Source: Ruminococcus sp. (GTDB lineage: Bacteria; Bacillota; Clostridia; Oscillospirales; Ruminococcaceae). From it: 50,078 nucleotides of DNA. Both the position numbers and the translations under genes were made by a program. Position 1 is the first letter of the stretch, and each line of letters begins with the position of its first letter. Shown one piece after another: positions 1 through 50,078 of the stretch. The stretch covers positions 1-50,078 of the forward strand of contig JAFXXD010000048.1 in assembly GCA_017542475.1 (NCBI GenBank). Direction: 5' to 3'. The notes below the pieces were generated by a model that worked only from the letters and a program-made list of their open reading frames with translations, had not been told where the DNA came from and made no database searches.

Positions 1-2538
1 CGTTGTTGTTGTTGTTGTTGTTGTCGTAGTTGTAGCCGTCTCCTGCGCCTTGTCGTAGTCGTCGAGGAGCTCGAAGGTGAGGTTATTCTCGCTTGCGTAG
101 GTCTCGGCGGTCGAGCCCTTCTTGCCGACGATTATAGTATCGGAAACGCCGCTTATCTCGCAGTTCTCATTTCTGAACACTATCCTCTCGCACTTAGCGC
201 CGCAGCCGCCGTTGACGCCCTTGACGTAATTTCCTGTGGGCTCATAGGACCATGTCTCGTAGTTGTACTTGTACTCGGGGCTGAGGTGACCCGCATACTG
301 GTTCATAGTTTCGGGGAGGTCGAGCACATTGAGGTTACACTTTGAGAGCTCGCCCCAGTCCATATCCTTTACCTTGCTGGGGACCTTTATCTCCTCGAGC
401 GAGGTGCAGCCCTCGAAGGCGCCGCCCCACCAGTAGTTGCCGTAGATATTCTCGACAGTTTCGGGTATATCGACGTGTTTGATGTAGGTATTGCCCGCGA
501 AGGCGCTTGCTGCGATGAGCTCAACGCCGTCGGGGATAGTGTAAGAGCTGTCGGTCTTCGACTGCGGATAGAACTTGAGCGTTTTCATATCCTTGCTGAA
601 GAGGACGCCGTCCACGGACGCATAGACCTTGTTGTCGGGGTCAACATTTACCGCGGAAATGCTCTTCTGGTCGAGCACATACGAGCCTATCTCCTCGACA
701 GATGCGGGGATATTGAGCTCGCTTATCGCGCCCTCGCAGACGAAGAACCACGGTATCTGCTTGGTGCCGTCCTTGATGGTGACCTCTGCGGGAGTATCCG
801 AGCCCTTATAGGCAACGGCAGTCGTGCCGCTGTAGAGCACGCCGTCGGTAGTCTCCTTGTACCATTTCGTCGTATCTATCCACGATTTATCGAAGTAGCT
901 GAGGCTGCCGTTCAGCTCGATGTTCTCGAGCGAGTCGCAGCCTATGAAGCCCGCAAACTGCCTGTCGAGGTCAGTGCCCTTGCCGAGCTTTACGGATGTG
1001 ACCTTTTTGCAGTTCTCGAAGGCAAGACCGCATACCGTGATGCTGATATCGTCGTCGGTGGTGAACTCGCCCTCAAAGCCCTCGGGGAGCGCGATGAGGT
1101 CCTTCTGCTCGACTTCATCGTACAGGTAACGTCCCTCTTCCTCGTCGTAGCCGATATATTTCTCCCATGTGTACTGTCTGCCGAGAGCGCCGCCGACCGA
1201 GAAGTAATAGGGGTTGTCCTTATCGACGTTGATAGCGGTCAGCGACGGCATATCCGAGCAGAAGTATTTGTCCATATATGTAAGGCTCGCGGGGATGTTG
1301 ATGACGGTGATATCGGGATTGCCTCTGAACAACGCGCTCATCGACTCGATACCCTCGGGTATGGTCACCTCGCCCGTGAGGTGCTTGAGCACCTTTACAG
1401 CCTTGGCATGCGGAACGTATTTTTCCTGCTCGCTGTCATAGCGGTAATCGCCCTCCTTGTTGATGAGGAAGTCGCCGCTCACCTCGAAGAGCTTGCTGCC
1501 CTCCTTGGTCTTGATGCCGCAGGTATCGGGGACATTGATAGTCTCGAAGTAGCTGAGGTACTTCGGCAGCGTGATAGAAGTGACCTTGTCCTTCCACGCC
1601 GAGCCGTGTATATCGAGCGTCTCGACATTTGCGCCGTCTATCTCGTCGGGGATAACGACATCGCCCTTGACGGAGTCGTCGAAGCCGATTATCGTGGCAC
1701 AGATGACGTCCTTGGTTATTTTGTTGTTGTTTTCGTCGTACTTGTAGTTGCCCTCTTCATCGTATTCGTAGCGGGTAGATGTATAGGTATAGTACTTCAA
1801 GCCGTTATAGGTCTTGTACTTGGAATGTGTCTCGGAGAAGATGATATCGACTCTTCTTGAAATACCGATCTCCGTGAAATCGTCGGGTATCGTAATGGAG
1901 CTGAGCCTGCTCATATCGGCATTCCAGCCGATCTCGGCAACGGGCATGCCGTCTATCTCGGCGGGCATAACGTAGTCCTTGGGAGCGTCGCTGTTGATAT
2001 GCTCTATCTTCAGCTTTGTCTGCTCGACGTACTCGTATGAGCCGTCGTCCTTATCCTTACGGATGCTGCTGGTATACTTTGAATACACCACGCCGTCCTT
2101 GAGAATGAAGCTTTCATTGCCCTCGGGGATGATGATGTCAACATCGGAGGAAACATATCCCAGACCTCCATTGAACGCCTTTGTTACCGTAATAGACCTT
2201 ACCCTGCTGAGGTCGGCATAGCGGAAGTCCCACTCGAACTTCTTGACGGGCAGACCGTCTATCTCCTCGGGAAGAACGATATCGCCCGCAGCTTCGCCCT
2301 CGAAGCCTGTTATCGCGGCACAGTAGACACTTACTTCCTCGGTCGTGCCGTCGTCGTTCTCAACGGTCTTAGAGCCGTCGTAGTCCCTGTAGTAGGTGAA
2401 CGCCGTGGGCTGCACCGTGACAACGCTTTCTTCTGCCGCGAATACTCTGTATGCACACTCCTGCACCAGAGAGGTCGGCGTAAATGCACCGACGGCTGCC
2501 ATCGCGGTACCGACAGCCAGTATTTTTCTCCAATCCAT
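1..2538 (-). CDS. Secreted BspA-like leucine-rich-repeat protein, C-terminus cut off by window edge
   Basis: The frame runs open for 846 codons from an ATG at 2538 to the window edge. The ATG is preceded by a perfect AGGAGG site. The N-terminus is a signal peptide (charged MDWRK, hydrophobic stretch, likely cleavage near VFAAEE, about residue 34). The body is repeated BspA/LRR_5 units such as IPASVEEIG and IPDGVELIAASAFAG, separated by 'DGVLFSKDMKTL' style inserts. It closes with the family's usual end unit (IIVGKKGSTAETYASENN). The last visible residues are a run of threonines, the same type of linker that leads to a dockerin in the protein encoded at 6545-9100. A dockerin or other anchoring domain beyond the edge is therefore likely but unseen. 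The role is probably extracellular adhesion or cellulosome-associated binding. Confidence 0.9.
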   Translation of the reverse strand, partial: MDWRKILAVGTAMAAVGAFTPTSLVQECAYRVFAAEESVVTVQPTAFTYYRDYDGSKTVENDDGTTEEVSVYCAAITGFEGEAAGDIVLPEEIDGLPVKKFEWDFRYADLSRVRSITVTKAFNGGLGYVSSDVDIIIPEGNESFILKDGVVYSKYTSSIRKDKDDGSYEYVEQTKLKIEHINSDAPKDYVMPAEIDGMPVAEIGWNADMSRLSSITIPDDFTEIGISRRVDIIFSETHSKYKTYNGLKYYTYTSTRYEYDEEGNYKYDENNNKITKDVICATIIGFDDSVKGDVVIPDEIDGANVETLDIHGSAWKDKVTSITLPKYLSYFETINVPDTCGIKTKEGSKLFEVSGDFLINKEGDYRYDSEQEKYVPHAKAVKVLKHLTGEVTIPEGIESMSALFRGNPDITVINIPASLTYMDKYFCSDMPSLTAINVDKDNPYYFSVGGALGRQYTWEKYIGYDEEEGRYLYDEVEQKDLIALPEGFEGEFTTDDDISITVCGLAFENCKKVTSVKLGKGTDLDRQFAGFIGCDSLENIELNGSLSYFDKSWIDTTKWYKETTDGVLYSGTTAVAYKGSDTPAEVTIKDGTKQIPWFFVCEGAISELNIPASVEEIGSYVLDQKSISAVNVDPDNKVYASVDGVLFSKDMKTLKFYPQSKTDSSYTIPDGVELIAASAFAGNTYIKHVDIPETVENIYGNYWWGGAFEGCTSLEEIKVPSKVKDMDWGELSKCNLNVLDLPETMNQYAGHLSPEYKYNYETWSYEPTGNYVKGVNGGCGAKCERIVFRNENCEISGVSDTIIVGKKGSTAETYASENNLTFELLDDYDKAQETATTTTTTTTTTT

Positions 2539-2568
2539 CAAACATACCTCCTAAAAATGGATATAATA

Positions 2569-2597
2569 ATTATATCACACCATATATAAATTATCAA
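2569..2597 (-). promoter_or_regulatory. Promoter of the first LRR gene
   Basis: On the minus strand there is TTGATA (2592-2597), a 17-nt spacer and TATAAT (2569-2574). It lies about 30 nt upstream of the ATG at 2538, so the leader is very short. This matches the vegetative sigma-A consensus closely. Confidence 0.75.
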
Positions 2598-2830
2598 GTG
2601 GTGCGAAGAAATAACACATAATAGCGACAAAACGAATGGCATACACAAGCGGGCAGGATAACCTTGGCAGACCTGCACAAAAAGCCTTTGTCAAAACTGT
2701 GCATCTATACAAAGTTCGGAATTATTTTTTCAATAATCAATGGTTTTCCGTTGAAAAAGTGCCTTTTCCGCACCCCTTACAGAGGGGCAAAGCGCTCCTC
2801 GGTGCGGATACGCTCAGAAAGGAGTATATT

Positions 2831-3136
2831 TTGAACTGGATAAGCAATGAAAGATTTGTCAGCTTCAGAAACGGCAGAATGGTAGTTCTTGCGGAGATAA
2901 TGGCAGATACCGCGGGCGACCTCCCCGATGCGGAAGACATTACGGGCAGGATACTTGCCAGGGGCTCGACAGCACTCGACATCAACACGGGAGACCGCTA
3001 CTGCCTCAACAGCTCGGGGCTGTGGAAGAAGCAGAATTCGGCGAGCTCTCTCGGAACATCGACGTCAGCGATAATTTCCTGCACCTCGGCAGGAGCTCCT
3101 GTCGTCGGCGATCTCACGGAACAGGAGGAAGAATAA
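2831..3136 (+). CDS. Small phage-structural-like protein (about 101 aa, TTG start)
   Basis: The open frame extends back to an ATG at 2636, but that upstream part has no ribosome site and looks non-coding. I prefer the TTG at 2831, which has AAAGGAG six bases before it and begins MNWISNERFV. The segment GRMVVLAEIM followed by ILARGSTALDINTGDRYC and SSGLWKK resembles small proteins found in phage head or tail fibre modules, where a value or tick string is assigned and displayed. That is recognition by eye, not a search result. The gene ends with TAA directly abutting the next ATG at 3137, so the two are translationally coupled. It has no recognisable catalytic motif. The two-gene cassette is isolated between host genes, which suggests a phage remnant or captured phage genes. 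Confidence 0.55.
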   Translation: MNWISNERFVSFRNGRMVVLAEIMADTAGDLPDAEDITGRILARGSTALDINTGDRYCLNSSGLWKKQNSASSLGTSTSAIISCTSAGAPVVGDLTEQEEE

Positions 3137-3829
3137 ATGGCAATAGTAAGATTTCAGCGGGCGAGCGGCACAGCCGACCTGTCAGCCTTCTTGGACTGGT
3201 TGAATGCTCACAAGGAGGGCACCTTCCTTGAAGACCTCACCCTGACGAACACAACGACCACCCAGACGAATGATACGCTCACGATAACGGATACCGATTC
3301 CTCGGCGCAGATAATCTCGCGCACAGCAAGCAACGCGGTGGTATTCAGGTATGTGGGCGGTACCGTCGAGCACGAGATAAAGACTTCTATCTCATCCGGC
3401 TCTAACGCATATGTAGTCGGAGCCCTGCTTTGCAGCAAGGGACTTCTTATCCACATCTACGGCAACTACAATACCGAGAAAGCCAATGACTACTACGGCA
3501 TATGCCTCACTGTTGACAGCAGCGGAAAGCTTGCGGCAGTGCTTTCCACATCGGCTGCCACGAGCTCATCATCGCAGATATCGGTGTGGAACACGTGTGC
3601 AGCGGGCTCGACGTCTGTGGCGCAGCGTGAATGTCGTCCGTTCTACGGCTCGAGCCTCACGTCGCTCGCACAGATATCGGCACAGGGCATAGACAACACC
3701 CTCGTTCTGCCCTATGCGTTTGCGGCTATATCGACGCAGCTCAACGCCGAGGCGCTCAATTCCGTCCTCATTGACGGAGCTCCCTTCATAACCAACGGCG
3801 CGTGGTATATCAGGGACGCAGACGATTGA
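3137..3829 (+). CDS. Phage-like structural/tail-associated protein, 230 aa
   Basis: The ATG at 3137 follows AGGAGG with good spacing and immediately follows the stop of the preceding gene. The protein is rich in Ser, Thr, Ala and Asn. It has no signal peptide or membrane segment, and has the low-complexity beta-rich look of phage tail, head-fibre or decoration proteins (for example LTNTTTTQTNDTLTITDTD near residue 35). I recognise no catalytic motif. Paired with the small upstream protein it looks like part of a virion module, but no capsid, portal, terminase, integrase or lysis gene is nearby. It may be a relic or a domesticated cassette. The function is unknown. Confidence 0.6.
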   Translation: MAIVRFQRASGTADLSAFLDWLNAHKEGTFLEDLTLTNTTTTQTNDTLTITDTDSSAQIISRTASNAVVFRYVGGTVEHEIKTSISSGSNAYVVGALLCSKGLLIHIYGNYNTEKANDYYGICLTVDSSGKLAAVLSTSAATSSSSQISVWNTCAAGSTSVAQRECRPFYGSSLTSLAQISAQGIDNTLVLPYAFAAISTQLNAEALNSVLIDGAPFITNGAWYIRDADD

Positions 3830-3837
3830 TAAGAAAA

Positions 3838-3857
3838 AGCCGCACATAAGTGCGGCT
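3838..3857 (-). terminator. Rho-independent terminator, mainly for proS
   Basis: AGCCGCAC (3838-3845), loop ATAA, GTGCGGCT (3850-3857). Read on the minus strand the hairpin is followed by TTTTTCTT, the expected T-tract for minus-strand transcripts coming from proS. The plus-strand side lacks a T-run. Confidence 0.75.
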
Positions 3858-3885
3858 ACATAGTGAGGTCACTCTTCACTAAAGA

Positions 3886-3913
3886 GGCGCGGTAAAGACC
3901 TCTTTACCGCGCC
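3886..3913. terminator. Strong hairpin between the phage-like cassette and proS
   Basis: Perfect 12-bp stem: GGCGCGGTAAAG (3886-3897), loop ACCT, CTTTACCGCGCC (3902-3913). It lies in the convergent gap only 7 nt after the proS stop codon. It has no clean T-run on either side. It may protect 3' ends or work with the adjacent 3838-3857 terminator. Confidence 0.55.
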
Positions 3914-3920
3914 TTGCTTA

Positions 3921-5360
3921 TCAATATGCCTTGCCCCAGTATACCATATGCTTGGCGGGCTTGCCGCAGCATACGCACACGTCGGAGAGGTGCTCCTGCT
4001 CGAAGGGGATACAGCGCGAGCCAACGCCCGTCTGCTCCTTCACGGAGTCCTCGCAGGCTTCCTCGCCGCACCACATAGCCTTGATGAAGCCGTCGCCCTG
4101 CTCGAGAGCCTTGTTTATCTCGTCGATAGTCGTGCAGGCGTAGGTGCGTCTTACCTGATTATCGAGAGCCTTCTGATACATTCCGTCGTGAGCCTCCTTG
4201 AGCTTCTGCTCGGTGGCAGTTTCAAGGTCAGCGAGAGCTACAGTTGCCTTCTCGCCGTTCCAGCGGGAAGCGATAACGCAGCTGCCCTCCTCGATGTCGC
4301 GCGGACCTATCTCCACACGGAGCGGCACGCCCTTCATCTCGTACTCCGCGAACTTCCAGCCGGGCGAGTTCTCGCTGTCGTCGAGCTTCACGCGCAGACC
4401 GAGCTTAGCAAGTCTGTCCTTGAGCTCGTTTGCCTTTTCGAGAACGCCCTCCTTGTGCTGGGCAACGGGTATGATGACTACCTGTATCGGAGCAACAGCA
4501 GGGGGGAGCACAAGACCGTTGTCGTCGCCGTGAGTCATAATTACAGCGCCGATGAGACGAGTTGTAACGCCCCAGCTTGTCTGGTGCGGGAACACGCGCT
4601 TGTTTTCCTTGTCGGTGTATTCGATGTCGAAGGCTTTAGCGAAGCCGTCGCCGAAATAGTGCGAGGTACCTGCCTGAAGAGCCTTGCCGTCGTGCATAAG
4701 AGCCTCGATAGCGTAGGTGGAGACAGCTCCCGCGAACTTGTCGCTCTCGGTCTTCCTGCCCTTTACTACGGGCATAGCGAGGGCGTCAGCGCAGAAGTCG
4801 GCATACACGTTGAGCATACGCTCGGTCTCCTCGATAGCCTCCTCGGCAGTAGCGTGGATAGTGTGCCCCTCCTGCCACAGAAACTCTCTCGAACGGAGGA
4901 AGGGACGTGTGGTCTTCTCCCAGCGGACAACGCTTACCCACTGGTTGTACAGCTTGGGGAGGTCGCGGTAGGAGTGAACGATATTAGCGTAGTGCTCGCA
5001 GAAGAGCGTCTCGGATGTCGGGCGCACGCAGAGCCTGTCCTCGAGCTTTTCGCTTCCGCCGTGAGTTACCCACGCGACCTCGGGAGCAAAGCCCTCGACG
5101 TGGTCCTTCTCCTTCTGGAGCAGGCTCTCGGGGATGAACATAGGCATACACACGTTCTCGTGACCTGTTTCCTTGAACTTGCTGTCGAGTATATGCTGGA
5201 TATTCTCCCAGATAGCGTAGCCGTAGGGACGTATTACCATACAGCCCTTGACGCTGGTGTACTCGATGAGCTCCGCCTTCTTGCAGATGTCGGTGTACCA
5301 CTGCGCGAAATCCTCGTCCATAGAGGTTATCGCGGTGACAAGCTTTTTATCCTTTGCCAT
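3921..5360 (-). CDS. proS: Prolyl-tRNA synthetase, archaeal/eukaryotic-type (short form)
   Basis: Class II aminoacyl-tRNA synthetase of 479 aa that charges tRNA-Pro with proline in the cytoplasm. Visible motifs are the region around [15 protein letters not shown], the motif 2 loop ([20 protein letters not shown]), the [12 protein letters not shown] region of motif 3, and the anticodon-binding domain beginning [11 protein letters not shown]. The C-terminal extension carries Cys residues ([16 protein letters not shown]) and ends in Tyr (YWGKAY), which is the hallmark of the archaeal-type enzyme. It lacks the INS editing insertion found in the roughly 570-aa bacterial type. Start ATG at 5360 has AGAGGA upstream. 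It is monocistronic with its own promoter. No T-box leader fits in the short upstream gap. Confidence 0.97.
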
Positions 5361-5402
5361 ATATGAAGTCCTCTTTTCTGTTATAGTAACATAAGTAATT
5401 AC

Positions 5403-5431
5403 ATTATACCATTGAAGTGCGGTTTTGTCAA
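5403..5431 (-). promoter_or_regulatory. proS promoter
   Basis: TTGACA (5426-5431), exactly 17 nt, TATAAT (5403-5408) on the minus strand. This is a perfect sigma-A consensus about 40 nt upstream of the proS ATG. The leader is too short for a T-box riboswitch. Confidence 0.9.
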
Positions 5432-5459
5432 TTGGAGACAGTCATATCCGCATAATTCC

Positions 5460-6128
5460 TCACGCTATCTGAACTATCATAACTACAAGGAGATATGTGC
5501 AGTAAAATGCGCCCAGCATCAGTACGCCTGCGGTTATCTTGCCCGCTACAGTAGCAGGTGAGGCACCGACGCCGTTCTTTATGAGGTTTATGATGACGCA
5601 CACAAGGGCTATGACATTGTATATGCCTATTATGAGCCAGTATATGCTCATTTTGGTGCTGAGCAGGTCTATGTAGTATGAGCTGTGTACTGCTCTGTAG
5701 TCAATACCCGTGAAGGTCTCCCGAACCTTTTTGCTTGTGCTTTTTACGTTGCCCTTTATCCTTATTCCTGTGATATTGGAATAGTCCTCGCTGCTGAAGT
5801 TTTTGCCGAAGTCCTTGTCTGCACGTACAAGAACACCGCTCTGCATATCCTCCGACATTACGAGGTAGTAGTATTCGTTTATCAGCGGGATAAAGCTGAG
5901 CTTGTGTGAATACTCGAAATTTGGGTGAGCTGCACCATAGGCGGGAACTCCGCTGACGCATTTTCCTGATTTCGGACCTGTTGCCAAAGCGTCGCCAAGG
6001 GACATTTCAGCCTTAAAAAAGCCTGATATCCCCATAAAGAGTCCGAGTGCCGCAAGAAGCGCCAGAAAGATGATCGCAACAACAGGTGACGGCTGTTTTC
6101 TGCCGCCTGAAAGATTTGTGAAGCCCAT
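5460..6128 (-). CDS. Unknown membrane protein with three membrane segments, 222 aa
   Basis: I choose the ATG at 6128 (MGFTNLSGGRKQ) because AAGGAG lies seven bases upstream. The open frame continues upstream to 6206, but only into the promoter region. One hydrophobic segment lies near the N-terminus (IIFLALLAALGLFMGISGFF). A predicted external region of about 100 residues follows (with the stretch YYYLVMSEDMQSGVLVRADKD). Two more membrane segments are at the C-terminus (YWLIIGIYNVIALVCVIINL and ITAGVLMLGAFYCTYLLVVM). I do not recognise the family. It is monocistronic, preceded by its own promoter and by a cluster of cloverleaf repeats. The function is unknown. Confidence 0.8.
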   Translation of the reverse strand: MGFTNLSGGRKQPSPVVAIIFLALLAALGLFMGISGFFKAEMSLGDALATGPKSGKCVSGVPAYGAAHPNFEYSHKLSFIPLINEYYYLVMSEDMQSGVLVRADKDFGKNFSSEDYSNITGIRIKGNVKSTSKKVRETFTGIDYRAVHSSYYIDLLSTKMSIYWLIIGIYNVIALVCVIINLIKNGVGASPATVAGKITAGVLMLGAFYCTYLLVVMIVQIA

Positions 6129-6196
6129 AATAATTCTCCTTAATATTATAGTATCCGCAGGACATTTTGATTTTGCGGGGTGCGTAACACGCTCTA

Positions 6197-6225
6197 ATGA
6201 TACCACAATTGCCGAAAAATGTCAA
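6197..6225 (-). promoter_or_regulatory. Promoter of the three-TM membrane protein gene
   Basis: TTGACA (6220-6225), 17-nt spacer, TATCAT (6197-6202) on the minus strand. It is about 70 nt upstream of the chosen ATG at 6128, which supports that start over the longer open frame from 6206. Confidence 0.75.
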
Positions 6226-6275
6226 CAATTCGGAGCGCCGCCCGCCGATATCCCGACAGACCCCATTCAACCGAA

Positions 6276-6343
6276 TGTAGGGACGACCATTGGTCGTCCG
6301 CCGATTGATAATCCATTGCGGACGCGCACTGCGCGTCCCTACA
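6276..6343. repeat. Cloverleaf intergenic element, copy 1 (type GACCATTGGTC/GCGCACTGCGC)
   Basis: Outer stem TGTAGGGAC with GTCCCTACA at the two ends. Inside it are hairpin GACCATTGGTC, inner stem GTCCGC/GCGGAC around a variable loop, and hairpin GCGCACTGCGC. Near-identical copies are at 12387-12455 and 30997-31067, with the inner loop sequence differing completely. Confidence 0.85.
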
Positions 6344-6351
6344 AGCAAATT

Positions 6352-6425
6352 TGTAGGGCGGCGTTTCGCTCGCCCGCCCGAAATGATACCGATGATCAAA
6401 TGGGCGCACGGAATGCGACCCTACA
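6352..6425. repeat. Cloverleaf intergenic element, copy 2
   Basis: Same plan as the neighbouring copies. Outer TGTAGGG/CCCTACA. Hairpin 1 is GGCG-TTTCGCT-CGCC. The inner stem GCCC/GGGC encloses a loop of about 20 nt. Hairpin 2 is GCGCACGGAATGCG. The second hairpin word recurs at 12576-12591 and, inverted, at 15322-15337. Confidence 0.8.
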
Positions 6426-6435
6426 AAAAATGCTG

Positions 6436-6501
6436 TGTAGGGGCTGACGCCCACATCAGCCCGACATTATCGGCGGGTCGATGAGGGCATCGACCCCTAC
6501 A
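6436..6501. repeat. Cloverleaf intergenic element, copy 3 (type GCTGATG/GTCGATG)
   Basis: Outer TGTAGGGG/CCCCTACA. Hairpin 1 is GCTGACG-CCCA-CATCAGC, with one mismatch relative to the GCTGATG form at 30921. The inner stem is CCCG/CGGG. Hairpin 2 is GTCGATG-AGGG-CATCGAC. Three copies of the element stand in tandem in this gap, separated by 8-10 nt. Confidence 0.85.
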
Positions 6502-6511
6502 GCCGAAAAAA

Positions 6512-6536
6512 CAGGCGGCTCATAATGAACCGCCTG
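6512..6536 (-). terminator. Terminator of the LRR-dockerin gene
   Basis: CAGGCGG (6512-6518) and CCGCCTG (6530-6536) form a stem with an 11-nt loop. On the minus strand it is followed by TTTTTT. It lies 8 nt past the stop codon of the dockerin gene. Confidence 0.85.
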
Positions 6537-6544
6537 CAAATAAG

Positions 6545-9100
6545 CTATTGTGTCAGGTAATCCTTCAGCGACATCTTACCGCCTGTGGACAGGTACGAAT
6601 AGTACGCGAGGACAAGCGACGCGTCCTTCGAATTTATCGTGCCGTCGTCGTTGATGTCGGCGGCGAGCTTCTGCGACTCGGTCAGCTTGGGAGTAGTACC
6701 CGTCGAGTAAGCCGCATACGCCTTGAGTATCTCGGTCGCGTCCTTGGAGTTGACAGCGCCGTCGCGGTTGACATCGCCGAGGTCGTAATCCGCGGGCTTG
6801 ACGGGCTCTGTTGTGGACACGGGAGTGGTCGAGGTCGTGACAGCCGTAGTCACTGTCGAGGAAGCTGTCGTGGTCTCGGAGGTGGTGGGAGTCGGCTTCT
6901 CGTTGACGTAGACCTTAACCTGAGTGGTTGTTGACACATAACTGCCGATATGGGCGATGTAGTTGCCGAACTGTACGGTTATATCACGCTCGCCCGCGAT
7001 ATTGCTGTTGAATCCCCAGTAGCTGAACAGCGACGGGTTATCGGCTACGGAGTATGGCTGACCGTTGTTTTCGACTGTCTCATTGCCGTACTCGTCCCAC
7101 ACCGTTACCAGTATCGTGAGTCCCGACAGGTCAAGCTGCTCGCCGAACTCATAGACGGTCTTGGTCGGGTAGCTTATCACCTGTAAGCGCACGCCGCACT
7201 GGGTAGTGGTCGCGGGGGGCGTGGTGGTCGTAGTAGTGGTGGTCGTTGTGGTTGTTGTGGTTGTTGTCGTAGTAGTAGTGTCTTTTCTTGTGGTTTGGGT
7301 CTCGGTAGCGGTAGTTGTTGTAGTTGTCGTGGTAGTTGTAGTCGTCGTGGTCGTAGTCGTAGTCGATTCCGTCGTAGTCTCGGGAGGGAGCACATACACG
7401 GTGAAAGTCTCGCTGTCGGTGAGGAGCTTCATATCCGTGTTGTACTTCTTGTAGGTCACCGTGATGACGTACTCGCCCGCAGTGTCGCTGTCAAAGCCTG
7501 TTATCTGGAAACGTGAGCTGTAATCCGCCACGGAGTAGGCGTTGCCGTAGTTGTCGGCGCGTTCGTCGCCGTAGCCGTCGATGTACCACGTCTTGACGGA
7601 AAGTCCTGATATATCGAGCCTTTCGCCTATGTTGTAGACCGTCTTCGTCGGGTAGCTGACTATCTTGATACGGACGCTCCTGTCGGCGGGGACGGTGGTC
7701 GTGGTGGTGACGGGCGGCTGTGTTTCGGGCGGTGCTGTGGTAGTCTCGGGGCGCTCGACGAAGGATATCTTGACCTTCTCGCCGATGATGCTGTCCTTCT
7801 CGCGTATGGTGAGGTAAGCCGTGCCCTCGGCAAGAGCGGTTATGTATACCACGCCTCGTGCTTCGCTGTATCTGTAGGATACGTTGTCGGACATATCCGT
7901 CACGTACACGCCCGAGCACTCATATGTGTCGGAGTTGTACACGTATATCGCACGCTTTTCGCCGACATACAGCGGGGAATCGTCATAGTCGAGGAGCGTG
8001 TAGCTGTCCTGCTTTGCCGTGGTCGTCGTGGGCTGGGTCGTTGCAGTCGTCGTGGTGGTAGTGGTGGTGGTTTCGGTAGTGGTAGTGGTCGTCTCGGTCG
8101 TGGTAGTGGTGGTAGTCTCGGTGGTGGTCGTCGTGGTCTCCGTCGTTGTCGTCGTGACATCGGGCGCCTCGCCGAGCGACTGGAAGGTGTAGCCGTACCT
8201 GTTCGCGAAGGTCTGTGCGGTCGAGCCCGAATAGCCCTTTATCGTGCCGTTGTACGAGTAGTCGCTGGTGTAGCAGTTGCATATCGTGTAGTTGTTGCCC
8301 GCGATGCTGCACTTCGGGTTCATAATGGTGACGGATTCGAGCGGGGTGGTGTAGAAGAAGCAGTAAAGACCTATACTGCTGCAATTTGCGGGTATGATGA
8401 TGTTTTCAAGCCCTGTGTTCTGGAAGGCACGCTGTCCTATCGAGGTGAGCGAATCGGGGAGATGTATGCTCTTGAGATAGATGCAGCGGTAGAAGCCGTA
8501 ATCGGAGATGGTCCTGAAGCCGTCGGGCAGAGTGACCGACGTAACGGCACAGTAGTCGAACGCGTGCGGTGCGATCGCTGTGACGCTCGACGGAGCAGTG
8601 TACGCGCCGTCTCTTGCGGGGGGATAGGCGACGACGGTTGAGAAGTCCTTAGTGTAGAGCACGCCGTCAGAGCTTGCATACTTGGGGTTGGACGGTGATA
8701 CCGTTATGCTCGCGAGAGCCGAGAACTTGTCGCCCTCCATATAAGCGCCGTCTTTGTAATCGACCGTATTGAGCGCTGTCTCGCCGAGATTTTCCAGACT
8801 CGAAGGAAGGGAGAGAGAGGTCATTTTGTCCTGTCCCTTGAACACGTCGGAAAATATAGTGATAACGGGCAGTCCCTCAATGGTCTCGGGGACGGTGACG
8901 GCTCCGCTGAGCGTGCCGTTCGTGCCGCTGATGACCGTGAAATCCGAGTACTTCCTGTAGTTGAAGTTCTCGAAGGTGCCCTGGGTGTACTCGTCGGCGG
9001 CATAAGCCGTAGCGGGCAGCTTCTCGGTGTGCGCGACGTTGAACGTCAGCGAGCAGAATCCGATGAGCCCCGAAAGAGCGAGTGCGATTAGTTTTTTCAT
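6545..9100 (-). CDS. Secreted LRR / Ig-like / dockerin protein with poly-Thr linkers, 851 aa
   Basis: Start ATG at 9100 (MKKLIALALSGLIGF) with AAGGA upstream, followed by a signal peptide likely cleaved after AYA near residue 34. Order of parts: BspA-like LRR_5 units (about 40-300), with the familiar end unit GYSGSTAQTFANRYGYTF; a Thr/Glu linker; a small domain (about 350-445); two homologous Ig-like (Big_3-type) domains, each with SYPTKTVY and GERLDISGL / GEQLDLSGL; long poly-Thr linkers between them; and a C-terminal type I dockerin with two calcium-binding repeats (GDVNRDGAVNSKD and ADINDDGTINSKD). The dockerin should bind a cohesin, placing this adhesion-type module on a cellulosome-like scaffold or the cell surface. 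No catalytic domain is seen. Confidence 0.95.
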   Translation of the reverse strand: MKKLIALALSGLIGFCSLTFNVAHTEKLPATAYAADEYTQGTFENFNYRKYSDFTVISGTNGTLSGAVTVPETIEGLPVITIFSDVFKGQDKMTSLSLPSSLENLGETALNTVDYKDGAYMEGDKFSALASITVSPSNPKYASSDGVLYTKDFSTVVAYPPARDGAYTAPSSVTAIAPHAFDYCAVTSVTLPDGFRTISDYGFYRCIYLKSIHLPDSLTSIGQRAFQNTGLENIIIPANCSSIGLYCFFYTTPLESVTIMNPKCSIAGNNYTICNCYTSDYSYNGTIKGYSGSTAQTFANRYGYTFQSLGEAPDVTTTTTETTTTTTETTTTTTTETTTTTTETTTTTTTTTATTQPTTTTAKQDSYTLLDYDDSPLYVGEKRAIYVYNSDTYECSGVYVTDMSDNVSYRYSEARGVVYITALAEGTAYLTIREKDSIIGEKVKISFVERPETTTAPPETQPPVTTTTTVPADRSVRIKIVSYPTKTVYNIGERLDISGLSVKTWYIDGYGDERADNYGNAYSVADYSSRFQITGFDSDTAGEYVITVTYKKYNTDMKLLTDSETFTVYVLPPETTTESTTTTTTTTTTTTTTTTTTATETQTTRKDTTTTTTTTTTTTTTTTTTTTPPATTTQCGVRLQVISYPTKTVYEFGEQLDLSGLTILVTVWDEYGNETVENNGQPYSVADNPSLFSYWGFNSNIAGERDITVQFGNYIAHIGSYVSTTTQVKVYVNEKPTPTTSETTTASSTVTTAVTTSTTPVSTTEPVKPADYDLGDVNRDGAVNSKDATEILKAYAAYSTGTTPKLTESQKLAADINDDGTINSKDASLVLAYYSYLSTGGKMSLKDYLTQ
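7210..7375 (-). repeat. Poly-Thr codon tract in the dockerin protein
   Basis: Long stretches of ACN codons (seen as GTNGTNGTN on the plus strand) encode a Thr linker between the two Ig-like domains. A second tract lies at about 8040-8150 and a similar one at positions 1-40 in the other LRR gene. Such tracts can slip or recombine. The open Val-rich frame on the opposite strand is an artefact of the repeat. Confidence 0.85.
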
Positions 9101-9412
9101 TGATAACACATCCTTATGCTTTGGCGGCTGCATATTCCCCTGTGCAGAGCGCCGTTTACTGGTACGGCTCGTATCTTTCTGCCGTACTGTAAGAATTTTT
9201 CCCTATTATATATGATATCACATCCTGTATTATTTTACAAGTGCTATTTTGTGAATTTGCAAAAATTATCACAGCTCTGCGGCTGATAATACTATGAAAT
9301 GTCCAAACAATTTCATCAGCGGCAGCATATAATATACGGCGGCTGTATAAATCCGTGCTCAAGTGGGATAATATAGGCAGAAAACCAAATATTTTCACAG
9401 GAGATAAATGCT
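9101..9412. other. Divergent intergenic region between LRR-dockerin gene and mazF
   Basis: AT-rich spacer between two divergently oriented genes. TATAAT-like boxes occur on both strands (for example 9328-9333 plus, and the reverse complement near 9204-9209), but I find no convincing -35 partner. I see no hairpin, RNA gene or repeat in it. Confidence 0.5.
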
Positions 9413-9760
9413 ATGTCAGTTAAAAGAGGAGAGATATACTACGCAGACCTGAGCCCCGTGGTCGGCTCGGAGCAGGGCGGCATACGACCCGTACTTATAG
9501 TCCAGAACGACGTCGGCAACCGCCACAGCCCCACCGTCATCGCGGCGGCTATCACGAGTCAGCGCGACAAGAACCGCCTGCCCACGCATATCGAGGTGCA
9601 GGCTGAGAAGTGCGGACTTGCCAAGGACAGCATAGTCCTGCTTGAGCAGGTGCGCACCATAGATAAGAAGCGGCTCAGGGACAAGATGGGCGAGCTCGAT
9701 CTCAATTCGATGGATAAGGTCAATACCGCCCTCTCGATAAGCTTCGGGCTCGAAATATGA
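9413..9760 (+). CDS. mazF: MazF/NdoA-family mRNA interferase toxin without adjacent antitoxin
   Basis: 115 aa, the usual length for PemK/MazF endoribonucleases that cut mRNA at short sites. The signature N-terminus is RGEIYYADLSPVVGSEQGG followed by RPVLIVQNDVGN. The central AAAITSQ and the later LLEQVRTIDKKRL match the NdoA/EndoA branch of Firmicutes. Start ATG at 9413 has CAGGAG upstream; a nearby ATG at 9408 is out of frame. No antitoxin (a small AbrB- or RHH-type gene) lies on either side. Upstream is a divergent gene and downstream is a terminator followed by an independent promoter. The antitoxin is therefore either elsewhere or absent. Confidence 0.9.
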   Translation: MSVKRGEIYYADLSPVVGSEQGGIRPVLIVQNDVGNRHSPTVIAAAITSQRDKNRLPTHIEVQAEKCGLAKDSIVLLEQVRTIDKKRLRDKMGELDLNSMDKVNTALSISFGLEI

Positions 9761-9765
9761 CTTCC

Positions 9766-9795
9766 GACCGCGCGGATTGACAAATCCGCGCGGTC
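9766..9795 (+). terminator. mazF terminator overlapping the next promoter
   Basis: A 13-bp perfect stem: GACCGCGCGGATT (9766-9778), loop GACA, AATCCGCGCGGTC (9783-9795). The -35 hexamer of the downstream promoter lies inside its left arm and loop. Confidence 0.8.
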
Positions 9796-9805
9796 GTGTT
9801 ATAAT
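9777..9805 (+). promoter_or_regulatory. Promoter of the CPBP protease gene
   Basis: TTGACA (9777-9782), 17-nt spacer, TATAAT (9800-9805), a perfect consensus 33 nt before the ATG at 9838. The spacer is the right arm of the mazF terminator hairpin. Confidence 0.85.
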
Positions 9806-9837
9806 AAGATTAATCTTTTACTAAGAAGGGTGAGAAA

Positions 9838-10878
9838 ATGGATAACAACGAACACATAAACACGGTTCAGCCCGCTCCTCCGCCGACGGGAGCGCTGCCC
9901 TCCGAGACAGCCGCGCGTAAGAGCTTCAAGGGCAAGGTCGAGTATATGGGCGCGGGACTGCTGATATATACCTGTATCTTCTACGGTATGTTCTTTGCAG
10001 ATATGTTCGCGCATTTCATCTACTACGCGATAAAAACTATGGGCGATCAGGCGGAGTACACGAGGCTCATAAAGGAATACAGCGAAAACCTGCTCGAAAG
10101 TGCGGGCGGACTGATAGCGGGCGTTCTCGTCGGTGTCTTGTTCCTGTCGCTGTTTTTCATAAAGGCTCTGCCGCTGAAAAAGATATTCGCTTCGCACAGG
10201 AAAATGACATTCGGCAAGCTCGTAATGCTGGTGTGCGTACTTATGTGCTGTCAGCTGCCGTTCCTTTTCTTTGACGAGGGCGTCGAGTGGCTGCTCAATC
10301 AGATAGGCTACTCGCTGCAGCAGGCGATAGAGTCCTCGCAGTCGGGAAGCACTACGATATCTATGTTCATATATGCGAGCTTTCTGGGTCCGATAGCCGA
10401 GGAGATAGTCTACCGCGGCTTCGTTATGCATACCTTCGAGAGAGCGGGCTGCGGAAAGTTCTGTGCGATACTCTCGTCGGCGATACTCTTCGGTATCATG
10501 CACGCCAATCCCACGCAGTCGATATTCGCTATATACGTAGGCGTGATCTTCGGCTACGCGGCTATGGAGTACGGTCTGATATGGTCGATAGCCCTCCATA
10601 TCATCAACAACTTCCTGTTCGGCGATGTGATGACCTTCATCGAGAACAAGCTCCCCGAGCCTGCGGGTGATATACTCGGATATTCCGTGCTTGGAGTTAT
10701 GTTCGCCGCGGGTGTTGCGGTGTTCATCGTCAAGAGGAAGCACGCTTCATCCTATGTCCGCGAGAACAACCCGCCCGCCAAGCACTACGGCTGGATATTC
10801 AGCTGTATCTCCATACTGGCATTCGTCGTTATGAATATAGGCTTCGCCCTGCTCGCATTCCAAGACTACAAGGGATGA
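9838..10878 (+). CDS. CPBP-family intramembrane metalloprotease, 346 aa
   Basis: Polytopic membrane protein, with hydrophobic segments at about residues 41-65, 97-117, 128-150, then the CPBP (Rce1/Abi) core and two C-terminal segments. Core motifs are visible: EEIVYRG near residue 188 (two Glu and Arg), FGIMHAN near residue 220 (His), and HIINNFL near residue 259 (His/Asn). These supply the metal and catalytic residues of the family, which includes CAAX-type prenyl endopeptidases and bacteriocin-processing or immunity proteins. The substrate is unknown. Start ATG at 9838 follows AAGGGTGAG. A hairpin terminator overlaps the ribosome site of spoVAD directly downstream, so some read-through into the spore genes is possible. 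Confidence 0.9.
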   Translation: MDNNEHINTVQPAPPPTGALPSETAARKSFKGKVEYMGAGLLIYTCIFYGMFFADMFAHFIYYAIKTMGDQAEYTRLIKEYSENLLESAGGLIAGVLVGVLFLSLFFIKALPLKKIFASHRKMTFGKLVMLVCVLMCCQLPFLFFDEGVEWLLNQIGYSLQQAIESSQSGSTTISMFIYASFLGPIAEEIVYRGFVMHTFERAGCGKFCAILSSAILFGIMHANPTQSIFAIYVGVIFGYAAMEYGLIWSIALHIINNFLFGDVMTFIENKLPEPAGDILGYSVLGVMFAAGVAVFIVKRKHASSYVRENNPPAKHYGWIFSCISILAFVVMNIGFALLAFQDYKG

Positions 10879-10885
10879 ATAATAG

Positions 10886-10925
10886 CCTCCGTCCGTGGGA
10901 TAATATCCCCGAACGGAGGTTTTTT
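10886..10925 (+). terminator. Terminator of the CPBP gene, containing the spoVAD ribosome site
   Basis: CCTCCGT (10886-10892) pairs with ACGGAGG (10913-10919), with an inner GGGATA/ATATCCC stem, followed by six T residues (10920-10925). The GGAGG in the right arm sits 8 nt before the spoVAD ATG, so it is also that gene's ribosome site. Confidence 0.8.
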
Positions 10926-10927
10926 CT

Positions 10928-11944
10928 ATGGCTGAGTATCTTTCACGGGGAGCGTTTCGGCTCGGTGCTCCTGTCCGCATTGAGAGCCACGCCGCTGTCG
11001 TCGGCGATAAGGAGGGGCGGGGACCGCTCGGCAAGTGCTTCGACGAGATAATAAGCGACAGCCACTTCGGACGCAGTACGTGGGAGCAGGCGGAGAGCCG
11101 CTTCCAGCTCGAAGCCGTCAGCCTCGCCGTGAAGAAGGCGGGGCTCGTCAAGGAGGACATCGACTCCATATGCGCGGGCGACCTCATCAACCAGTGCACG
11201 GGCTCGTCCTACGGGCTGCGGGAGCTCGGTATCCCTTTCCTCGGCATATACGGCGCGTGCTCGACTATGGCGGAGGGTATGCTTGTCTCGTCCGTGCTCG
11301 TGGACTGCGGTGTCTCCAAACGCGCCGCCGCCGTCACCTCCTCCCACTTCTCCACCGCGGAAAGGCAGTTCCGTGCGCCGCTCTCATACGGCGGGCAGAG
11401 GACTCCCACCTCGCAGTGGACGTGTACCGCCTCGGGAGCAGTGGTGCTCTCCCGCGATAAGGGCAGAGCGGCTGTCGTCGGAGGCTGTATCGGGCGCATT
11501 GCCGATATGGGCATAAGCGACATCACCAATATGGGCAGCGCGATGGCTCCCGCCGCCGCGACAACTATTTTGCGCTACCTTGAGGCGACGGGGACTGCTC
11601 CTGCGGACTATGACTACATCGTCACAGGCGACCTCGGCACCGTCGGCAGCACGCTCGTCAGGGACGTTCTGCAAAAGCAGGGAGTCGATATCACCAAGCA
11701 GCACCGCGACTGCGGCGAGCTCATCTTCGACAGCGACAGGCAGGACACCCACTGCGGCGGCTCGGGGTGCGGGTGCAGCGCGAGCGTGCTGTGCGGGCTC
11801 TTCCTGCCGATGATAGAGGAGGGAAGGATAGACAATATCCTCTTCGCCGCCACGGGTGCGCTGATGTCCACGATGTCGCTCCAGCAGGGGGAGAGTATCC
11901 CCGCTATCGCCCACCTCGTCCACATTCAGAGTGTAAAGGAGTAA
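10928..11944 (+). CDS. spoVAD: Stage V sporulation protein AD
   Basis: 338 aa, the normal length for SpoVAD, a thiolase-fold protein that binds dipicolinic acid and helps load it into the forespore and release it at germination. Typical sequence landmarks are DSHFGRSTWEQAESR, AGDLINQCTGSSYG, GIYGACSTMAEG, the segment from SSHFSTAERQFRAPLSYG, and the Cys-rich HCGGSGCGCSASV. Only GGAGG in a terminator hairpin serves as ribosome site for the ATG at 10928. The gene is followed two bases later by spoVAEB. The usual upstream neighbour spoVAC is missing here; a CPBP protease is in its place. Confidence 0.95.
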   Translation: MAEYLSRGAFRLGAPVRIESHAAVVGDKEGRGPLGKCFDEIISDSHFGRSTWEQAESRFQLEAVSLAVKKAGLVKEDIDSICAGDLINQCTGSSYGLRELGIPFLGIYGACSTMAEGMLVSSVLVDCGVSKRAAAVTSSHFSTAERQFRAPLSYGGQRTPTSQWTCTASGAVVLSRDKGRAAVVGGCIGRIADMGISDITNMGSAMAPAAATTILRYLEATGTAPADYDYIVTGDLGTVGSTLVRDVLQKQGVDITKQHRDCGELIFDSDRQDTHCGGSGCGCSASVLCGLFLPMIEEGRIDNILFAATGALMSTMSLQQGESIPAIAHLVHIQSVKE

Positions 11945-11946
11945 CT

Positions 11947-12306
11947 ATGACCGAAATTATCAGGGCTTTCCTCGTCGGCGGAGCTATCTGCGCCGTGGGA
12001 CAGCTTCTCATCGACTTCACCAAGCTCACGCCCGCACGTATCCTCACGGGCTATGTCGTCGCGGGAGTGGTGCTTTCGGCGCTCGGGCTGTACCGTCCGC
12101 TCGCCGACTTCGCGGGCGCGGGTGCGTCCGTGCCGCTGACAGGCTTCGGGCACGCCCTCGCCGAGGGTATGAAAAAAGCCGTTGACGAAAACGGCTTCGC
12201 GGGCGTATTCACGGGCGAGCTCACCGCCGCCGCGGGAGGTATCGCCGCGGCTCTCCTCGCGGGACTGGCGGCTTCGCTCGTTTTCAGGCAGAGGGATAAG
12301 GTGTAG
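11947..12306 (+). CDS. spoVAEB: Stage V sporulation protein AEB (SpoVAE-type)
   Basis: 119 aa hydrophobic protein with about three to four membrane segments (FLVGGAICAVGQLLIDF, ILTGYVVAGVVLSALGLY, and a C-terminal Ala/Gly-rich helix). It matches the SpoVAEB subunit of the DPA channel in the inner spore membrane. The landmark PLTGFGHALAEG and FTGELTAAAGG motifs are present. The ATG at 11947 starts two bases after the spoVAD stop, with AAGGAG upstream, so the pair is an operon. Its stop codon TAG lies inside the TGTAGGGG of a partial cloverleaf element. Confidence 0.92.
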   Translation: MTEIIRAFLVGGAICAVGQLLIDFTKLTPARILTGYVVAGVVLSALGLYRPLADFAGAGASVPLTGFGHALAEGMKKAVDENGFAGVFTGELTAAAGGIAAALLAGLAASLVFRQRDKV

Positions 12307-12326
12307 GGGTGCCCTTTGGGCGTCCG
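12302..12326. repeat. Partial cloverleaf element (5' half) overlapping the spoVAEB stop
   Basis: TGTAGGGG followed by hairpin GCCCTTTGGGC and TCCG, the 5' half of the element family. The TAG of TGTAGGGG is the stop codon of spoVAEB. It is followed by AT-rich repeats of AATTCGGAATT (12331-12360). Confidence 0.7.
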
Positions 12327-12386
12327 TAAAATTCGGAATTAGGAAATCGGAATTCGGAATTGTATGTATCGCCTGCGGCGATGATT

Positions 12387-12455
12387 TGTAGGGACGACCA
12401 TTGGTCGTCCGCGCGTATATGGAGAAGTTGCGGACGCGCAATGCGCGTCCCTACA
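12387..12455. repeat. Cloverleaf intergenic element, copy 4 (type GACCATTGGTC/GCGCAATGCGC)
   Basis: Outer TGTAGGGAC/GTCCCTACA. Hairpins are GACCATTGGTC and GCGCAATGCGC. The inner stem GTCCGC/GCGGAC encloses an unrelated loop of about 16 nt. It is a second copy of the type seen at 6276-6343. Confidence 0.85.
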
Positions 12456-12487
12456 GTTCGCTTCAGGTAATTTGTCGTTATGTTCAC

Positions 12488-12767
12488 GGGCGGCGGGACG
12501 CCGCCTCCTGCATCGGGACGCCGAGGGCGGCGTCCCCTACATCTTGTAGCCGTAGATTTGGCGGTGTATTGACGGGCGCACGGAATGCGCCCCTACAAAT
12601 CGTGTCAGGTGGTCGGTCGGTTATTGTGCGGACTGCCAAAGGCAGCCCCTACGATTGGTCGCCGTTAAATTGTCGGTATAATGACGGGACGTCGAGGACG
12701 CCGTCCCCTACAAATCGCAGCCGCGGGTGATTCCGTATGGCGCGGGCGGATAATATCCGCCCCTACA
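12488..12767. repeat. Array of five degenerate or 3'-half cloverleaf elements
   Basis: Five units end in the shared CCCCTAC(A): 12488-12541 (hairpins GGCGGC-GGGAC-GCCGCC and GGGACGCCGAGGGCGGCGTCCC with little 5' outer stem left), 12571-12596 (GCGCACGGAATGCGC), 12628-12652 (CTGCCAAAGGCAG), 12683-12712 (GGGACG...CGTCCC) and 12742-12767 (GGGCGGATAATATCCGCCC). All are on the same strand in the convergent gap between spoVAEB and the yidC fusion. Confidence 0.75.
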
Positions 12768-12793
12768 TAGTAAATCGGTTCGGCACATACAAA

Positions 12794-12820
12794 AAGCCGC
12801 CGTTTTAAAAACGGCGGCTT
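12794..12820 (-). terminator. Terminator of the YidC-fusion gene
   Basis: A stem of about 12 bp, AAGCCGCCGTTTT with AAAACGGCGGCTT. Read on the minus strand it is followed by TTTTT. It lies about 20 nt after the stop codon at 12840. Confidence 0.85.
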
Positions 12821-12839
12821 TCTGCTGTCAGAGTGTATT

Positions 12840-14882
12840 TTACTTTCCTGTAAGTCGTTTGATGATGTAACGTCCGCTGAGCTTGTCGCTCTTGCCGATG
12901 TTGTATACGTGCTCCTCGTAGACCTTCTGTATCTTCTCTGCGTATTCCTCATGCTTTGCAAGCATATCCGCTATGACACCGTTGGCCTTTTCAAGCTCGT
13001 CGGGCTTCACTACAGCGCCGACCTCCGTCCTCAGCGTGAGGTTCATCGGCTCCATCCCAAGCTTGTCGTACTCGTTGTTCATCACCTTCATCGGCGTGTC
13101 GATGAACAGCACGGGACGCTTCGTTACAAATGCGAACTCCCACGCGATATCGCTCCAGTCGGTGATGAGTATATCCGATTCCATAACAGGATTGTTCGAG
13201 GAGAAATCGGTCTGTACCGTGATATTGCCGTTGTCCTTGAACTTGTCCTTGAGCTCCTCGAACTTCTCGGGCTCGTGGCGCACCTGCTGGGGATGCGGGC
13301 GGAGGATTATCTCATAGTCCGTCTTGCCGAGCTCGGCGAGCAGTCCGTCTATGCACAGGTCGATGATGTTGTCCGCCTGCCACGACGGAGCTATCAGTAT
13401 CTTCGGCACCTTGTTGGGCTCGTGCTCGGAGCTGTTGTAGGTCGCGAGCATATCGTCCATAAGCGGGTAGCCTGTCTCGACGAGGCGCTTCTTCTGAGTA
13501 TTGTAGACGTCCTCGGAGGCGCGTATCTCGTTGAACTGGTCAACGCTCGGGACAAGTATCGTATCGAACCAGTCGAGCGCACCCTTTCGGAATGTGGCAA
13601 GACTGCCTATACCGTGGCTGGCGAAAACGTACTCGACGTCCTTCTTCACGCGCGAACGCTTGATGTGGTACTTTTCAAGGTCGGGCATAGTCATCACGAC
13701 CATATCGCACTCAAGCTTCATAAACAGCGGCACGAGACGTCTGTCAGAGCCGATGTAGTAGGGGTGTATCTGCGGACGTGTGTCCTCGAATATCTTGTCA
13801 TTCGGGTCGCTCGTTACATAGTGTATGTCGAGGTCGGAGTGCTCGCAGATGTAGTCGATAGTGCCCTTGAAGTATTTGTAGAAGCCGTTCGACTCGGAGT
13901 AGAACATCAGCTTCATATCCTTCACTGCGAAGAACTTCTTGTAGTCCTCCTTCTCGCGGGCATTGTACTTCTTGTGCACCTTTTCCTTCTCTATGCGCTG
14001 CTCGTTCATCTTCTTGAGGTACTCGTAGTCGATGTACTTCTTCGGCGGCATAAGGATATTGTACAGGTACATAAACGGTATCGCGAAGAGGTTGCCGAAT
14101 ATCCAGTACAGACCCACGCCTGCGGGTACGAGGAAGGCAAAGTAGGTCGAGAAGGCTATCATAAACAGGGTGGTGAGCACCTTGTTGAGATTGCCCTGCG
14201 ACACCTGAAGCACGTTTATCTTGTTCTGTATCCAGCACATCAGCCATGCGCTGAGTCCCGACAGCAGCGGTATCAGCAGCAGTATATAGTCGTGCTTGAA
14301 CGAGGGCGTCTTGCTCAGGTCTATGCCGAGGAACATCATATTCAGTTCCTTTATCTGCTCGGCAGGTGCGAGGAGCATATCGGGGAGGGTGTGTCCCTCG
14401 GGGATAAGTGCTCCCTTGATGAGGCTGACTATCTCGAGCTGGTAGGAGTTCTCTGCGAGCTTGGACGGGTCGGCGAATTCGCCCAGCCAGTCCCTGAAGC
14501 TGCTTATTATTCCTGCGTCAAACTGGAGTATGAACGTCAGCGGGTGATACATAACGTACACGAGTCCGAGCACGAGCGGTATCTGTATCAGCAGCGGCAC
14601 GGAGCTCAGCAGCGGGTGGTAGTGGTACTTCTTGTACAGCTTGAGCTGCTCCTCGCCGAGCTTGTCCTTGTCGTCGATGTATTTTATCTTGAGTGCGTTC
14701 TCCTCGGGCATCAGACGGACCATATTTATCGAGTTCTTCTGCGTCACCATATTCAGCGGGAACAGCAGTATCTTCGTCAGGAACGTGAAGATGATGATAC
14801 TGAGTCCGTAGTCGCCGACTATGTTGAATATGAACGTCATCGCCTTGCCGAGGATATTGCCTAAAAAGCTTATTACGATCAT
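12840..14882 (-). CDS. YidC/Oxa1 insertase fused to a CDP-glycerol glycerophosphotransferase-like domain, 680 aa
   Basis: Residues 1 to about 300 are a YidC/Oxa1/SpoIIIJ-type membrane insertase: five predicted membrane segments, the YKKYHYHPLLSSVPLLIQIP region typical of the family, and FLVPAGVGLYWIFGNLF near residue 270. A charged linker (about 305-340) leads to a cytoplasmic domain (about 345-680) matching the teichoic-acid CDP-glycerol glycerophosphotransferase family: ASHGIGS, LIAPSWQADN, ILRPHPQQVR, and SDILITDWSDIAWEFAFVTK followed by RPVLFIDTP. The first helix carries Lys37 (FLTKILLFPL) where characterised YidC proteins have an Arg in the hydrophilic groove. No lipoprotein signal is present. 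It lies 15 nt downstream of a small membrane protein gene in one operon. Both domains look complete, so this is a true fusion, not a frame error. Confidence 0.92.
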   Translation of the reverse strand: MIVISFLGNILGKAMTFIFNIVGDYGLSIIIFTFLTKILLFPLNMVTQKNSINMVRLMPEENALKIKYIDDKDKLGEEQLKLYKKYHYHPLLSSVPLLIQIPLVLGLVYVMYHPLTFILQFDAGIISSFRDWLGEFADPSKLAENSYQLEIVSLIKGALIPEGHTLPDMLLAPAEQIKELNMMFLGIDLSKTPSFKHDYILLLIPLLSGLSAWLMCWIQNKINVLQVSQGNLNKVLTTLFMIAFSTYFAFLVPAGVGLYWIFGNLFAIPFMYLYNILMPPKKYIDYEYLKKMNEQRIEKEKVHKKYNAREKEDYKKFFAVKDMKLMFYSESNGFYKYFKGTIDYICEHSDLDIHYVTSDPNDKIFEDTRPQIHPYYIGSDRRLVPLFMKLECDMVVMTMPDLEKYHIKRSRVKKDVEYVFASHGIGSLATFRKGALDWFDTILVPSVDQFNEIRASEDVYNTQKKRLVETGYPLMDDMLATYNSSEHEPNKVPKILIAPSWQADNIIDLCIDGLLAELGKTDYEIILRPHPQQVRHEPEKFEELKDKFKDNGNITVQTDFSSNNPVMESDILITDWSDIAWEFAFVTKRPVLFIDTPMKVMNNEYDKLGMEPMNLTLRTEVGAVVKPDELEKANGVIADMLAKHEEYAEKIQKVYEEHVYNIGKSDKLSGRYIIKRLTGK

Positions 14883-14897
14883 CAGTGTGCTCCCGTA

Positions 14898-15173
14898 TTA
14901 CTCGTCGTCCTCGTCGTCGTCATCGAGAAGGTCGTCTGCGGTGATAACGTCCTTGCCGTCGTCAGCGCCCTTCATCTCTGCTGCGGGAGCGTCGTCCCCG
15001 GGCTTCTTTTTCTTGACGGCGTTCTTCATCTTTCTCCAGTAGATACCCAGTACGGTTCCGACTGTGATGACTACGCCTGCTACTATCTGAATTATGAGCG
15101 TTGTGGAGCTCGGGTCAAGATATGCGAGCTTTGTTCCCGCGAATACTGCGGAAAGTGCAATGATGTTTTCCAT
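14898..15173 (-). CDS. Small YLDP-motif membrane protein with acidic tail, 91 aa
   Basis: One clear membrane helix (LIIQIVAGVVITVGTVLGIY) preceded by AYLDPSSTT and followed by basic WRKMKNAVKKKK, then a strongly acidic end (DDLLDDDDEDDE). The AYLDP(G/S) motif before a single helix is seen in small proteins near bacterial surface-polymer genes; that is recalled, not searched. Start ATG at 15173 has AAGGAG upstream. It is the first gene of a two-gene operon with the YidC-glycerophosphotransferase fusion, so a role as a partner or scaffold of that protein is a reasonable inference. The function is not established. Confidence 0.85.
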   Translation of the reverse strand: MENIIALSAVFAGTKLAYLDPSSTTLIIQIVAGVVITVGTVLGIYWRKMKNAVKKKKPGDDAPAAEMKGADDGKDVITADDLLDDDDEDDE

Positions 15174-15227
15174 AGTTTTCTCCTTCTTCTCAATTGTTAT
15201 TTTCCTGTCAAAAAACTGACAACTTAT

Positions 15228-15256
15228 ATTATACCACTATTAATAATATATGTCAA
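15228..15256 (-). promoter_or_regulatory. Promoter of the YLDP / YidC-fusion operon
   Basis: TTGACA (15251-15256), 17-nt spacer, TATAAT (15228-15233) on the minus strand. The leader contains an inverted repeat TGTCA-AAAAAC-TGACA (15207-15222) that could be a hairpin or operator. Confidence 0.85.
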
Positions 15257-15314
15257 TCAAAATTTTGCCCGAATTATGCCTTCTGCCGTACCTGTTTATG
15301 TGGAAAACGCGAAT

Positions 15315-15381
15315 TGTAGGGGCGCATTCCGTGCGCCCGATTATCTCGACAATCGACGGGCGAGCGGAACTCGCCCCTACA
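15315..15381. repeat. Cloverleaf intergenic element, copy 5
   Basis: Outer TGTAGGGGC/GCCCCTACA. Hairpins are GCGCA-TTCCG-TGCGC and GCGAG-CGGAA-CTCGC. The inner stem CCCG/CGGG encloses a variable loop. Confidence 0.85.
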
Positions 15382-15390
15382 GTTTTACCG

Positions 15391-15456
15391 TGTAGGGGTC
15401 GATGCCTACATCGACCCGCCGATAACAGACGGGCTGATGTGGGCATCAGCCCCTAC
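15391..15456. repeat. Cloverleaf intergenic element, copy 6 (inverted orientation type)
   Basis: Outer TGTAGGGG/CCCCTACA. Hairpin 1 is TCGATG-CCTA-CATCGA. The inner stem is CCCG/CGGG. Hairpin 2 is GCTGATG-TGGG-CATCAGC. It is nearly the reverse complement of the unit at 30921-30986, including part of the inner loop. A short fragment GCCGCCCCTACA (15464-15475) follows. Confidence 0.85.
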
Positions 15457-15566
15457 AAATCATCGCCGCCCCTACAAGGCGATTTCAGAGAAAAACTCGT
15501 TTGCTATTGCATTATCGGCGGAAATATGGTAGAATTAACCTGTCATACAAGACGGAAAGGATATTT

Positions 15567-16817
15567 ATGGATAAAAATGATATTTGGAAAATCGCGCTCG
15601 TGGTCGCGATGATGGCGTTCTCTGCCCTCTTCTCGGGTACCGAGACCGCCTATTCCAGCGTGAATAAGCTCAGACTCAAAAACTATGAGTCGCAGGGAAA
15701 TAAAAAAGCCGCCAAGGCGCTCAGGCTCGCCAACCGCTTCGACGAGGTGCTCACCGCCGTGCTCATCGGCAACAATATCGTCAATATCGCGGCTTCGTCC
15801 GTCAGCACGCTCCTCTTCGTCAGCATATTCGGCAGCAAGGGCGCGGGTATCTCCACCGCCGTCATAACCGTGCTGGTGCTCGTCTTCTGCGAGGTGCTGC
15901 CCAAGTCCTATGCCAAGAAGAACGCCGAGAAGATATCCCTCGCGTTCGCCTCGCCGCTGTGGGTGCTGGTCATACTGCTCAAGCCCTTCGTATGGGTGCT
16001 CAATAAGCTCTCGTCGCTGTTTTCAAAGGGCGATGAGGCTCCCACCGTCACCGAGGACGAGCTCAAATATATGATCGACGAGATAGAGGAGGAGGGCGTC
16101 ATCGAGGAGCAGGAGAGCGAGCTCGTCAAGAGTGCCCTCGAATTCGACGAGATATCAGTCGAGGAGATCCTTATCCCTCGCGTCAAGATGATAGGCGTGG
16201 ACGTGACCGACTCCATCGACGAGATAAAGGAGACCTTCACCCGCGAGATGTACTCGCGCCTGCCTGTGTACGAGAAGAGCCTCGACAATATCCTCGGTAT
16301 CATCACGAATAAGGCTTTCTTCAAGATGCTCATCGAGGGCGGCAGCGATATCCGCGGTATCATTCAGGAGGTGCCGCATATCGCCGATACCAAGCTCATC
16401 AGCGAGGCTATGCGCTCGATGCAGCGCTCGAAGGTGCATCTCGCCATCGTCACCGACCAGTACGGCGGCACAAAGGGCATGATAACCCTCGAGGACATCA
16501 TCGAGGAGCTCGTCGGCGAGATTTACGACGAGGACGACGAGATAATCACGAACATAATCAAGCTCGCCGACGATAAATATGAGTGCGCCGGCGACGTCAA
16601 TATCAGTGACCTGCTCGAAATGCTCGGGCTCGACGATGATATGATAGTCACCGAGTATTCGACCGTGGGCGGCTGGATGACCGACCTCCTCGAGCATATC
16701 CCCGAGGCGGGCGAGAGCACCGAGTCGGGCGTGTTCAGGCTCACGGCAGCTGAGGTCAGCGAGCAGAGCGTGGAAAAGGTCATCATAGAGATTCTCCCCG
16801 CCGACAGCGAGGAATGA
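15567..16817 (+). CDS. CNNM/CorC-type (HlyC-like) membrane protein with CBS domains, 416 aa
   Basis: The order is the standard one for this family. The N-terminal DUF21/CNNM membrane domain spans about residues 1-190 and includes FSALFSGTETAYSSVNKLRL and LTAVLIGNNIVNIAASS. A pair of CBS domains spans about 205-325 (EILIPRVKMIGVD, YSRLPVYEKSLDNILGII, IVTDQYGGTKGMITLEDI). The C-terminal CorC/HlyC domain ends near residue 416. Relatives are linked to magnesium or other divalent cation export; the 'haemolysin' label is historical. I start at ATG 15567 (MDKNDIWK) because AAAGG lies upstream; the open frame reaches 15501 but without a ribosome site. It ends in a strong terminator. Confidence 0.9.
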   Translation: MDKNDIWKIALVVAMMAFSALFSGTETAYSSVNKLRLKNYESQGNKKAAKALRLANRFDEVLTAVLIGNNIVNIAASSVSTLLFVSIFGSKGAGISTAVITVLVLVFCEVLPKSYAKKNAEKISLAFASPLWVLVILLKPFVWVLNKLSSLFSKGDEAPTVTEDELKYMIDEIEEEGVIEEQESELVKSALEFDEISVEEILIPRVKMIGVDVTDSIDEIKETFTREMYSRLPVYEKSLDNILGIITNKAFFKMLIEGGSDIRGIIQEVPHIADTKLISEAMRSMQRSKVHLAIVTDQYGGTKGMITLEDIIEELVGEIYDEDDEIITNIIKLADDKYECAGDVNISDLLEMLGLDDDMIVTEYSTVGGWMTDLLEHIPEAGESTESGVFRLTAAEVSEQSVEKVIIEILPADSEE

Positions 16818-16838
16818 TGATAAGTCACTGATAAAGCT

Positions 16839-16880
16839 ATCCCCCGAACAGAAGCAAAGCTTCTGTTCGGGGGATCTTTT
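16839..16880 (+). terminator. Terminator of the CNNM gene
   Basis: A 17-bp stem, ATCCCCCGAACAGAAGC (16839-16855) and GCTTCTGTTCGGGGGAT (16859-16875), with an AAA loop, followed by CTTTT. It separates the gene from the convergent glycan operon. Confidence 0.9.
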
Positions 16881-16900
16881 GCATTGCGGATATGCTCCCG

Positions 16901-18136
16901 TCATTTGCCTTCGATACCTGCTATTACTCCGAGAAGCTCCGAGGTCAGCACGCTGAAGTCGTATTTTTTTGCGGCGCTTCGGGCTGCAGCGGCTGTACCG
17001 AGCAGCTCCTGCGCGGACTGACGCGACAGCTCGTCTATCTTTCGGGCGATGTCGTCTACGTCGCCGCTCTCGACAGAAAAGCCTGCACCCTCCTTGAGCA
17101 CGGGATTGTATTTTGCACTGAAATCGCACAGTATCGGTCTGCCTGCTGCCATATAATCGAATATCTTGTTGAAGCTGATACCGAACCTGAACAGCGGTGA
17201 AGCCTCGTTGTGCACGAGGTTCAGGTCTGCGCTGCCCGTTATGAACGGGATATTTTCCTTCTTGACCCAGCCCTTGAAAACGACATTATCTATGTTCTCG
17301 CTCCTCTGACGCTCCTCCAGACGCTCCAGCTCGTCGCCGCCTCCCCATATGAGGAATCTCACCCGCGGCTCCGTCACCTTTTTGGCGATGTCCAGAAGCT
17401 TGTCTATATTGTTCACTCGTCTTATCGCGCCAGTGTATACGACCTTGAAAAGCTCACTGTTCATCAGGTCTGCATCCTCTGTGCGGAAGACCTCCCTGTT
17501 CCTGTCAAACTGCTCCAGATCAATGCCGTTGTTGATGTAGAAGACCTTATCCCGCGGGACATCGTGCTCCCAGCCCTGTTCCTTTATGTAGTCGTATGCG
17601 CCCTCCATTGTGAAGACTATCCTGTCTGCCTGTGTGTAAATGCTCTTCTCTACGCGGCGCAGATATTTCACTATCGGGTTCGCGGGACTTACCCCCTTGT
17701 ATGCGACCAAGGTCTCGGGCCACAGGTCGGCGATCTCGGCGACTGCCTTTATGCCGTGCTTCTTCGCGTACCTTATGCCCTCGTAGCACGATATCGGATC
17801 GAAGGAGGTGGCGACTGCCGCATCAGGTCTGTCAAGCGTATCGAGCACCTTCGGCAGCCTCTTAGCAAAGTCCCTGATGTTGAGCACGCGCTTCATTCCG
17901 TTGCCCTGATAGGGCGTGCAGTTGATGAGCACATATGGGATACCGTCGTCGGTGATGCGCTTTACGCGCTGTCCATCCGTGATAAGGTTCACGCTTTCCG
18001 AGTTGTGCACAGTGCTCGCGGCTATGACGGTCACGTCGTGCCCCGCCTTTATGAGGTTCTTCGCAAACAGCGACGGCCGTGCCAGCGGGTAATACTGCGG
18101 CGGTACCGCATAGTGGTTTATCAGCCATATCTTCAT
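16901..18136 (-). CDS. Family 4 glycosyltransferase (WbuB-like), last gene of the glycan operon
   Basis: 411 aa, GT-B fold. The N-terminal acceptor domain opens MKIWLINHYAVPPQYYPLARP and continues with LIKAGHDVTVIAAS. The C-terminal nucleotide-sugar domain includes FKVVYTGAIRRVNNID, VRFLIWGGGDELERL, and PLFRFGISFNKIFDYMAAGRP, whose Glu/Asp-type donor-binding site is typical of GT4 enzymes. It probably adds a sugar to an undecaprenyl-linked oligosaccharide on the inner face of the membrane. The donor sugar cannot be read from sequence. It sits 3 nt past the truncated gene remnant at 18140-18337, and no terminator of its own is seen beyond the shared 16839-16880 hairpin. Confidence 0.9.
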   Translation of the reverse strand: MKIWLINHYAVPPQYYPLARPSLFAKNLIKAGHDVTVIAASTVHNSESVNLITDGQRVKRITDDGIPYVLINCTPYQGNGMKRVLNIRDFAKRLPKVLDTLDRPDAAVATSFDPISCYEGIRYAKKHGIKAVAEIADLWPETLVAYKGVSPANPIVKYLRRVEKSIYTQADRIVFTMEGAYDYIKEQGWEHDVPRDKVFYINNGIDLEQFDRNREVFRTEDADLMNSELFKVVYTGAIRRVNNIDKLLDIAKKVTEPRVRFLIWGGGDELERLEERQRSENIDNVVFKGWVKKENIPFITGSADLNLVHNEASPLFRFGISFNKIFDYMAAGRPILCDFSAKYNPVLKEGAGFSVESGDVDDIARKIDELSRQSAQELLGTAAAARSAAKKYDFSVLTSELLGVIAGIEGK

Positions 18137-18139
18137 TGG

Positions 18140-18337
18140 TCATCTATCTCCGGTGTGTTTTTTGCCGCTTGTCTCCGAGCCGCAGTCCCAGTCTGTTGTC
18201 CACCTCGCAAAGAGCAGCAGCCCCTCCTTACAGTTCCTGAAAACAGCTCCGTTTTTTATCGGTGCGGTATCGGGCTCCTCGTGCGGAGCGCATTTTGGCA
18301 GCGCAGCGTGGTTGTAATAGCTCCAGCCGTCGATCAT
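18140..18337 (-). pseudogene. Truncated remnant of a surface-polysaccharide acyl/FemAB-like enzyme
   Basis: The frame starts at ATG 18337, overlapping the stop of the upstream gene by ATGA, and encodes only 65 aa. MIDGWSYYNHAALPKCAPHEEP and ARWTTDWDCGSET match, from memory, the extreme N-terminus of an enzyme of about 300 aa common in Firmicute capsule or exopolysaccharide clusters (GNAT/FemAB-like, usually DCGYETEWWY at this point). After SET the similarity stops and the reading frame ends within ten residues. The rest of the gene appears deleted, with the next glycosyltransferase starting 3 nt later. A short functional peptide cannot be excluded but seems unlikely. Confidence 0.65.
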
Positions 18338-19050
18338 TTTCTCGCCTCCAGAATACGCAGGGCTTTTGCCTGCAATGCCTCGTATTCCTCTCTGCTGACC
18401 TTTCCCGCCTTCAGCAGAGCGTCGCCGTAATCGTCGGTGACCTCTGTTTCGGCGGAGCTCTTACCCCTGCCGAACACCTTCTTGAAGGTAAGCAGAGCTA
18501 TCTTCGTATCCTTGGCAAGGCTTACATCGGAAATGTATTTCAGATCCCATTCAAACTTCTGCTCCCATGTTATGGCATTCCTGCCGTTGACCTGCGCAAG
18601 TCCCGTGAGTCCCGGTCTGGCGGTATGGCGCATACGCACCCTGTCGCTCATAAAGACCATATCGCGGACGAGCTGGGGACGCGGTCCGATGAAGCTCATA
18701 TCGCCCTTCAGTATATTGATGAACTCGGGCAGCTCATCGAGGCTCGAGGCTCTCAGCATCCTGCCGAACTTCGGCAGTCTCTGTGAATCGGGGAGAAGCC
18801 TGCCGTCCTTGTCCCTTGCGTCGGTCATAGTGCGGAATTTATACATATCGAAAATTGTTTCTCTGCCTGTTTCGGGGTCTATTATACCCGGGCGGGGCTG
18901 CCTGAAAATGACGGGGCTTCCCATATTTATGCGTACAAGGAGCGCTATGAGCGCGAACAGCCAGCCGAATGCAGCCAGCGCCAGCAGCGACAGAGCTATA
19001 TCCAGTCCCCGCTTTATGTATTTTTCGTAGAATCCTATCCTGCGCTTCAA
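18334..19050 (-). CDS. Initiating phosphoglycosyl transferase (PglC/WcaJ-type sugar transferase)
   Basis: 238 aa, the short monotopic form of the Bac_transf family, which transfers a sugar-1-phosphate to undecaprenyl phosphate to start glycan assembly. One N-terminal membrane segment (IALSLLALAAFGWLFALIAL) is followed by the catalytic domain: VIFRQPRPG, FDMYKFRTM, ASSLDELPEFINILKGDMSF and IGPRPQL with the Asp-Glu dyad, then ARPGLTGLAQVNGRN. A C-terminal extension of about 40 residues is rich in Lys and Glu. The start at 19050 has AGGAG nearby. It lies 40 nt after the aminotransferase gene, and its stop overlaps the remnant start codon. Confidence 0.93.
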   Translation of the reverse strand: MKRRIGFYEKYIKRGLDIALSLLALAAFGWLFALIALLVRINMGSPVIFRQPRPGIIDPETGRETIFDMYKFRTMTDARDKDGRLLPDSQRLPKFGRMLRASSLDELPEFINILKGDMSFIGPRPQLVRDMVFMSDRVRMRHTARPGLTGLAQVNGRNAITWEQKFEWDLKYISDVSLAKDTKIALLTFKKVFGRGKSSAETEVTDDYGDALLKAGKVSREEYEALQAKALRILEARK

Positions 19051-19089
19051 TTCAATATGCTCCTATCCCGTACTGAAGTATCACAGCTC

Positions 19090-20370
19090 TCATCTGAAGC
19101 ACCTGTGAATAATGTCAATGATGATATCCTGTTCGGCTGCTGTCATTTTGTTGTCTGACGGCAGACACAAGCCTCTGCGGAATATATCAGCCCCGACGCA
19201 CGTTTCATCTCCGCTGCGGTCTCTGTATACACGCTCAGATGTTACGAGCGTGTTATTTTCGTAGAGCGGCTGCATATGCATAGGCTTCCATATCGGACGT
19301 CCTTCCGCATTGAAGGCTGCCAGCGCGTCGAGTATCTCCTGCGGCGAGCTCTTGCCGCTCTCGGAGGAGTAGGAGAAGCTGCACCCGCTGCGGAGCTGCT
19401 GAGCCATCGCCGTTTCGTCCACGGTCATACAGCTGAGCCAGTAATTGGGCTCGCTTTTCGCGCCGTCGAACGGGTTCATACGTACGGGGAGGTCTGCCAG
19501 ACCGTCCCTGTATCTTTCGTATATCCGCTTTTTTGCGGTGATATGCCCGCCAAGGTGCGGGAGCTGTCCCCTTACCACGCCTGCAACGATATTGCTCATA
19601 CGGTAGTTGAAGCCGATGTCCTCGTGCTGATACCACGGAGCGGCTTCACGGCTCTGGGTAGACCACTTTCTCACTCTGTCGGCGGCTTCCCTGTCGTCGG
19701 TCAGGAACATTCCTCCGCTCGAGCCTGTGATTATCTTATTGCCGTTGAAGGAGATAATGCTCATATTGCCGAATGTGCCTGTCTGTCTGCCGTTGTATGC
19801 CGCACCGAGCGATTCGGCGGCGTCCTCGACGAGGAGAGCTCCGTGCCTCTCGCAGACAGCCCTTATTTCGTCAAGCTTTGCGGGAGTTCCGTACAGATGG
19901 ACAAGAACGACCAGCCTTACCTCGGGGAAGGCATCAAATGCTCTTTCGAGAGCGGCGGGCTCCATATTCCACGTATCGCGCTCAGAGTCTATGAACACCG
20001 CTTCCCCGTTTTCGTATGCGACGGGATTTACTGTTGCGGCAAAGGTGAGGTCGGAGCAGAATACCCTGTGTCCGCGGAGAGTGCCCTCAGCAGACTGTGG
20101 TCTACCATACAGCTTCTCGCCCGCAAGTCTTACCGCGAGATGCAGAGCTCCGGTACCGCTCGCGAGCGCTACCGCATACCCGCAGCCGAGCTTCTCGGCT
20201 ATGAGCCTTTCACATTCGTTCACGTTTTCTCCCGCGGTAGTTATCCAGTTTCTGGCAAAGGCGTCGGACACCCATTTTTCCTCGTCTCCGTGCATTGTCG
20301 GAGAAGCGAGCCAAATCTTCTTTTCAAACGGTCTTATCCCCGCGAAGCGAGGGTCGTTAGCTATGTTCAT
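19090..20370 (-). CDS. PLP-dependent sugar aminotransferase (DegT/DnrJ/EryC1 family, PglE-like)
   Basis: 426 aa. The core has the family hallmarks: ALASGTGALHLAVRL (phosphate binding), VLVHLYGTPAKLDEI, LLVEDAAESLGAAYNGRQTG, and SFNGNKIITGSSGGM with the PLP-binding Lys, then GFNYRMSNIVAGV. N-terminal IWLASPTMHGDEEKWVSDAF and the ending resemble enzymes that make UDP-4-amino-sugars for surface glycans. A 4,6-dehydratase that would supply the 4-keto substrate is not in this window, so the precise substrate is inference. It is in the same operon as the flippase gene upstream and the phosphoglycosyl transferase downstream. Confidence 0.9.
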   Translation of the reverse strand: MNIANDPRFAGIRPFEKKIWLASPTMHGDEEKWVSDAFARNWITTAGENVNECERLIAEKLGCGYAVALASGTGALHLAVRLAGEKLYGRPQSAEGTLRGHRVFCSDLTFAATVNPVAYENGEAVFIDSERDTWNMEPAALERAFDAFPEVRLVVLVHLYGTPAKLDEIRAVCERHGALLVEDAAESLGAAYNGRQTGTFGNMSIISFNGNKIITGSSGGMFLTDDREAADRVRKWSTQSREAAPWYQHEDIGFNYRMSNIVAGVVRGQLPHLGGHITAKKRIYERYRDGLADLPVRMNPFDGAKSEPNYWLSCMTVDETAMAQQLRSGCSFSYSSESGKSSPQEILDALAAFNAEGRPIWKPMHMQPLYENNTLVTSERVYRDRSGDETCVGADIFRRGLCLPSDNKMTAAEQDIIIDIIHRCFR

Positions 20371-20428
20371 TTTGTACCTCTTTTGCTATTGTACGAATTT
20401 GCAGGGAGTTGACGGGTACGGAGCAGCT

Positions 20429-21946
20429 TCAGCTCCTGTTTTTCCGCAGATCAAGAACGACTGTAAGCTGTTTCCTTCTGAACAGCATTACCAGCCCGAA
20501 ATACATCAGCGTAAATGCCAAGCCCCCGAACAGCGTTCTGACAAGAAGGCTGCTGATGACAATGAGTCTTCCGAAGCTGAAATATAGTATAACGGCAGGG
20601 ATAACGCTGAGAAGCAGTGATACAGCACACTCCGCCGTTATCCTACCGGTGTTCTCGGTCCCGTGCTTTTTAAGACAGTGCAGCAGCAGGAAGTAGGATA
20701 TGACATACGAGAAACTCGTCGATAATGCGATACCCATATGCCTGAGAAGCTTTACGGACAGCAGGTTTAGCACGATATTGCACACGAGAGCAAATACCTT
20801 TATCTTTACTGGCGTTTTTGTGTCCTGCATTGCATAAAAGCCGCGTATAAAATAGGACTGCATCCCCATCGGCAATACTCCGACCGCATAGCATATCATA
20901 CTTTCGGATACGACCTTTGCTGCCGTGTCGCTGAACTGGCCGTGACGGAATATCAGTGCCACGATGTCGTTTGCGTTGAAGATGAGAAACACCGAAACAG
21001 GGCTCAGCAGAAAGCACAGTGCGGACGCATATTTCCTGAACTCGGCACTGAATTCCTCTTTCTTCCCGCCAGCCAGAAGCTTTGAAAAGAAGGGGAATGT
21101 GGCTGTCATTATTGCCGTTGCTATCATCGAGGAAGCGATGTTTCCAATGGTACCCGCATATCCCAGTCCCGATATAGTTCCCTCATCAAGAAAAGATGCG
21201 AGGTTCCTGTCCACTATCAGGCTCATCGACGAGGCAAGGTCCTCGATCAGGAGCGGGATAGTGAGTATGACCATATTCCTTGTGTGCTCTTCCCTCACAT
21301 CAATGCGCGGGGTATATCTGAAAGGAGCTTTCAGACGCACGCCGAACAGTATCATTCCAAGTCCCAGAAGGTGTGCAGTAACTGTGCCCACGCTGAGGAG
21401 GAACGAGTGCTCTGCTGTTGAGATAAACGTGAACAGTATCACAACTATGTTCGTCACCACTCCGTAGAGTGCGGTGCCGATATAGAAGCTGTTCGCCTGC
21501 ATATACGCCTGATACAGGTAGGCGAGGATTATCGGATATATGGAGAATATCACTATCCTCAGCATAAGCACGGATATGCGTTCGGTCTCGTCAGGCAGAC
21601 CGCTTGCGAAAAACTTCAGGACTATCCTCGGGAAAAGCTCGACAAGGAGACAGCCGGCCGACATTATCAACAGGCTGATATTGGTAAGATTCGAGGTAAA
21701 GCGGCTCTTCTCGCCGCTGCTTTCGATCCTCTGATAGCACGGGATGAAATTGATATTTATCGCCGTCGCCAGCGAGGTGAATATCAGCGTAGGTATACTG
21801 TTCGTCAGCACGAAGGCGTCGCTTATGCTGCCAGCGCCGAACTTGTATGCTACCAGCAGCTCGCGCCCGAAGCCCAGTATCTTCGATATCACGGTGCACA
21901 GCATCAGCAGGGCTGAAACCTGCAGTATCTTATTCTTCTTTGACAT
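20429..21946 (-). CDS. murJ: MurJ/MviN-family lipid-linked glycan flippase
   Basis: 505 aa with about 14 hydrophobic helices. The N-terminus has ISKILGFGRELLVAYKFGAG followed by SISDAFVLTNSIP, diagnostic of the MurJ/MviN branch of the MOP flippase superfamily. Also typical are DRNLASFLDEGTISGLGYAG and PMGMQSYFIRGFYAMQDTKT. MurJ moves lipid II across the membrane. A copy embedded in a polysaccharide operon may instead, or also, flip the undecaprenyl-linked product of this cluster, taking the place of a Wzx protein, which is not seen. The housekeeping murJ may lie elsewhere. Confidence 0.92.
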   Translation of the reverse strand: MSKKNKILQVSALLMLCTVISKILGFGRELLVAYKFGAGSISDAFVLTNSIPTLIFTSLATAININFIPCYQRIESSGEKSRFTSNLTNISLLIMSAGCLLVELFPRIVLKFFASGLPDETERISVLMLRIVIFSIYPIILAYLYQAYMQANSFYIGTALYGVVTNIVVILFTFISTAEHSFLLSVGTVTAHLLGLGMILFGVRLKAPFRYTPRIDVREEHTRNMVILTIPLLIEDLASSMSLIVDRNLASFLDEGTISGLGYAGTIGNIASSMIATAIMTATFPFFSKLLAGGKKEEFSAEFRKYASALCFLLSPVSVFLIFNANDIVALIFRHGQFSDTAAKVVSESMICYAVGVLPMGMQSYFIRGFYAMQDTKTPVKIKVFALVCNIVLNLLSVKLLRHMGIALSTSFSYVISYFLLLHCLKKHGTENTGRITAECAVSLLLSVIPAVILYFSFGRLIVISSLLVRTLFGGLAFTLMYFGLVMLFRRKQLTVVLDLRKNRS

Positions 21947-21976
21947 CTTATATAAACCTGCCGCTCACCCCTGCCG

Positions 21977-23305
21977 TCACAGTCTCCAGAACCGCAGTCC
22001 CGATGCCTTCAGCTCGTCCATACGGTAGAGGCTTTTGACGTCGATGAGCACCTTTTCGTCGTCGGGGATACCGTCCTTGAAGAGGGCTTTCAGCTGCATC
22101 ATCGACAGCGAGCGGTATTCGCTGTGACCTACTGCGACGATTATACAGTCAGCCTTGGGAATGCTGTCTAAGGGGACGACGTCCACGCCGTACTCCTGCT
22201 TTGCTACGGCGACATCTGCCCAGCCGTCGGTGACTATCGGGGATATCTCGTATTCCCTCAGGCGTTCGATGATATCGACTACCTTGCTGTTGCGGGTGTC
22301 GGGACAATTCTCCTTGAAGGTTATGCCGAGTATGACCACGGTCGCCTTCTTGGGAGCCATTCCCGCCTCTATCATCTGCTTTATGGACGCGTCGGCGACG
22401 TATGCTCCCATACTGTCATTGACCTTTCTGCCATTTAGGATTATCCTGCTGTGGTAACCGAGCTTTTCAGCCACGTTGGTGAGGTAGTACGGGTCTACGC
22501 CTATACAGTGTCCGCCCACGAGACCCGGCTTGAAGCCGAGCGCGTTCCACTTGGTGTTCATACCTGCCAGCACCTCGGCGGTGTCGATGCCGAGCTTGTC
22601 GCAGATGATAGCTATCTCGTTCATAAAGGCGATATTTATGTCACGCTGGCTGTTCTCGACGACCTTCACTGCTTCTGCGGTCTTGATGTCGGAGACCATA
22701 AACGTGCCTGCCCTGATGATGATATCGTAGACCTTCTGTATCTCAGCGGCGGATTCCGCGTCCGTTCCCGATACGACCTTGCGTATGGACGTGAGCGTGT
22801 GGACTCTGTCGCCCGGGTTTATTCTCTCGGGGCTGTAGCCTATCTTCCAGTCGACGCCGCATTTCAGTCCCGATTCCTTCTCAATTATGGGGACGCAGAT
22901 GTCCTCGGTGACCCCGGGGTAGACGGTGGACTCGAATACGACGATCGAGCCTGCCGAAAGGTTCTGACCGATAGTCCGTGATGCGGCTTCAACGGGTCTG
23001 AGGTCGGGGCTCTTGTCTTCGTTTACGGGGGTGGGGACAGCCACGATTATAAAGCGTGCCTCCTTCAGCCTTGCGGGGTCTGAGGTAAACTCCACAGCCG
23101 TATCCTTTATAGCCTCGCCGACTTCGTTTGTCGCGTCTATGCCGTTCCTGTATTCGTTCACGCGCTTTTCGTTTATATCGAAGCCGATAACGGGGATATG
23201 CTTCGCAAACTCGACTGCGATGGGCATACCGACGTAGCCCAGTCCGACAAGCGCGAGCTTTTCGTTTCCTGTTATCAGTCCGCAGTAAATGTCATCAAAT
23301 CTCAT
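21977..23305 (-). CDS. wbpA: UDP-GlcNAc 6-dehydrogenase (WbpA/TviB-like nucleotide-sugar dehydrogenase)
   Basis: 442 aa. The open frame extends to 23620, but I start at ATG 23305 (MRFDDIYCGLI), with GGAGTG upstream and the preceding gene's stop just before it. The N-terminal NAD domain has LALVGLGYVGMPIAVEFAKH. The central region has FESTVYPGVTEDICVP and SPERINPGD, and the catalytic Cys lies in GGHCIGVDPYYL. LGITFKENCPDTRNSKVVDI closes the UDP-binding domain. The enzyme oxidises the 6-OH of UDP-GlcNAc or a related sugar to a uronic acid with NAD. With wbpB, wbpD and wbpE adjacent, the UDP-GlcNAcA assignment is favoured. Confidence 0.9.
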   Translation of the reverse strand: MRFDDIYCGLITGNEKLALVGLGYVGMPIAVEFAKHIPVIGFDINEKRVNEYRNGIDATNEVGEAIKDTAVEFTSDPARLKEARFIIVAVPTPVNEDKSPDLRPVEAASRTIGQNLSAGSIVVFESTVYPGVTEDICVPIIEKESGLKCGVDWKIGYSPERINPGDRVHTLTSIRKVVSGTDAESAAEIQKVYDIIIRAGTFMVSDIKTAEAVKVVENSQRDINIAFMNEIAIICDKLGIDTAEVLAGMNTKWNALGFKPGLVGGHCIGVDPYYLTNVAEKLGYHSRIILNGRKVNDSMGAYVADASIKQMIEAGMAPKKATVVILGITFKENCPDTRNSKVVDIIERLREYEISPIVTDGWADVAVAKQEYGVDVVPLDSIPKADCIIVAVGHSEYRSLSMMQLKALFKDGIPDDEKVLIDVKSLYRMDELKASGLRFWRL

Positions 23306-23322
23306 ATCGTTCACTCCATAGT

Positions 23323-24444
23323 TCAGCTGATGATAGTATCTGTTACCAGTGCGATGTCTTCCTCGGTAAGGTAGGGGTGCATGGGCAGGCTGAGCACACG
23401 CTCCGTGGCATAGAGGGTATTCGGGAACATCTCGTCCGAAAGCTTCATATCCGCATAAGCCTTCTGCTGATGCAGTCCGCGAGGATAGTATATCATCGAG
23501 GGTATCCCTTTCTCCTTTAGCTTTGCCTGTATTTCGCCGCGCTCCCCGGAGCTGCCGAAGAGGACGGTGTACTGCGCCCAGCTCGAATAGAAGCCCTCGG
23601 GCACAGCGGGCGTTTTGCACACCGCGGAAAGGCGCTCCGTATAGAGCTCTGCCGCCCTGTTCACTGCGGCAAGCTCATAGTCCCTGAAGGCCTTCAGCTT
23701 CGGGAGCAGGACAGCCGCCTGAATCGTGTCGAGGCGCGAGTTCATACCTATCTCGCGGTTGTCGTATTTATCGGTCGGGCTCTTGCCCTGCGCCCTCAGC
23801 GAGCGCAGCCTCTCGGCGGTATCGTCGTCATCGGTGAAGACTGCTCCGCCATCTCCGTAGCAGCCGAGCGGCTTTGCGGGAAAGAACGAGGTAGTTGACA
23901 TATCGCCGAACGAGCACGCCAGCTTTCCACGGATATTTCCGCCGAAGCCCTGTGCGCCGTCCTCGAGCACCTTCAGCCCGTACTTTTCCGCGATGGGGAG
24001 TATCCTGTCATAGTCGGCGGGCTGTCCGAACAGGTCAACGGGGACGATGACCCGCGGTCTGAGCCTGCCCTCCGCGATAACACGCTGTATCTGTGCTTCG
24101 AGGGCTTCTGCGCTCATATTGAAGGTATCGGGGTCTATATCCACGAGCACGGGCGTGGCGCCGAGTATCGAGGCAGTCCCCGCAGACGCGAAGTAGGTGA
24201 AATCCGACGTGAACACGGCGTCTCCCGCGCCCACGCCCCATATCATCAGCGCGAGCTGGAGGGCGTCCGTGCCGTTGCCGCAGGTGACGCAGTGCTTCCT
24301 GCCGACATAAGCCGCCAGCTCGTTTTCGAGCTCCGCCACGGGCTTTCCGAGTATGAAGGCGGAGCTTTCTATCGCGTTCCGCATACCCGCGTCTATTTCA
24401 TTTTTCAGTGCATTGTACTGTGCTTTCAGGTCTCTGAACTGCAT
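23323..24444 (-). CDS. wbpE: UDP-3-keto-sugar aminotransferase (WbpE-like, DegT family)
   Basis: 373 aa PLP enzyme. The visible signatures are CVTCGNGTDALQLALMIWGV (phosphate binding), VDLFGQPADYDRILPIA, KVLEDGAQGFGG, and the PLP Lys in TSFFPAKPLGCYGDGGAVF, then REIGMNSRLDTIQAAVL. It matches WbpE/WlbC-type enzymes that transfer an amino group from glutamate to UDP-3-keto-GlcNAcA. Its start coincides with the wbpD stop (zero gap), and its stop is 17 nt before wbpA, so it is tightly coupled to both. It is clearly different from the second DegT enzyme at 19090-20370. Confidence 0.92.
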   Translation of the reverse strand: MQFRDLKAQYNALKNEIDAGMRNAIESSAFILGKPVAELENELAAYVGRKHCVTCGNGTDALQLALMIWGVGAGDAVFTSDFTYFASAGTASILGATPVLVDIDPDTFNMSAEALEAQIQRVIAEGRLRPRVIVPVDLFGQPADYDRILPIAEKYGLKVLEDGAQGFGGNIRGKLACSFGDMSTTSFFPAKPLGCYGDGGAVFTDDDDTAERLRSLRAQGKSPTDKYDNREIGMNSRLDTIQAAVLLPKLKAFRDYELAAVNRAAELYTERLSAVCKTPAVPEGFYSSWAQYTVLFGSSGERGEIQAKLKEKGIPSMIYYPRGLHQQKAYADMKLSDEMFPNTLYATERVLSLPMHPYLTEEDIALVTDTIIS

Positions 24445-25011
24445 TTACACTATCTCCTCTAATCCGTTTTCGGTTTCCCTGTAGCTGCGCCTGCACTCGG
24501 GGCAGGCGAGAGAGCCGTCCAGCAGCTCACCGCACTCGCAGACCCAGCCTGCTCTTCTGGCGGGAACTCCGAGCATAAGCGCATACGCGGGCACGTCAGA
24601 TGTGACTACCGCTCCTGCGCCTATCAGGGCGCATCTGCCTATGGTGTGACCGCAGACTACCGTCGCGTTTGCGCCTATGGAGGCGCCCTCCTCAACGATC
24701 GTGCGGAGATAGCGCGCGCTTCCCTTGGGGTATTTCGCACGCGGAGTCAGGTCGTTCGTGAACACGCAGGATGGACCGCAGAACACGTAGTCCCCGAGCT
24801 CCACGCCCTCATATACGGACACGTTGTTCTGTATCTTTACGCCGTTTCCTATCCTTACATTGTTCGATACGTTCACATTCTGCCCGAGCGAGCAGTTCCT
24901 GCCTATCCTTGCTCCCGACTGTATGTGGCTGAAATGCCATATCCTTGTTCCTTCCCCGATCTCTGCGCCCTCATCGACGACACTTGTCGGGTGAACGAAA
25001 TAATCGCCCAT
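24445..25011 (-). CDS. wbpD: UDP-3-amino-sugar N-acetyltransferase (WbpD-like, left-handed beta helix) with zinc ribbon
   Basis: 188 aa. Hexapeptide-repeat acyltransferase: AEIGEGTRIWHFSHIQSGA, IGRNCSLGQNVNVSNNV, IGNGVKIQNNVSVYEGV, and VFTNDLTPRAKYP, then GASIGANATVVCGHTIG. These match the WbpD/WlbB acetyltransferases that acetylate the 3-amino group with acetyl-CoA. The C-terminus (about 160-185) carries a four-Cys ribbon, CECG and CPEC, as seen in several members. Start ATG at 25011 lies 4 nt after the wbpB stop. Confidence 0.92.
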   Translation of the reverse strand: MGDYFVHPTSVVDEGAEIGEGTRIWHFSHIQSGARIGRNCSLGQNVNVSNNVRIGNGVKIQNNVSVYEGVELGDYVFCGPSCVFTNDLTPRAKYPKGSARYLRTIVEEGASIGANATVVCGHTIGRCALIGAGAVVTSDVPAYALMLGVPARRAGWVCECGELLDGSLACPECRRSYRETENGLEEIV

Positions 25012-25015
25012 AGCC

Positions 25016-26098
25016 TTACTGCTCCTTGTCGAATCTGCCGACGAAATCCAGCGTCGAGCAGCTGCCGAGCGGCAGCTTTACGGGTCTGTGCTCCGCTGCC
25101 GACTTATATATAGCGAGCACGAGCTCCAGCGCACGTTTTCCTGCCTCGCCGTCAACGTAGGGCTGACGGTGCGTCTTTATTGCGTCGATGACGTCAGCAT
25201 ACAGCGGCGTATGACCGTACCCGTACACATTTGGCGGATTCTCTGCATACACAGCCTTTACGTGCTCGGGGTCGTCAGCTCCGTCCGCAAACGCCCACTC
25301 CTCGATGATATTGTCAGAGGTGCCCGCAGCCTTAGCGGTGCCTGTCTGACCGAATATGTAAAGCGTTTCCTCAAGGTTTTTCGGGTAGACGTTGGTCGTG
25401 CCCTCGATAAGTCCGTAGGAGCCGTTGGAGAACTTTATTATAGCCATACCGAGGTCCTCGCCCTCAAGGTAGGGGTGCTCGAGCTGGTCGGTGTAAGCCA
25501 TCACCTCGTCGATGTCGTCACCCATCATCCACCTGAGAAGGTCGATGTTGTGTATGCACTGGTTCATCAGGCAGCCGCCGTCCTGCGCCCATGTTCCGCG
25601 CCACGGAGCCTGATCGTAGTATTGCTTGCCGCGGTTCCAGCGAACGTGGGCTGCTCCGTGCGAGAGTCGCCCGAATCTGCCGCCCTCGAGAGCCTTTCTG
25701 ATGTACTGTATGGATTTGTTGAAGCGATTCTGGTGATTGGCGCACACTACGACGCCCTTTTCCTTTCCCGCTTTTATTATCGCGTCTGCGTCGGCTATAG
25801 AGAGCGCAATCGGTTTCTCTATGATAACATTGCAGCCCGCATTGATACAGTCTATCGCGATCTGCGCGTGCTTGCCGCTCTCGGTCGCGATGGCGACGAG
25901 CTCTGGGCGCTCGTTCGCGAGCATCTCCTTGTAATCGGTGTATTGCTTCACGCTGCTGCCGAGGGAGAACCTCTCAGCCTTTTCAGCTGTATTTTCGGGA
26001 ATGATGTCGCATATCGCGGCTATCTCGAGCGAATTGTTCTTTGCGGCTTCGATGTGGTTGGGAGATATTCTTCCGCAGCCGATAAGCGCGTATTTCAT
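25016..26098 (-). CDS. wbpB: UDP-GlcNAcA 3-dehydrogenase (WbpB-like, Gfo/Idh/MocA family)
   Basis: 360 aa. The N-terminal Rossmann fold opens MKYALIGCGRISPNHIEAAK, followed by AICDIIPENTAEKAE. The next conserved block is the family's EKPIALSIADADAI, with Lys for catalysis and hydride transfer. The HQNRFNKSIQYIRKALEGG stretch and GGCLMNQCIHNIDLLRWMMG are characteristic of WbpB/WlbA. These enzymes oxidise the 3-OH of UDP-GlcNAc-uronate with NAD, the reaction coupled to WbpE. It is followed by wbpD 4 nt later. Confidence 0.92.
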   Translation of the reverse strand: MKYALIGCGRISPNHIEAAKNNSLEIAAICDIIPENTAEKAERFSLGSSVKQYTDYKEMLANERPELVAIATESGKHAQIAIDCINAGCNVIIEKPIALSIADADAIIKAGKEKGVVVCANHQNRFNKSIQYIRKALEGGRFGRLSHGAAHVRWNRGKQYYDQAPWRGTWAQDGGCLMNQCIHNIDLLRWMMGDDIDEVMAYTDQLEHPYLEGEDLGMAIIKFSNGSYGLIEGTTNVYPKNLEETLYIFGQTGTAKAAGTSDNIIEEWAFADGADDPEHVKAVYAENPPNVYGYGHTPLYADVIDAIKTHRQPYVDGEAGKRALELVLAIYKSAAEHRPVKLPLGSCSTLDFVGRFDKEQ

Positions 26099-26117
26099 AT
26101 GTCAGACCTCCGTGGTA

Positions 26118-27233
26118 TCACAGTTTACCTGCGAGCTTGTGTGCTTCTTTGGCAAGCTTGTATATGAGCGTATCGTCCTCAGTGGCGAACTCGCTGCACT
26201 GGTGGGTGGGAGCATTCATTATATCCTCGAATTCCTTGTCGGATAGCTTCATCTGCTTCTTTATGTATGAGATGTATCCGTTCATCATTTCCTCGTCGTA
26301 CAGCGGCTCCGACAGCTCTGCCAGTGCTTCGCTGCGGGTCATCTGTCCCGATACTATCATACTTGAAAGGTGCGACGTCCTCTTATCCACGCCGAACTTC
26401 TTCGGGAACCAGTAAAGCTGTACAAAGGCGGTGAGGATATTCTCGAGGTGCTTGCGTCCGTAATACTCGAATCCGCAGAATTCGTTCAGCTCCCTGAAGG
26501 CGCGGGCACGGTTGTAGTTGATATAGTCGAGCGGTCTCGGCGACTTTATACCCAGCAGCTTGTCATCTATCCCGCGCTGCAGCGAGGATATGAACCTGAG
26601 CTTGTCTATCGGCTTTGTGCCGTAGTGCCTGTGTATATCCTTCAGATTCACGATGTCGCTTGCCTTGTATGTGTTTCCCTTCTGGAGTATGGACTCCAGC
26701 GCGAAGTTGCCGCCGCTGAAAAAGTATTTTATCTTTTCCTCTTTCATCTTCCTGTAGAGGAAGGCGAACAGAACGTTGTCCTGCGGAACGGCTATATTCG
26801 GCACACCTGCTCTCATATAAGCCAGAGTCAGGGCGTTGAACTGCTCGGCATCGGGAGTTATCACCTCGTAGTCGAAGTGCGTGGCTTCGATGAGCTTCCT
26901 GATGTTGTTCTTTGATATCTCGGTGTCGTAGCCGTCGTCAATGTGGACAGCCAGCACCCTGAGCCTCCATTTATAGCCGAGATATGCGAGGTAGGAGGAA
27001 TCCAGACCTCCCGATATGCCCATTATGCAGTCGTATTTCCTGCCTCTGCCGTTCCTCTTGACCTCGGCAAGCAGGGCGCGGAGCTTCCTCTGTCCCTCCT
27101 TGTTGGGAAAATATGTGGTCTTTCTCGCTTCGATGGCGTCCCTGCAATAATTGCAGACGCCGCTGCTGTCGAATCTTATAGTCGGATCTGATGAATCGTC
27201 CATTACGCATCGCGTGCATCTTTTAATGCTCAT
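26118..27233 (-). CDS. N-acetyl sugar amidotransferase (WbpG-like PP-loop enzyme)
   Basis: 371 aa. N-terminal Cys pairs CTRCVMDDSSDP and CNYC (probable metal site), then a PP-loop ATP pyrophosphatase motif SGGLDSSYLAYLGYKW. The family (WbpG, PseA/LegG-related) converts an N-acetyl group of an activated sugar into an acetamidino group, with ammonia delivered by HisH/HisF-like partners. No hisH/hisF homologue is present in the window, so ammonia delivery is unexplained. It lies 19 nt upstream of wbpB in the same operon. The order and content mirror the Pseudomonas B-band O-antigen type pathway for diamino-uronic acids. Confidence 0.9.
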   Translation of the reverse strand: MSIKRCTRCVMDDSSDPTIRFDSSGVCNYCRDAIEARKTTYFPNKEGQRKLRALLAEVKRNGRGRKYDCIMGISGGLDSSYLAYLGYKWRLRVLAVHIDDGYDTEISKNNIRKLIEATHFDYEVITPDAEQFNALTLAYMRAGVPNIAVPQDNVLFAFLYRKMKEEKIKYFFSGGNFALESILQKGNTYKASDIVNLKDIHRHYGTKPIDKLRFISSLQRGIDDKLLGIKSPRPLDYINYNRARAFRELNEFCGFEYYGRKHLENILTAFVQLYWFPKKFGVDKRTSHLSSMIVSGQMTRSEALAELSEPLYDEEMMNGYISYIKKQMKLSDKEFEDIMNAPTHQCSEFATEDDTLIYKLAKEAHKLAGKL

Positions 27234-27279
27234 TTTTTTTATTACCTCTTTTAATATGTACTGACAAGCGTCAGGCGAC

Positions 27280-28428
27280 TTACAGATACCTTTTGTAAGC
27301 CTTGTAGAGCTGCTTCTTTTCGTTTTCCCAGTTCAGGGAACAGTTGGCTGCTTCAAGCGCGGCACTGTATGCGTCTCTTCCTTTTGCCTTCATTTTTACT
27401 ATGGCATCTGCAATGCTGTCGGGGTCATACGGATCAAACGTCATACCTACGCCGTATCCGTTTATTATTCTTGACATCTCGGGAAGCTCCGAGCCTATTA
27501 TGGGTGTGCCGCACTGTATGCTCTCAAAGAGCTTGTTCGGGAGTGCAAAGTAATAGCTTTTGTACTGCGGGATGATCGGTGCGGCACAGAGGTCGGAGGC
27601 ACCTATGTATTTCCAGAGCTCGCTGTGCGGCACCGCATCGAGTATGCAAACCCTGTCGGTCAGGTTCTTAGCCGCGACCATTCTGCAAAGATATTTCCTG
27701 TATTCGGGAGTGTCCGCATTTCCGAGCAGTACGAGCTTGACGTCGCGGCTGAGCTTTGCGACCGCTTCTATCAGCTTTTCGACGCCTCTGTTTCTGCTTA
27801 GTATCCCGTGATACATCACTATATAGGAGCCATCGCCGAAGTGATTGGTGAACCTTCTTCTCATATCTGCTGTCCCGCTCTCGCTTATATCCCATTTATC
27901 GGGAATATTCCTCACCACAACAGGAGGCTTTTTCAGTCCGTATATTCTCACCAGCTCATTTGCGATACTTGTGTTGACCACTATCGTGAAATCGGACCTC
28001 CTGATTATGAGATCCTCCCACAGCTTTATCATCTTCAATCGGAGCCGACTCCTTTTGACGTTTCTGCCAAGCTCGAATTCGTGTGAATCATATACGAGAC
28101 GTGTTTTCCTTCCAATCGAATAAAGCAAGCCGATAGTTGCTCCGACGAGGTCGTGTCCGCTGATGATATCGGGCTTTATTTTTCTGATATACCTTGCCCA
28201 CAGCAGAACGGAGATGATCCTGTTAACACCCGACGGAAGCTTGGAAAATGGTCTTGTTGTATACCTGTAGACCCTGAATCCGTCCACGTGATCTATGCGT
28301 CCTCTGTCGTCGGGGCTGCCTTTAGCCAGCACGCAGACCTCTGCGCCTGATTCCTCGCACAGATGCAGCTCTCTTTCATCTCTGCTTGCGTTTATCCATT
28401 CGCTTGCACAAACCTTCAATACTCTCAT
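27280..28428 (-). CDS. Family 4 glycosyltransferase, first gene of the glycan operon
   Basis: 382 aa from ATG 28428 (MRVLKVCASEWINAS), which has GGAGAT upstream; the open frame reaches 28452 without a ribosome site. GT-B fold: the N-terminal half includes PDIISGHDLVGATIGLLYSI and LVYDSHEFELGRNVKRS, and the C-terminal half has YIVMYHGILSRNRGVEKLIE, VKLVLLGNADTPEYRK, and PNKLFESIQCGTPIIGSELP with the donor-binding Glu. It most likely extends the lipid-linked oligosaccharide. A promoter is just upstream, so this is the operon's first gene. Confidence 0.9.
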   Translation of the reverse strand: MRVLKVCASEWINASRDERELHLCEESGAEVCVLAKGSPDDRGRIDHVDGFRVYRYTTRPFSKLPSGVNRIISVLLWARYIRKIKPDIISGHDLVGATIGLLYSIGRKTRLVYDSHEFELGRNVKRSRLRLKMIKLWEDLIIRRSDFTIVVNTSIANELVRIYGLKKPPVVVRNIPDKWDISESGTADMRRRFTNHFGDGSYIVMYHGILSRNRGVEKLIEAVAKLSRDVKLVLLGNADTPEYRKYLCRMVAAKNLTDRVCILDAVPHSELWKYIGASDLCAAPIIPQYKSYYFALPNKLFESIQCGTPIIGSELPEMSRIINGYGVGMTFDPYDPDSIADAIVKMKAKGRDAYSAALEAANCSLNWENEKKQLYKAYKRYL

Positions 28429-28489
28429 TGTGAATCTCCGCTCAATAAACATCTGTATGTACTGAAATCAATACAATATACCATTTTAT

Positions 28490-28519
28490 ATTATAATGCA
28501 TTCCGCCCGCACGTGTCAA
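28490..28519 (-). promoter_or_regulatory. Promoter of the glycan operon
   Basis: TTGACA (28514-28519), 18-nt spacer, TATAAT (28490-28495) on the minus strand. It is the only strong promoter found upstream of the tightly spaced genes down to 16901, so it probably drives the entire cluster. Confidence 0.75.
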
Positions 28520-28547
28520 GTCTTATCTCGGGGGGGGCAATAAGGAA

Positions 28548-28566
28548 GGGGACGCACAGCGTCCCC
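28548..28566 (-). terminator. Terminator-like hairpin after the uridine kinase gene
   Basis: GGGGACGC (28548-28555), loop ACA, GCGTCCCC (28559-28566), 8 nt past the stop codon. On the minus strand it is followed by TTCCTTATTG, a poor T-run, so termination may be partial. Confidence 0.65.
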
Positions 28567-28573
28567 ATTCGAG

Positions 28574-29494
28574 TCAGTATTTGAACTGTCCGCTGCCGAT
28601 GAACTCGCATATGAGCGAGTCGCGGGAAATATCCTTCTTATCGAGCGGCACGAGCTGCTCGAGCACCTCTGTCACGTCGGCGAGCTCGGGGACATCGCTC
28701 ATCTCGCGGAGCTGGTCTATGAGAGCATTGCGGTAGGCGTTGAGCTCATACGCCATAAAGGTGTCGATATCGTAGTCCGAGCGGTGCTTGTACGGCATTA
28801 TGTACTTGTTCTCGCCCGCCTCTACGCTGTGGAACATATTCATCGTCTCGCGCAGAGCACGCTTGCGGAAGTTCTTGTCGCGTATCATACGGCGCATAAG
28901 CCTCACCTTTGACGGGTGGAGTATGATATTGCCGCAGGTCACCCTTGTGCGCACGCTGACATAGAGCTTGGTGAGCTTGCTGTCGGGGACGAAGATAACG
29001 TTGGGATTGAGGGCATGTATGCCCTCGAATATGACGAGCTCTCCGGGCTTGCGGCGGAATTTTCTGCCTGTGTATTCACGCGTGGAGGATTTGAAGTCGT
29101 ACTGGGGTATCTCAAATTCCTCGCACATCTCTATCGCGAGGATATGCTCATTGAGCAGGTCGGCGTCGATGCGGTCGGGAGATTCGAGGTCCATTTTTCC
29201 GAGAGCGGCAAGCTCCTTTTCCTCCTGTGTGAGCGGGCAGAAGTAGTTGTCCATAGATATGGTATGCGTTTCGCAGCCTGCCTCGTCGAGAATTTTCTCT
29301 ATCATAAAGGCTGTGGTGGTCTTGCCCGAACCCGACGGTCCCGACAGCAGTATAACGGGCTTTTCGTTGCGGGCATTGATGATGTTTTCGGTTATCTTGC
29401 TGAGCTGGTAGTGGTACTCCTCGTTCACGGCGCTCACGTAGCCCTTGGGGTCGGAGCTGATACCGCTGTTTATTCTGGTAACTTCTATATTCAT
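28574..29494 (-). CDS. Uridine kinase / phosphoribulokinase-family nucleoside kinase, 306 aa
   Basis: P-loop kinase with Walker A GPSGSGKTTT near residue 52 and the uridine-kinase landmarks ISMDNYFCP, DLESPDRIDADLL and FEGIHALNP. Bacterial Udk is about 210 aa. This one has an N-terminal extension of about 40 residues and a longer C-terminal region (KHRSDYDIDTFMAYELN), which matches a 'uridine kinase-like' group common in Clostridia. The substrate is thus probably a nucleoside but is not certain. ATG at 29494 follows AAGGAG. It is separated from spoVS by that gene's terminator. Confidence 0.88.
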   Translation of the reverse strand: MNIEVTRINSGISSDPKGYVSAVNEEYHYQLSKITENIINARNEKPVILLSGPSGSGKTTTAFMIEKILDEAGCETHTISMDNYFCPLTQEEKELAALGKMDLESPDRIDADLLNEHILAIEMCEEFEIPQYDFKSSTREYTGRKFRRKPGELVIFEGIHALNPNVIFVPDSKLTKLYVSVRTRVTCGNIILHPSKVRLMRRMIRDKNFRKRALRETMNMFHSVEAGENKYIMPYKHRSDYDIDTFMAYELNAYRNALIDQLREMSDVPELADVTEVLEQLVPLDKKDISRDSLICEFIGSGQFKY

Positions 29495-29536
29495 GCTATG
29501 TCTCCTTGTGCAGATATACTGTCGCTGAAAAAAGCA

Positions 29537-29563
29537 AAGGCGGGCACGTTCACCGCCCGCCTT
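29537..29563 (-). terminator. spoVS terminator
   Basis: AAGGCGGGC (29537-29545) pairs with GCCCGCCTT (29555-29563). On the minus strand it is followed shortly by GCTTTTTTC. It starts 7 nt past the spoVS stop. Confidence 0.8.
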
Positions 29564-29569
29564 GATAAA

Positions 29570-29830
29570 TCATCTCTGTTCACAGATAAGCTTTATAGCT
29601 GTTCTTTCCTCGCCGTCTATCTGGATGTTTGCGAATGCGGGTATGCAGATGAGGTCGATACCTATGGGAGCAAGGTAGCCTCGTGCTATTGCGATAGCCT
29701 TTATCGCCTGATTTGACGCGCCTGCACCTACTGCCTGTACCTCAACAGCTTTCTGCTCTCTGATAACTCCTGCAATAGCGCCTGCGACTGAGTTTGGTGT
29801 TGAATGTGATGATACTTTTAAGACCTCCAT
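29570..29830 (-). CDS. spoVS: Stage V sporulation protein S
   Basis: 86 aa, exactly the SpoVS length. The sequence is a textbook match: MEVLKVSSHSTPNSVAGAIA, EVQAVGAGASNQAIKAIAIA, and GIDLICIPAFANIQIDGEER. It is an Alba-like DNA-associated factor affecting septation and sporulation. I start at ATG 29830, which has CAGGAGG upstream; the open frame to 29968 has no ribosome site and overlaps the promoter. In Bacillus the gene follows ymdB, and the same order is kept here on the minus strand. Confidence 0.97.
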   Translation of the reverse strand: MEVLKVSSHSTPNSVAGAIAGVIREQKAVEVQAVGAGASNQAIKAIAIARGYLAPIGIDLICIPAFANIQIDGEERTAIKLICEQR

Positions 29831-29939
29831 AGTTGTGACCTCCTGTAAAATGATATTTGCACTGGTTTTACTATTGATTTTTGTGAAATGAAATACAAAA
29901 ACTTTCGCAAAATATTTAATAGTTTTAGTACATACATAC

Positions 29940-29968
29940 ATCATAGCACAATTTTTCCCAAATTGCAA
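29940..29968 (-). promoter_or_regulatory. spoVS promoter
   Basis: TTGCAA (29963-29968), 17-nt spacer, TATGAT (29940-29945) on the minus strand. The leader of about 100 nt is AT-rich. No clear sigma-H site was seen. Confidence 0.6.
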
Positions 29969-29991
29969 TAGTTTGAGAAAAACTTTGTAGA

Positions 29992-30762
29992 TTATCTTAT
30001 AATCAGGCGTTCAATTTTGTGCGATTTGCCGCATTTCTCGTCAAATTCGACACATACTCCGCAGAGGAAGCAGCCGCCCTCCGCTTCCTTGAAGCGGACA
30101 GGCGTGCGGAAGCGGAAGCGCTCCACGCAAGGGTCTATGGCGGCTCCGAGGCTTGAGAGCTCGACGCCCGTCATACCCGCGTCGGTGATATAGGCGGTGT
30201 GTCCGCCGAGTATAGCCTCGTCGGCGGTCTGCACGTGGGTGTGCGTGCCGAATACGCCGCTGACCTTACCCGTGAGATAGTGTCCCATAGCCTTTTTCTC
30301 GGAGGTAGCCTCCGCGTGGAAGTCCACGAAAATGTTGGGCGTGTCAATGTCGGCGAGCAGCTCGTCCGCCTTCGTGAAGGGGTTGTCGAGAGGCTCCATA
30401 AACACCGTGCCCATAAGGTTTATCACGGCTACGGAGTAGGCGCCCATATCGAGCGTGTATATGCCGTGCCCGACAGCGCCGCCGTCGGGGTAGTTGGCGG
30501 GGCGGAGGATATATTCGGCGTCGAAGAGACCGAGAGCCTCACGGCGCTTGAAGGCGTGGTTTCCCGTGGTGATGACGTCTGCTCCTGCGCGGACGAGAGC
30601 GTCTGCGGAGGCGGCTGTTATTCCGTCGCCTGCGGCGGAGTTCTCGCCGTTGACTATCGTGATATCTACGGCGTACTGCCGCTTTATCAGGCTGAGCTTC
30701 GAGGTGAGGAAGTCGCTGCCCGACCTGCCGACCACGTCGCCGATGAATAAGAGGTTTTTCAA
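29992..30762 (-). CDS. ymdB: YmdB-family metallophosphoesterase (cyclic-nucleotide phosphodiesterase)
   Basis: 256 aa. Metal-binding motifs are at the expected positions: IGDVVGRSG, NGENSAAGDGIT, TTGNHAFKR, VDFHAEATSEK, and GTHTHVQTAD with ITDAGMTG. YmdB is linked to 2',3'-cyclic nucleotide phosphodiesterase activity and to biofilm and colony development in Bacillus. The start is a TTG at 30762 (no ATG nearby), with CGGAGAG upstream. Its gene order with spoVS, 160 nt downstream, is conserved in Firmicutes. A promoter lies just upstream. Confidence 0.95.
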   Translation of the reverse strand: MKNLLFIGDVVGRSGSDFLTSKLSLIKRQYAVDITIVNGENSAAGDGITAASADALVRAGADVITTGNHAFKRREALGLFDAEYILRPANYPDGGAVGHGIYTLDMGAYSVAVINLMGTVFMEPLDNPFTKADELLADIDTPNIFVDFHAEATSEKKAMGHYLTGKVSGVFGTHTHVQTADEAILGGHTAYITDAGMTGVELSSLGAAIDPCVERFRFRTPVRFKEAEGGCFLCGVCVEFDEKCGKSHKIERLIIR

Positions 30763-30795
30763 GGTGTTTCTCTCCGTTCGTTGGATTTGTATTAT

Positions 30796-30825
30796 TATAG
30801 CACCTGCGGGGAGAGCTTGTCAATA
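30796..30825 (-). promoter_or_regulatory. ymdB promoter
   Basis: TTGACA at about 30820-30825, an 18-nt spacer and TATAAT at about 30796-30801 on the minus strand, 34 nt before the TTG start. Confidence 0.75.
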
Positions 30826-30859
30826 GCGGGAAATGACGAAGAGAGAAGAATTGTGGGAA

Positions 30860-30883
30860 TGTAGGGGCGGCGGTGTGAGCCCG
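30860..30883. repeat. Partial cloverleaf element (5' half)
   Basis: TGTAGGGGCGGCGGTGTGAG then CCCGC, a 5' half without the closing 3' arm. It is followed by the AATGCGTAATGCGTAATT-type AT-rich repeat (30887-30917), as also seen near 12331. Confidence 0.6.
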
Positions 30884-30920
30884 CTCAATGCGTAATGCGT
30901 AATTGTTAATTCGGAATTGT

Positions 30921-30986
30921 TGTAGGGGCTGATGCCCACATCAGCCCGTCTGTATTTTGCGGGTCGATGTAGGCATCGACCTCTAC
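30921..30986. repeat. Cloverleaf intergenic element, copy 7 (type GCTGATG/GTCGATG)
   Basis: Outer TGTAGGGG/CCTCTAC (one substitution). Hairpin 1 is GCTGATG-CCCA-CATCAGC, the inner stem is CCCG/CGGG, and hairpin 2 is GTCGATG-TAGG-CATCGAC. It is the inverse of the copy at 15391-15456. Confidence 0.85.
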
Positions 30987-30996
30987 GCAGTTCTGT

Positions 30997-31067
30997 TGTA
31001 GGGACGACCATTGGTCGTCCGCCGAATATTTGCACAAATTTGCGGACGCGCAATGCGCGTCCCTACA
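30997..31067. repeat. Cloverleaf intergenic element, copy 8 (type GACCATTGGTC/GCGCAATGCGC)
   Basis: Outer TGTAGGGAC/GTCCCTACA with hairpins GACCATTGGTC and GCGCAATGCGC and inner stem GTCCGC/GCGGAC. It is the third copy of this type, and its inner loop of about 19 nt is unlike the other two. Confidence 0.85.
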
Positions 31068-31170
31068 TCATTTTGTTCTTATGCGATTGTCACTTTTCCA
31101 CGCTCTGCCGCATATAATGTACCGTATAACTACGGCGTGCCGTATGCCGTGAAGCGGCGGAGGTCACATT

Positions 31171-32991
31171 ATGTGCGGAATCGCAGGTATCATCAGCTTT
31201 AAAGACGATATGCGCGCCGAGCTCGGCGCGTGCAGGAAAATGCAGACCGCCCTGCTTCACCGCGGTCCCGACCAGCGCGGAGTATACCTCTCGCAGGAGG
31301 CTGCGCTCGTCCACACGCGGCTCGCGGTCATCGACATATCGGGCGGCAGACAGCCAATGACCCTCACCGTCGGCGGGCGCGAGTACACCATCGTATACAA
31401 CGGCGAGCTCTACAACACCGACGAGCTCCGCGGAGAGCTCGGCTGCGAGTTCAGCACCCGCTCCGATACCGAGGTCGTACTGCGGAGCTACATCGAGTGG
31501 GGCGAGAGCTGCGTTGATCGATTCAACGGCATTTTCGCGTTCGCGGTCTATGACGCCGCCGAGCACCGCGTCTTCCTCGCCCGCGACAGGATAGGCGTGA
31601 AGCCGCTTTTCTTCTATGAGACGGCGGATAAGCTCATTTTCGCCTCGGAGCTGCCCGCTCTCCTCGAAAATCCCGATATCCCGCACGAAATAGACGAGTA
31701 CGGAGCGGCGGAGCTCCTGCTGATATCTCCCTCGCGGACGCAGGGCTGCGGCGTGATACGCGGCGTGCGGGAGCTGAAAAGCGGTGAATGCGGCTACTAT
31801 TCGGCAGACGGGCTGGAGCTCCGCACCTACTGGCAGCTCCGTGCACATGAGCACACCGAGACCTTTGAGCAGACTGTCGAGCACACCCGCGAGCTCGTCC
31901 TCGACGCGATACGGCGGCAGCTCGTGTCCGATGTGCCCGTGTGCACCTTCCTCTCGGGAGGGCTCGATTCGAGCCTGATATCGTCGGTCGCGGCGTCGGA
32001 GCTGAAAAAGCAGGGCAAGCGGCTCGACACCTTCTCCGTGGATTACCGCGACAATGACAGGTACTTCCAGAAGTCCCGTTTTCAGCCGAACAGCGACCCC
32101 GAATACATCAATATTATGGCGGATTACCTCGGCTCGGAGCACCACCGGGTCATCGTCGATACGCCCGAGCTCGTCGGAGCTCTCGAAGCCGCCGTGGAAG
32201 CCCGCGGTCTGCCTGCTATGGCGGACGTGGACGCTTCCATGCTCCTGCTCTGCCGCGAGATAAAGAAGACAGGGACGGTCGCGCTCTCGGGCGAGTGCGC
32301 AGACGAGCTCTTCGGCGGCTATCCGTGGTACCGTGACAAGGATATCCGCGAGACGGACGGCTTCCCGTGGGCGCAGAGCACCGCCTACCGCGGGCGCTTC
32401 CTCTGTGAGAGGTACGCGCGGCTCATCGACGCCGACGAGTACGTATATTCCGCGTATCGGCGCACTGCCGACAGCGCTGACAGACTGCCCTCGGACAGCC
32501 CGCTCGAGAGCCGTATGCGCGAGATGACGGAGCTCAATTTCCGCTGGTTTATGCAGAATCTCCTCGACCGCAAGGACAGAATGTCGATGTACAGCGGGCT
32601 GGAGGTGCGCGTGCCCTTCTGCGACTACCGTATCGCGGAGTATATGTACAGCGTGCCGTGGGAATTCAAGGACTATAAGGGGCGCGAGAAGGGGCTGCTC
32701 CGCGAGGCGGTGAGCGGGCTCCTGCCTGACGAGGTGCTGTGGCGGAAGAAGAGCCCCTACCCGAAGACGCACAACCCCGCCTTTTTAGCGGCTGTGACGG
32801 AGCGGCTGAGGGCGGTACTCGCCGAGGGTACGCCGCTGACGGAGCTTGTCCGCCGCGAGGAGCTCGAGCGGCTGCTCACTCATGAGGAGAGGGTGCAGTG
32901 GTACGGGCAGCTGATGAATCTCCCGCAGACCATAGCCTTTTTCGTGCAGCTCGACTACTGGCTGAAGCGGTATTCGATAAAGCTCGTCTGA
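31171..32991 (+). CDS. asnB: Asparagine synthase, glutamine-hydrolysing (AsnB)
   Basis: 606 aa. The N-terminal Ntn glutaminase starts MCGIAGIISF with the catalytic Cys2, followed by LHRGPDQRG, the segment from RLAVIDISGGRQPM, and YNGELYN. The C-terminal ATP domain has the PP-loop SGGLDSSLISS and ALSGECADELFGGYPWY. It converts aspartate, glutamine and ATP to asparagine. Start ATG at 31171 has GGAGGTCACATT upstream. It is monocistronic, with cloverleaf elements directly upstream. Some AsnB paralogues modify cell-wall or other peptides, so a role outside asparagine synthesis is possible but nothing here demands it. Confidence 0.96.
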   Translation: MCGIAGIISFKDDMRAELGACRKMQTALLHRGPDQRGVYLSQEAALVHTRLAVIDISGGRQPMTLTVGGREYTIVYNGELYNTDELRGELGCEFSTRSDTEVVLRSYIEWGESCVDRFNGIFAFAVYDAAEHRVFLARDRIGVKPLFFYETADKLIFASELPALLENPDIPHEIDEYGAAELLLISPSRTQGCGVIRGVRELKSGECGYYSADGLELRTYWQLRAHEHTETFEQTVEHTRELVLDAIRRQLVSDVPVCTFLSGGLDSSLISSVAASELKKQGKRLDTFSVDYRDNDRYFQKSRFQPNSDPEYINIMADYLGSEHHRVIVDTPELVGALEAAVEARGLPAMADVDASMLLLCREIKKTGTVALSGECADELFGGYPWYRDKDIRETDGFPWAQSTAYRGRFLCERYARLIDADEYVYSAYRRTADSADRLPSDSPLESRMREMTELNFRWFMQNLLDRKDRMSMYSGLEVRVPFCDYRIAEYMYSVPWEFKDYKGREKGLLREAVSGLLPDEVLWRKKSPYPKTHNPAFLAAVTERLRAVLAEGTPLTELVRREELERLLTHEERVQWYGQLMNLPQTIAFFVQLDYWLKRYSIKLV

Positions 32992-33214
32992 GGTGAGTTG
33001 GGTCGGGGCGGCGGAAGGGAGGCGGGCTCCGCCGCCGCGGCAGTAAATGATTATATTATAATAGTATCGGTATATAAGGGAATTATATTTACTATTTAGT
33101 GCTTTGAAAAAGGGGATTTGGACACTTTATCAGTGCAAAATGACGAATTACAAGTTAATGCTTTTGTCTCAGTTTACAATTATATCAAAAAATATGAAAA
33201 TGTACGATTTTATG

Positions 33215-33243
33215 TTGCAATTTGAGTTGCGTTGTGATATAAT
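33215..33243 (+). promoter_or_regulatory. Distal promoter candidate upstream of pilC
   Basis: TTGCAA (33215-33220), 17-nt spacer, TATAAT (33238-33243), about 260 nt before pilC. It would give a long leader. It may instead drive a small RNA, but none is recognised. Confidence 0.5.
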
Positions 33244-33415
33244 ATTTGTGTAAGTTAAACAATGTGCAGCATGGGTACATCAATGCTGCGTTTTGTTCTG
33301 CCTTGAGATTGTTTTTTGTAGAATAATCGAACTATGTCCTGACGAATAATACAAATGGTATAATTGTTGGTGAATATTAATAAAATCCGATTGATTATTT
33401 ATGGCAAAAAAACGA

Positions 33416-33444
33416 TTGAAAAGTAACTGTTAAAATGGTATAAT
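33416..33444 (+). promoter_or_regulatory. Proximal promoter of the pilus operon
   Basis: TTGAAA (33416-33421), 17-nt spacer, TATAAT (33439-33444). The -10 context AAATGGTATAATTGTT occurs a second time at about 33352-33368, without a good -35 partner, a direct repeat of uncertain meaning. Confidence 0.75.
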
Positions 33445-33504
33445 TGTTATTATTAGGGCAGTATGGATTGTTCCGGCTTAAACAAAAACTATGGAGGTGG
33501 TTGT

Positions 33505-34707
33505 ATGAAGAGTTATTCCTACGTTGCTCAGGACGCGCACGGCAAGCAGGTCAAGGGCAAGGCGAATGCCGAGAATGAACAGGAATTCCTCGAAAAGATG
33601 AAAGAACGAGGAGTGTTCATCAAGGATTACAAGGAAGACGATTCAAGTAACACGAGATCAATCTACAAGTTCAGCACGAAAGAGCTTGCGTTCTGCTGTC
33701 GACAGCTCAGCGCGATGCTTACCTCGGGTCTGACGCTTGTAAAGGCGATCGACATTCTTGTCAAGGAACAGGAAAACGAAAAAGCAAGAGCTATCTGGCA
33801 GGACATCTACGAGAACGTACAGAAGGGTGAATCCTTCTCGTCAACTCTTGAGATGCATTCGGGTTCTTTCCCCGAGTTCCTCATTTCGATGGCAAATGCG
33901 GGCGAGTCGAGCGGTTCGCTGGACGTTATTATGACAAGAATGGCTGAGCATTACGCCAAGGAGAACAAGCTCAAGAACACCGTCAAGGGCGCTATGGTCT
34001 ACCCTGCGATACTCGCGGTGCTCTGCGTAGTTATCGTAATGTTTCTCTTCATCGTTATCATGCCTAACTTCCTCGCAATGTATGAGGATCCCGACCAGAT
34101 GCCTGCACTGACCAAGATCATGTCGGCTATCTCGGACTTCCTCAGAACAAAGTGGTATATAGTTATCATCCTTGTACTCGGTGCTTTCTTCGGCTTCAGA
34201 TATGCAATGAAGGTCCCGAGCTTCCGCTACAAGGTAGACAGACTTATCCTCAAGGGACCAATGTGGGGCCCTCTCGTAACAAAGATCTATACGGGACGTT
34301 TCGCAAGAACCCTTTCTTCACTTTATTCCAGTGGTATCCCTATGGTAGAGTGCTTACAGAAATCCTCGGCTATCCTCTCGAACAGATACGTTGATGAGAA
34401 GTTCCTCGACGTTGTCGATGAGGTAAAGCAGGGTGAAACTCTATCGGCTTCCATCACGAGGACCGAGCTCTTTGAGCCTATGTTCTGCTCGGTAATCTAC
34501 GTTGGTGAGGAGTCGGGTGCCCTCGATTCCATCCTCGAGAAAACTTCCGATTACTACGAGGAAGAATCCGACTCGGCTGTACAGCGCCTTGTAAGTCTTG
34601 TTGAGCCTGTGCTCCTCATCTTCATAGGCGTTATCATAGGTCTTGTTGTTATCGGTATCTACCCCGCGCTCTACGGATCGCTGGCAGGTCTCGAAAACGA
34701 AGAATAA
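33505..34707 (+). CDS. pilC: Type IV pilus inner-membrane platform protein PilC
   Basis: 400 aa from ATG 33505 (MKSYSYVAQDAHGKQVKG), with TGGAGG upstream; the open frame reaches 33463 without support. Two GspF repeats are visible: FCCRQLSAMLTSGLTLVKA and GRFARTLSSLYSSGIPMVEC, each followed by membrane helices (for example AILAVLCVVIVMFLFIVIMP). PilC is the platform on which PilB and PilT act to extend or retract the pilus. It is the first gene of the operon, 21 nt before the pilM-pilN gene. Confidence 0.95.
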   Translation: MKSYSYVAQDAHGKQVKGKANAENEQEFLEKMKERGVFIKDYKEDDSSNTRSIYKFSTKELAFCCRQLSAMLTSGLTLVKAIDILVKEQENEKARAIWQDIYENVQKGESFSSTLEMHSGSFPEFLISMANAGESSGSLDVIMTRMAEHYAKENKLKNTVKGAMVYPAILAVLCVVIVMFLFIVIMPNFLAMYEDPDQMPALTKIMSAISDFLRTKWYIVIILVLGAFFGFRYAMKVPSFRYKVDRLILKGPMWGPLVTKIYTGRFARTLSSLYSSGIPMVECLQKSSAILSNRYVDEKFLDVVDEVKQGETLSASITRTELFEPMFCSVIYVGEESGALDSILEKTSDYYEEESDSAVQRLVSLVEPVLLIFIGVIIGLVVIGIYPALYGSLAGLENEE

Positions 34708-34728
34708 TGGAAAGGTGGAAAAAGGAAA

Positions 34729-36336
34729 ATGCTTTCATTTGATATAACTGACAGAAACGTCCGTGTCGTTAAGGGCGTTGAGAGCAACGGAAAGATCAAG
34801 ATCAGCTCCGCTGCCACACTTAACCTCGAAGAGGGTCTTATCGTAAACGGCCACGTCAGGGACGTTCCCAACGTTGCCACACTTATCAACGGCGTGCTCA
34901 AGAGAAACAAGATGCCCGACAAGGAGGCTATCGTTTCTATCTCCTCGAACCTCACGATATTCAAGGAAATGACTGTTGCCCGCGTTAAGGGTCAGGATCT
35001 CCAGAAGACCGTAAAGCAGCAGGTTCAGGCTGAGCTCAACCTCGACGATTCCTACAGCGTTACTTACGTTATAGTAGGCGAGGCTATGGAGAGAGGCGAT
35101 ACAGGCGAGCCGCTGGTACGCATCCTCGCTACAGCCTGCCCCTATGAGATCGTAAACAGCTACAGAGAGGTCTTCAAGCTCCTCGGTATCTCACTCAGGT
35201 CGGTAATGGTCGGCTGTAACTGTATCACAAAGGTTCTTCTTGCTGATACAAGGATCAAGTCGAAGATGCCCCTCCTCGCTGTTCAGATCGACAACAACTT
35301 CATCTCTCTCAACCTCTATGAGGCAGGTCAGCTCTCGTTCTCACGTTTCGCCACCATCGACCCCGATGACTACGGCGGATCCGCTGACTACGTTTTCGAG
35401 GCTGTCAACGAGAATATCTTCCGTATGCTGCAGTTCCACAGAAGCCGCAATACGGGCGAGACTATCGAGAACGTTGTATTCTACGGCGATACCCACGATT
35501 ATGTAAGACTTACGGACGAACTTGAAAAGCTCGACCTCAATACGAGCCTTATCAACGTTCCTCCGCAGATACACGGTCACGAGAACCTCGAGTTCTCACT
35601 CTACGCTAACGCTATCGGCGCTATGTTCAAGCGTAATAAGGAGACCGAGAAGATCAACCTTCTCGATACCGAGCTTGGCGCAGCGATCAAGAGAGCAAGC
35701 GGCGGTGCAAACGGTACCGGCGGTACTATCCCGATGCTCGCTATGATACTCGGTGCAGGCGTTATCGTCGGCGGTATCTGGGGCGTTATGTCGGTGATCG
35801 ACTTCGGCATCAAGCACGAGATCAAGGACATCAGAGAGTATATCGACTCTCCCGAGACCCAGAAGAAGCTCGCTCACCGCGAGAAGCTTCTCGGTATCAA
35901 GAGCAAGGTCGATGCTTACAACACCAAGATGGTAAATGCTCACGATGCATTCTACTCGCAGCCGGCTATCGATCAGGATAAGTACGAGACGATACAGGTA
36001 GTCCTCGATAAGACAGCCGAGGATCTCGAGCTCGATTTCGCAGCTATCTCGACTCCTACATATGATAACGGCGTATTCACATTTAGCGTATCTGCTGCAG
36101 GAAGCAAGGAAATGGTCCAGAAGCTTCCTTCACTCTACATCGACAACCTTCTCGATGAGGAATTCTCTGATAATAATGAGTACTATTCAAGTGCTTCGTA
36201 CTCGGGATATACCGTTAACATTGATAAAGATGAAAACGGTGAGATCAACGAGGACAAGGAATCAGTTGACTTCAGCGTTACAATGGCTCTGAAAGAGCGT
36301 GAGAGCGCTTACAAGCCTGAGAAATCCGATAACTAA
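34729..36336 (+). CDS. PilM-PilN fusion protein, type IV pilus alignment complex
   Basis: 535 aa in one frame. Residues 1 to about 300 resemble PilM, the actin-like cytoplasmic protein (MLSFDITDRNVRVVKG, SISSNLTIFKEMTVARVKG, TACPYEIVNSYREVFKLLG). At residues 309-312 is INLL, the conserved PilN N-terminal motif that in separate PilN proteins docks into PilM. It is followed by a membrane helix (PMLAMILGAGVIVGGIWGVM, about 333-355) and an extracytoplasmic coiled and beta region. The protein thus joins cytoplasmic and membrane halves of the alignment complex. Strong AAGGAAA ribosome site. It is followed by pilO 17 nt later. Confidence 0.88.
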   Translation: MLSFDITDRNVRVVKGVESNGKIKISSAATLNLEEGLIVNGHVRDVPNVATLINGVLKRNKMPDKEAIVSISSNLTIFKEMTVARVKGQDLQKTVKQQVQAELNLDDSYSVTYVIVGEAMERGDTGEPLVRILATACPYEIVNSYREVFKLLGISLRSVMVGCNCITKVLLADTRIKSKMPLLAVQIDNNFISLNLYEAGQLSFSRFATIDPDDYGGSADYVFEAVNENIFRMLQFHRSRNTGETIENVVFYGDTHDYVRLTDELEKLDLNTSLINVPPQIHGHENLEFSLYANAIGAMFKRNKETEKINLLDTELGAAIKRASGGANGTGGTIPMLAMILGAGVIVGGIWGVMSVIDFGIKHEIKDIREYIDSPETQKKLAHREKLLGIKSKVDAYNTKMVNAHDAFYSQPAIDQDKYETIQVVLDKTAEDLELDFAAISTPTYDNGVFTFSVSAAGSKEMVQKLPSLYIDNLLDEEFSDNNEYYSSASYSGYTVNIDKDENGEINEDKESVDFSVTMALKERESAYKPEKSDN

Positions 36337-36353
36337 TGGGGAGGTAGATAGAA

Positions 36354-37136
36354 ATGAAACTCAATTACAGAGATAAGATCATATTAGGCGCGCTCCTTGC
36401 CTTCGTTATACTTCTTGCAGGCTTCTTCCTTCTTATCAAGCCCAAGTATACAGCGATAAAGGACGATTCCGACCAGCTGACAAAGGTTCAGGCGGAAAGA
36501 GATGAAGTTGACGCCAAGATAGCAGAGATCAAGCCCCTTCAGGACGAGATCAAGGCTACATACGACGCAACAACAAAGCTCACAAATGATTTCGTTGCTT
36601 ACAACGATATCTACAATGCACGCAAGCTCGATCAGTATATGCAGCATTTCGCAGAGGACTGCGAAGTGAAGATCACTCAGCTTTCTGCTTCTGATCTTGC
36701 TGACGGTTCACTCGGTTATTATTACTTCACTCCTACATACGTAGGCGAGACAATGCTCGGTGAGGCTGACCTCAACGGCGACAGACAGGCTGCTATCGCA
36801 GAGGATAAGGCTGAGAGCGACAGCCTCTCGTCAAGAACACAGGAGAGCGTTCTTTTGGGTTCATACGAGATCAATGTTACCGGCACAAAGGAAAACCTCT
36901 ATAAGTACCTTCAGGCTATCGAGGATCAGGATAAGACGATCATCATCAACTCGGTTCAGGCAGACGGTCTGATCATCAACCCCGAGGCTTATGAGAAGCG
37001 CGCGGAAGTTCTTGATATCGAGCTTTCCGATGATGAAAAGGAACAGCTCGAGGATGATGCGGAGGTTAATGCAACTCTCAATATATCACTCTATTCGGTA
37101 TTTGCACTCTCAGAACCTAACGTAGAAGCAGATTAA
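36354..37136 (+). CDS. pilO: PilO-like pilus assembly protein
   Basis: 260 aa with a single N-terminal membrane helix (IILGALLAFVILLAGFFLLI), then a coiled-coil stretch (DQLTKVQAERDEVDAKIAEI) and an extracytoplasmic domain, the standard PilO plan. It comes directly after the PilM-PilN gene, as in other pilus operons where pilM, pilN and pilO are consecutive. It likely forms a complex with the PilN part. Start ATG 36354 has GGGGAGG upstream. Confidence 0.9.
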   Translation: MKLNYRDKIILGALLAFVILLAGFFLLIKPKYTAIKDDSDQLTKVQAERDEVDAKIAEIKPLQDEIKATYDATTKLTNDFVAYNDIYNARKLDQYMQHFAEDCEVKITQLSASDLADGSLGYYYFTPTYVGETMLGEADLNGDRQAAIAEDKAESDSLSSRTQESVLLGSYEINVTGTKENLYKYLQAIEDQDKTIIINSVQADGLIINPEAYEKRAEVLDIELSDDEKEQLEDDAEVNATLNISLYSVFALSEPNVEAD

Positions 37137-37194
37137 TGACCTGACCCTTCGCTTACAGTTATTAGAGAAATATAACTTGAAAGGCGGTTAAGAA

Positions 37195-39726
37195 ATGAAA
37201 AGTATTAAGAATAGAAAAATGAAAGGTTCCGTTCTTCTTACAGTTGTATCAGTAATGGCGCTGCTGATAATTTTCCTGTTCGGTACACTGGTTCTTGCGA
37301 CTGCTGCCAACAACAGAGCGCACGTCAACTACTCTACCGCGCAGACAAATATCACGGCGAGAACCGTTGTTAATACTGCTTACAACGCTATCGCGAAGAA
37401 CAAGGACTATGCAGACGCTATCACTGCGCTGAGCAGCACGAATACCACTCTGGATATTCCTGTTACTATCAGCAGCAGCGGTACGAATGTAAACACGCTC
37501 GGTCACCTCGACTCGCTTACGGCTGAGTACGCAGGCACGAGAAAGTTCTACAATGCAAATCAGAAGAAGTGGCAGGACTGCGACCTCGTCAAGATCACTG
37601 CTGAGGCTACGATGAACGGTATCACCACTACTTCAAATGCGTATATCGTTAAGGACCCTCCGTCACCTCCTCCCGGCGGCGGCGGCGGCGGTGCAGGCTT
37701 CGTTACAACGGGTGGCGCTGACTTTACATGTAAGACAAACCTTTTCGGTGGTTCTTACGTTAACCTGCCTAAGCTCGCTACCGCTGAGACATATGATTAT
37801 CTGACAGGATACAATACCTACAGCGGTAACTATTTATCAGGTAATACATTTACCTTTGATAATGACGGCTCACTCATCGAGGCTGATACCGTTATTAACG
37901 GTAACCTTATGCTTCACCATCTTACAGCTATGCGCTTCCCCGGACAGGGTCAGGGTATAACTGTATGGGGCGATATGTTATACGATGATAATACATTCGA
38001 CAAGATCAAGAATGTTACATCGAATCTGACGCTTACAAATCCGACCACTATCGACTTCAACAAGATGCCCTACATATATGTTGACGGCACTCTTGGAGGC
38101 TCGGTAAGAATAGGTCCGTATCTGACAGGCGGAACGAGCCAGTTCCCGTTCAATATTTTCGCGGGTAACCTTGAGGTCCAGAAAAACTCGTTCTCAAACA
38201 ATGCTAAGTTTGCTATGAGCGGCGATATCTATCTGATGAATCCTGCTCAGGATAATATTCTCAAGCCGGGTGCTACAACTGAGCTTTACAGCTGGACAGC
38301 ATCCGTTATCAACAAATCGGGTGACTCGGCAGTCTCCAAGGTTCAGGGCAATATCTACAGCAAGGGCGATTTCGTCGTAGGCGGACAGCAGACGATCAAG
38401 CTCAAGAGCCTCTATATCGACGGCGACCTTAATGTTGACGATCTTGAGGGTAAGCTCGAAATGTCGGGCGATCTTGTTGTAAACGGCGCTATCACAGGCA
38501 ATCTCAAGAATGAGGGCAAGATCGAGGTAGCAGGTGATGTATATGCTGACAGCGTGTCCCTTACAGGAAAGCACGCAGCTGCATTTACAGGTGCTTCCAA
38601 TGCTAATATCGAAGATATCGACGATTATTCTGGAGTTATCTACCCCGAGTATGCTGAAAGAGATGTTATTCTCGGTGAGAGACAGTTAAAGGACACTTCT
38701 AACAACGATATCCCTGTTGAGAAGACAAAGGTTGTCAAGAAGATGGACGAGGTCCTCAAGAACGTTATCAACCCCTATGACAGTGACGATATGCCTGCTT
38801 CAATGCAGACAAAGCGTACACAGCTTCTTGCAAATAACGACAAGAGGATAGCCAGCGAAGCAGATGCTATATCAAAGCTCGGCTCTGGCTTTACGAAGTG
38901 CACGGGTTGGTGGAACAGCACAACCAAGAAGGTTGAACTGACGTATGATGATACGGCTGCAATGAATAATTACTGGCCTGTTATCAGAGAGAGCTGCGTT
39001 CTTTCGGGCGATATCAAAAATAATAATCCCGAGTGGATCGACGGAATGAAGCGCTCACTCGTATTCGATCCCGGCGCAGGCGAAATGCTTGTAGTTCTCG
39101 ACGGATTTGACGATGAGATGTGCTTCCTCGTAAATGATTCACAGGGCGGTACGGTTTACTTCTATGTACAACCGAACACCAAGACAAATATCCAGTGGGC
39201 TATGTACACTACAAAGTACCTCGAACTCTTCAAGAATCTGAAGGACGGAGATGCTGACGGTGATTCATCCAACGGCGCTCAGACATCTATCCAGTTCTTT
39301 ACTGATTCAACTTATGCAATGTCAGGTCCTGTATCGTTCACTGATGACAGCCTCGGTCTTTCGATTCCTTCGACTGCACAGAAGTATTCACCAGGCGCAA
39401 AGATCTACGGCGGTACAAATTCCGAGCTGAAGATACGCAATTTCAACACTGTTACAGCTCAGATAATCTCGCCTAATGTTAAGTTCACAGCTGCTGCCAC
39501 TGACGATCAGGTCAACTTTGTAAAGGGGCAGGATATCTACTACAACGGCTATAAGCTCAATACAACTGACAACAGAACTATTTTCGGCTGTCTGAATACA
39601 CAGTCTTCGTCCTTTGAGAACCAGGCGAATATGGTATACGTTCCCGATTTGAGCACAGGCGGAACACCTATCCATCTTCCCGATTCAACACATTGGTACA
39701 AGATGCTTTACTATGACGAATATTAA
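37195..39726 (+). CDS. Giant PilX-like minor pilin or pilus-associated adhesin, 843 aa
   Basis: Short basic N-terminus then KGSVLLTVVSVMALLIIFLF, a pilin-like helix with Gly before the mature start but without the usual Glu at position 5. This is the pattern of PilX-type minor pilins. A Pro/Gly-rich spacer (SPPPGGGGGG, near residue 160) separates the stem from a large body with repeated short beta patterns (INGNLMLHHL, VDGTLGGSVRIG, GDLVVNGAITGNLKNEG), like polymer-forming or bactofilin-type beta helices. It probably sits at the pilus tip as an adhesin. Start ATG 37195 has AAGGCGG upstream. The next prepilin starts just after it. Family membership of the body is unassigned. Confidence 0.8.
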   Translation: MKSIKNRKMKGSVLLTVVSVMALLIIFLFGTLVLATAANNRAHVNYSTAQTNITARTVVNTAYNAIAKNKDYADAITALSSTNTTLDIPVTISSSGTNVNTLGHLDSLTAEYAGTRKFYNANQKKWQDCDLVKITAEATMNGITTTSNAYIVKDPPSPPPGGGGGGAGFVTTGGADFTCKTNLFGGSYVNLPKLATAETYDYLTGYNTYSGNYLSGNTFTFDNDGSLIEADTVINGNLMLHHLTAMRFPGQGQGITVWGDMLYDDNTFDKIKNVTSNLTLTNPTTIDFNKMPYIYVDGTLGGSVRIGPYLTGGTSQFPFNIFAGNLEVQKNSFSNNAKFAMSGDIYLMNPAQDNILKPGATTELYSWTASVINKSGDSAVSKVQGNIYSKGDFVVGGQQTIKLKSLYIDGDLNVDDLEGKLEMSGDLVVNGAITGNLKNEGKIEVAGDVYADSVSLTGKHAAAFTGASNANIEDIDDYSGVIYPEYAERDVILGERQLKDTSNNDIPVEKTKVVKKMDEVLKNVINPYDSDDMPASMQTKRTQLLANNDKRIASEADAISKLGSGFTKCTGWWNSTTKKVELTYDDTAAMNNYWPVIRESCVLSGDIKNNNPEWIDGMKRSLVFDPGAGEMLVVLDGFDDEMCFLVNDSQGGTVYFYVQPNTKTNIQWAMYTTKYLELFKNLKDGDADGDSSNGAQTSIQFFTDSTYAMSGPVSFTDDSLGLSIPSTAQKYSPGAKIYGGTNSELKIRNFNTVTAQIISPNVKFTAAATDDQVNFVKGQDIYYNGYKLNTTDNRTIFGCLNTQSSSFENQANMVYVPDLSTGGTPIHLPDSTHWYKMLYYDEY

Positions 39727-39739
39727 GGAGGGAGAAGCA

Positions 39740-40135
39740 ATGAAAGTCAATTCTTCTAAAAAGAAAAAGCTCAAGGGCATGACACTTGTTGAGATCATCG
39801 TTTCTCTCGCAGTGCTCGGTGTTCTGACCACCCTCGTCGTAGGAACCGCAAACCTTATCGACAATTATACGCGTTCAGCCAATAATGTCAATAAGAAGGT
39901 GGCTGTTCAGGCTCCTATCGCCGAGGCGGGCTACACCACCAAGGCGTATAAGATCGACCCGACAGGTACCGACAACAAGATCAAGATCACGATCAATAAC
40001 AACATTGAATTCGAGGGCGAGGGCTACATTACCGTAGACCCCTCCGCTCCCGTGAGCGATGATGAGCTCGGCGGAAACCTCGGGCTGAAGTTCGTAAACA
40101 GTCCCGCATATGTTGAACCCACTACTACGACATAA
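39740..40135 (+). CDS. Minor prepilin (type IV), 131 aa
   Basis: Start ATG 39740 follows AAGGAGG; the open frame from 39713 overlaps the previous gene and has no site. The N-terminal leader is MKVNSSKKKKLKG, and cleavage before MTLVEIIVSLAVLGVLTTLV is expected at Gly-Met with Glu5 present. The mature domain is short (about 115 residues) with a Thr-rich end (EPTTTT). It resembles PilV/GspI-type minor pilins that initiate the fibre. It is followed by a second prepilin 13 nt later. Confidence 0.9.
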   Translation: MKVNSSKKKKLKGMTLVEIIVSLAVLGVLTTLVVGTANLIDNYTRSANNVNKKVAVQAPIAEAGYTTKAYKIDPTGTDNKIKITINNNIEFEGEGYITVDPSAPVSDDELGGNLGLKFVNSPAYVEPTTTT

Positions 40136-40148
40136 GGAGGGGAGACGT

Positions 40149-41363
40149 ATGAGAAAGACTACTAAAAAGGGCTTCACCCTTATGGAGCTCATAATCGTTA
40201 TGGCTCTGTTCAGCGTTATTATGGTGCTCGTTATGAGCTTTATCGACCCCGCGTCGAAGCTTATGAGCAAGACCTCAACGCGTGAAAAGACCGCGGCTTA
40301 CGTTGACAATATCAACGAGTATGTCGATAAGTCGCTTAGATATGCTTCCTTCGTAAGAATATTCGAGAGCCGCTTCTGCGAGACATCCGATCCCCACGCT
40401 ATCATCAACGAGAAGAAGGCGGTTCAGAATTTCATCGACGATTACTTCGACGGAGCTATCGACAGTACAGGCGCACCTGTAGAAGGTAAGGTGCACGTTC
40501 TCAAGCTCCTCAATGAGCCGGAGAATGCGGTCTGTGCAAGCGATGATACAAAGCAGTATGCAGATCTCGGATACAAGGACGGCGTTCTTGTGGATACCGT
40601 TTACAGCTTCAAGGCAGGCGACAGCAAGCCCGAAAATAACGCAGTCGGTGCCAAGATCAGAGAATTCGGCGGAACCTTCCCCAATGCGACTATAACGGGT
40701 CCGTCCAAGGACGACCTCGCAGTTAATCCCGAGCACTATCAGCACTATTCCTACTACTACAAGCTCGGCTTCCACGAGTTCATTCCCGTCAGCAACCGCA
40801 CTGTAACAACAAACAATCCCACTACAGAGTCGGGTGCATATGATGCTTCGCTGATAACCAAGGCAGACGGAACAGCTAATCTCTACGCGCCTGCCTCAGG
40901 TGCTATACCCGTTAAGAGCTCGAACGAATCCGATTTCTACTACAAGGAGCTCATTCCTATGCGCGACAATACCGGCAATGAGATGGTGATCAACAAGTAC
41001 AGCTTTGCCGTAACAATGGTTGCGTATCCGAATGATTCCAAGGGCGACAATAAGGTGTTCGCAGAGAAGACCTACGCTGACGATCCCTCCATTACGGAGA
41101 ATGTAGCGATATTCAAGTCTCCCTGCTATATGGCAACTTCAAGTATGGCTCTCGCAAATATCAACACTTCTATCACGGTCAACCCGACCTGCGTTATGAA
41201 GGATCAGGAGATCGGCGGAGCACCAAAGGCGAGCGGAGAGCTCGTTCAGGTAGCTATCTACGACGACCCGTTCTCGCGCTATAAGGGCGAGATGCCCAAT
41301 CCTTCACAGAATACGAGCAACATCTATTTCATCTATGTTGTTCCCAGTGAAGTATACAACTGA
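40149..41363 (+). CDS. Large minor prepilin, 404 aa
   Basis: Start ATG 40149 (MRKTTKKG) with AGGAGGGGAG upstream. Leader cleavage at KKG-FTLMELIIVMALFSVIM, with Glu5. The mature body of about 380 residues is unusually large for a pilin and contains two regions with aromatic motifs (HYQHYSYYYKLGFHEF, SDFYYKELIP). It resembles PilW/GspJ-type minor pilins in size. It ends before a strong terminator. Function: probably a pilus tip or initiation component. Confidence 0.9.
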   Translation: MRKTTKKGFTLMELIIVMALFSVIMVLVMSFIDPASKLMSKTSTREKTAAYVDNINEYVDKSLRYASFVRIFESRFCETSDPHAIINEKKAVQNFIDDYFDGAIDSTGAPVEGKVHVLKLLNEPENAVCASDDTKQYADLGYKDGVLVDTVYSFKAGDSKPENNAVGAKIREFGGTFPNATITGPSKDDLAVNPEHYQHYSYYYKLGFHEFIPVSNRTVTTNNPTTESGAYDASLITKADGTANLYAPASGAIPVKSSNESDFYYKELIPMRDNTGNEMVINKYSFAVTMVAYPNDSKGDNKVFAEKTYADDPSITENVAIFKSPCYMATSSMALANINTSITVNPTCVMKDQEIGGAPKASGELVQVAIYDDPFSRYKGEMPNPSQNTSNIYFIYVVPSEVYN

Positions 41364-41372
41364 TAATAAAAA

Positions 41373-41403
41373 ACAGGCAGCAGTAATAATTGCTGCTGCC
41401 TGT
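41373..41403 (+). terminator. Terminator of the first pilus operon (pilC to prepilin)
   Basis: ACAGGCAGCAG (41373-41383), 9-nt loop, CTGCTGCCTGT (41393-41403). The flanks AAAAAA and AATTTATTTTT suit both directions, so it also ends the opposing prepilin peptidase transcript. Confidence 0.9.
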
Positions 41404-41428
41404 AATTTATTTTTGCGCTTTTTTGGTT

Positions 41429-42268
41429 TTACTCGGGCTTGTAGGTGATGAGGTTTATGTACCAGTCAGCTACCTTGTTTCCCCAGAGCATTCCGAAAGC
41501 AATGCCTATCGAAAGATAGGGTCCGAAAGCAAACTTTGAATCCTTTGTAAGCACCTTGATTATCACTCCGCCGACTGCGGCTGTGATGATCCCGACTAAT
41601 GCTGAAACGATAATAGCCCGCGTTCCGAGGAGAGCGCCCGCCGCGAACATGAGCAGCGTATCGCCAAGCTCTATCGCACGGAAATCCTCCTCAAACTTCT
41701 TCCTGATTATCGGGCGGCTTATCTCGCCGATGATGAAGAAGGGAACGCTGATAGCAAGAGCGCCGATAATGCGGTGCTTGAGCTCAACATCGTCCGTGAA
41801 TATCGCGGCAGGGACCGCAAGCAGGAGAATGAGTCCTACGATTATCATATCTATCTCCTGTGTGTCCCAGTCCATAAAGGCGATGACGATGAGGAGCGAC
41901 ATAAGAACGCAGGTTATTATGGCTTTAGCATTTATATCCAGCACTATGAAGGTCAGGACATATAGTAAGCCGTTGAGCGACTCGACGATGGGGTATCGGA
42001 CAGATATCTTCTCGCCGCAGGAATGGCACTTGCCTCTCAGAAGTATCCAGCTGAGCACGGGGATAAGGTCGATCGGTCTTATCTTGGCTCCGCAGGTCAT
42101 ACAGTGGGACGAGCGCTTGATGAGAGATTCATGCCGCGGCAAACGAAGTATCACGACATTCAGAAAGCTGCCGATACAGATGCCGAAGACAAAAACGATG
42201 GATAAAAACATGATTTTGAAGGGAAGATCAGTGAATTCACTGTGAAGCATATCTTCAAATCCAAACAT
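41429..42268 (-). CDS. pilD: Type IV prepilin peptidase / N-methyltransferase PilD
   Basis: 279 aa, the normal length. It cleaves prepilin leaders at the membrane and methylates the new N-terminus. The N-terminal domain has GSFLNVVILRLPR and two zinc Cys pairs (CMTCGAKI, CHSCGEKIS). About eight membrane helices follow. The first catalytic Asp is in FMDWDTQEID. The second motif reads RAIELGDTLLM, so the canonical GxGD-K is altered to ELGD-L, keeping GD but losing the first Gly and the Lys. The gene is convergent with the pilin operon and divergent from pilB. Confidence 0.92.
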   Translation of the reverse strand: MFGFEDMLHSEFTDLPFKIMFLSIVFVFGICIGSFLNVVILRLPRHESLIKRSSHCMTCGAKIRPIDLIPVLSWILLRGKCHSCGEKISVRYPIVESLNGLLYVLTFIVLDINAKAIITCVLMSLLIVIAFMDWDTQEIDMIIVGLILLLAVPAAIFTDDVELKHRIIGALAISVPFFIIGEISRPIIRKKFEEDFRAIELGDTLLMFAAGALLGTRAIIVSALVGIITAAVGGVIIKVLTKDSKFAFGPYLSIGIAFGMLWGNKVADWYINLITYKPE

Positions 42269-42312
42269 TGTTTTTCCACACTCCTTTTCATTCAGAATAT
42301 TGACGTATTATT

Positions 42313-42340
42313 ATTATATCATATTCTGAGTAAAATTCAA
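42313..42340 (-). promoter_or_regulatory. pilD promoter
   Basis: TTGAAT (42335-42340), 16-nt spacer, TATAAT (42313-42318) on the minus strand. It sits in the 133-nt divergent gap to pilB. No equally good promoter for pilB was recognised. Confidence 0.6.
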
Positions 42341-42401
42341 GTGTAAATTAAGAGTTTGTTCTTTAATGAACGGATTCTAAAAAATAAGCGGAGGTTTGTA
42401 T

Positions 42402-44078
42402 ATGAGAAACGAGAGAATTGGCGACTACTTAGTTAGTCAGGGGCTGCTCACCGAAGAACAGCTTCAGAAGGTTCTTGCGGCTCAGAAGGAGTCGAATGGA
42501 GCCAAGAAGTTCGGCGACGTTGTTGTTGAGCTTGGATTTATGACAGAGATCAACTTTACCAAGGCACTTGCCGGTAAGCTGAGAGTTCAGTACGTTGACC
42601 TCGACAATACGGACATCAACACGGACGCTGTACAGAAGGTTCCCGAGGCTCTCGCAAGAAAGCATACGGTAATCGCTATAGCTATTACAGGTAAGCGTCT
42701 AACAGTTGCGACGAATGACCCTGTAAACTTCATCGTTCTGGAAGATATCAAGGTATCAACAGGTATGGATACTGTTCCTGTTCTTGCTACTACTTCCGCA
42801 ATCAACAAGGCTATCGGTAAGTGCTACTCAATGCAGAACGTTGACAGCGTGCTCGAGGGCGTTACAGCTATGGCTTCCGACCTCGGCGGTGCTATGGACG
42901 AAGAGGCTAACGACCGTGTAGAGAGTGCTCCTATCGTTAAGCTCGCAACCACAATCGTTGAGAACTCCTTCAGAGCGGACGCTACCGATATCCATATCGA
43001 GCCGTTCGACAAGTACACAAGGATCCGTATCCGTGTAAACGGCGACCTTGTTGAGCTGATGAACATCTCCTCAGCTGTTCACAGCGCTCTTACAACACGT
43101 TTCAAGCTCATAAGCGGTATGAACATCGCCGAGAAGCGTATCCCTCAGGACGGACGTTTCACTCAGGTCGTTGACGGTACCACCCTCGACGTCCGTGTTT
43201 CGTCACTTCCTATGGTACACGGCGAAAAGATCGTTATCCGTATCCTTTCAACAGGACAGATCGCTCTCCGTAAGATCACAGACCTCGGTATGTCCGACTA
43301 TAACTATCAGCTGTTCGAGTCGATGCTCCGTGTTCCTCACGGCGTTATCCTCGTAACAGGACCTACAGGTTCAGGTAAAACAACGACCCTTTACGCTGCT
43401 CTCGGCGAGATCGCCAAGCCCAACGTAAACGTCGTTACTGTTGAGGACCCTGTCGAGAAGGCTATCGACGGAATCAACCAGTGTCAGGTCAACCAGAAGG
43501 CAGGTATGACCTTCGCCGCTGCCCTCCGTTCTATCCTCCGTCAGGACCCTGACATCGTAATGATCGGTGAGATGCGTGATACCGAAACTGCCGATATCGG
43601 TATCCGTGCCGCTATCACCGGACACCTTGTACTTTCCACCCTCCATACCAACGACGCTGCTTCGACTGTTGTACGTCTTGTTGATATGGGCGTTGCTCCG
43701 TACATGGTCGCTACTTCACTTATCGGCGTTATCGCTCAGCGACTCGTTAAGGTTCTCTGCCCGAACTGCAAGAGAGCAAGAATGTCCACTGACGAGGAGA
43801 ACGAGCTGATGGGTATTCCTTCATCTATCCAGATATATGAGCCTGTTGGCTGCCCGAACTGCAACAACACAGGCTACCGCGGAAGAACCGCTATCCACGA
43901 GATCATTCACTGTACTGCCAAGGTTTCCGCTATCATCGCGGCAGGCGGCGGCAAGGAAGAGATAGAGGCTGCTGCTAAGGCTAACGGTACGAAGCTCCTC
44001 CGTGACAACGCTTCCGAGCTTGTTCAGGCAGGCGAGACTTCTATCGACGAGCTCGTAAGATCCACATTCTCTGTTTGA
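42402..44078 (+). CDS. pilB: Type IV pilus extension ATPase PilB
   Basis: 558 aa. ATG 42402 has CGGAGG upstream; a TTG two codons earlier is less likely. The N-terminal GspE domain (IGDYLVSQGLLTEEQLQKVL) is followed by the ATPase core: Walker A TGPTGSGKTTTLYAALG, Walker B QDPDIVMIGEMRD, and the His box GHLVLSTLHTNDA. Zinc Cys pairs CPNC and CPNCNNTGYRGR flank a short helical segment. It powers pilin assembly. It is followed by pilT after 32 nt. Confidence 0.96.
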   Translation: MRNERIGDYLVSQGLLTEEQLQKVLAAQKESNGAKKFGDVVVELGFMTEINFTKALAGKLRVQYVDLDNTDINTDAVQKVPEALARKHTVIAIAITGKRLTVATNDPVNFIVLEDIKVSTGMDTVPVLATTSAINKAIGKCYSMQNVDSVLEGVTAMASDLGGAMDEEANDRVESAPIVKLATTIVENSFRADATDIHIEPFDKYTRIRIRVNGDLVELMNISSAVHSALTTRFKLISGMNIAEKRIPQDGRFTQVVDGTTLDVRVSSLPMVHGEKIVIRILSTGQIALRKITDLGMSDYNYQLFESMLRVPHGVILVTGPTGSGKTTTLYAALGEIAKPNVNVVTVEDPVEKAIDGINQCQVNQKAGMTFAAALRSILRQDPDIVMIGEMRDTETADIGIRAAITGHLVLSTLHTNDAASTVVRLVDMGVAPYMVATSLIGVIAQRLVKVLCPNCKRARMSTDEENELMGIPSSIQIYEPVGCPNCNNTGYRGRTAIHEIIHCTAKVSAIIAAGGGKEEIEAAAKANGTKLLRDNASELVQAGETSIDELVRSTFSV

Positions 44079-44110
44079 TCTATACATATATATATTAGGA
44101 GGAATTCACC

Positions 44111-45238
44111 ATGGGCATTATCAATATTCACAAGATCCTTGACGAGGTTCGTCTCCTCGGCTGCTCGGACCTTCATTTTACAAACGCTATCGCTCCTGTT
44201 GTACGTCTCAACGGTACTCTCAGAACTATGCGTTCGCAGTACCCCGAGATGGACGAGGAGGAGATACTCGATATAGTTAACCAGATGACCAACGAGGCTC
44301 AGCAGACCTCGATCAACAACCACCACGATACCGACTTCTCCTTCCAGACAAAGAGCGGTTACCGTCACCGTGTAAACGTTTACTTCCAGAAGGGCAAGCC
44401 CGCTATCGCTATCCGTCTCCTCCGCAACGACATCCCTACTCTTGAGGACCTTATGCTTCCTCCCATCCTTGCGGATTTCGCTATGCGTCCCCGCGGACTC
44501 GTTCTCGTAACAGGTCCTACAGGTTCAGGTAAGTCAACTACCCTCGCAGGTATGATCGACTTCGTAAACCTCAACAGAAGTGCTCACGTTATCACAGTTG
44601 AGGACCCTATCGAGTACGTTCACGACCACAAGAGATGTATGGTAAACCAGCGTGAGATCGGCGACGACGTTCCGAACTTCGCTCTCGCCCTCAGAGCTGC
44701 CCTCCGTGAGGACCCCGATGTTATCCTCGTAGGAGAAATGCGTGACTTCGAGACCATTCAGGCTGCCGTAACCGCTGCCGAAACAGGACATCTCGTTATG
44801 TCTACACTTCATACAACTTCCGCAGCTGATACCATCAACCGTATCATCGACGTTTACCCCGAGCATCAGCAGCAGCAGATCAGAACTCAGCTCGCTAACA
44901 ACCTCGTAGGTATCATCTCTCAGACACTTATCCCGAAGAGAGACGGTACAGGACGTATCGCTGTAATGGAAATCCTCAACGTTACAGACGCTATCTCCGC
45001 TATGATCCGTGATAACAAGATCCACCTTATCCAGTCTGCTATCCAGACAGGTAAGCAGCAGGGAATGATGTCCCTCGACCAGGAGCTTGCACGTCTCGTT
45101 TACAAGAACGTTATCAACGAGGTGGACGCTCTCGACAAGTGTCAGGACAAGCAGGAATTCTACCGCTTCCTCACTCAGATGGGCGGTACTCCTTCGGGCG
45201 GTATGACAAGTATGCAGCAGGCCTCCATTCAGGAATAA
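44111..45238 (+). CDS. pilT: Type IV pilus retraction ATPase PilT
   Basis: 375 aa. The hallmarks are SDLHFTNAIAPVVRLNG, Walker A TGPTGSGKSTTLAGMIDF, EDPIEYVHDHKRCMVNQREI, Walker B DPDVILVGEMRD, and HLVMSTLHTTSAADTINRI. The C-terminal retraction-associated AIREDK-like segment appears as AMIRDNKIHLIQSAIQTG. Shorter than PilB and lacking the Cys pairs, as expected for PilT. Its presence implies retractile pili (twitching or DNA uptake). ATG 44111 has AGGAGG upstream. Confidence 0.96.
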   Translation: MGIINIHKILDEVRLLGCSDLHFTNAIAPVVRLNGTLRTMRSQYPEMDEEEILDIVNQMTNEAQQTSINNHHDTDFSFQTKSGYRHRVNVYFQKGKPAIAIRLLRNDIPTLEDLMLPPILADFAMRPRGLVLVTGPTGSGKSTTLAGMIDFVNLNRSAHVITVEDPIEYVHDHKRCMVNQREIGDDVPNFALALRAALREDPDVILVGEMRDFETIQAAVTAAETGHLVMSTLHTTSAADTINRIIDVYPEHQQQQIRTQLANNLVGIISQTLIPKRDGTGRIAVMEILNVTDAISAMIRDNKIHLIQSAIQTGKQQGMMSLDQELARLVYKNVINEVDALDKCQDKQEFYRFLTQMGGTPSGGMTSMQQASIQE

Positions 45239-45256
45239 GCTATAATAGTATACATA

Positions 45257-45291
45257 ATTATCCCCTGTACAAGCTGCAGGGGATAATGTGT
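45257..45291 (+). terminator. pilT terminator
   Basis: ATTATCCCCTG pairs with CAGGGGATAAT (45257-45267 and 45277-45287), followed by GTGTTTT. The next gene starts 23 nt later at a TTG, so read-through or a weak promoter must serve it. Confidence 0.8.
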
Positions 45292-45313
45292 TTTAAGAAC
45301 GGGTGAAATCGTA

Positions 45314-46741
45314 TTGAGTGAAAAATATGCGGCTTTGAAGCCGAAGCTTGAAAAGGTCATACAGATAGCGGCGTTCATCGGAGTTGCCGTGGCGATACTG
45401 TCTCCGATGTTCCAGTGGGCAGAGCGCCTCTATATGCTGAAGACGGGCACGGGTATGATATACTACGATCATTTGGAGAACGAGCAGCACAACCGTATGG
45501 GCGATTCCGTCGAGGCGTACCAGATAATGATGAGGCTTATCCAGAGCATATCCGCGCTGATGGCAAAGATAATAGCGGGAGCGGCTTTCATATATGCGCT
45601 CATCTCGTGGGACAGGGTGAAGGGCAATATAAAGGGCTATATCAAGGCTGCGGCACCGCTCATCATCTTCGGAGCATACGTGGCGGGAATCTACATCGTG
45701 ACGCAGATAAGGGGCGTAACGGAGTTCGACATAGTCGCGCATTTCTATATGGGCGAAACTATATACGAATTTATGCGGCACCCGTTCACGTACTTCTTCT
45801 GCGGAATGTTCGTGCTGAGCGAGAAGCCGCGGAAGCTCCTGATGTATATATTCACGGTGTCGGCGATGTTCTTGAACGGAGCCTCGATGATAGACAAGTG
45901 GGTCGTTGCGAACAAGTGCTTTACGGGTCTGAAGGGAAGCGCGATATTCAACAACACCAACCACTACTGCTATTACCTCGCGGTGGCGGCGGTGTGTATG
46001 GCGATGCTGTTCATATACGAGAAAAGGGCGGTATACAAGACCTTCCACGGAGCAAACCTCGCGCTTGCGATGGCGGCGATGATATCGGCGGATTCACTCG
46101 GACCGTATATCGCTGTGGTGATGTCGCTGGTGATGTTTGCAGTATTCAGCCGAAAAAACGACAGGGAGAGCTTCCGCTCGGCGCTGTGTGCGCTGGGGAT
46201 AATCCTCCTTATTAATGTGATGATGTCGGCTCTCGTGGATACGTTCATAGCGAGCATAATACGCACATTCTTCGACTTAGGCAAGGTCATCACCGACCCC
46301 GAAAACAGCGACGAAGCGGGCTCGGGACGCTGGGAGCTCTGGAAAAATGCCGTTGAGCACATAAAGAGGAGGCCTCTTGTGGGCTGCGGAATAGAGAATT
46401 ACACGGTGGGCGGAACTCCGCACAACGAGCCTCTGCAATATGCGGTGAACTTCGGAATCCCCGTAACACTGCTGTATTTAGCGGGCGTGACGGTCGTGAT
46501 GGGGGAGGCTGCTGCAAAGAGAAAAAAGCTCCCGAGGAGCGGGATACTGTGCTTCTGTTGTGCAACTTCCTACCTGATAAGCTCAATGCTGGGCGTAGCA
46601 ATATTTTACACTACGCCGTTCTGGTACATCTTCCTCGGAATGACGTATGCGGAGGTCGCGAAAAGCATTGTTCGCGGCGGAGAAAAATCCGATAAATCCA
46701 CCTCGGGTGAAGAAAATGACACAATATTAAAGAAAGTGTAA
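45314..46741 (+). CDS. O-antigen ligase / Wzy-like membrane glycan transferase, possible pilin glycosylase
   Basis: 475 aa with about 11-12 membrane helices. The Wzy_C/PglL-type signature region is present: GSGRWELWKNAVEHIKRRPL followed by VGCGIENY and the PHNEPLQYAVNFGIP loop, where O-antigen ligases and protein O-oligosaccharyltransferases carry essential His and Glu/Arg residues. The start is probably the TTG at 45314 (MSEKYAALKPKLEK); only a weak site lies upstream, and the next Met is far inside. Its placement between pilT and the major pilin suggests that it transfers a lipid-linked glycan (possibly the product of the 16.9-28.4 kb operon) onto pilin. That link is inference. Confidence 0.8.
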   Translation: MSEKYAALKPKLEKVIQIAAFIGVAVAILSPMFQWAERLYMLKTGTGMIYYDHLENEQHNRMGDSVEAYQIMMRLIQSISALMAKIIAGAAFIYALISWDRVKGNIKGYIKAAAPLIIFGAYVAGIYIVTQIRGVTEFDIVAHFYMGETIYEFMRHPFTYFFCGMFVLSEKPRKLLMYIFTVSAMFLNGASMIDKWVVANKCFTGLKGSAIFNNTNHYCYYLAVAAVCMAMLFIYEKRAVYKTFHGANLALAMAAMISADSLGPYIAVVMSLVMFAVFSRKNDRESFRSALCALGIILLINVMMSALVDTFIASIIRTFFDLGKVITDPENSDEAGSGRWELWKNAVEHIKRRPLVGCGIENYTVGGTPHNEPLQYAVNFGIPVTLLYLAGVTVVMGEAAAKRKKLPRSGILCFCCATSYLISSMLGVAIFYTTPFWYIFLGMTYAEVAKSIVRGGEKSDKSTSGEENDTILKKV

Positions 46742-47178
46742 CAAAATATGAACAAACGGTTAAGAAGTCGCGTGATGTTCAAAGTGTAAATCGGGCGGAA
46801 ATAATAACACGCTGTAAAATAAAAGCGGCTTGAAGTCCCCCGACAATTACCACACGCGGGAAGTTCCGAGAAAAAATCAAGGGAAAAATCCTGCGGCGGC
46901 GAACACCCAAAATATACGGAACGGAGAAAATAAAGATATTATAATTTATCAATTCACAGAATACTGTGCACTATGACGAAAATGCGAAAAAATAAATGCC
47001 GATTTACCGTTTCGATGTAAAAAATACGAATTTCGTGAATTATTTTTTGGGATTCTATTGACTTTTTATGAATGAAATGCTATACTATAATCACAGGAAA
47101 GGGAAGGGGACATAAAAACCCGATCCCAAAATGAAACGTGCGAAAAGCACAAAATTTTATAAAAGGAGGTTTTCTGTT
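46742..47178. other. Long leader/spacer upstream of the major pilin gene
   Basis: No gene is supported. The first 300 nt hold no convincing terminator or RNA. Near the end are the pilA promoter (47058-47086) and a structured 5' leader. That leader holds a stem near 47101-47127 (GGGA and GGG pairing with CCC and TCCC) and a small GTGC-GAAAA-GCAC hairpin at 47138-47150, just before the AGGAGG site. Confidence 0.6.
47058..47086 (+). promoter_or_regulatory. Major pilin promoter
   Basis: TTGACT (47058-47063), 17-nt spacer, TATACT (47081-47086). TATAAT overlaps at 47086-47091 but would need a 22-nt spacer. The transcript start near 47093 would give a leader of about 85 nt with hairpins. Confidence 0.75.
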
Positions 47179-47721
47179 ATGAAAACTACAAAGAAAGGTT
47201 TTACCCTCATTGAGCTCATCGTTGTTATCGCTATCATCGGTGTTCTCGCAGCTATCCTCGTACCCACAATGCTCGGTTATGTAAGAAAGTCCAAGATCTC
47301 TTCTGCTAACTCTGCTGCTTCTTCTGTTTACAAGGCAATCAACTCTGCACTGACAGAGCTTGATGAAGAGGGTATCGACGTAGGCGGCGACTACATCCTC
47401 TCTTACAACGGCACAACTTGGTCTGCACTTCCGACAGGTCTTACCAGTGCTGACAAGCTCAACAAGAAGGTATCTAACTTCTTCTCGGACATCACAAAGG
47501 TTAAGGAAGCTAGCGCTGCTGTTTCCGGCGGTTCTTGCGTAGCTCTCTGCTCACGTCTCGACTCTACTTACAACGGAACATATCCCGCTGGTATCGTTAC
47601 ATCTGATACATTCGAGACATACAAGGGCACTACTAAGTTCGCTACAGCTTTCGAGGCTGCTCTTAACAAGGCTGGCTACAAGAAGACTTCTGGTTCCGCT
47701 GGCTTCGAGAAGTCCGCGTGA
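47179..47721 (+). CDS. pilA: Probable major type IV pilin
   Basis: 180 aa from ATG 47179, with AAAAGGAGG upstream; the open frame from 47131 has no site. Prepilin leader MKTTKKG, then FTLIELIVVIAIIGVLAAIL with Glu5, the classical hydrophobic core. The mature domain is Ser/Ala/Thr-rich, with a Cys pair in GGSCVALCSRL. Its own strong promoter, structured leader, perfect ribosome site, tailored codon use and strong terminator point to high expression. The name is chosen by analogy with ruminococcal pilins. It could also be one of several pilins. Confidence 0.88.
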   Translation: MKTTKKGFTLIELIVVIAIIGVLAAILVPTMLGYVRKSKISSANSAASSVYKAINSALTELDEEGIDVGGDYILSYNGTTWSALPTGLTSADKLNKKVSNFFSDITKVKEASAAVSGGSCVALCSRLDSTYNGTYPAGIVTSDTFETYKGTTKFATAFEAALNKAGYKKTSGSAGFEKSA

Positions 47722-47757
47722 TTTGGGGGATAACCTGAATACTAACTGAATAAGAAT

Positions 47758-47790
47758 AAACCTCTCTCTTCGGAGAGAGGTTTTCTTTTT
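47758..47790 (+). terminator. Strong terminator of the major pilin gene
   Basis: CCTCTCTC (47761-47768), tetraloop TTCG, GAGAGAGG (47773-47780), then TTTTCTTTTT. A very stable UUCG-type hairpin. The next gene's ribosome site starts directly after the T-run. Confidence 0.95.
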
Positions 47791-47799
47791 GAGGTCAAT

Positions 47800-48990
47800 A
47801 TGGAAGAGAAAAAAGAAATCAAAGAAAAGGCGAAGAGCGGCTCTGCATCCGTGGATAAGTTCTCGGGCTATATCGCTGCTTTTCTGGCGGGTGCGCTCAT
47901 TGCGGGCGGGCTCTGCTGGTACACGATGGATTATTCCAAGCGCGATGTCAGGTCTGTCGGCGAGGACTTCGTTGTCACTAAGGAATGCCGCGAGATACTT
48001 GAGAAAAATGCCGGCATCTCGGACAATAACGCCGTTAACAGTGCTCTGGAGGCGTATGTCAGCAGCATAGCCGTGGACAGGTATACCGCATATTTTCCGG
48101 AGGACGCTTTGGGCGATACTATTAAATATGTCAACGGCTCGGGCACAGCTAAGTGCAGCGGATTTCAGGTCGGCGTTTCCGATGACGGGAATATTCTGCT
48201 CACCGAGGTGACGGAGGGTATGCCTGCCTATACGCAGGGGCTGAGAGCAGGCGACGAGATAACCGCTATCGACGGCAATTCCGTGAGCGAGGCAGGCGTC
48301 GAGAATATCGCGAACAAAATGCTCGGCAAGGATGAAACAAGAGTCACATTCACCGTGCTCAGGGGCGGAGAAACGTTCGATATCAGCTTTATCCGCGCGT
48401 CCGAGATGACGAGCAGCGTGAAGTATACCGAGATGGGTGACGTGGCTTATATCCGTATTTCTGGCTTTGACCAGATAGCGAAGGGACAGCTCAATCAGGT
48501 GCTTGATAATGCTGAAGGCAAGAAGAAGTATATTTTTGATGTCCGCGGCAACGGCGGCGGCGAAACGGAAGCGGGTATATATATGGCAGCGGAGTTCTGC
48601 GGTCACGCTAAGTGCGTGCTGAACGACTTCAACGAGGAGGAAGAGGTCATTGAGCAGGATTTTGAACTTGAAGCTTCGGAGCGCAAGGCTGTCGTGCTCA
48701 TAAATGAGATGACGGCGAGCTCGGCAGAGATATTCACGGCAGTCCTCAAAAGCAACGCAGATGCGAAGCTTGTCGGTGTCAACACCTACGGCAAGGGCAT
48801 ATATCAGCGCGAGGCTGTGCTCAGCAACGGCGGTCGCCTGCACTATACCGCGGGCTCCTTTACCGTCGAGGGCTGGGATAACTGGGACGGAACGGGTATA
48901 GCTCCCGATGTTGAGGTACCGATGGACAGCAGCCTCATCGGAAGCGATAATGACGTTCAGCTGAAGAAAGCAATAGCCCTTCTTGATTGA
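47800..48990 (+). CDS. S41-family C-terminal processing protease (CtpA-like), membrane-anchored
   Basis: 396 aa. One N-terminal membrane anchor (GYIAAFLAGALIAGGLCWYT) puts the catalytic part outside the cell. A PDZ domain (about residues 120-190, VTEGMPAYTQGLRAGDEITA) is followed by the S41 peptidase core: IFDVRGNGGGETEAG, the nucleophile in NEMTASSAEIF (SerSer) and the catalytic Lys in NTYGKGIYQ. CtpA proteases trim or degrade exported proteins. The position between two pilin genes suggests pilin or adhesin processing, which is inference. ATG 47800 follows GAGG only 9 nt after the pilin terminator, so expression is probably by read-through or an unseen promoter. Confidence 0.9.
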   Translation: MEEKKEIKEKAKSGSASVDKFSGYIAAFLAGALIAGGLCWYTMDYSKRDVRSVGEDFVVTKECREILEKNAGISDNNAVNSALEAYVSSIAVDRYTAYFPEDALGDTIKYVNGSGTAKCSGFQVGVSDDGNILLTEVTEGMPAYTQGLRAGDEITAIDGNSVSEAGVENIANKMLGKDETRVTFTVLRGGETFDISFIRASEMTSSVKYTEMGDVAYIRISGFDQIAKGQLNQVLDNAEGKKKYIFDVRGNGGGETEAGIYMAAEFCGHAKCVLNDFNEEEEVIEQDFELEASERKAVVLINEMTASSAEIFTAVLKSNADAKLVGVNTYGKGIYQREAVLSNGGRLHYTAGSFTVEGWDNWDGTGIAPDVEVPMDSSLIGSDNDVQLKKAIALLD

Positions 48991-49041
48991 AATGCACAAT
49001 AATACAATACAAAAATTGGGCAGTTTTTACGCGCCTATTTG

Positions 49042-49070
49042 TTGACAAATTGTGAACTTTTTGCTATAAT
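49042..49070 (+). promoter_or_regulatory. Promoter of the second pilin gene
   Basis: TTGACA (49042-49047), 17-nt spacer, TATAAT (49065-49070), a perfect consensus about 40 nt before ATG 49112. Confidence 0.9.
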
Positions 49071-49111
49071 AAGTGTAGCGTTAATCTCGATAAAAAGGAG
49101 GGTGCATTTTT

Positions 49112-49780
49112 ATGAGAAAGCAAAAGGGTTTTACCCTTATCGAGTTGGTTATCGTTGTCGCGATCATAGGTATACTCTTGGGCGTGCTCGTCCCTTCATG
49201 GGGCTATTTCCTTGAGCGTGGACGCATAAGGACTCAGAATAATAAAGCCAAGGCTGTTTTCAATGCGGCTCAGACAATAGTTACCGATCTGGATTTTGCT
49301 GAGCGCAGATATGTTGATGCATATAAGAATACTACTGATGCTGCCAAGAAAAAGGATGCATTGGGTCATCTTTACAGCCAGGTTCCGTCGGTCGATACGA
49401 CCCGCGAGTGGTATTTCTACTACGATGGCATTAACGGTTATCGCTGCGATTCTACAGGTGCTGTGCTTACAGCCGATAATGCGGGCTATGCGGACGCTGA
49501 TTTCAACGCGCTTGCTATTTCCGAGTGGAACGATAAGATAACAACCTATATCGACAAGGTCATCGACGATGATCTCGTTTACAAGATCTATGTCAAGGAC
49601 TACAAGGTACAGTCGGTGGTTTCTGCCCGCTATGAGTCAGACAGATACATCGGTGCTTATCCGACGAATACGGATCAGATTGGTGATCTGGGTGTGATCG
49701 ACGTGGACGATCTTCAGGCTACGAAGACAAAGGAAGCTGTTATGACGTACTTTGATCTTGATAAGACTGATATATCGTAA
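49112..49780 (+). CDS. Second major-class or minor type IV prepilin, 222 aa
   Basis: Short leader MRKQKG, then FTLIELVIVVAIIGILLGVLVP with Glu5. The mature domain of about 215 residues has an aromatic/acidic character (REWYFYYDGINGYRCD, YESDRYIGAYP), quite different from the 47179 pilin. ATG 49112 follows AAGGAGG, and it has its own perfect promoter and terminator, so it is regulated independently. It may be an alternative pilin or an adhesive subunit. An rRNA promoter lies just downstream. Confidence 0.92.
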   Translation: MRKQKGFTLIELVIVVAIIGILLGVLVPSWGYFLERGRIRTQNNKAKAVFNAAQTIVTDLDFAERRYVDAYKNTTDAAKKKDALGHLYSQVPSVDTTREWYFYYDGINGYRCDSTGAVLTADNAGYADADFNALAISEWNDKITTYIDKVIDDDLVYKIYVKDYKVQSVVSARYESDRYIGAYPTNTDQIGDLGVIDVDDLQATKTKEAVMTYFDLDKTDIS

Positions 49781-49796
49781 TTGTCTGATAACGAGA

Positions 49797-49830
49797 GAGC
49801 GCAGCTTTTTAGCTGCGCTCTTTTATTTTT
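49797..49830 (+). terminator. Terminator of the second pilin gene
   Basis: GAGCGCAGCT (49797-49806), loop TTTT, AGCTGCGCTC (49811-49820), then TTTTATTTTT. It insulates the rRNA operon promoter that follows. Confidence 0.95.
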
Positions 49831-49884
49831 TAATCAGTGGTGAAAATAACTAAAAATACAAAAAAACAAAGCCGATTCTTTTAG

Positions 49885-49913
49885 TTGACAAGAAGGTGAG
49901 GGTGTGCTATAAT
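49885..49913 (+). promoter_or_regulatory. rRNA operon promoter
   Basis: TTGACA (49885-49890), 17-nt spacer, TATAAT (49908-49913), preceded by an A/T-rich UP-like tract (AAAAATACAAAAAAACAAA). It is followed by a leader typical of rrn operons. Confidence 0.85.
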
Positions 49914-50078
49914 AATTAAGTCGCCGCAAGAGAGTGTGACGGCACAGCATCTTGAAAATTGAACAATGCTAAGAAAAAGTAACGACCCTTGAGATTCTTT
50001 TGAGGGATCAGAAGAATGAACTCAAGCAAAGAGTAAAAAATGCGCAGTAATAACGCAAGCGTTATTGAACAGGATTGA
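49914..50078 (+). other. 16S rRNA leader (operon continues beyond the window)
   Basis: No ORF; the leader contains CTTGAAAATTGAACAATG, the phrase usually found upstream of 16S in Firmicutes. It also holds a stem CCCTTGAG/TTGAGGG region near 49985-50008 and a perfect AATAACGC-AA-GCGTTATT hairpin at 50049-50066, a likely RNase III or processing stem. The mature 16S should begin shortly after 50078. Confidence 0.75.

What the first reader, a model, noticed from the sequence alone, without database searches (positions are those of the whole stretch)
12840..14882. YidC insertase fused to a teichoic-acid type glycerophosphotransferase domain
A complete-looking membrane insertase domain is joined in one reading frame to a domain with the CDP-glycerol glycerophosphotransferase motifs (SDILITDWSD, LRPHPQ). 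No standard pathway couples protein insertion with polymerisation of phosphodiester glycans. The insertase part could serve as a membrane anchor or channel for the growing polymer, or the enzyme could modify a substrate as it is inserted. The conserved groove Arg is replaced by Lys37. The pairing with a small YLDP protein suggests a two-protein machine.
Basis: partly seen in the sequence, partly recalled or inferred. Interest (0 to 1): 0.85.

Follow-up and report, generated by a model that had tools for sequence, protein, structure and literature searches.

The report
YidC-fused headgroup transferase machine
A gut bacterium carries a real, conserved protein that joins a membrane-insertase fold to a teichoic-acid-type transferase; with a tiny membrane protein and an outer-face enzyme it probably decorates the cell surface with small phosphorus-containing groups by a route not yet described.

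Summary
One 680-aa frame (12840-14882, minus) joins a YidC/Oxa1 domain (PF02096) to a TagF-like GT-B domain (PF04464). It is no assembly join: full-length homologues in 15 of 60 related genomes and 17 of 394 genomes of the order, window's own included. Lys37 is not special: 14 of 16 canonical YidCs have Lys there. A YxDP motif (protein T) lies within 700 nt upstream in 55 of 60 loci. Four modules are shuffled between lineages: Y-G+T+A, Y-G+T-A, Y-A+T-G, G+A. A cytidylyltransferase-type gene stands near 13 of 60 and 10 of 15 loci, with phosphonate or choline pathways in some. Best reading: a membrane machine moving CMP/CDP-activated head groups onto the surface, perhaps in place of LicD. A lipid relay through the YidC groove is plausible but untested. 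The donor in the window's own genome is unresolved: no PEP mutase was found there.

The parts
12840..14882 (-). Y-G fusion gene, 680 aa: YidC/Oxa1 domain joined to TagF-like GT-B transferase
   Evidence: ORF; PF02096 + PF04464; 58 distinct fusion proteins, window's included; model
14028..14882 (-). Y module, residues 1-285: YidC/Oxa1 core; Lys37 codon at 14772-14774
13926..14027 (-). helical linker, residues 286-319, in a basic stretch (cytoplasmic side inferred)
   Evidence: helix 286-319; 15 K+R, 10 D+E in residues 276-330
12843..13925 (-). G module, residues 320-680: GT-B glycerophosphotransferase-like domain; His423 (13614-13616) and RPHP His530 (13293-13295) invariant
   Evidence: (invariant columns; Cps3D and TarL by sequence; TagF, TarL by fold)
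14898..15173 (-). T gene, 91 aa YLDP protein with one hydrophobic segment, basic then acidic C-tail
   Evidence: (hydropathy; YxDP motif upstream in 55 of 60 loci; 25 T sequences, picked by the motif)
15228..15256 (-). promoter-like site upstream of T, 12 of 12 consensus matches, 17 nt spacer, TG before the second hexamer
   Evidence: 6 promoter-like sites found in the region, 2.4 expected; this is the only 12 of 12
12796..12815 (-). intrinsic-terminator-like hairpin after the fusion gene
   Evidence: (4 found in the region, 2.1 expected)

Best explanation
The fusion is one subunit of a membrane machine built from four modules: Y (YidC/Oxa1 fold), G (cytoplasmic TagF-like phosphotransferase), T (small YxDP membrane protein) and A (AlkP-superfamily, LtaS-like enzyme with an outer-face catalytic domain). 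It decorates surface glycans or lipids with small head groups carried on a CMP/CDP donor: aminoethyl- or hydroxyethylphosphonate where PEP mutase is present, phosphocholine in some lineages, perhaps phosphoethanolamine or others elsewhere. In part of the genomes it may stand in for LicD. Proposed steps: (1) G takes the head group from its cytidylyl donor on the cytoplasmic face and puts it on a membrane-bound acceptor [inferred from family and neighbours]; (2) Y's polar groove, with T, holds G and A together and lets the lipid-linked product cross the bilayer [inferred; E. coli YidC itself scrambles lipids in vitro, PMC10491306, passages read]; (3) A transfers the group, or the decorated unit, to the final acceptor outside [inferred from AlkP-superfamily enzymes such as LtaS and PptA]. 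Shown here: the fusion, its conservation, the T and A partnership, the module shuffling, and cytidylyltransferase genes near a part of the loci. Not shown: substrate, acceptor, activity, complex formation, scrambling.
For: A in 14/14 fusion+ genus genomes; among 22 fusion- ones only a 58-residue fragment at E 1e-3 (Fisher 2.6e-10 with that fragment counted as absent; genomes not independent). Permutations confirmed by Pfam: YidC+Sulfatase in one 912-aa protein next to a YIDP+Glyphos_transf protein; YIDP+Sulfatase next to the fusion; standalone G with two Sulfatase-family genes in an operon with PEP mutase-, Ppd- and AEP-transaminase-like genes. PEP mutase in 12/14 fusion+ and 4/22 fusion- (one of the 4 below cut-off). 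Of PEP-mutase genomes 9/12 fusion+ lack LicD and 3/4 fusion- have it (P 0.12, not significant). Flanks: cytidylyltransferase-type gene near 13/60 loci and 10/15 order-level loci, A near 38/60 and 13/15; the main seeds gave no hit in 10 control regions of 170 kb. Two loci carry a protein with choline kinase and LicC-like domains, one of them also a BCCT transporter. L250 has A, Y-G, Ppd, NTP-CyT-PEP mutase and an ADH-like gene together. Presumed catalytic residues are invariant in G and A. Groove polar residues are conserved.
Against: The window's genome (94% complete) has no PEP mutase, no phosphonopyruvate decarboxylase over cut-off and no LicD, so its donor is unknown; it does hold a cluster on contig C37 with a LicC-like NTP-transferase and a TagD-like cytidylyltransferase domain. 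In its genome A is on another contig. PEP mutase was not found in G022, G036 and G452 either. 47 of 60 loci show no cytidylyltransferase in the flank held (many flanks are cut). The G+A operon of G431 shows neither Y nor T in the 15.5 kb held, so Y is not needed for the chemistry. LicD contrasts are not significant. No biochemical data.
Confidence: 0.5

Rival explanations
1. TagF/TarL-like polymerase: the G domain makes poly(glycerol- or ribitol-phosphate) from a CDP-alditol, and Y is only its membrane anchor.
For: Closest solved structures by sequence are Cps3D and TarL; TagF is top by fold, tied with 2-epimerases. The window's genome has a 459-aa protein with a TagD-like cytidylyltransferase domain plus a GFO/IDH oxidoreductase domain, which could make a CDP-polyol; related hits in G004, G008, G022 and G036.
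Against: TIGR01518 passes its cut-off in 1 of 34 genomes searched. Neighbours, where informative, are LicC/PntC-type nucleotidyltransferases, choline kinase and phosphonate genes. YidC groove residues are conserved, more than an anchor needs. A co-occurs strictly in the genus, which a TagF polymerase does not need.
Confidence: 0.2
2. Private insertase: the Y module inserts or assembles T and A (T in the window is a short N-out single-span protein, by recall a typical YidC substrate), and the fusion ties biogenesis of the complex to the transferase.
For: Y keeps the YidC groove and the loop between its first helices. A YxDP motif is just upstream in 55/60 loci. A separate canonical YidC exists in the genome, so the fused copy is free to specialise.
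Against: A signal-peptide-like leader is seen by eye in 14 of 25 listed T proteins. A permuted form fuses Y to A instead of G. G431 does without Y and T.
Confidence: 0.2
3. Y is a passive membrane anchor for a soluble transferase, without groove function.
For: Standalone G exists without Y, and T takes the place of Y on G in the T-G proteins.
Against: Polar groove columns (T33, K37, Q100, S211, Q219, N223, S245, N264) are the same in 57 or 58 of 58 fusions.
Confidence: 0.1

Closest known systems
TagF / TarL teichoic acid polymerases and TagF-like Cps3D (PF04464)
   Same: G module belongs to PF04464, GT-B fold, conserved His positions
   Different: Fused to YidC; partners T and A; no consistent CDP-glycerol pathway; where informative the neighbours are head-group nucleotidyltransferases
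YidC/Oxa1/SpoIIIJ insertases (PF02096)
   Same: Y module: same fold; groove Lys shared with canonical clostridial YidC
   Different: Separate branch (100/100, stem 1.85, long-branch warning given there), C-terminal enzyme, a second copy besides the canonical YidC
Lic-1 phosphocholine pathway (LicA, LicC, LicD)
   Same: CDP-choline-type donor genes: a choline kinase + LicC-like protein beside two fusion loci
   Different: Final transferase is not LicD (PF04991); 11 of 14 fusion+ genus genomes have no LicD
Phosphonyl tailoring (Ppm, Ppd, AEPT, PntC; PMC6697681)
   Same: PEP mutase, its cytidylyltransferase domain and Ppd near 7 of 60 fusion loci; PEP mutase and Ppd in 12 of 14 fusion+ genus genomes
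   Different: The 2019 paper leaves the transfer step open; this machine is a candidate for it. Not present in the window's own genome
LtaS and PptA/EptA-type AlkP-superfamily transferases
   Same: Partner A: PF00884, profile matches LtaS 2w5r/2w5q among other sulfatases, conserved presumed catalytic residues
   Different: Tied to Y-G and T; substrate unknown

Membership tests
YidC/Oxa1 family (PF02096) | Profile match over curated cut-off across the core | tested here: met
   117.5 bits, cut-off 35, residues 25-274; TIGR03592 96.3 bits, cut-off 84.3
YidC/Oxa1 family (PF02096) | Polar intramembrane groove with a basic residue | tested here: met
   position 37 is K in 57 and R in 1 of 58 fusions; other polar columns conserved
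YidC/Oxa1 family (PF02096) | Protein insertase activity | not testable with these tools
   needs complementation or reconstitution
CDP-glycerol glycerophosphotransferase superfamily (PF04464) | Profile match over curated cut-off | tested here: met
   52.4 bits, cut-off 22.1; one distant fusion, L251, falls just under it with 21.1 bits
CDP-glycerol glycerophosphotransferase superfamily (PF04464) | Two conserved active-site His regions (HG and R-x-H-P) | tested here: met
   H423 and H530 invariant in 27 fusions and in 14 rows including T-G and standalone G; the equation with the TagF catalytic His residues is recalled, not mapped residue by residue
TagF-type teichoic acid polymerase | CDP-glycerol supply (TagD) in the genome | tested here: inconclusive
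   1 of 34 genomes over the TIGR01518 cut-off; the window's genome has 110.9 bits against cut-off 165.4
TagF-type teichoic acid polymerase | Polymerase activity | not testable with these tools
   no assay
Phosphonyl tailoring pathway (Pnt) | PEP mutase in the same genome | tested here: not met
   none in the window's genome, 94% complete; found in 12 of 14 fusion+ genus genomes. The window's system is therefore not filed as a Pnt pathway
LicD transferases (PF04991) | LicD domain | tested here: not met
   no PF04991 in the protein at E up to 1; none in the window's genome
LtaS-like AlkP-superfamily enzyme (partner A) | Sulfatase/AlkP domain over cut-off | tested here: met
   PF00884 over cut-off in the A copies scanned from L048, L050, L052, L054, L065, L049 and L242; the window genome's own copy was not scanned but is 44% identical to L065's in the alignment
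LtaS-like AlkP-superfamily enzyme (partner A) | Metal and nucleophile residues | tested here: met
   D232, T269, H435, D487, H488 (L065 numbers) invariant in 9 rows, window genome's copy included; their assignment as catalytic is by motif, recalled

The most novel reading that the evidence does not exclude
A YidC-fold insertase domain has been recruited as a lipid scramblase inside a cross-membrane relay. G loads a cytidylyl-activated phosphono/phospho head group onto a lipid at the inner face, the Y groove (with T) passes it across, and A hands it to a surface polymer at the outer face. This would be a class of surface-tailoring machine not described in the papers searched, linking the CDP-donor route (LicD type) and the lipid-donor route (PptA type), and to my knowledge the first YidC-family member whose job is lipid, not protein, traffic.
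Probability: 0.25. Interest if true: 0.9.

Novelty: new variant of a known kind. Interest (0 to 1): 0.72.

Why it matters
A 2019 paper states that the steps leading to phosphonyl modifications of bacterial surfaces are unknown (PMC6697681, passages and one section read). This family gives concrete, testable candidate genes for the transfer step in cultured organisms, and a natural system in which a YidC-type groove may work on lipids. If so, it would tie together insertase evolution, lipid scrambling and cell-surface chemistry in gut and rumen Firmicutes.

Tried and rejected
Assembly artefact: rejected.

Lys37 as a special substitution: rejected.

Link of the window's neighbouring polysaccharide cluster (16901-28452) to the fusion: not tested directly. 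Gene sizes and orientations around relatives vary, and an opposite-strand CNNM gene (15501-16817) lies between.

Plasmid spread: tblastn of the fusion against 72,556 plasmid records found nothing at 1e-10.

Absence of PEP mutase in the window's genome as an assembly gap: tested with the DNA of the G004 pepM locus. 52 matches came back, those listed all to the last fifth or so of the query and scattered over many contigs; inconclusive.

Literature: of eight searches, bear on this fusion or module set; none of the papers listed is about it. Searches asked about scrambling and rumen phosphonates. PMC6697681 was read in outline, section 7 and passages, PMC10491306 and PMC10434233 in passages; of all others only listings were seen. 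Absence in print is claimed only for those searches of the held library.

A plain Foldseek search of the model was not run. The VIA-align list is filled mainly by GT-B folds, and TagF rows are tied with 2-epimerases, so fold alone does not single out TagF.

Controls that are weak: the 10 control regions come from other genomes and are not matched by lineage; two of them (L197, L198) are ordinary PF04464 loci that do show a TagD-like gene by eye, which the seeds did not pick up at 1e-6. So the control speaks for LicC/PntC, PEP mutase and A seeds, not for every kind of cytidylyltransferase.

Rows dropped or relabelled: in the YidC tree two rows labelled canonical (L108, L112) are fusions cut by contig ends; they were left out. 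That tree carries a warning of long branches meeting, and holds no order-level fusions found later. In one search, 4 of 21 matches (G597, G665, G692, G755) cover only the YidC half and are not counted as fusions. The tallies missed some frames and were replaced by the raw counts. Seeds for the flank counts came in part from fusion loci (L054, L065, L086, L091, L111, L138), so the 60-locus counts are partly circular; the 15 order-level loci gave seeds only for signal peptidase and the solute-binding protein. The 25 T sequences were picked by the YxDP motif in chosen loci, so the motif itself is not evidence there. In the tree of G halves the standalone G of G431 falls inside the Y-G rows on a long branch, so Y-G is not one side of a branch there: loss of Y, or a long-branch effect.

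Full report
Observation. Window 12840-14882 (minus) is one frame of 680 aa. Pfam places 60KD_IMP at 25-274 (117.5 bits) and Glyphos_transf at 454-600 (52.4 bits), both above cut-off. The window genome (G000, 2.66 Mb, 94% complete) has one other YidC, on contig C4, in surroundings that read by eye as rnpA-yidD-yidC-jag, and no other PF04464 match. The 91-aa YLDP gene ends 15 bp before the fusion. A promoter-like site with 12 of 12 matches lies upstream of it, and a terminator-like hairpin follows the fusion, so the two look like one operon.

Not an artefact. A search of 60 related genomes found the full-length fusion in 14 of 36 same-genus genomes (G000 included) and in one of another family. 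A scan of named genome contigs gave 60 loci, by title mostly Ruminococcus and Oscillospiraceae MAGs, with the cultured R. flavefaciens YRD2003 and MC2020 and Ruminococcus sp. FC2018; in 3 of the 60 the contig ends inside the gene. 58 distinct fusion proteins, the window's included, were aligned; both halves and the junction are conserved, the outer loop and the C-terminus less so. In 394 genomes of the order 21 match the fusion profile at 1e-60; 17 of these (7 families, G000 included) match through the G half and 4 only through the YidC half. For three of the 17 the profile match starts inside the Y half, but their frames also encode a YidC domain. In 398 genomes drawn from the phylum the G half has a match at 1e-3 in 12, most of them weak. 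The YidC halves form one branch apart from canonical YidCs (100/100, stem 1.85), with a warning about long branches.

The third partner. In many loci a ~600-700-aa gene precedes the YLDP gene. It is an AlkP-superfamily protein with a hydrophobic N-terminal part (PF00884) whose profile matches LtaS structures and other sulfatases. Asp232, Thr269, His435, Asp487 and His488 are invariant in nine diverse copies. Searching 41 chosen genomes with the copy from L065, all 14 fusion-bearing genus genomes have it, G000 on contig C43; of the 22 other genus genomes only G028 gives anything, a 58-residue fragment at E = 1e-3 (Fisher 2.6e-10 with that fragment as absent, genomes not independent).

Module shuffling. 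Pfam scans show four arrangements: Y-G with separate T and A (window's clade, G036); Y-G with T fused to A (L048, G452); Y fused to A (912 and 916 aa) near T fused to G (L050 and L052), with L051 alike by homology; and free G followed by two Sulfatase-family genes, without Y or T in the stretch held, in an operon with PEP mutase-, Ppd-, NTP-transferase- and AEP-transaminase-like genes (L049, G431). The Y-A form is rare: 2 of 398 phylum genomes. G and A are each joined to Y in one lineage and to T in another, as expected of parts of one complex. Topology is consistent: G follows a C-in element, and A carries its own helices (inferred). In a tree of G halves the free G of G431 falls inside the Y-G rows on a long branch: loss of Y, or a long-branch effect.

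T. A YxDP motif in a forward frame lies within 700 nt upstream in 55 of 60 loci; in several order-level loci T follows the fusion instead. In 25 T sequences, picked by the motif, it is followed by one hydrophobic segment with small residues and then a basic stretch; 14 have a leader that looks like a signal peptide ending in Ala just before the Tyr (by eye, no predictor run). Signal peptidase I genes sit near the fusion in 4 of 15 order-level loci but only 1 of 60 others, 6 kb away (Pfam for L237 and L238). The mature N-terminus would then be Y-x-D-P on the outer face in those proteins (inferred); the window's T has only a short N-terminus.

Donors. PEP mutase (TIGR02320) is in 12 of 14 fusion+ and 4 of 22 fusion- genus genomes, one of the 4 (G005) below the curated cut-off (P 1e-4). 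Phosphonopyruvate decarboxylase over cut-off: 12 of 14 versus 5 of 22. LicD: 3 of 14 versus 11 of 22 (P 0.16). Among PEP-mutase genomes, 9 of 12 with the fusion lack LicD and 3 of 4 without the fusion have it (P 0.12). In flanks of the 60 loci: PEP mutase 7 (all with its cytidylyltransferase domain and Ppd), any CMP/CDP-activating gene 13, A 38; in 15 order-level loci: NTP-transferase 10, A 13, PEP mutase 1. Many flanks are cut by contig ends. Ten control regions (170 kb, canonical yidC or weak PF04464 loci of other genomes) gave no hit to the main seeds, although two of them show a TagD-like gene by eye. Of 7 further fusion-bearing order genomes whose cytidylyltransferase-like hits I fetched, 6 have PEP mutase there (L257-L261, L263); the other order genomes were not searched for it. 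L086 and L077 have a protein with LicC-like and choline kinase domains, L086 also a BCCT transporter. L091 and L076 have an NTP-transferase fused to a class I aminotransferase, in L091 closest to CobD-type decarboxylases though below their cut-off, which hints at ethanolamine or aminopropanol phosphate (inferred). Hydroxyethylphosphonate is inferred from an alcohol-dehydrogenase-like gene beside pepM in G004, named by eye.

The window's own genome is the weak point. It has no PEP mutase, no Ppd over cut-off and no LicD. On contig C37 it has a class V aminotransferase related to PhnW (139.8 bits, cut-off 360.8), a DUF2284 gene, a LicC-like NTP-transferase and a 459-aa protein with a TagD-like cytidylyltransferase domain plus an oxidoreductase domain. 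A DUF2284 + NTP-transferase pair also stands beside the fusion operon in G606 (L249). The product of C37 is unknown; a CDP-polyol cannot be excluded, which keeps the TagF rival alive.

Mechanism. Known head-group routes are a CDP donor used by LicD and a lipid donor used by the AlkP-superfamily enzyme PptA (PMC10434233, passages read). Here a cytoplasmic transferase of a CDP-alcohol-using superfamily (G) and an outer-face AlkP-type enzyme (A) go together through a YidC fold and a small membrane protein. E. coli YidC scrambles phospholipids in vitro, and the Oxa1-family insertases tested scramble in simulation (PMC10491306, passages read). A relay in which G loads a lipid, Y lets it cross and A uses it outside is the simplest scheme that gives every module a task; all three steps are inference. 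That G431 has G and A without Y and T shows that the chemistry does not require Y.

Verdict.

Noticed in passing
window 16901-28452, minus strand: Surface-polysaccharide cluster: glycosyltransferases, Bac_transf, two DegT aminotransferases, MurJ-type flippase, UDP-sugar dehydrogenase, hexapeptide-repeat protein, GFO/IDH oxidoreductase.
   Followed up: partly
window 12387-12767: Several imperfect palindromic repeats of the form GGGCG...CGCCCCTACA; of 264 loci held, one outside the window's own stretch has an exact copy of a 23-base piece, just downstream of the AlkP-like gene in G004 (L165).
   Followed up: partly
L252 (G000 contig C37) 7537-11293: PhnW-like aminotransferase, DUF2284, LicC-like NTP-transferase and a TagD-like cytidylyltransferase-oxidoreductase protein: an unassigned CDP-X pathway; related cytidylyltransferase hits in G004, G008, G022, G036.
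   Followed up: partly
L237 2416-2982, L238 6424-6927: Signal peptidase I genes next to T and the YidC fusion, perhaps processing T just before its YxDP motif.
   Followed up: partly
L076 8027-10573: 848-aa protein joining NTP-transferase, class I aminotransferase and methyltransferase domains beside the fusion; could make an N-methylated activated head group.
   Followed up: no
L138 9679-10839: 386-aa weakly Rossmann-like protein of unknown role between the PEP mutase and Ppd genes and the fusion in G029; a close relative in L084.
   Followed up: no
L197 6910-7299, L198 15246-15644: Two weak PF04464 loci of other families show a TagD-like gene nearby by eye, as expected of ordinary CDP-glycerol users, unlike the fusion loci.
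   Followed up: no
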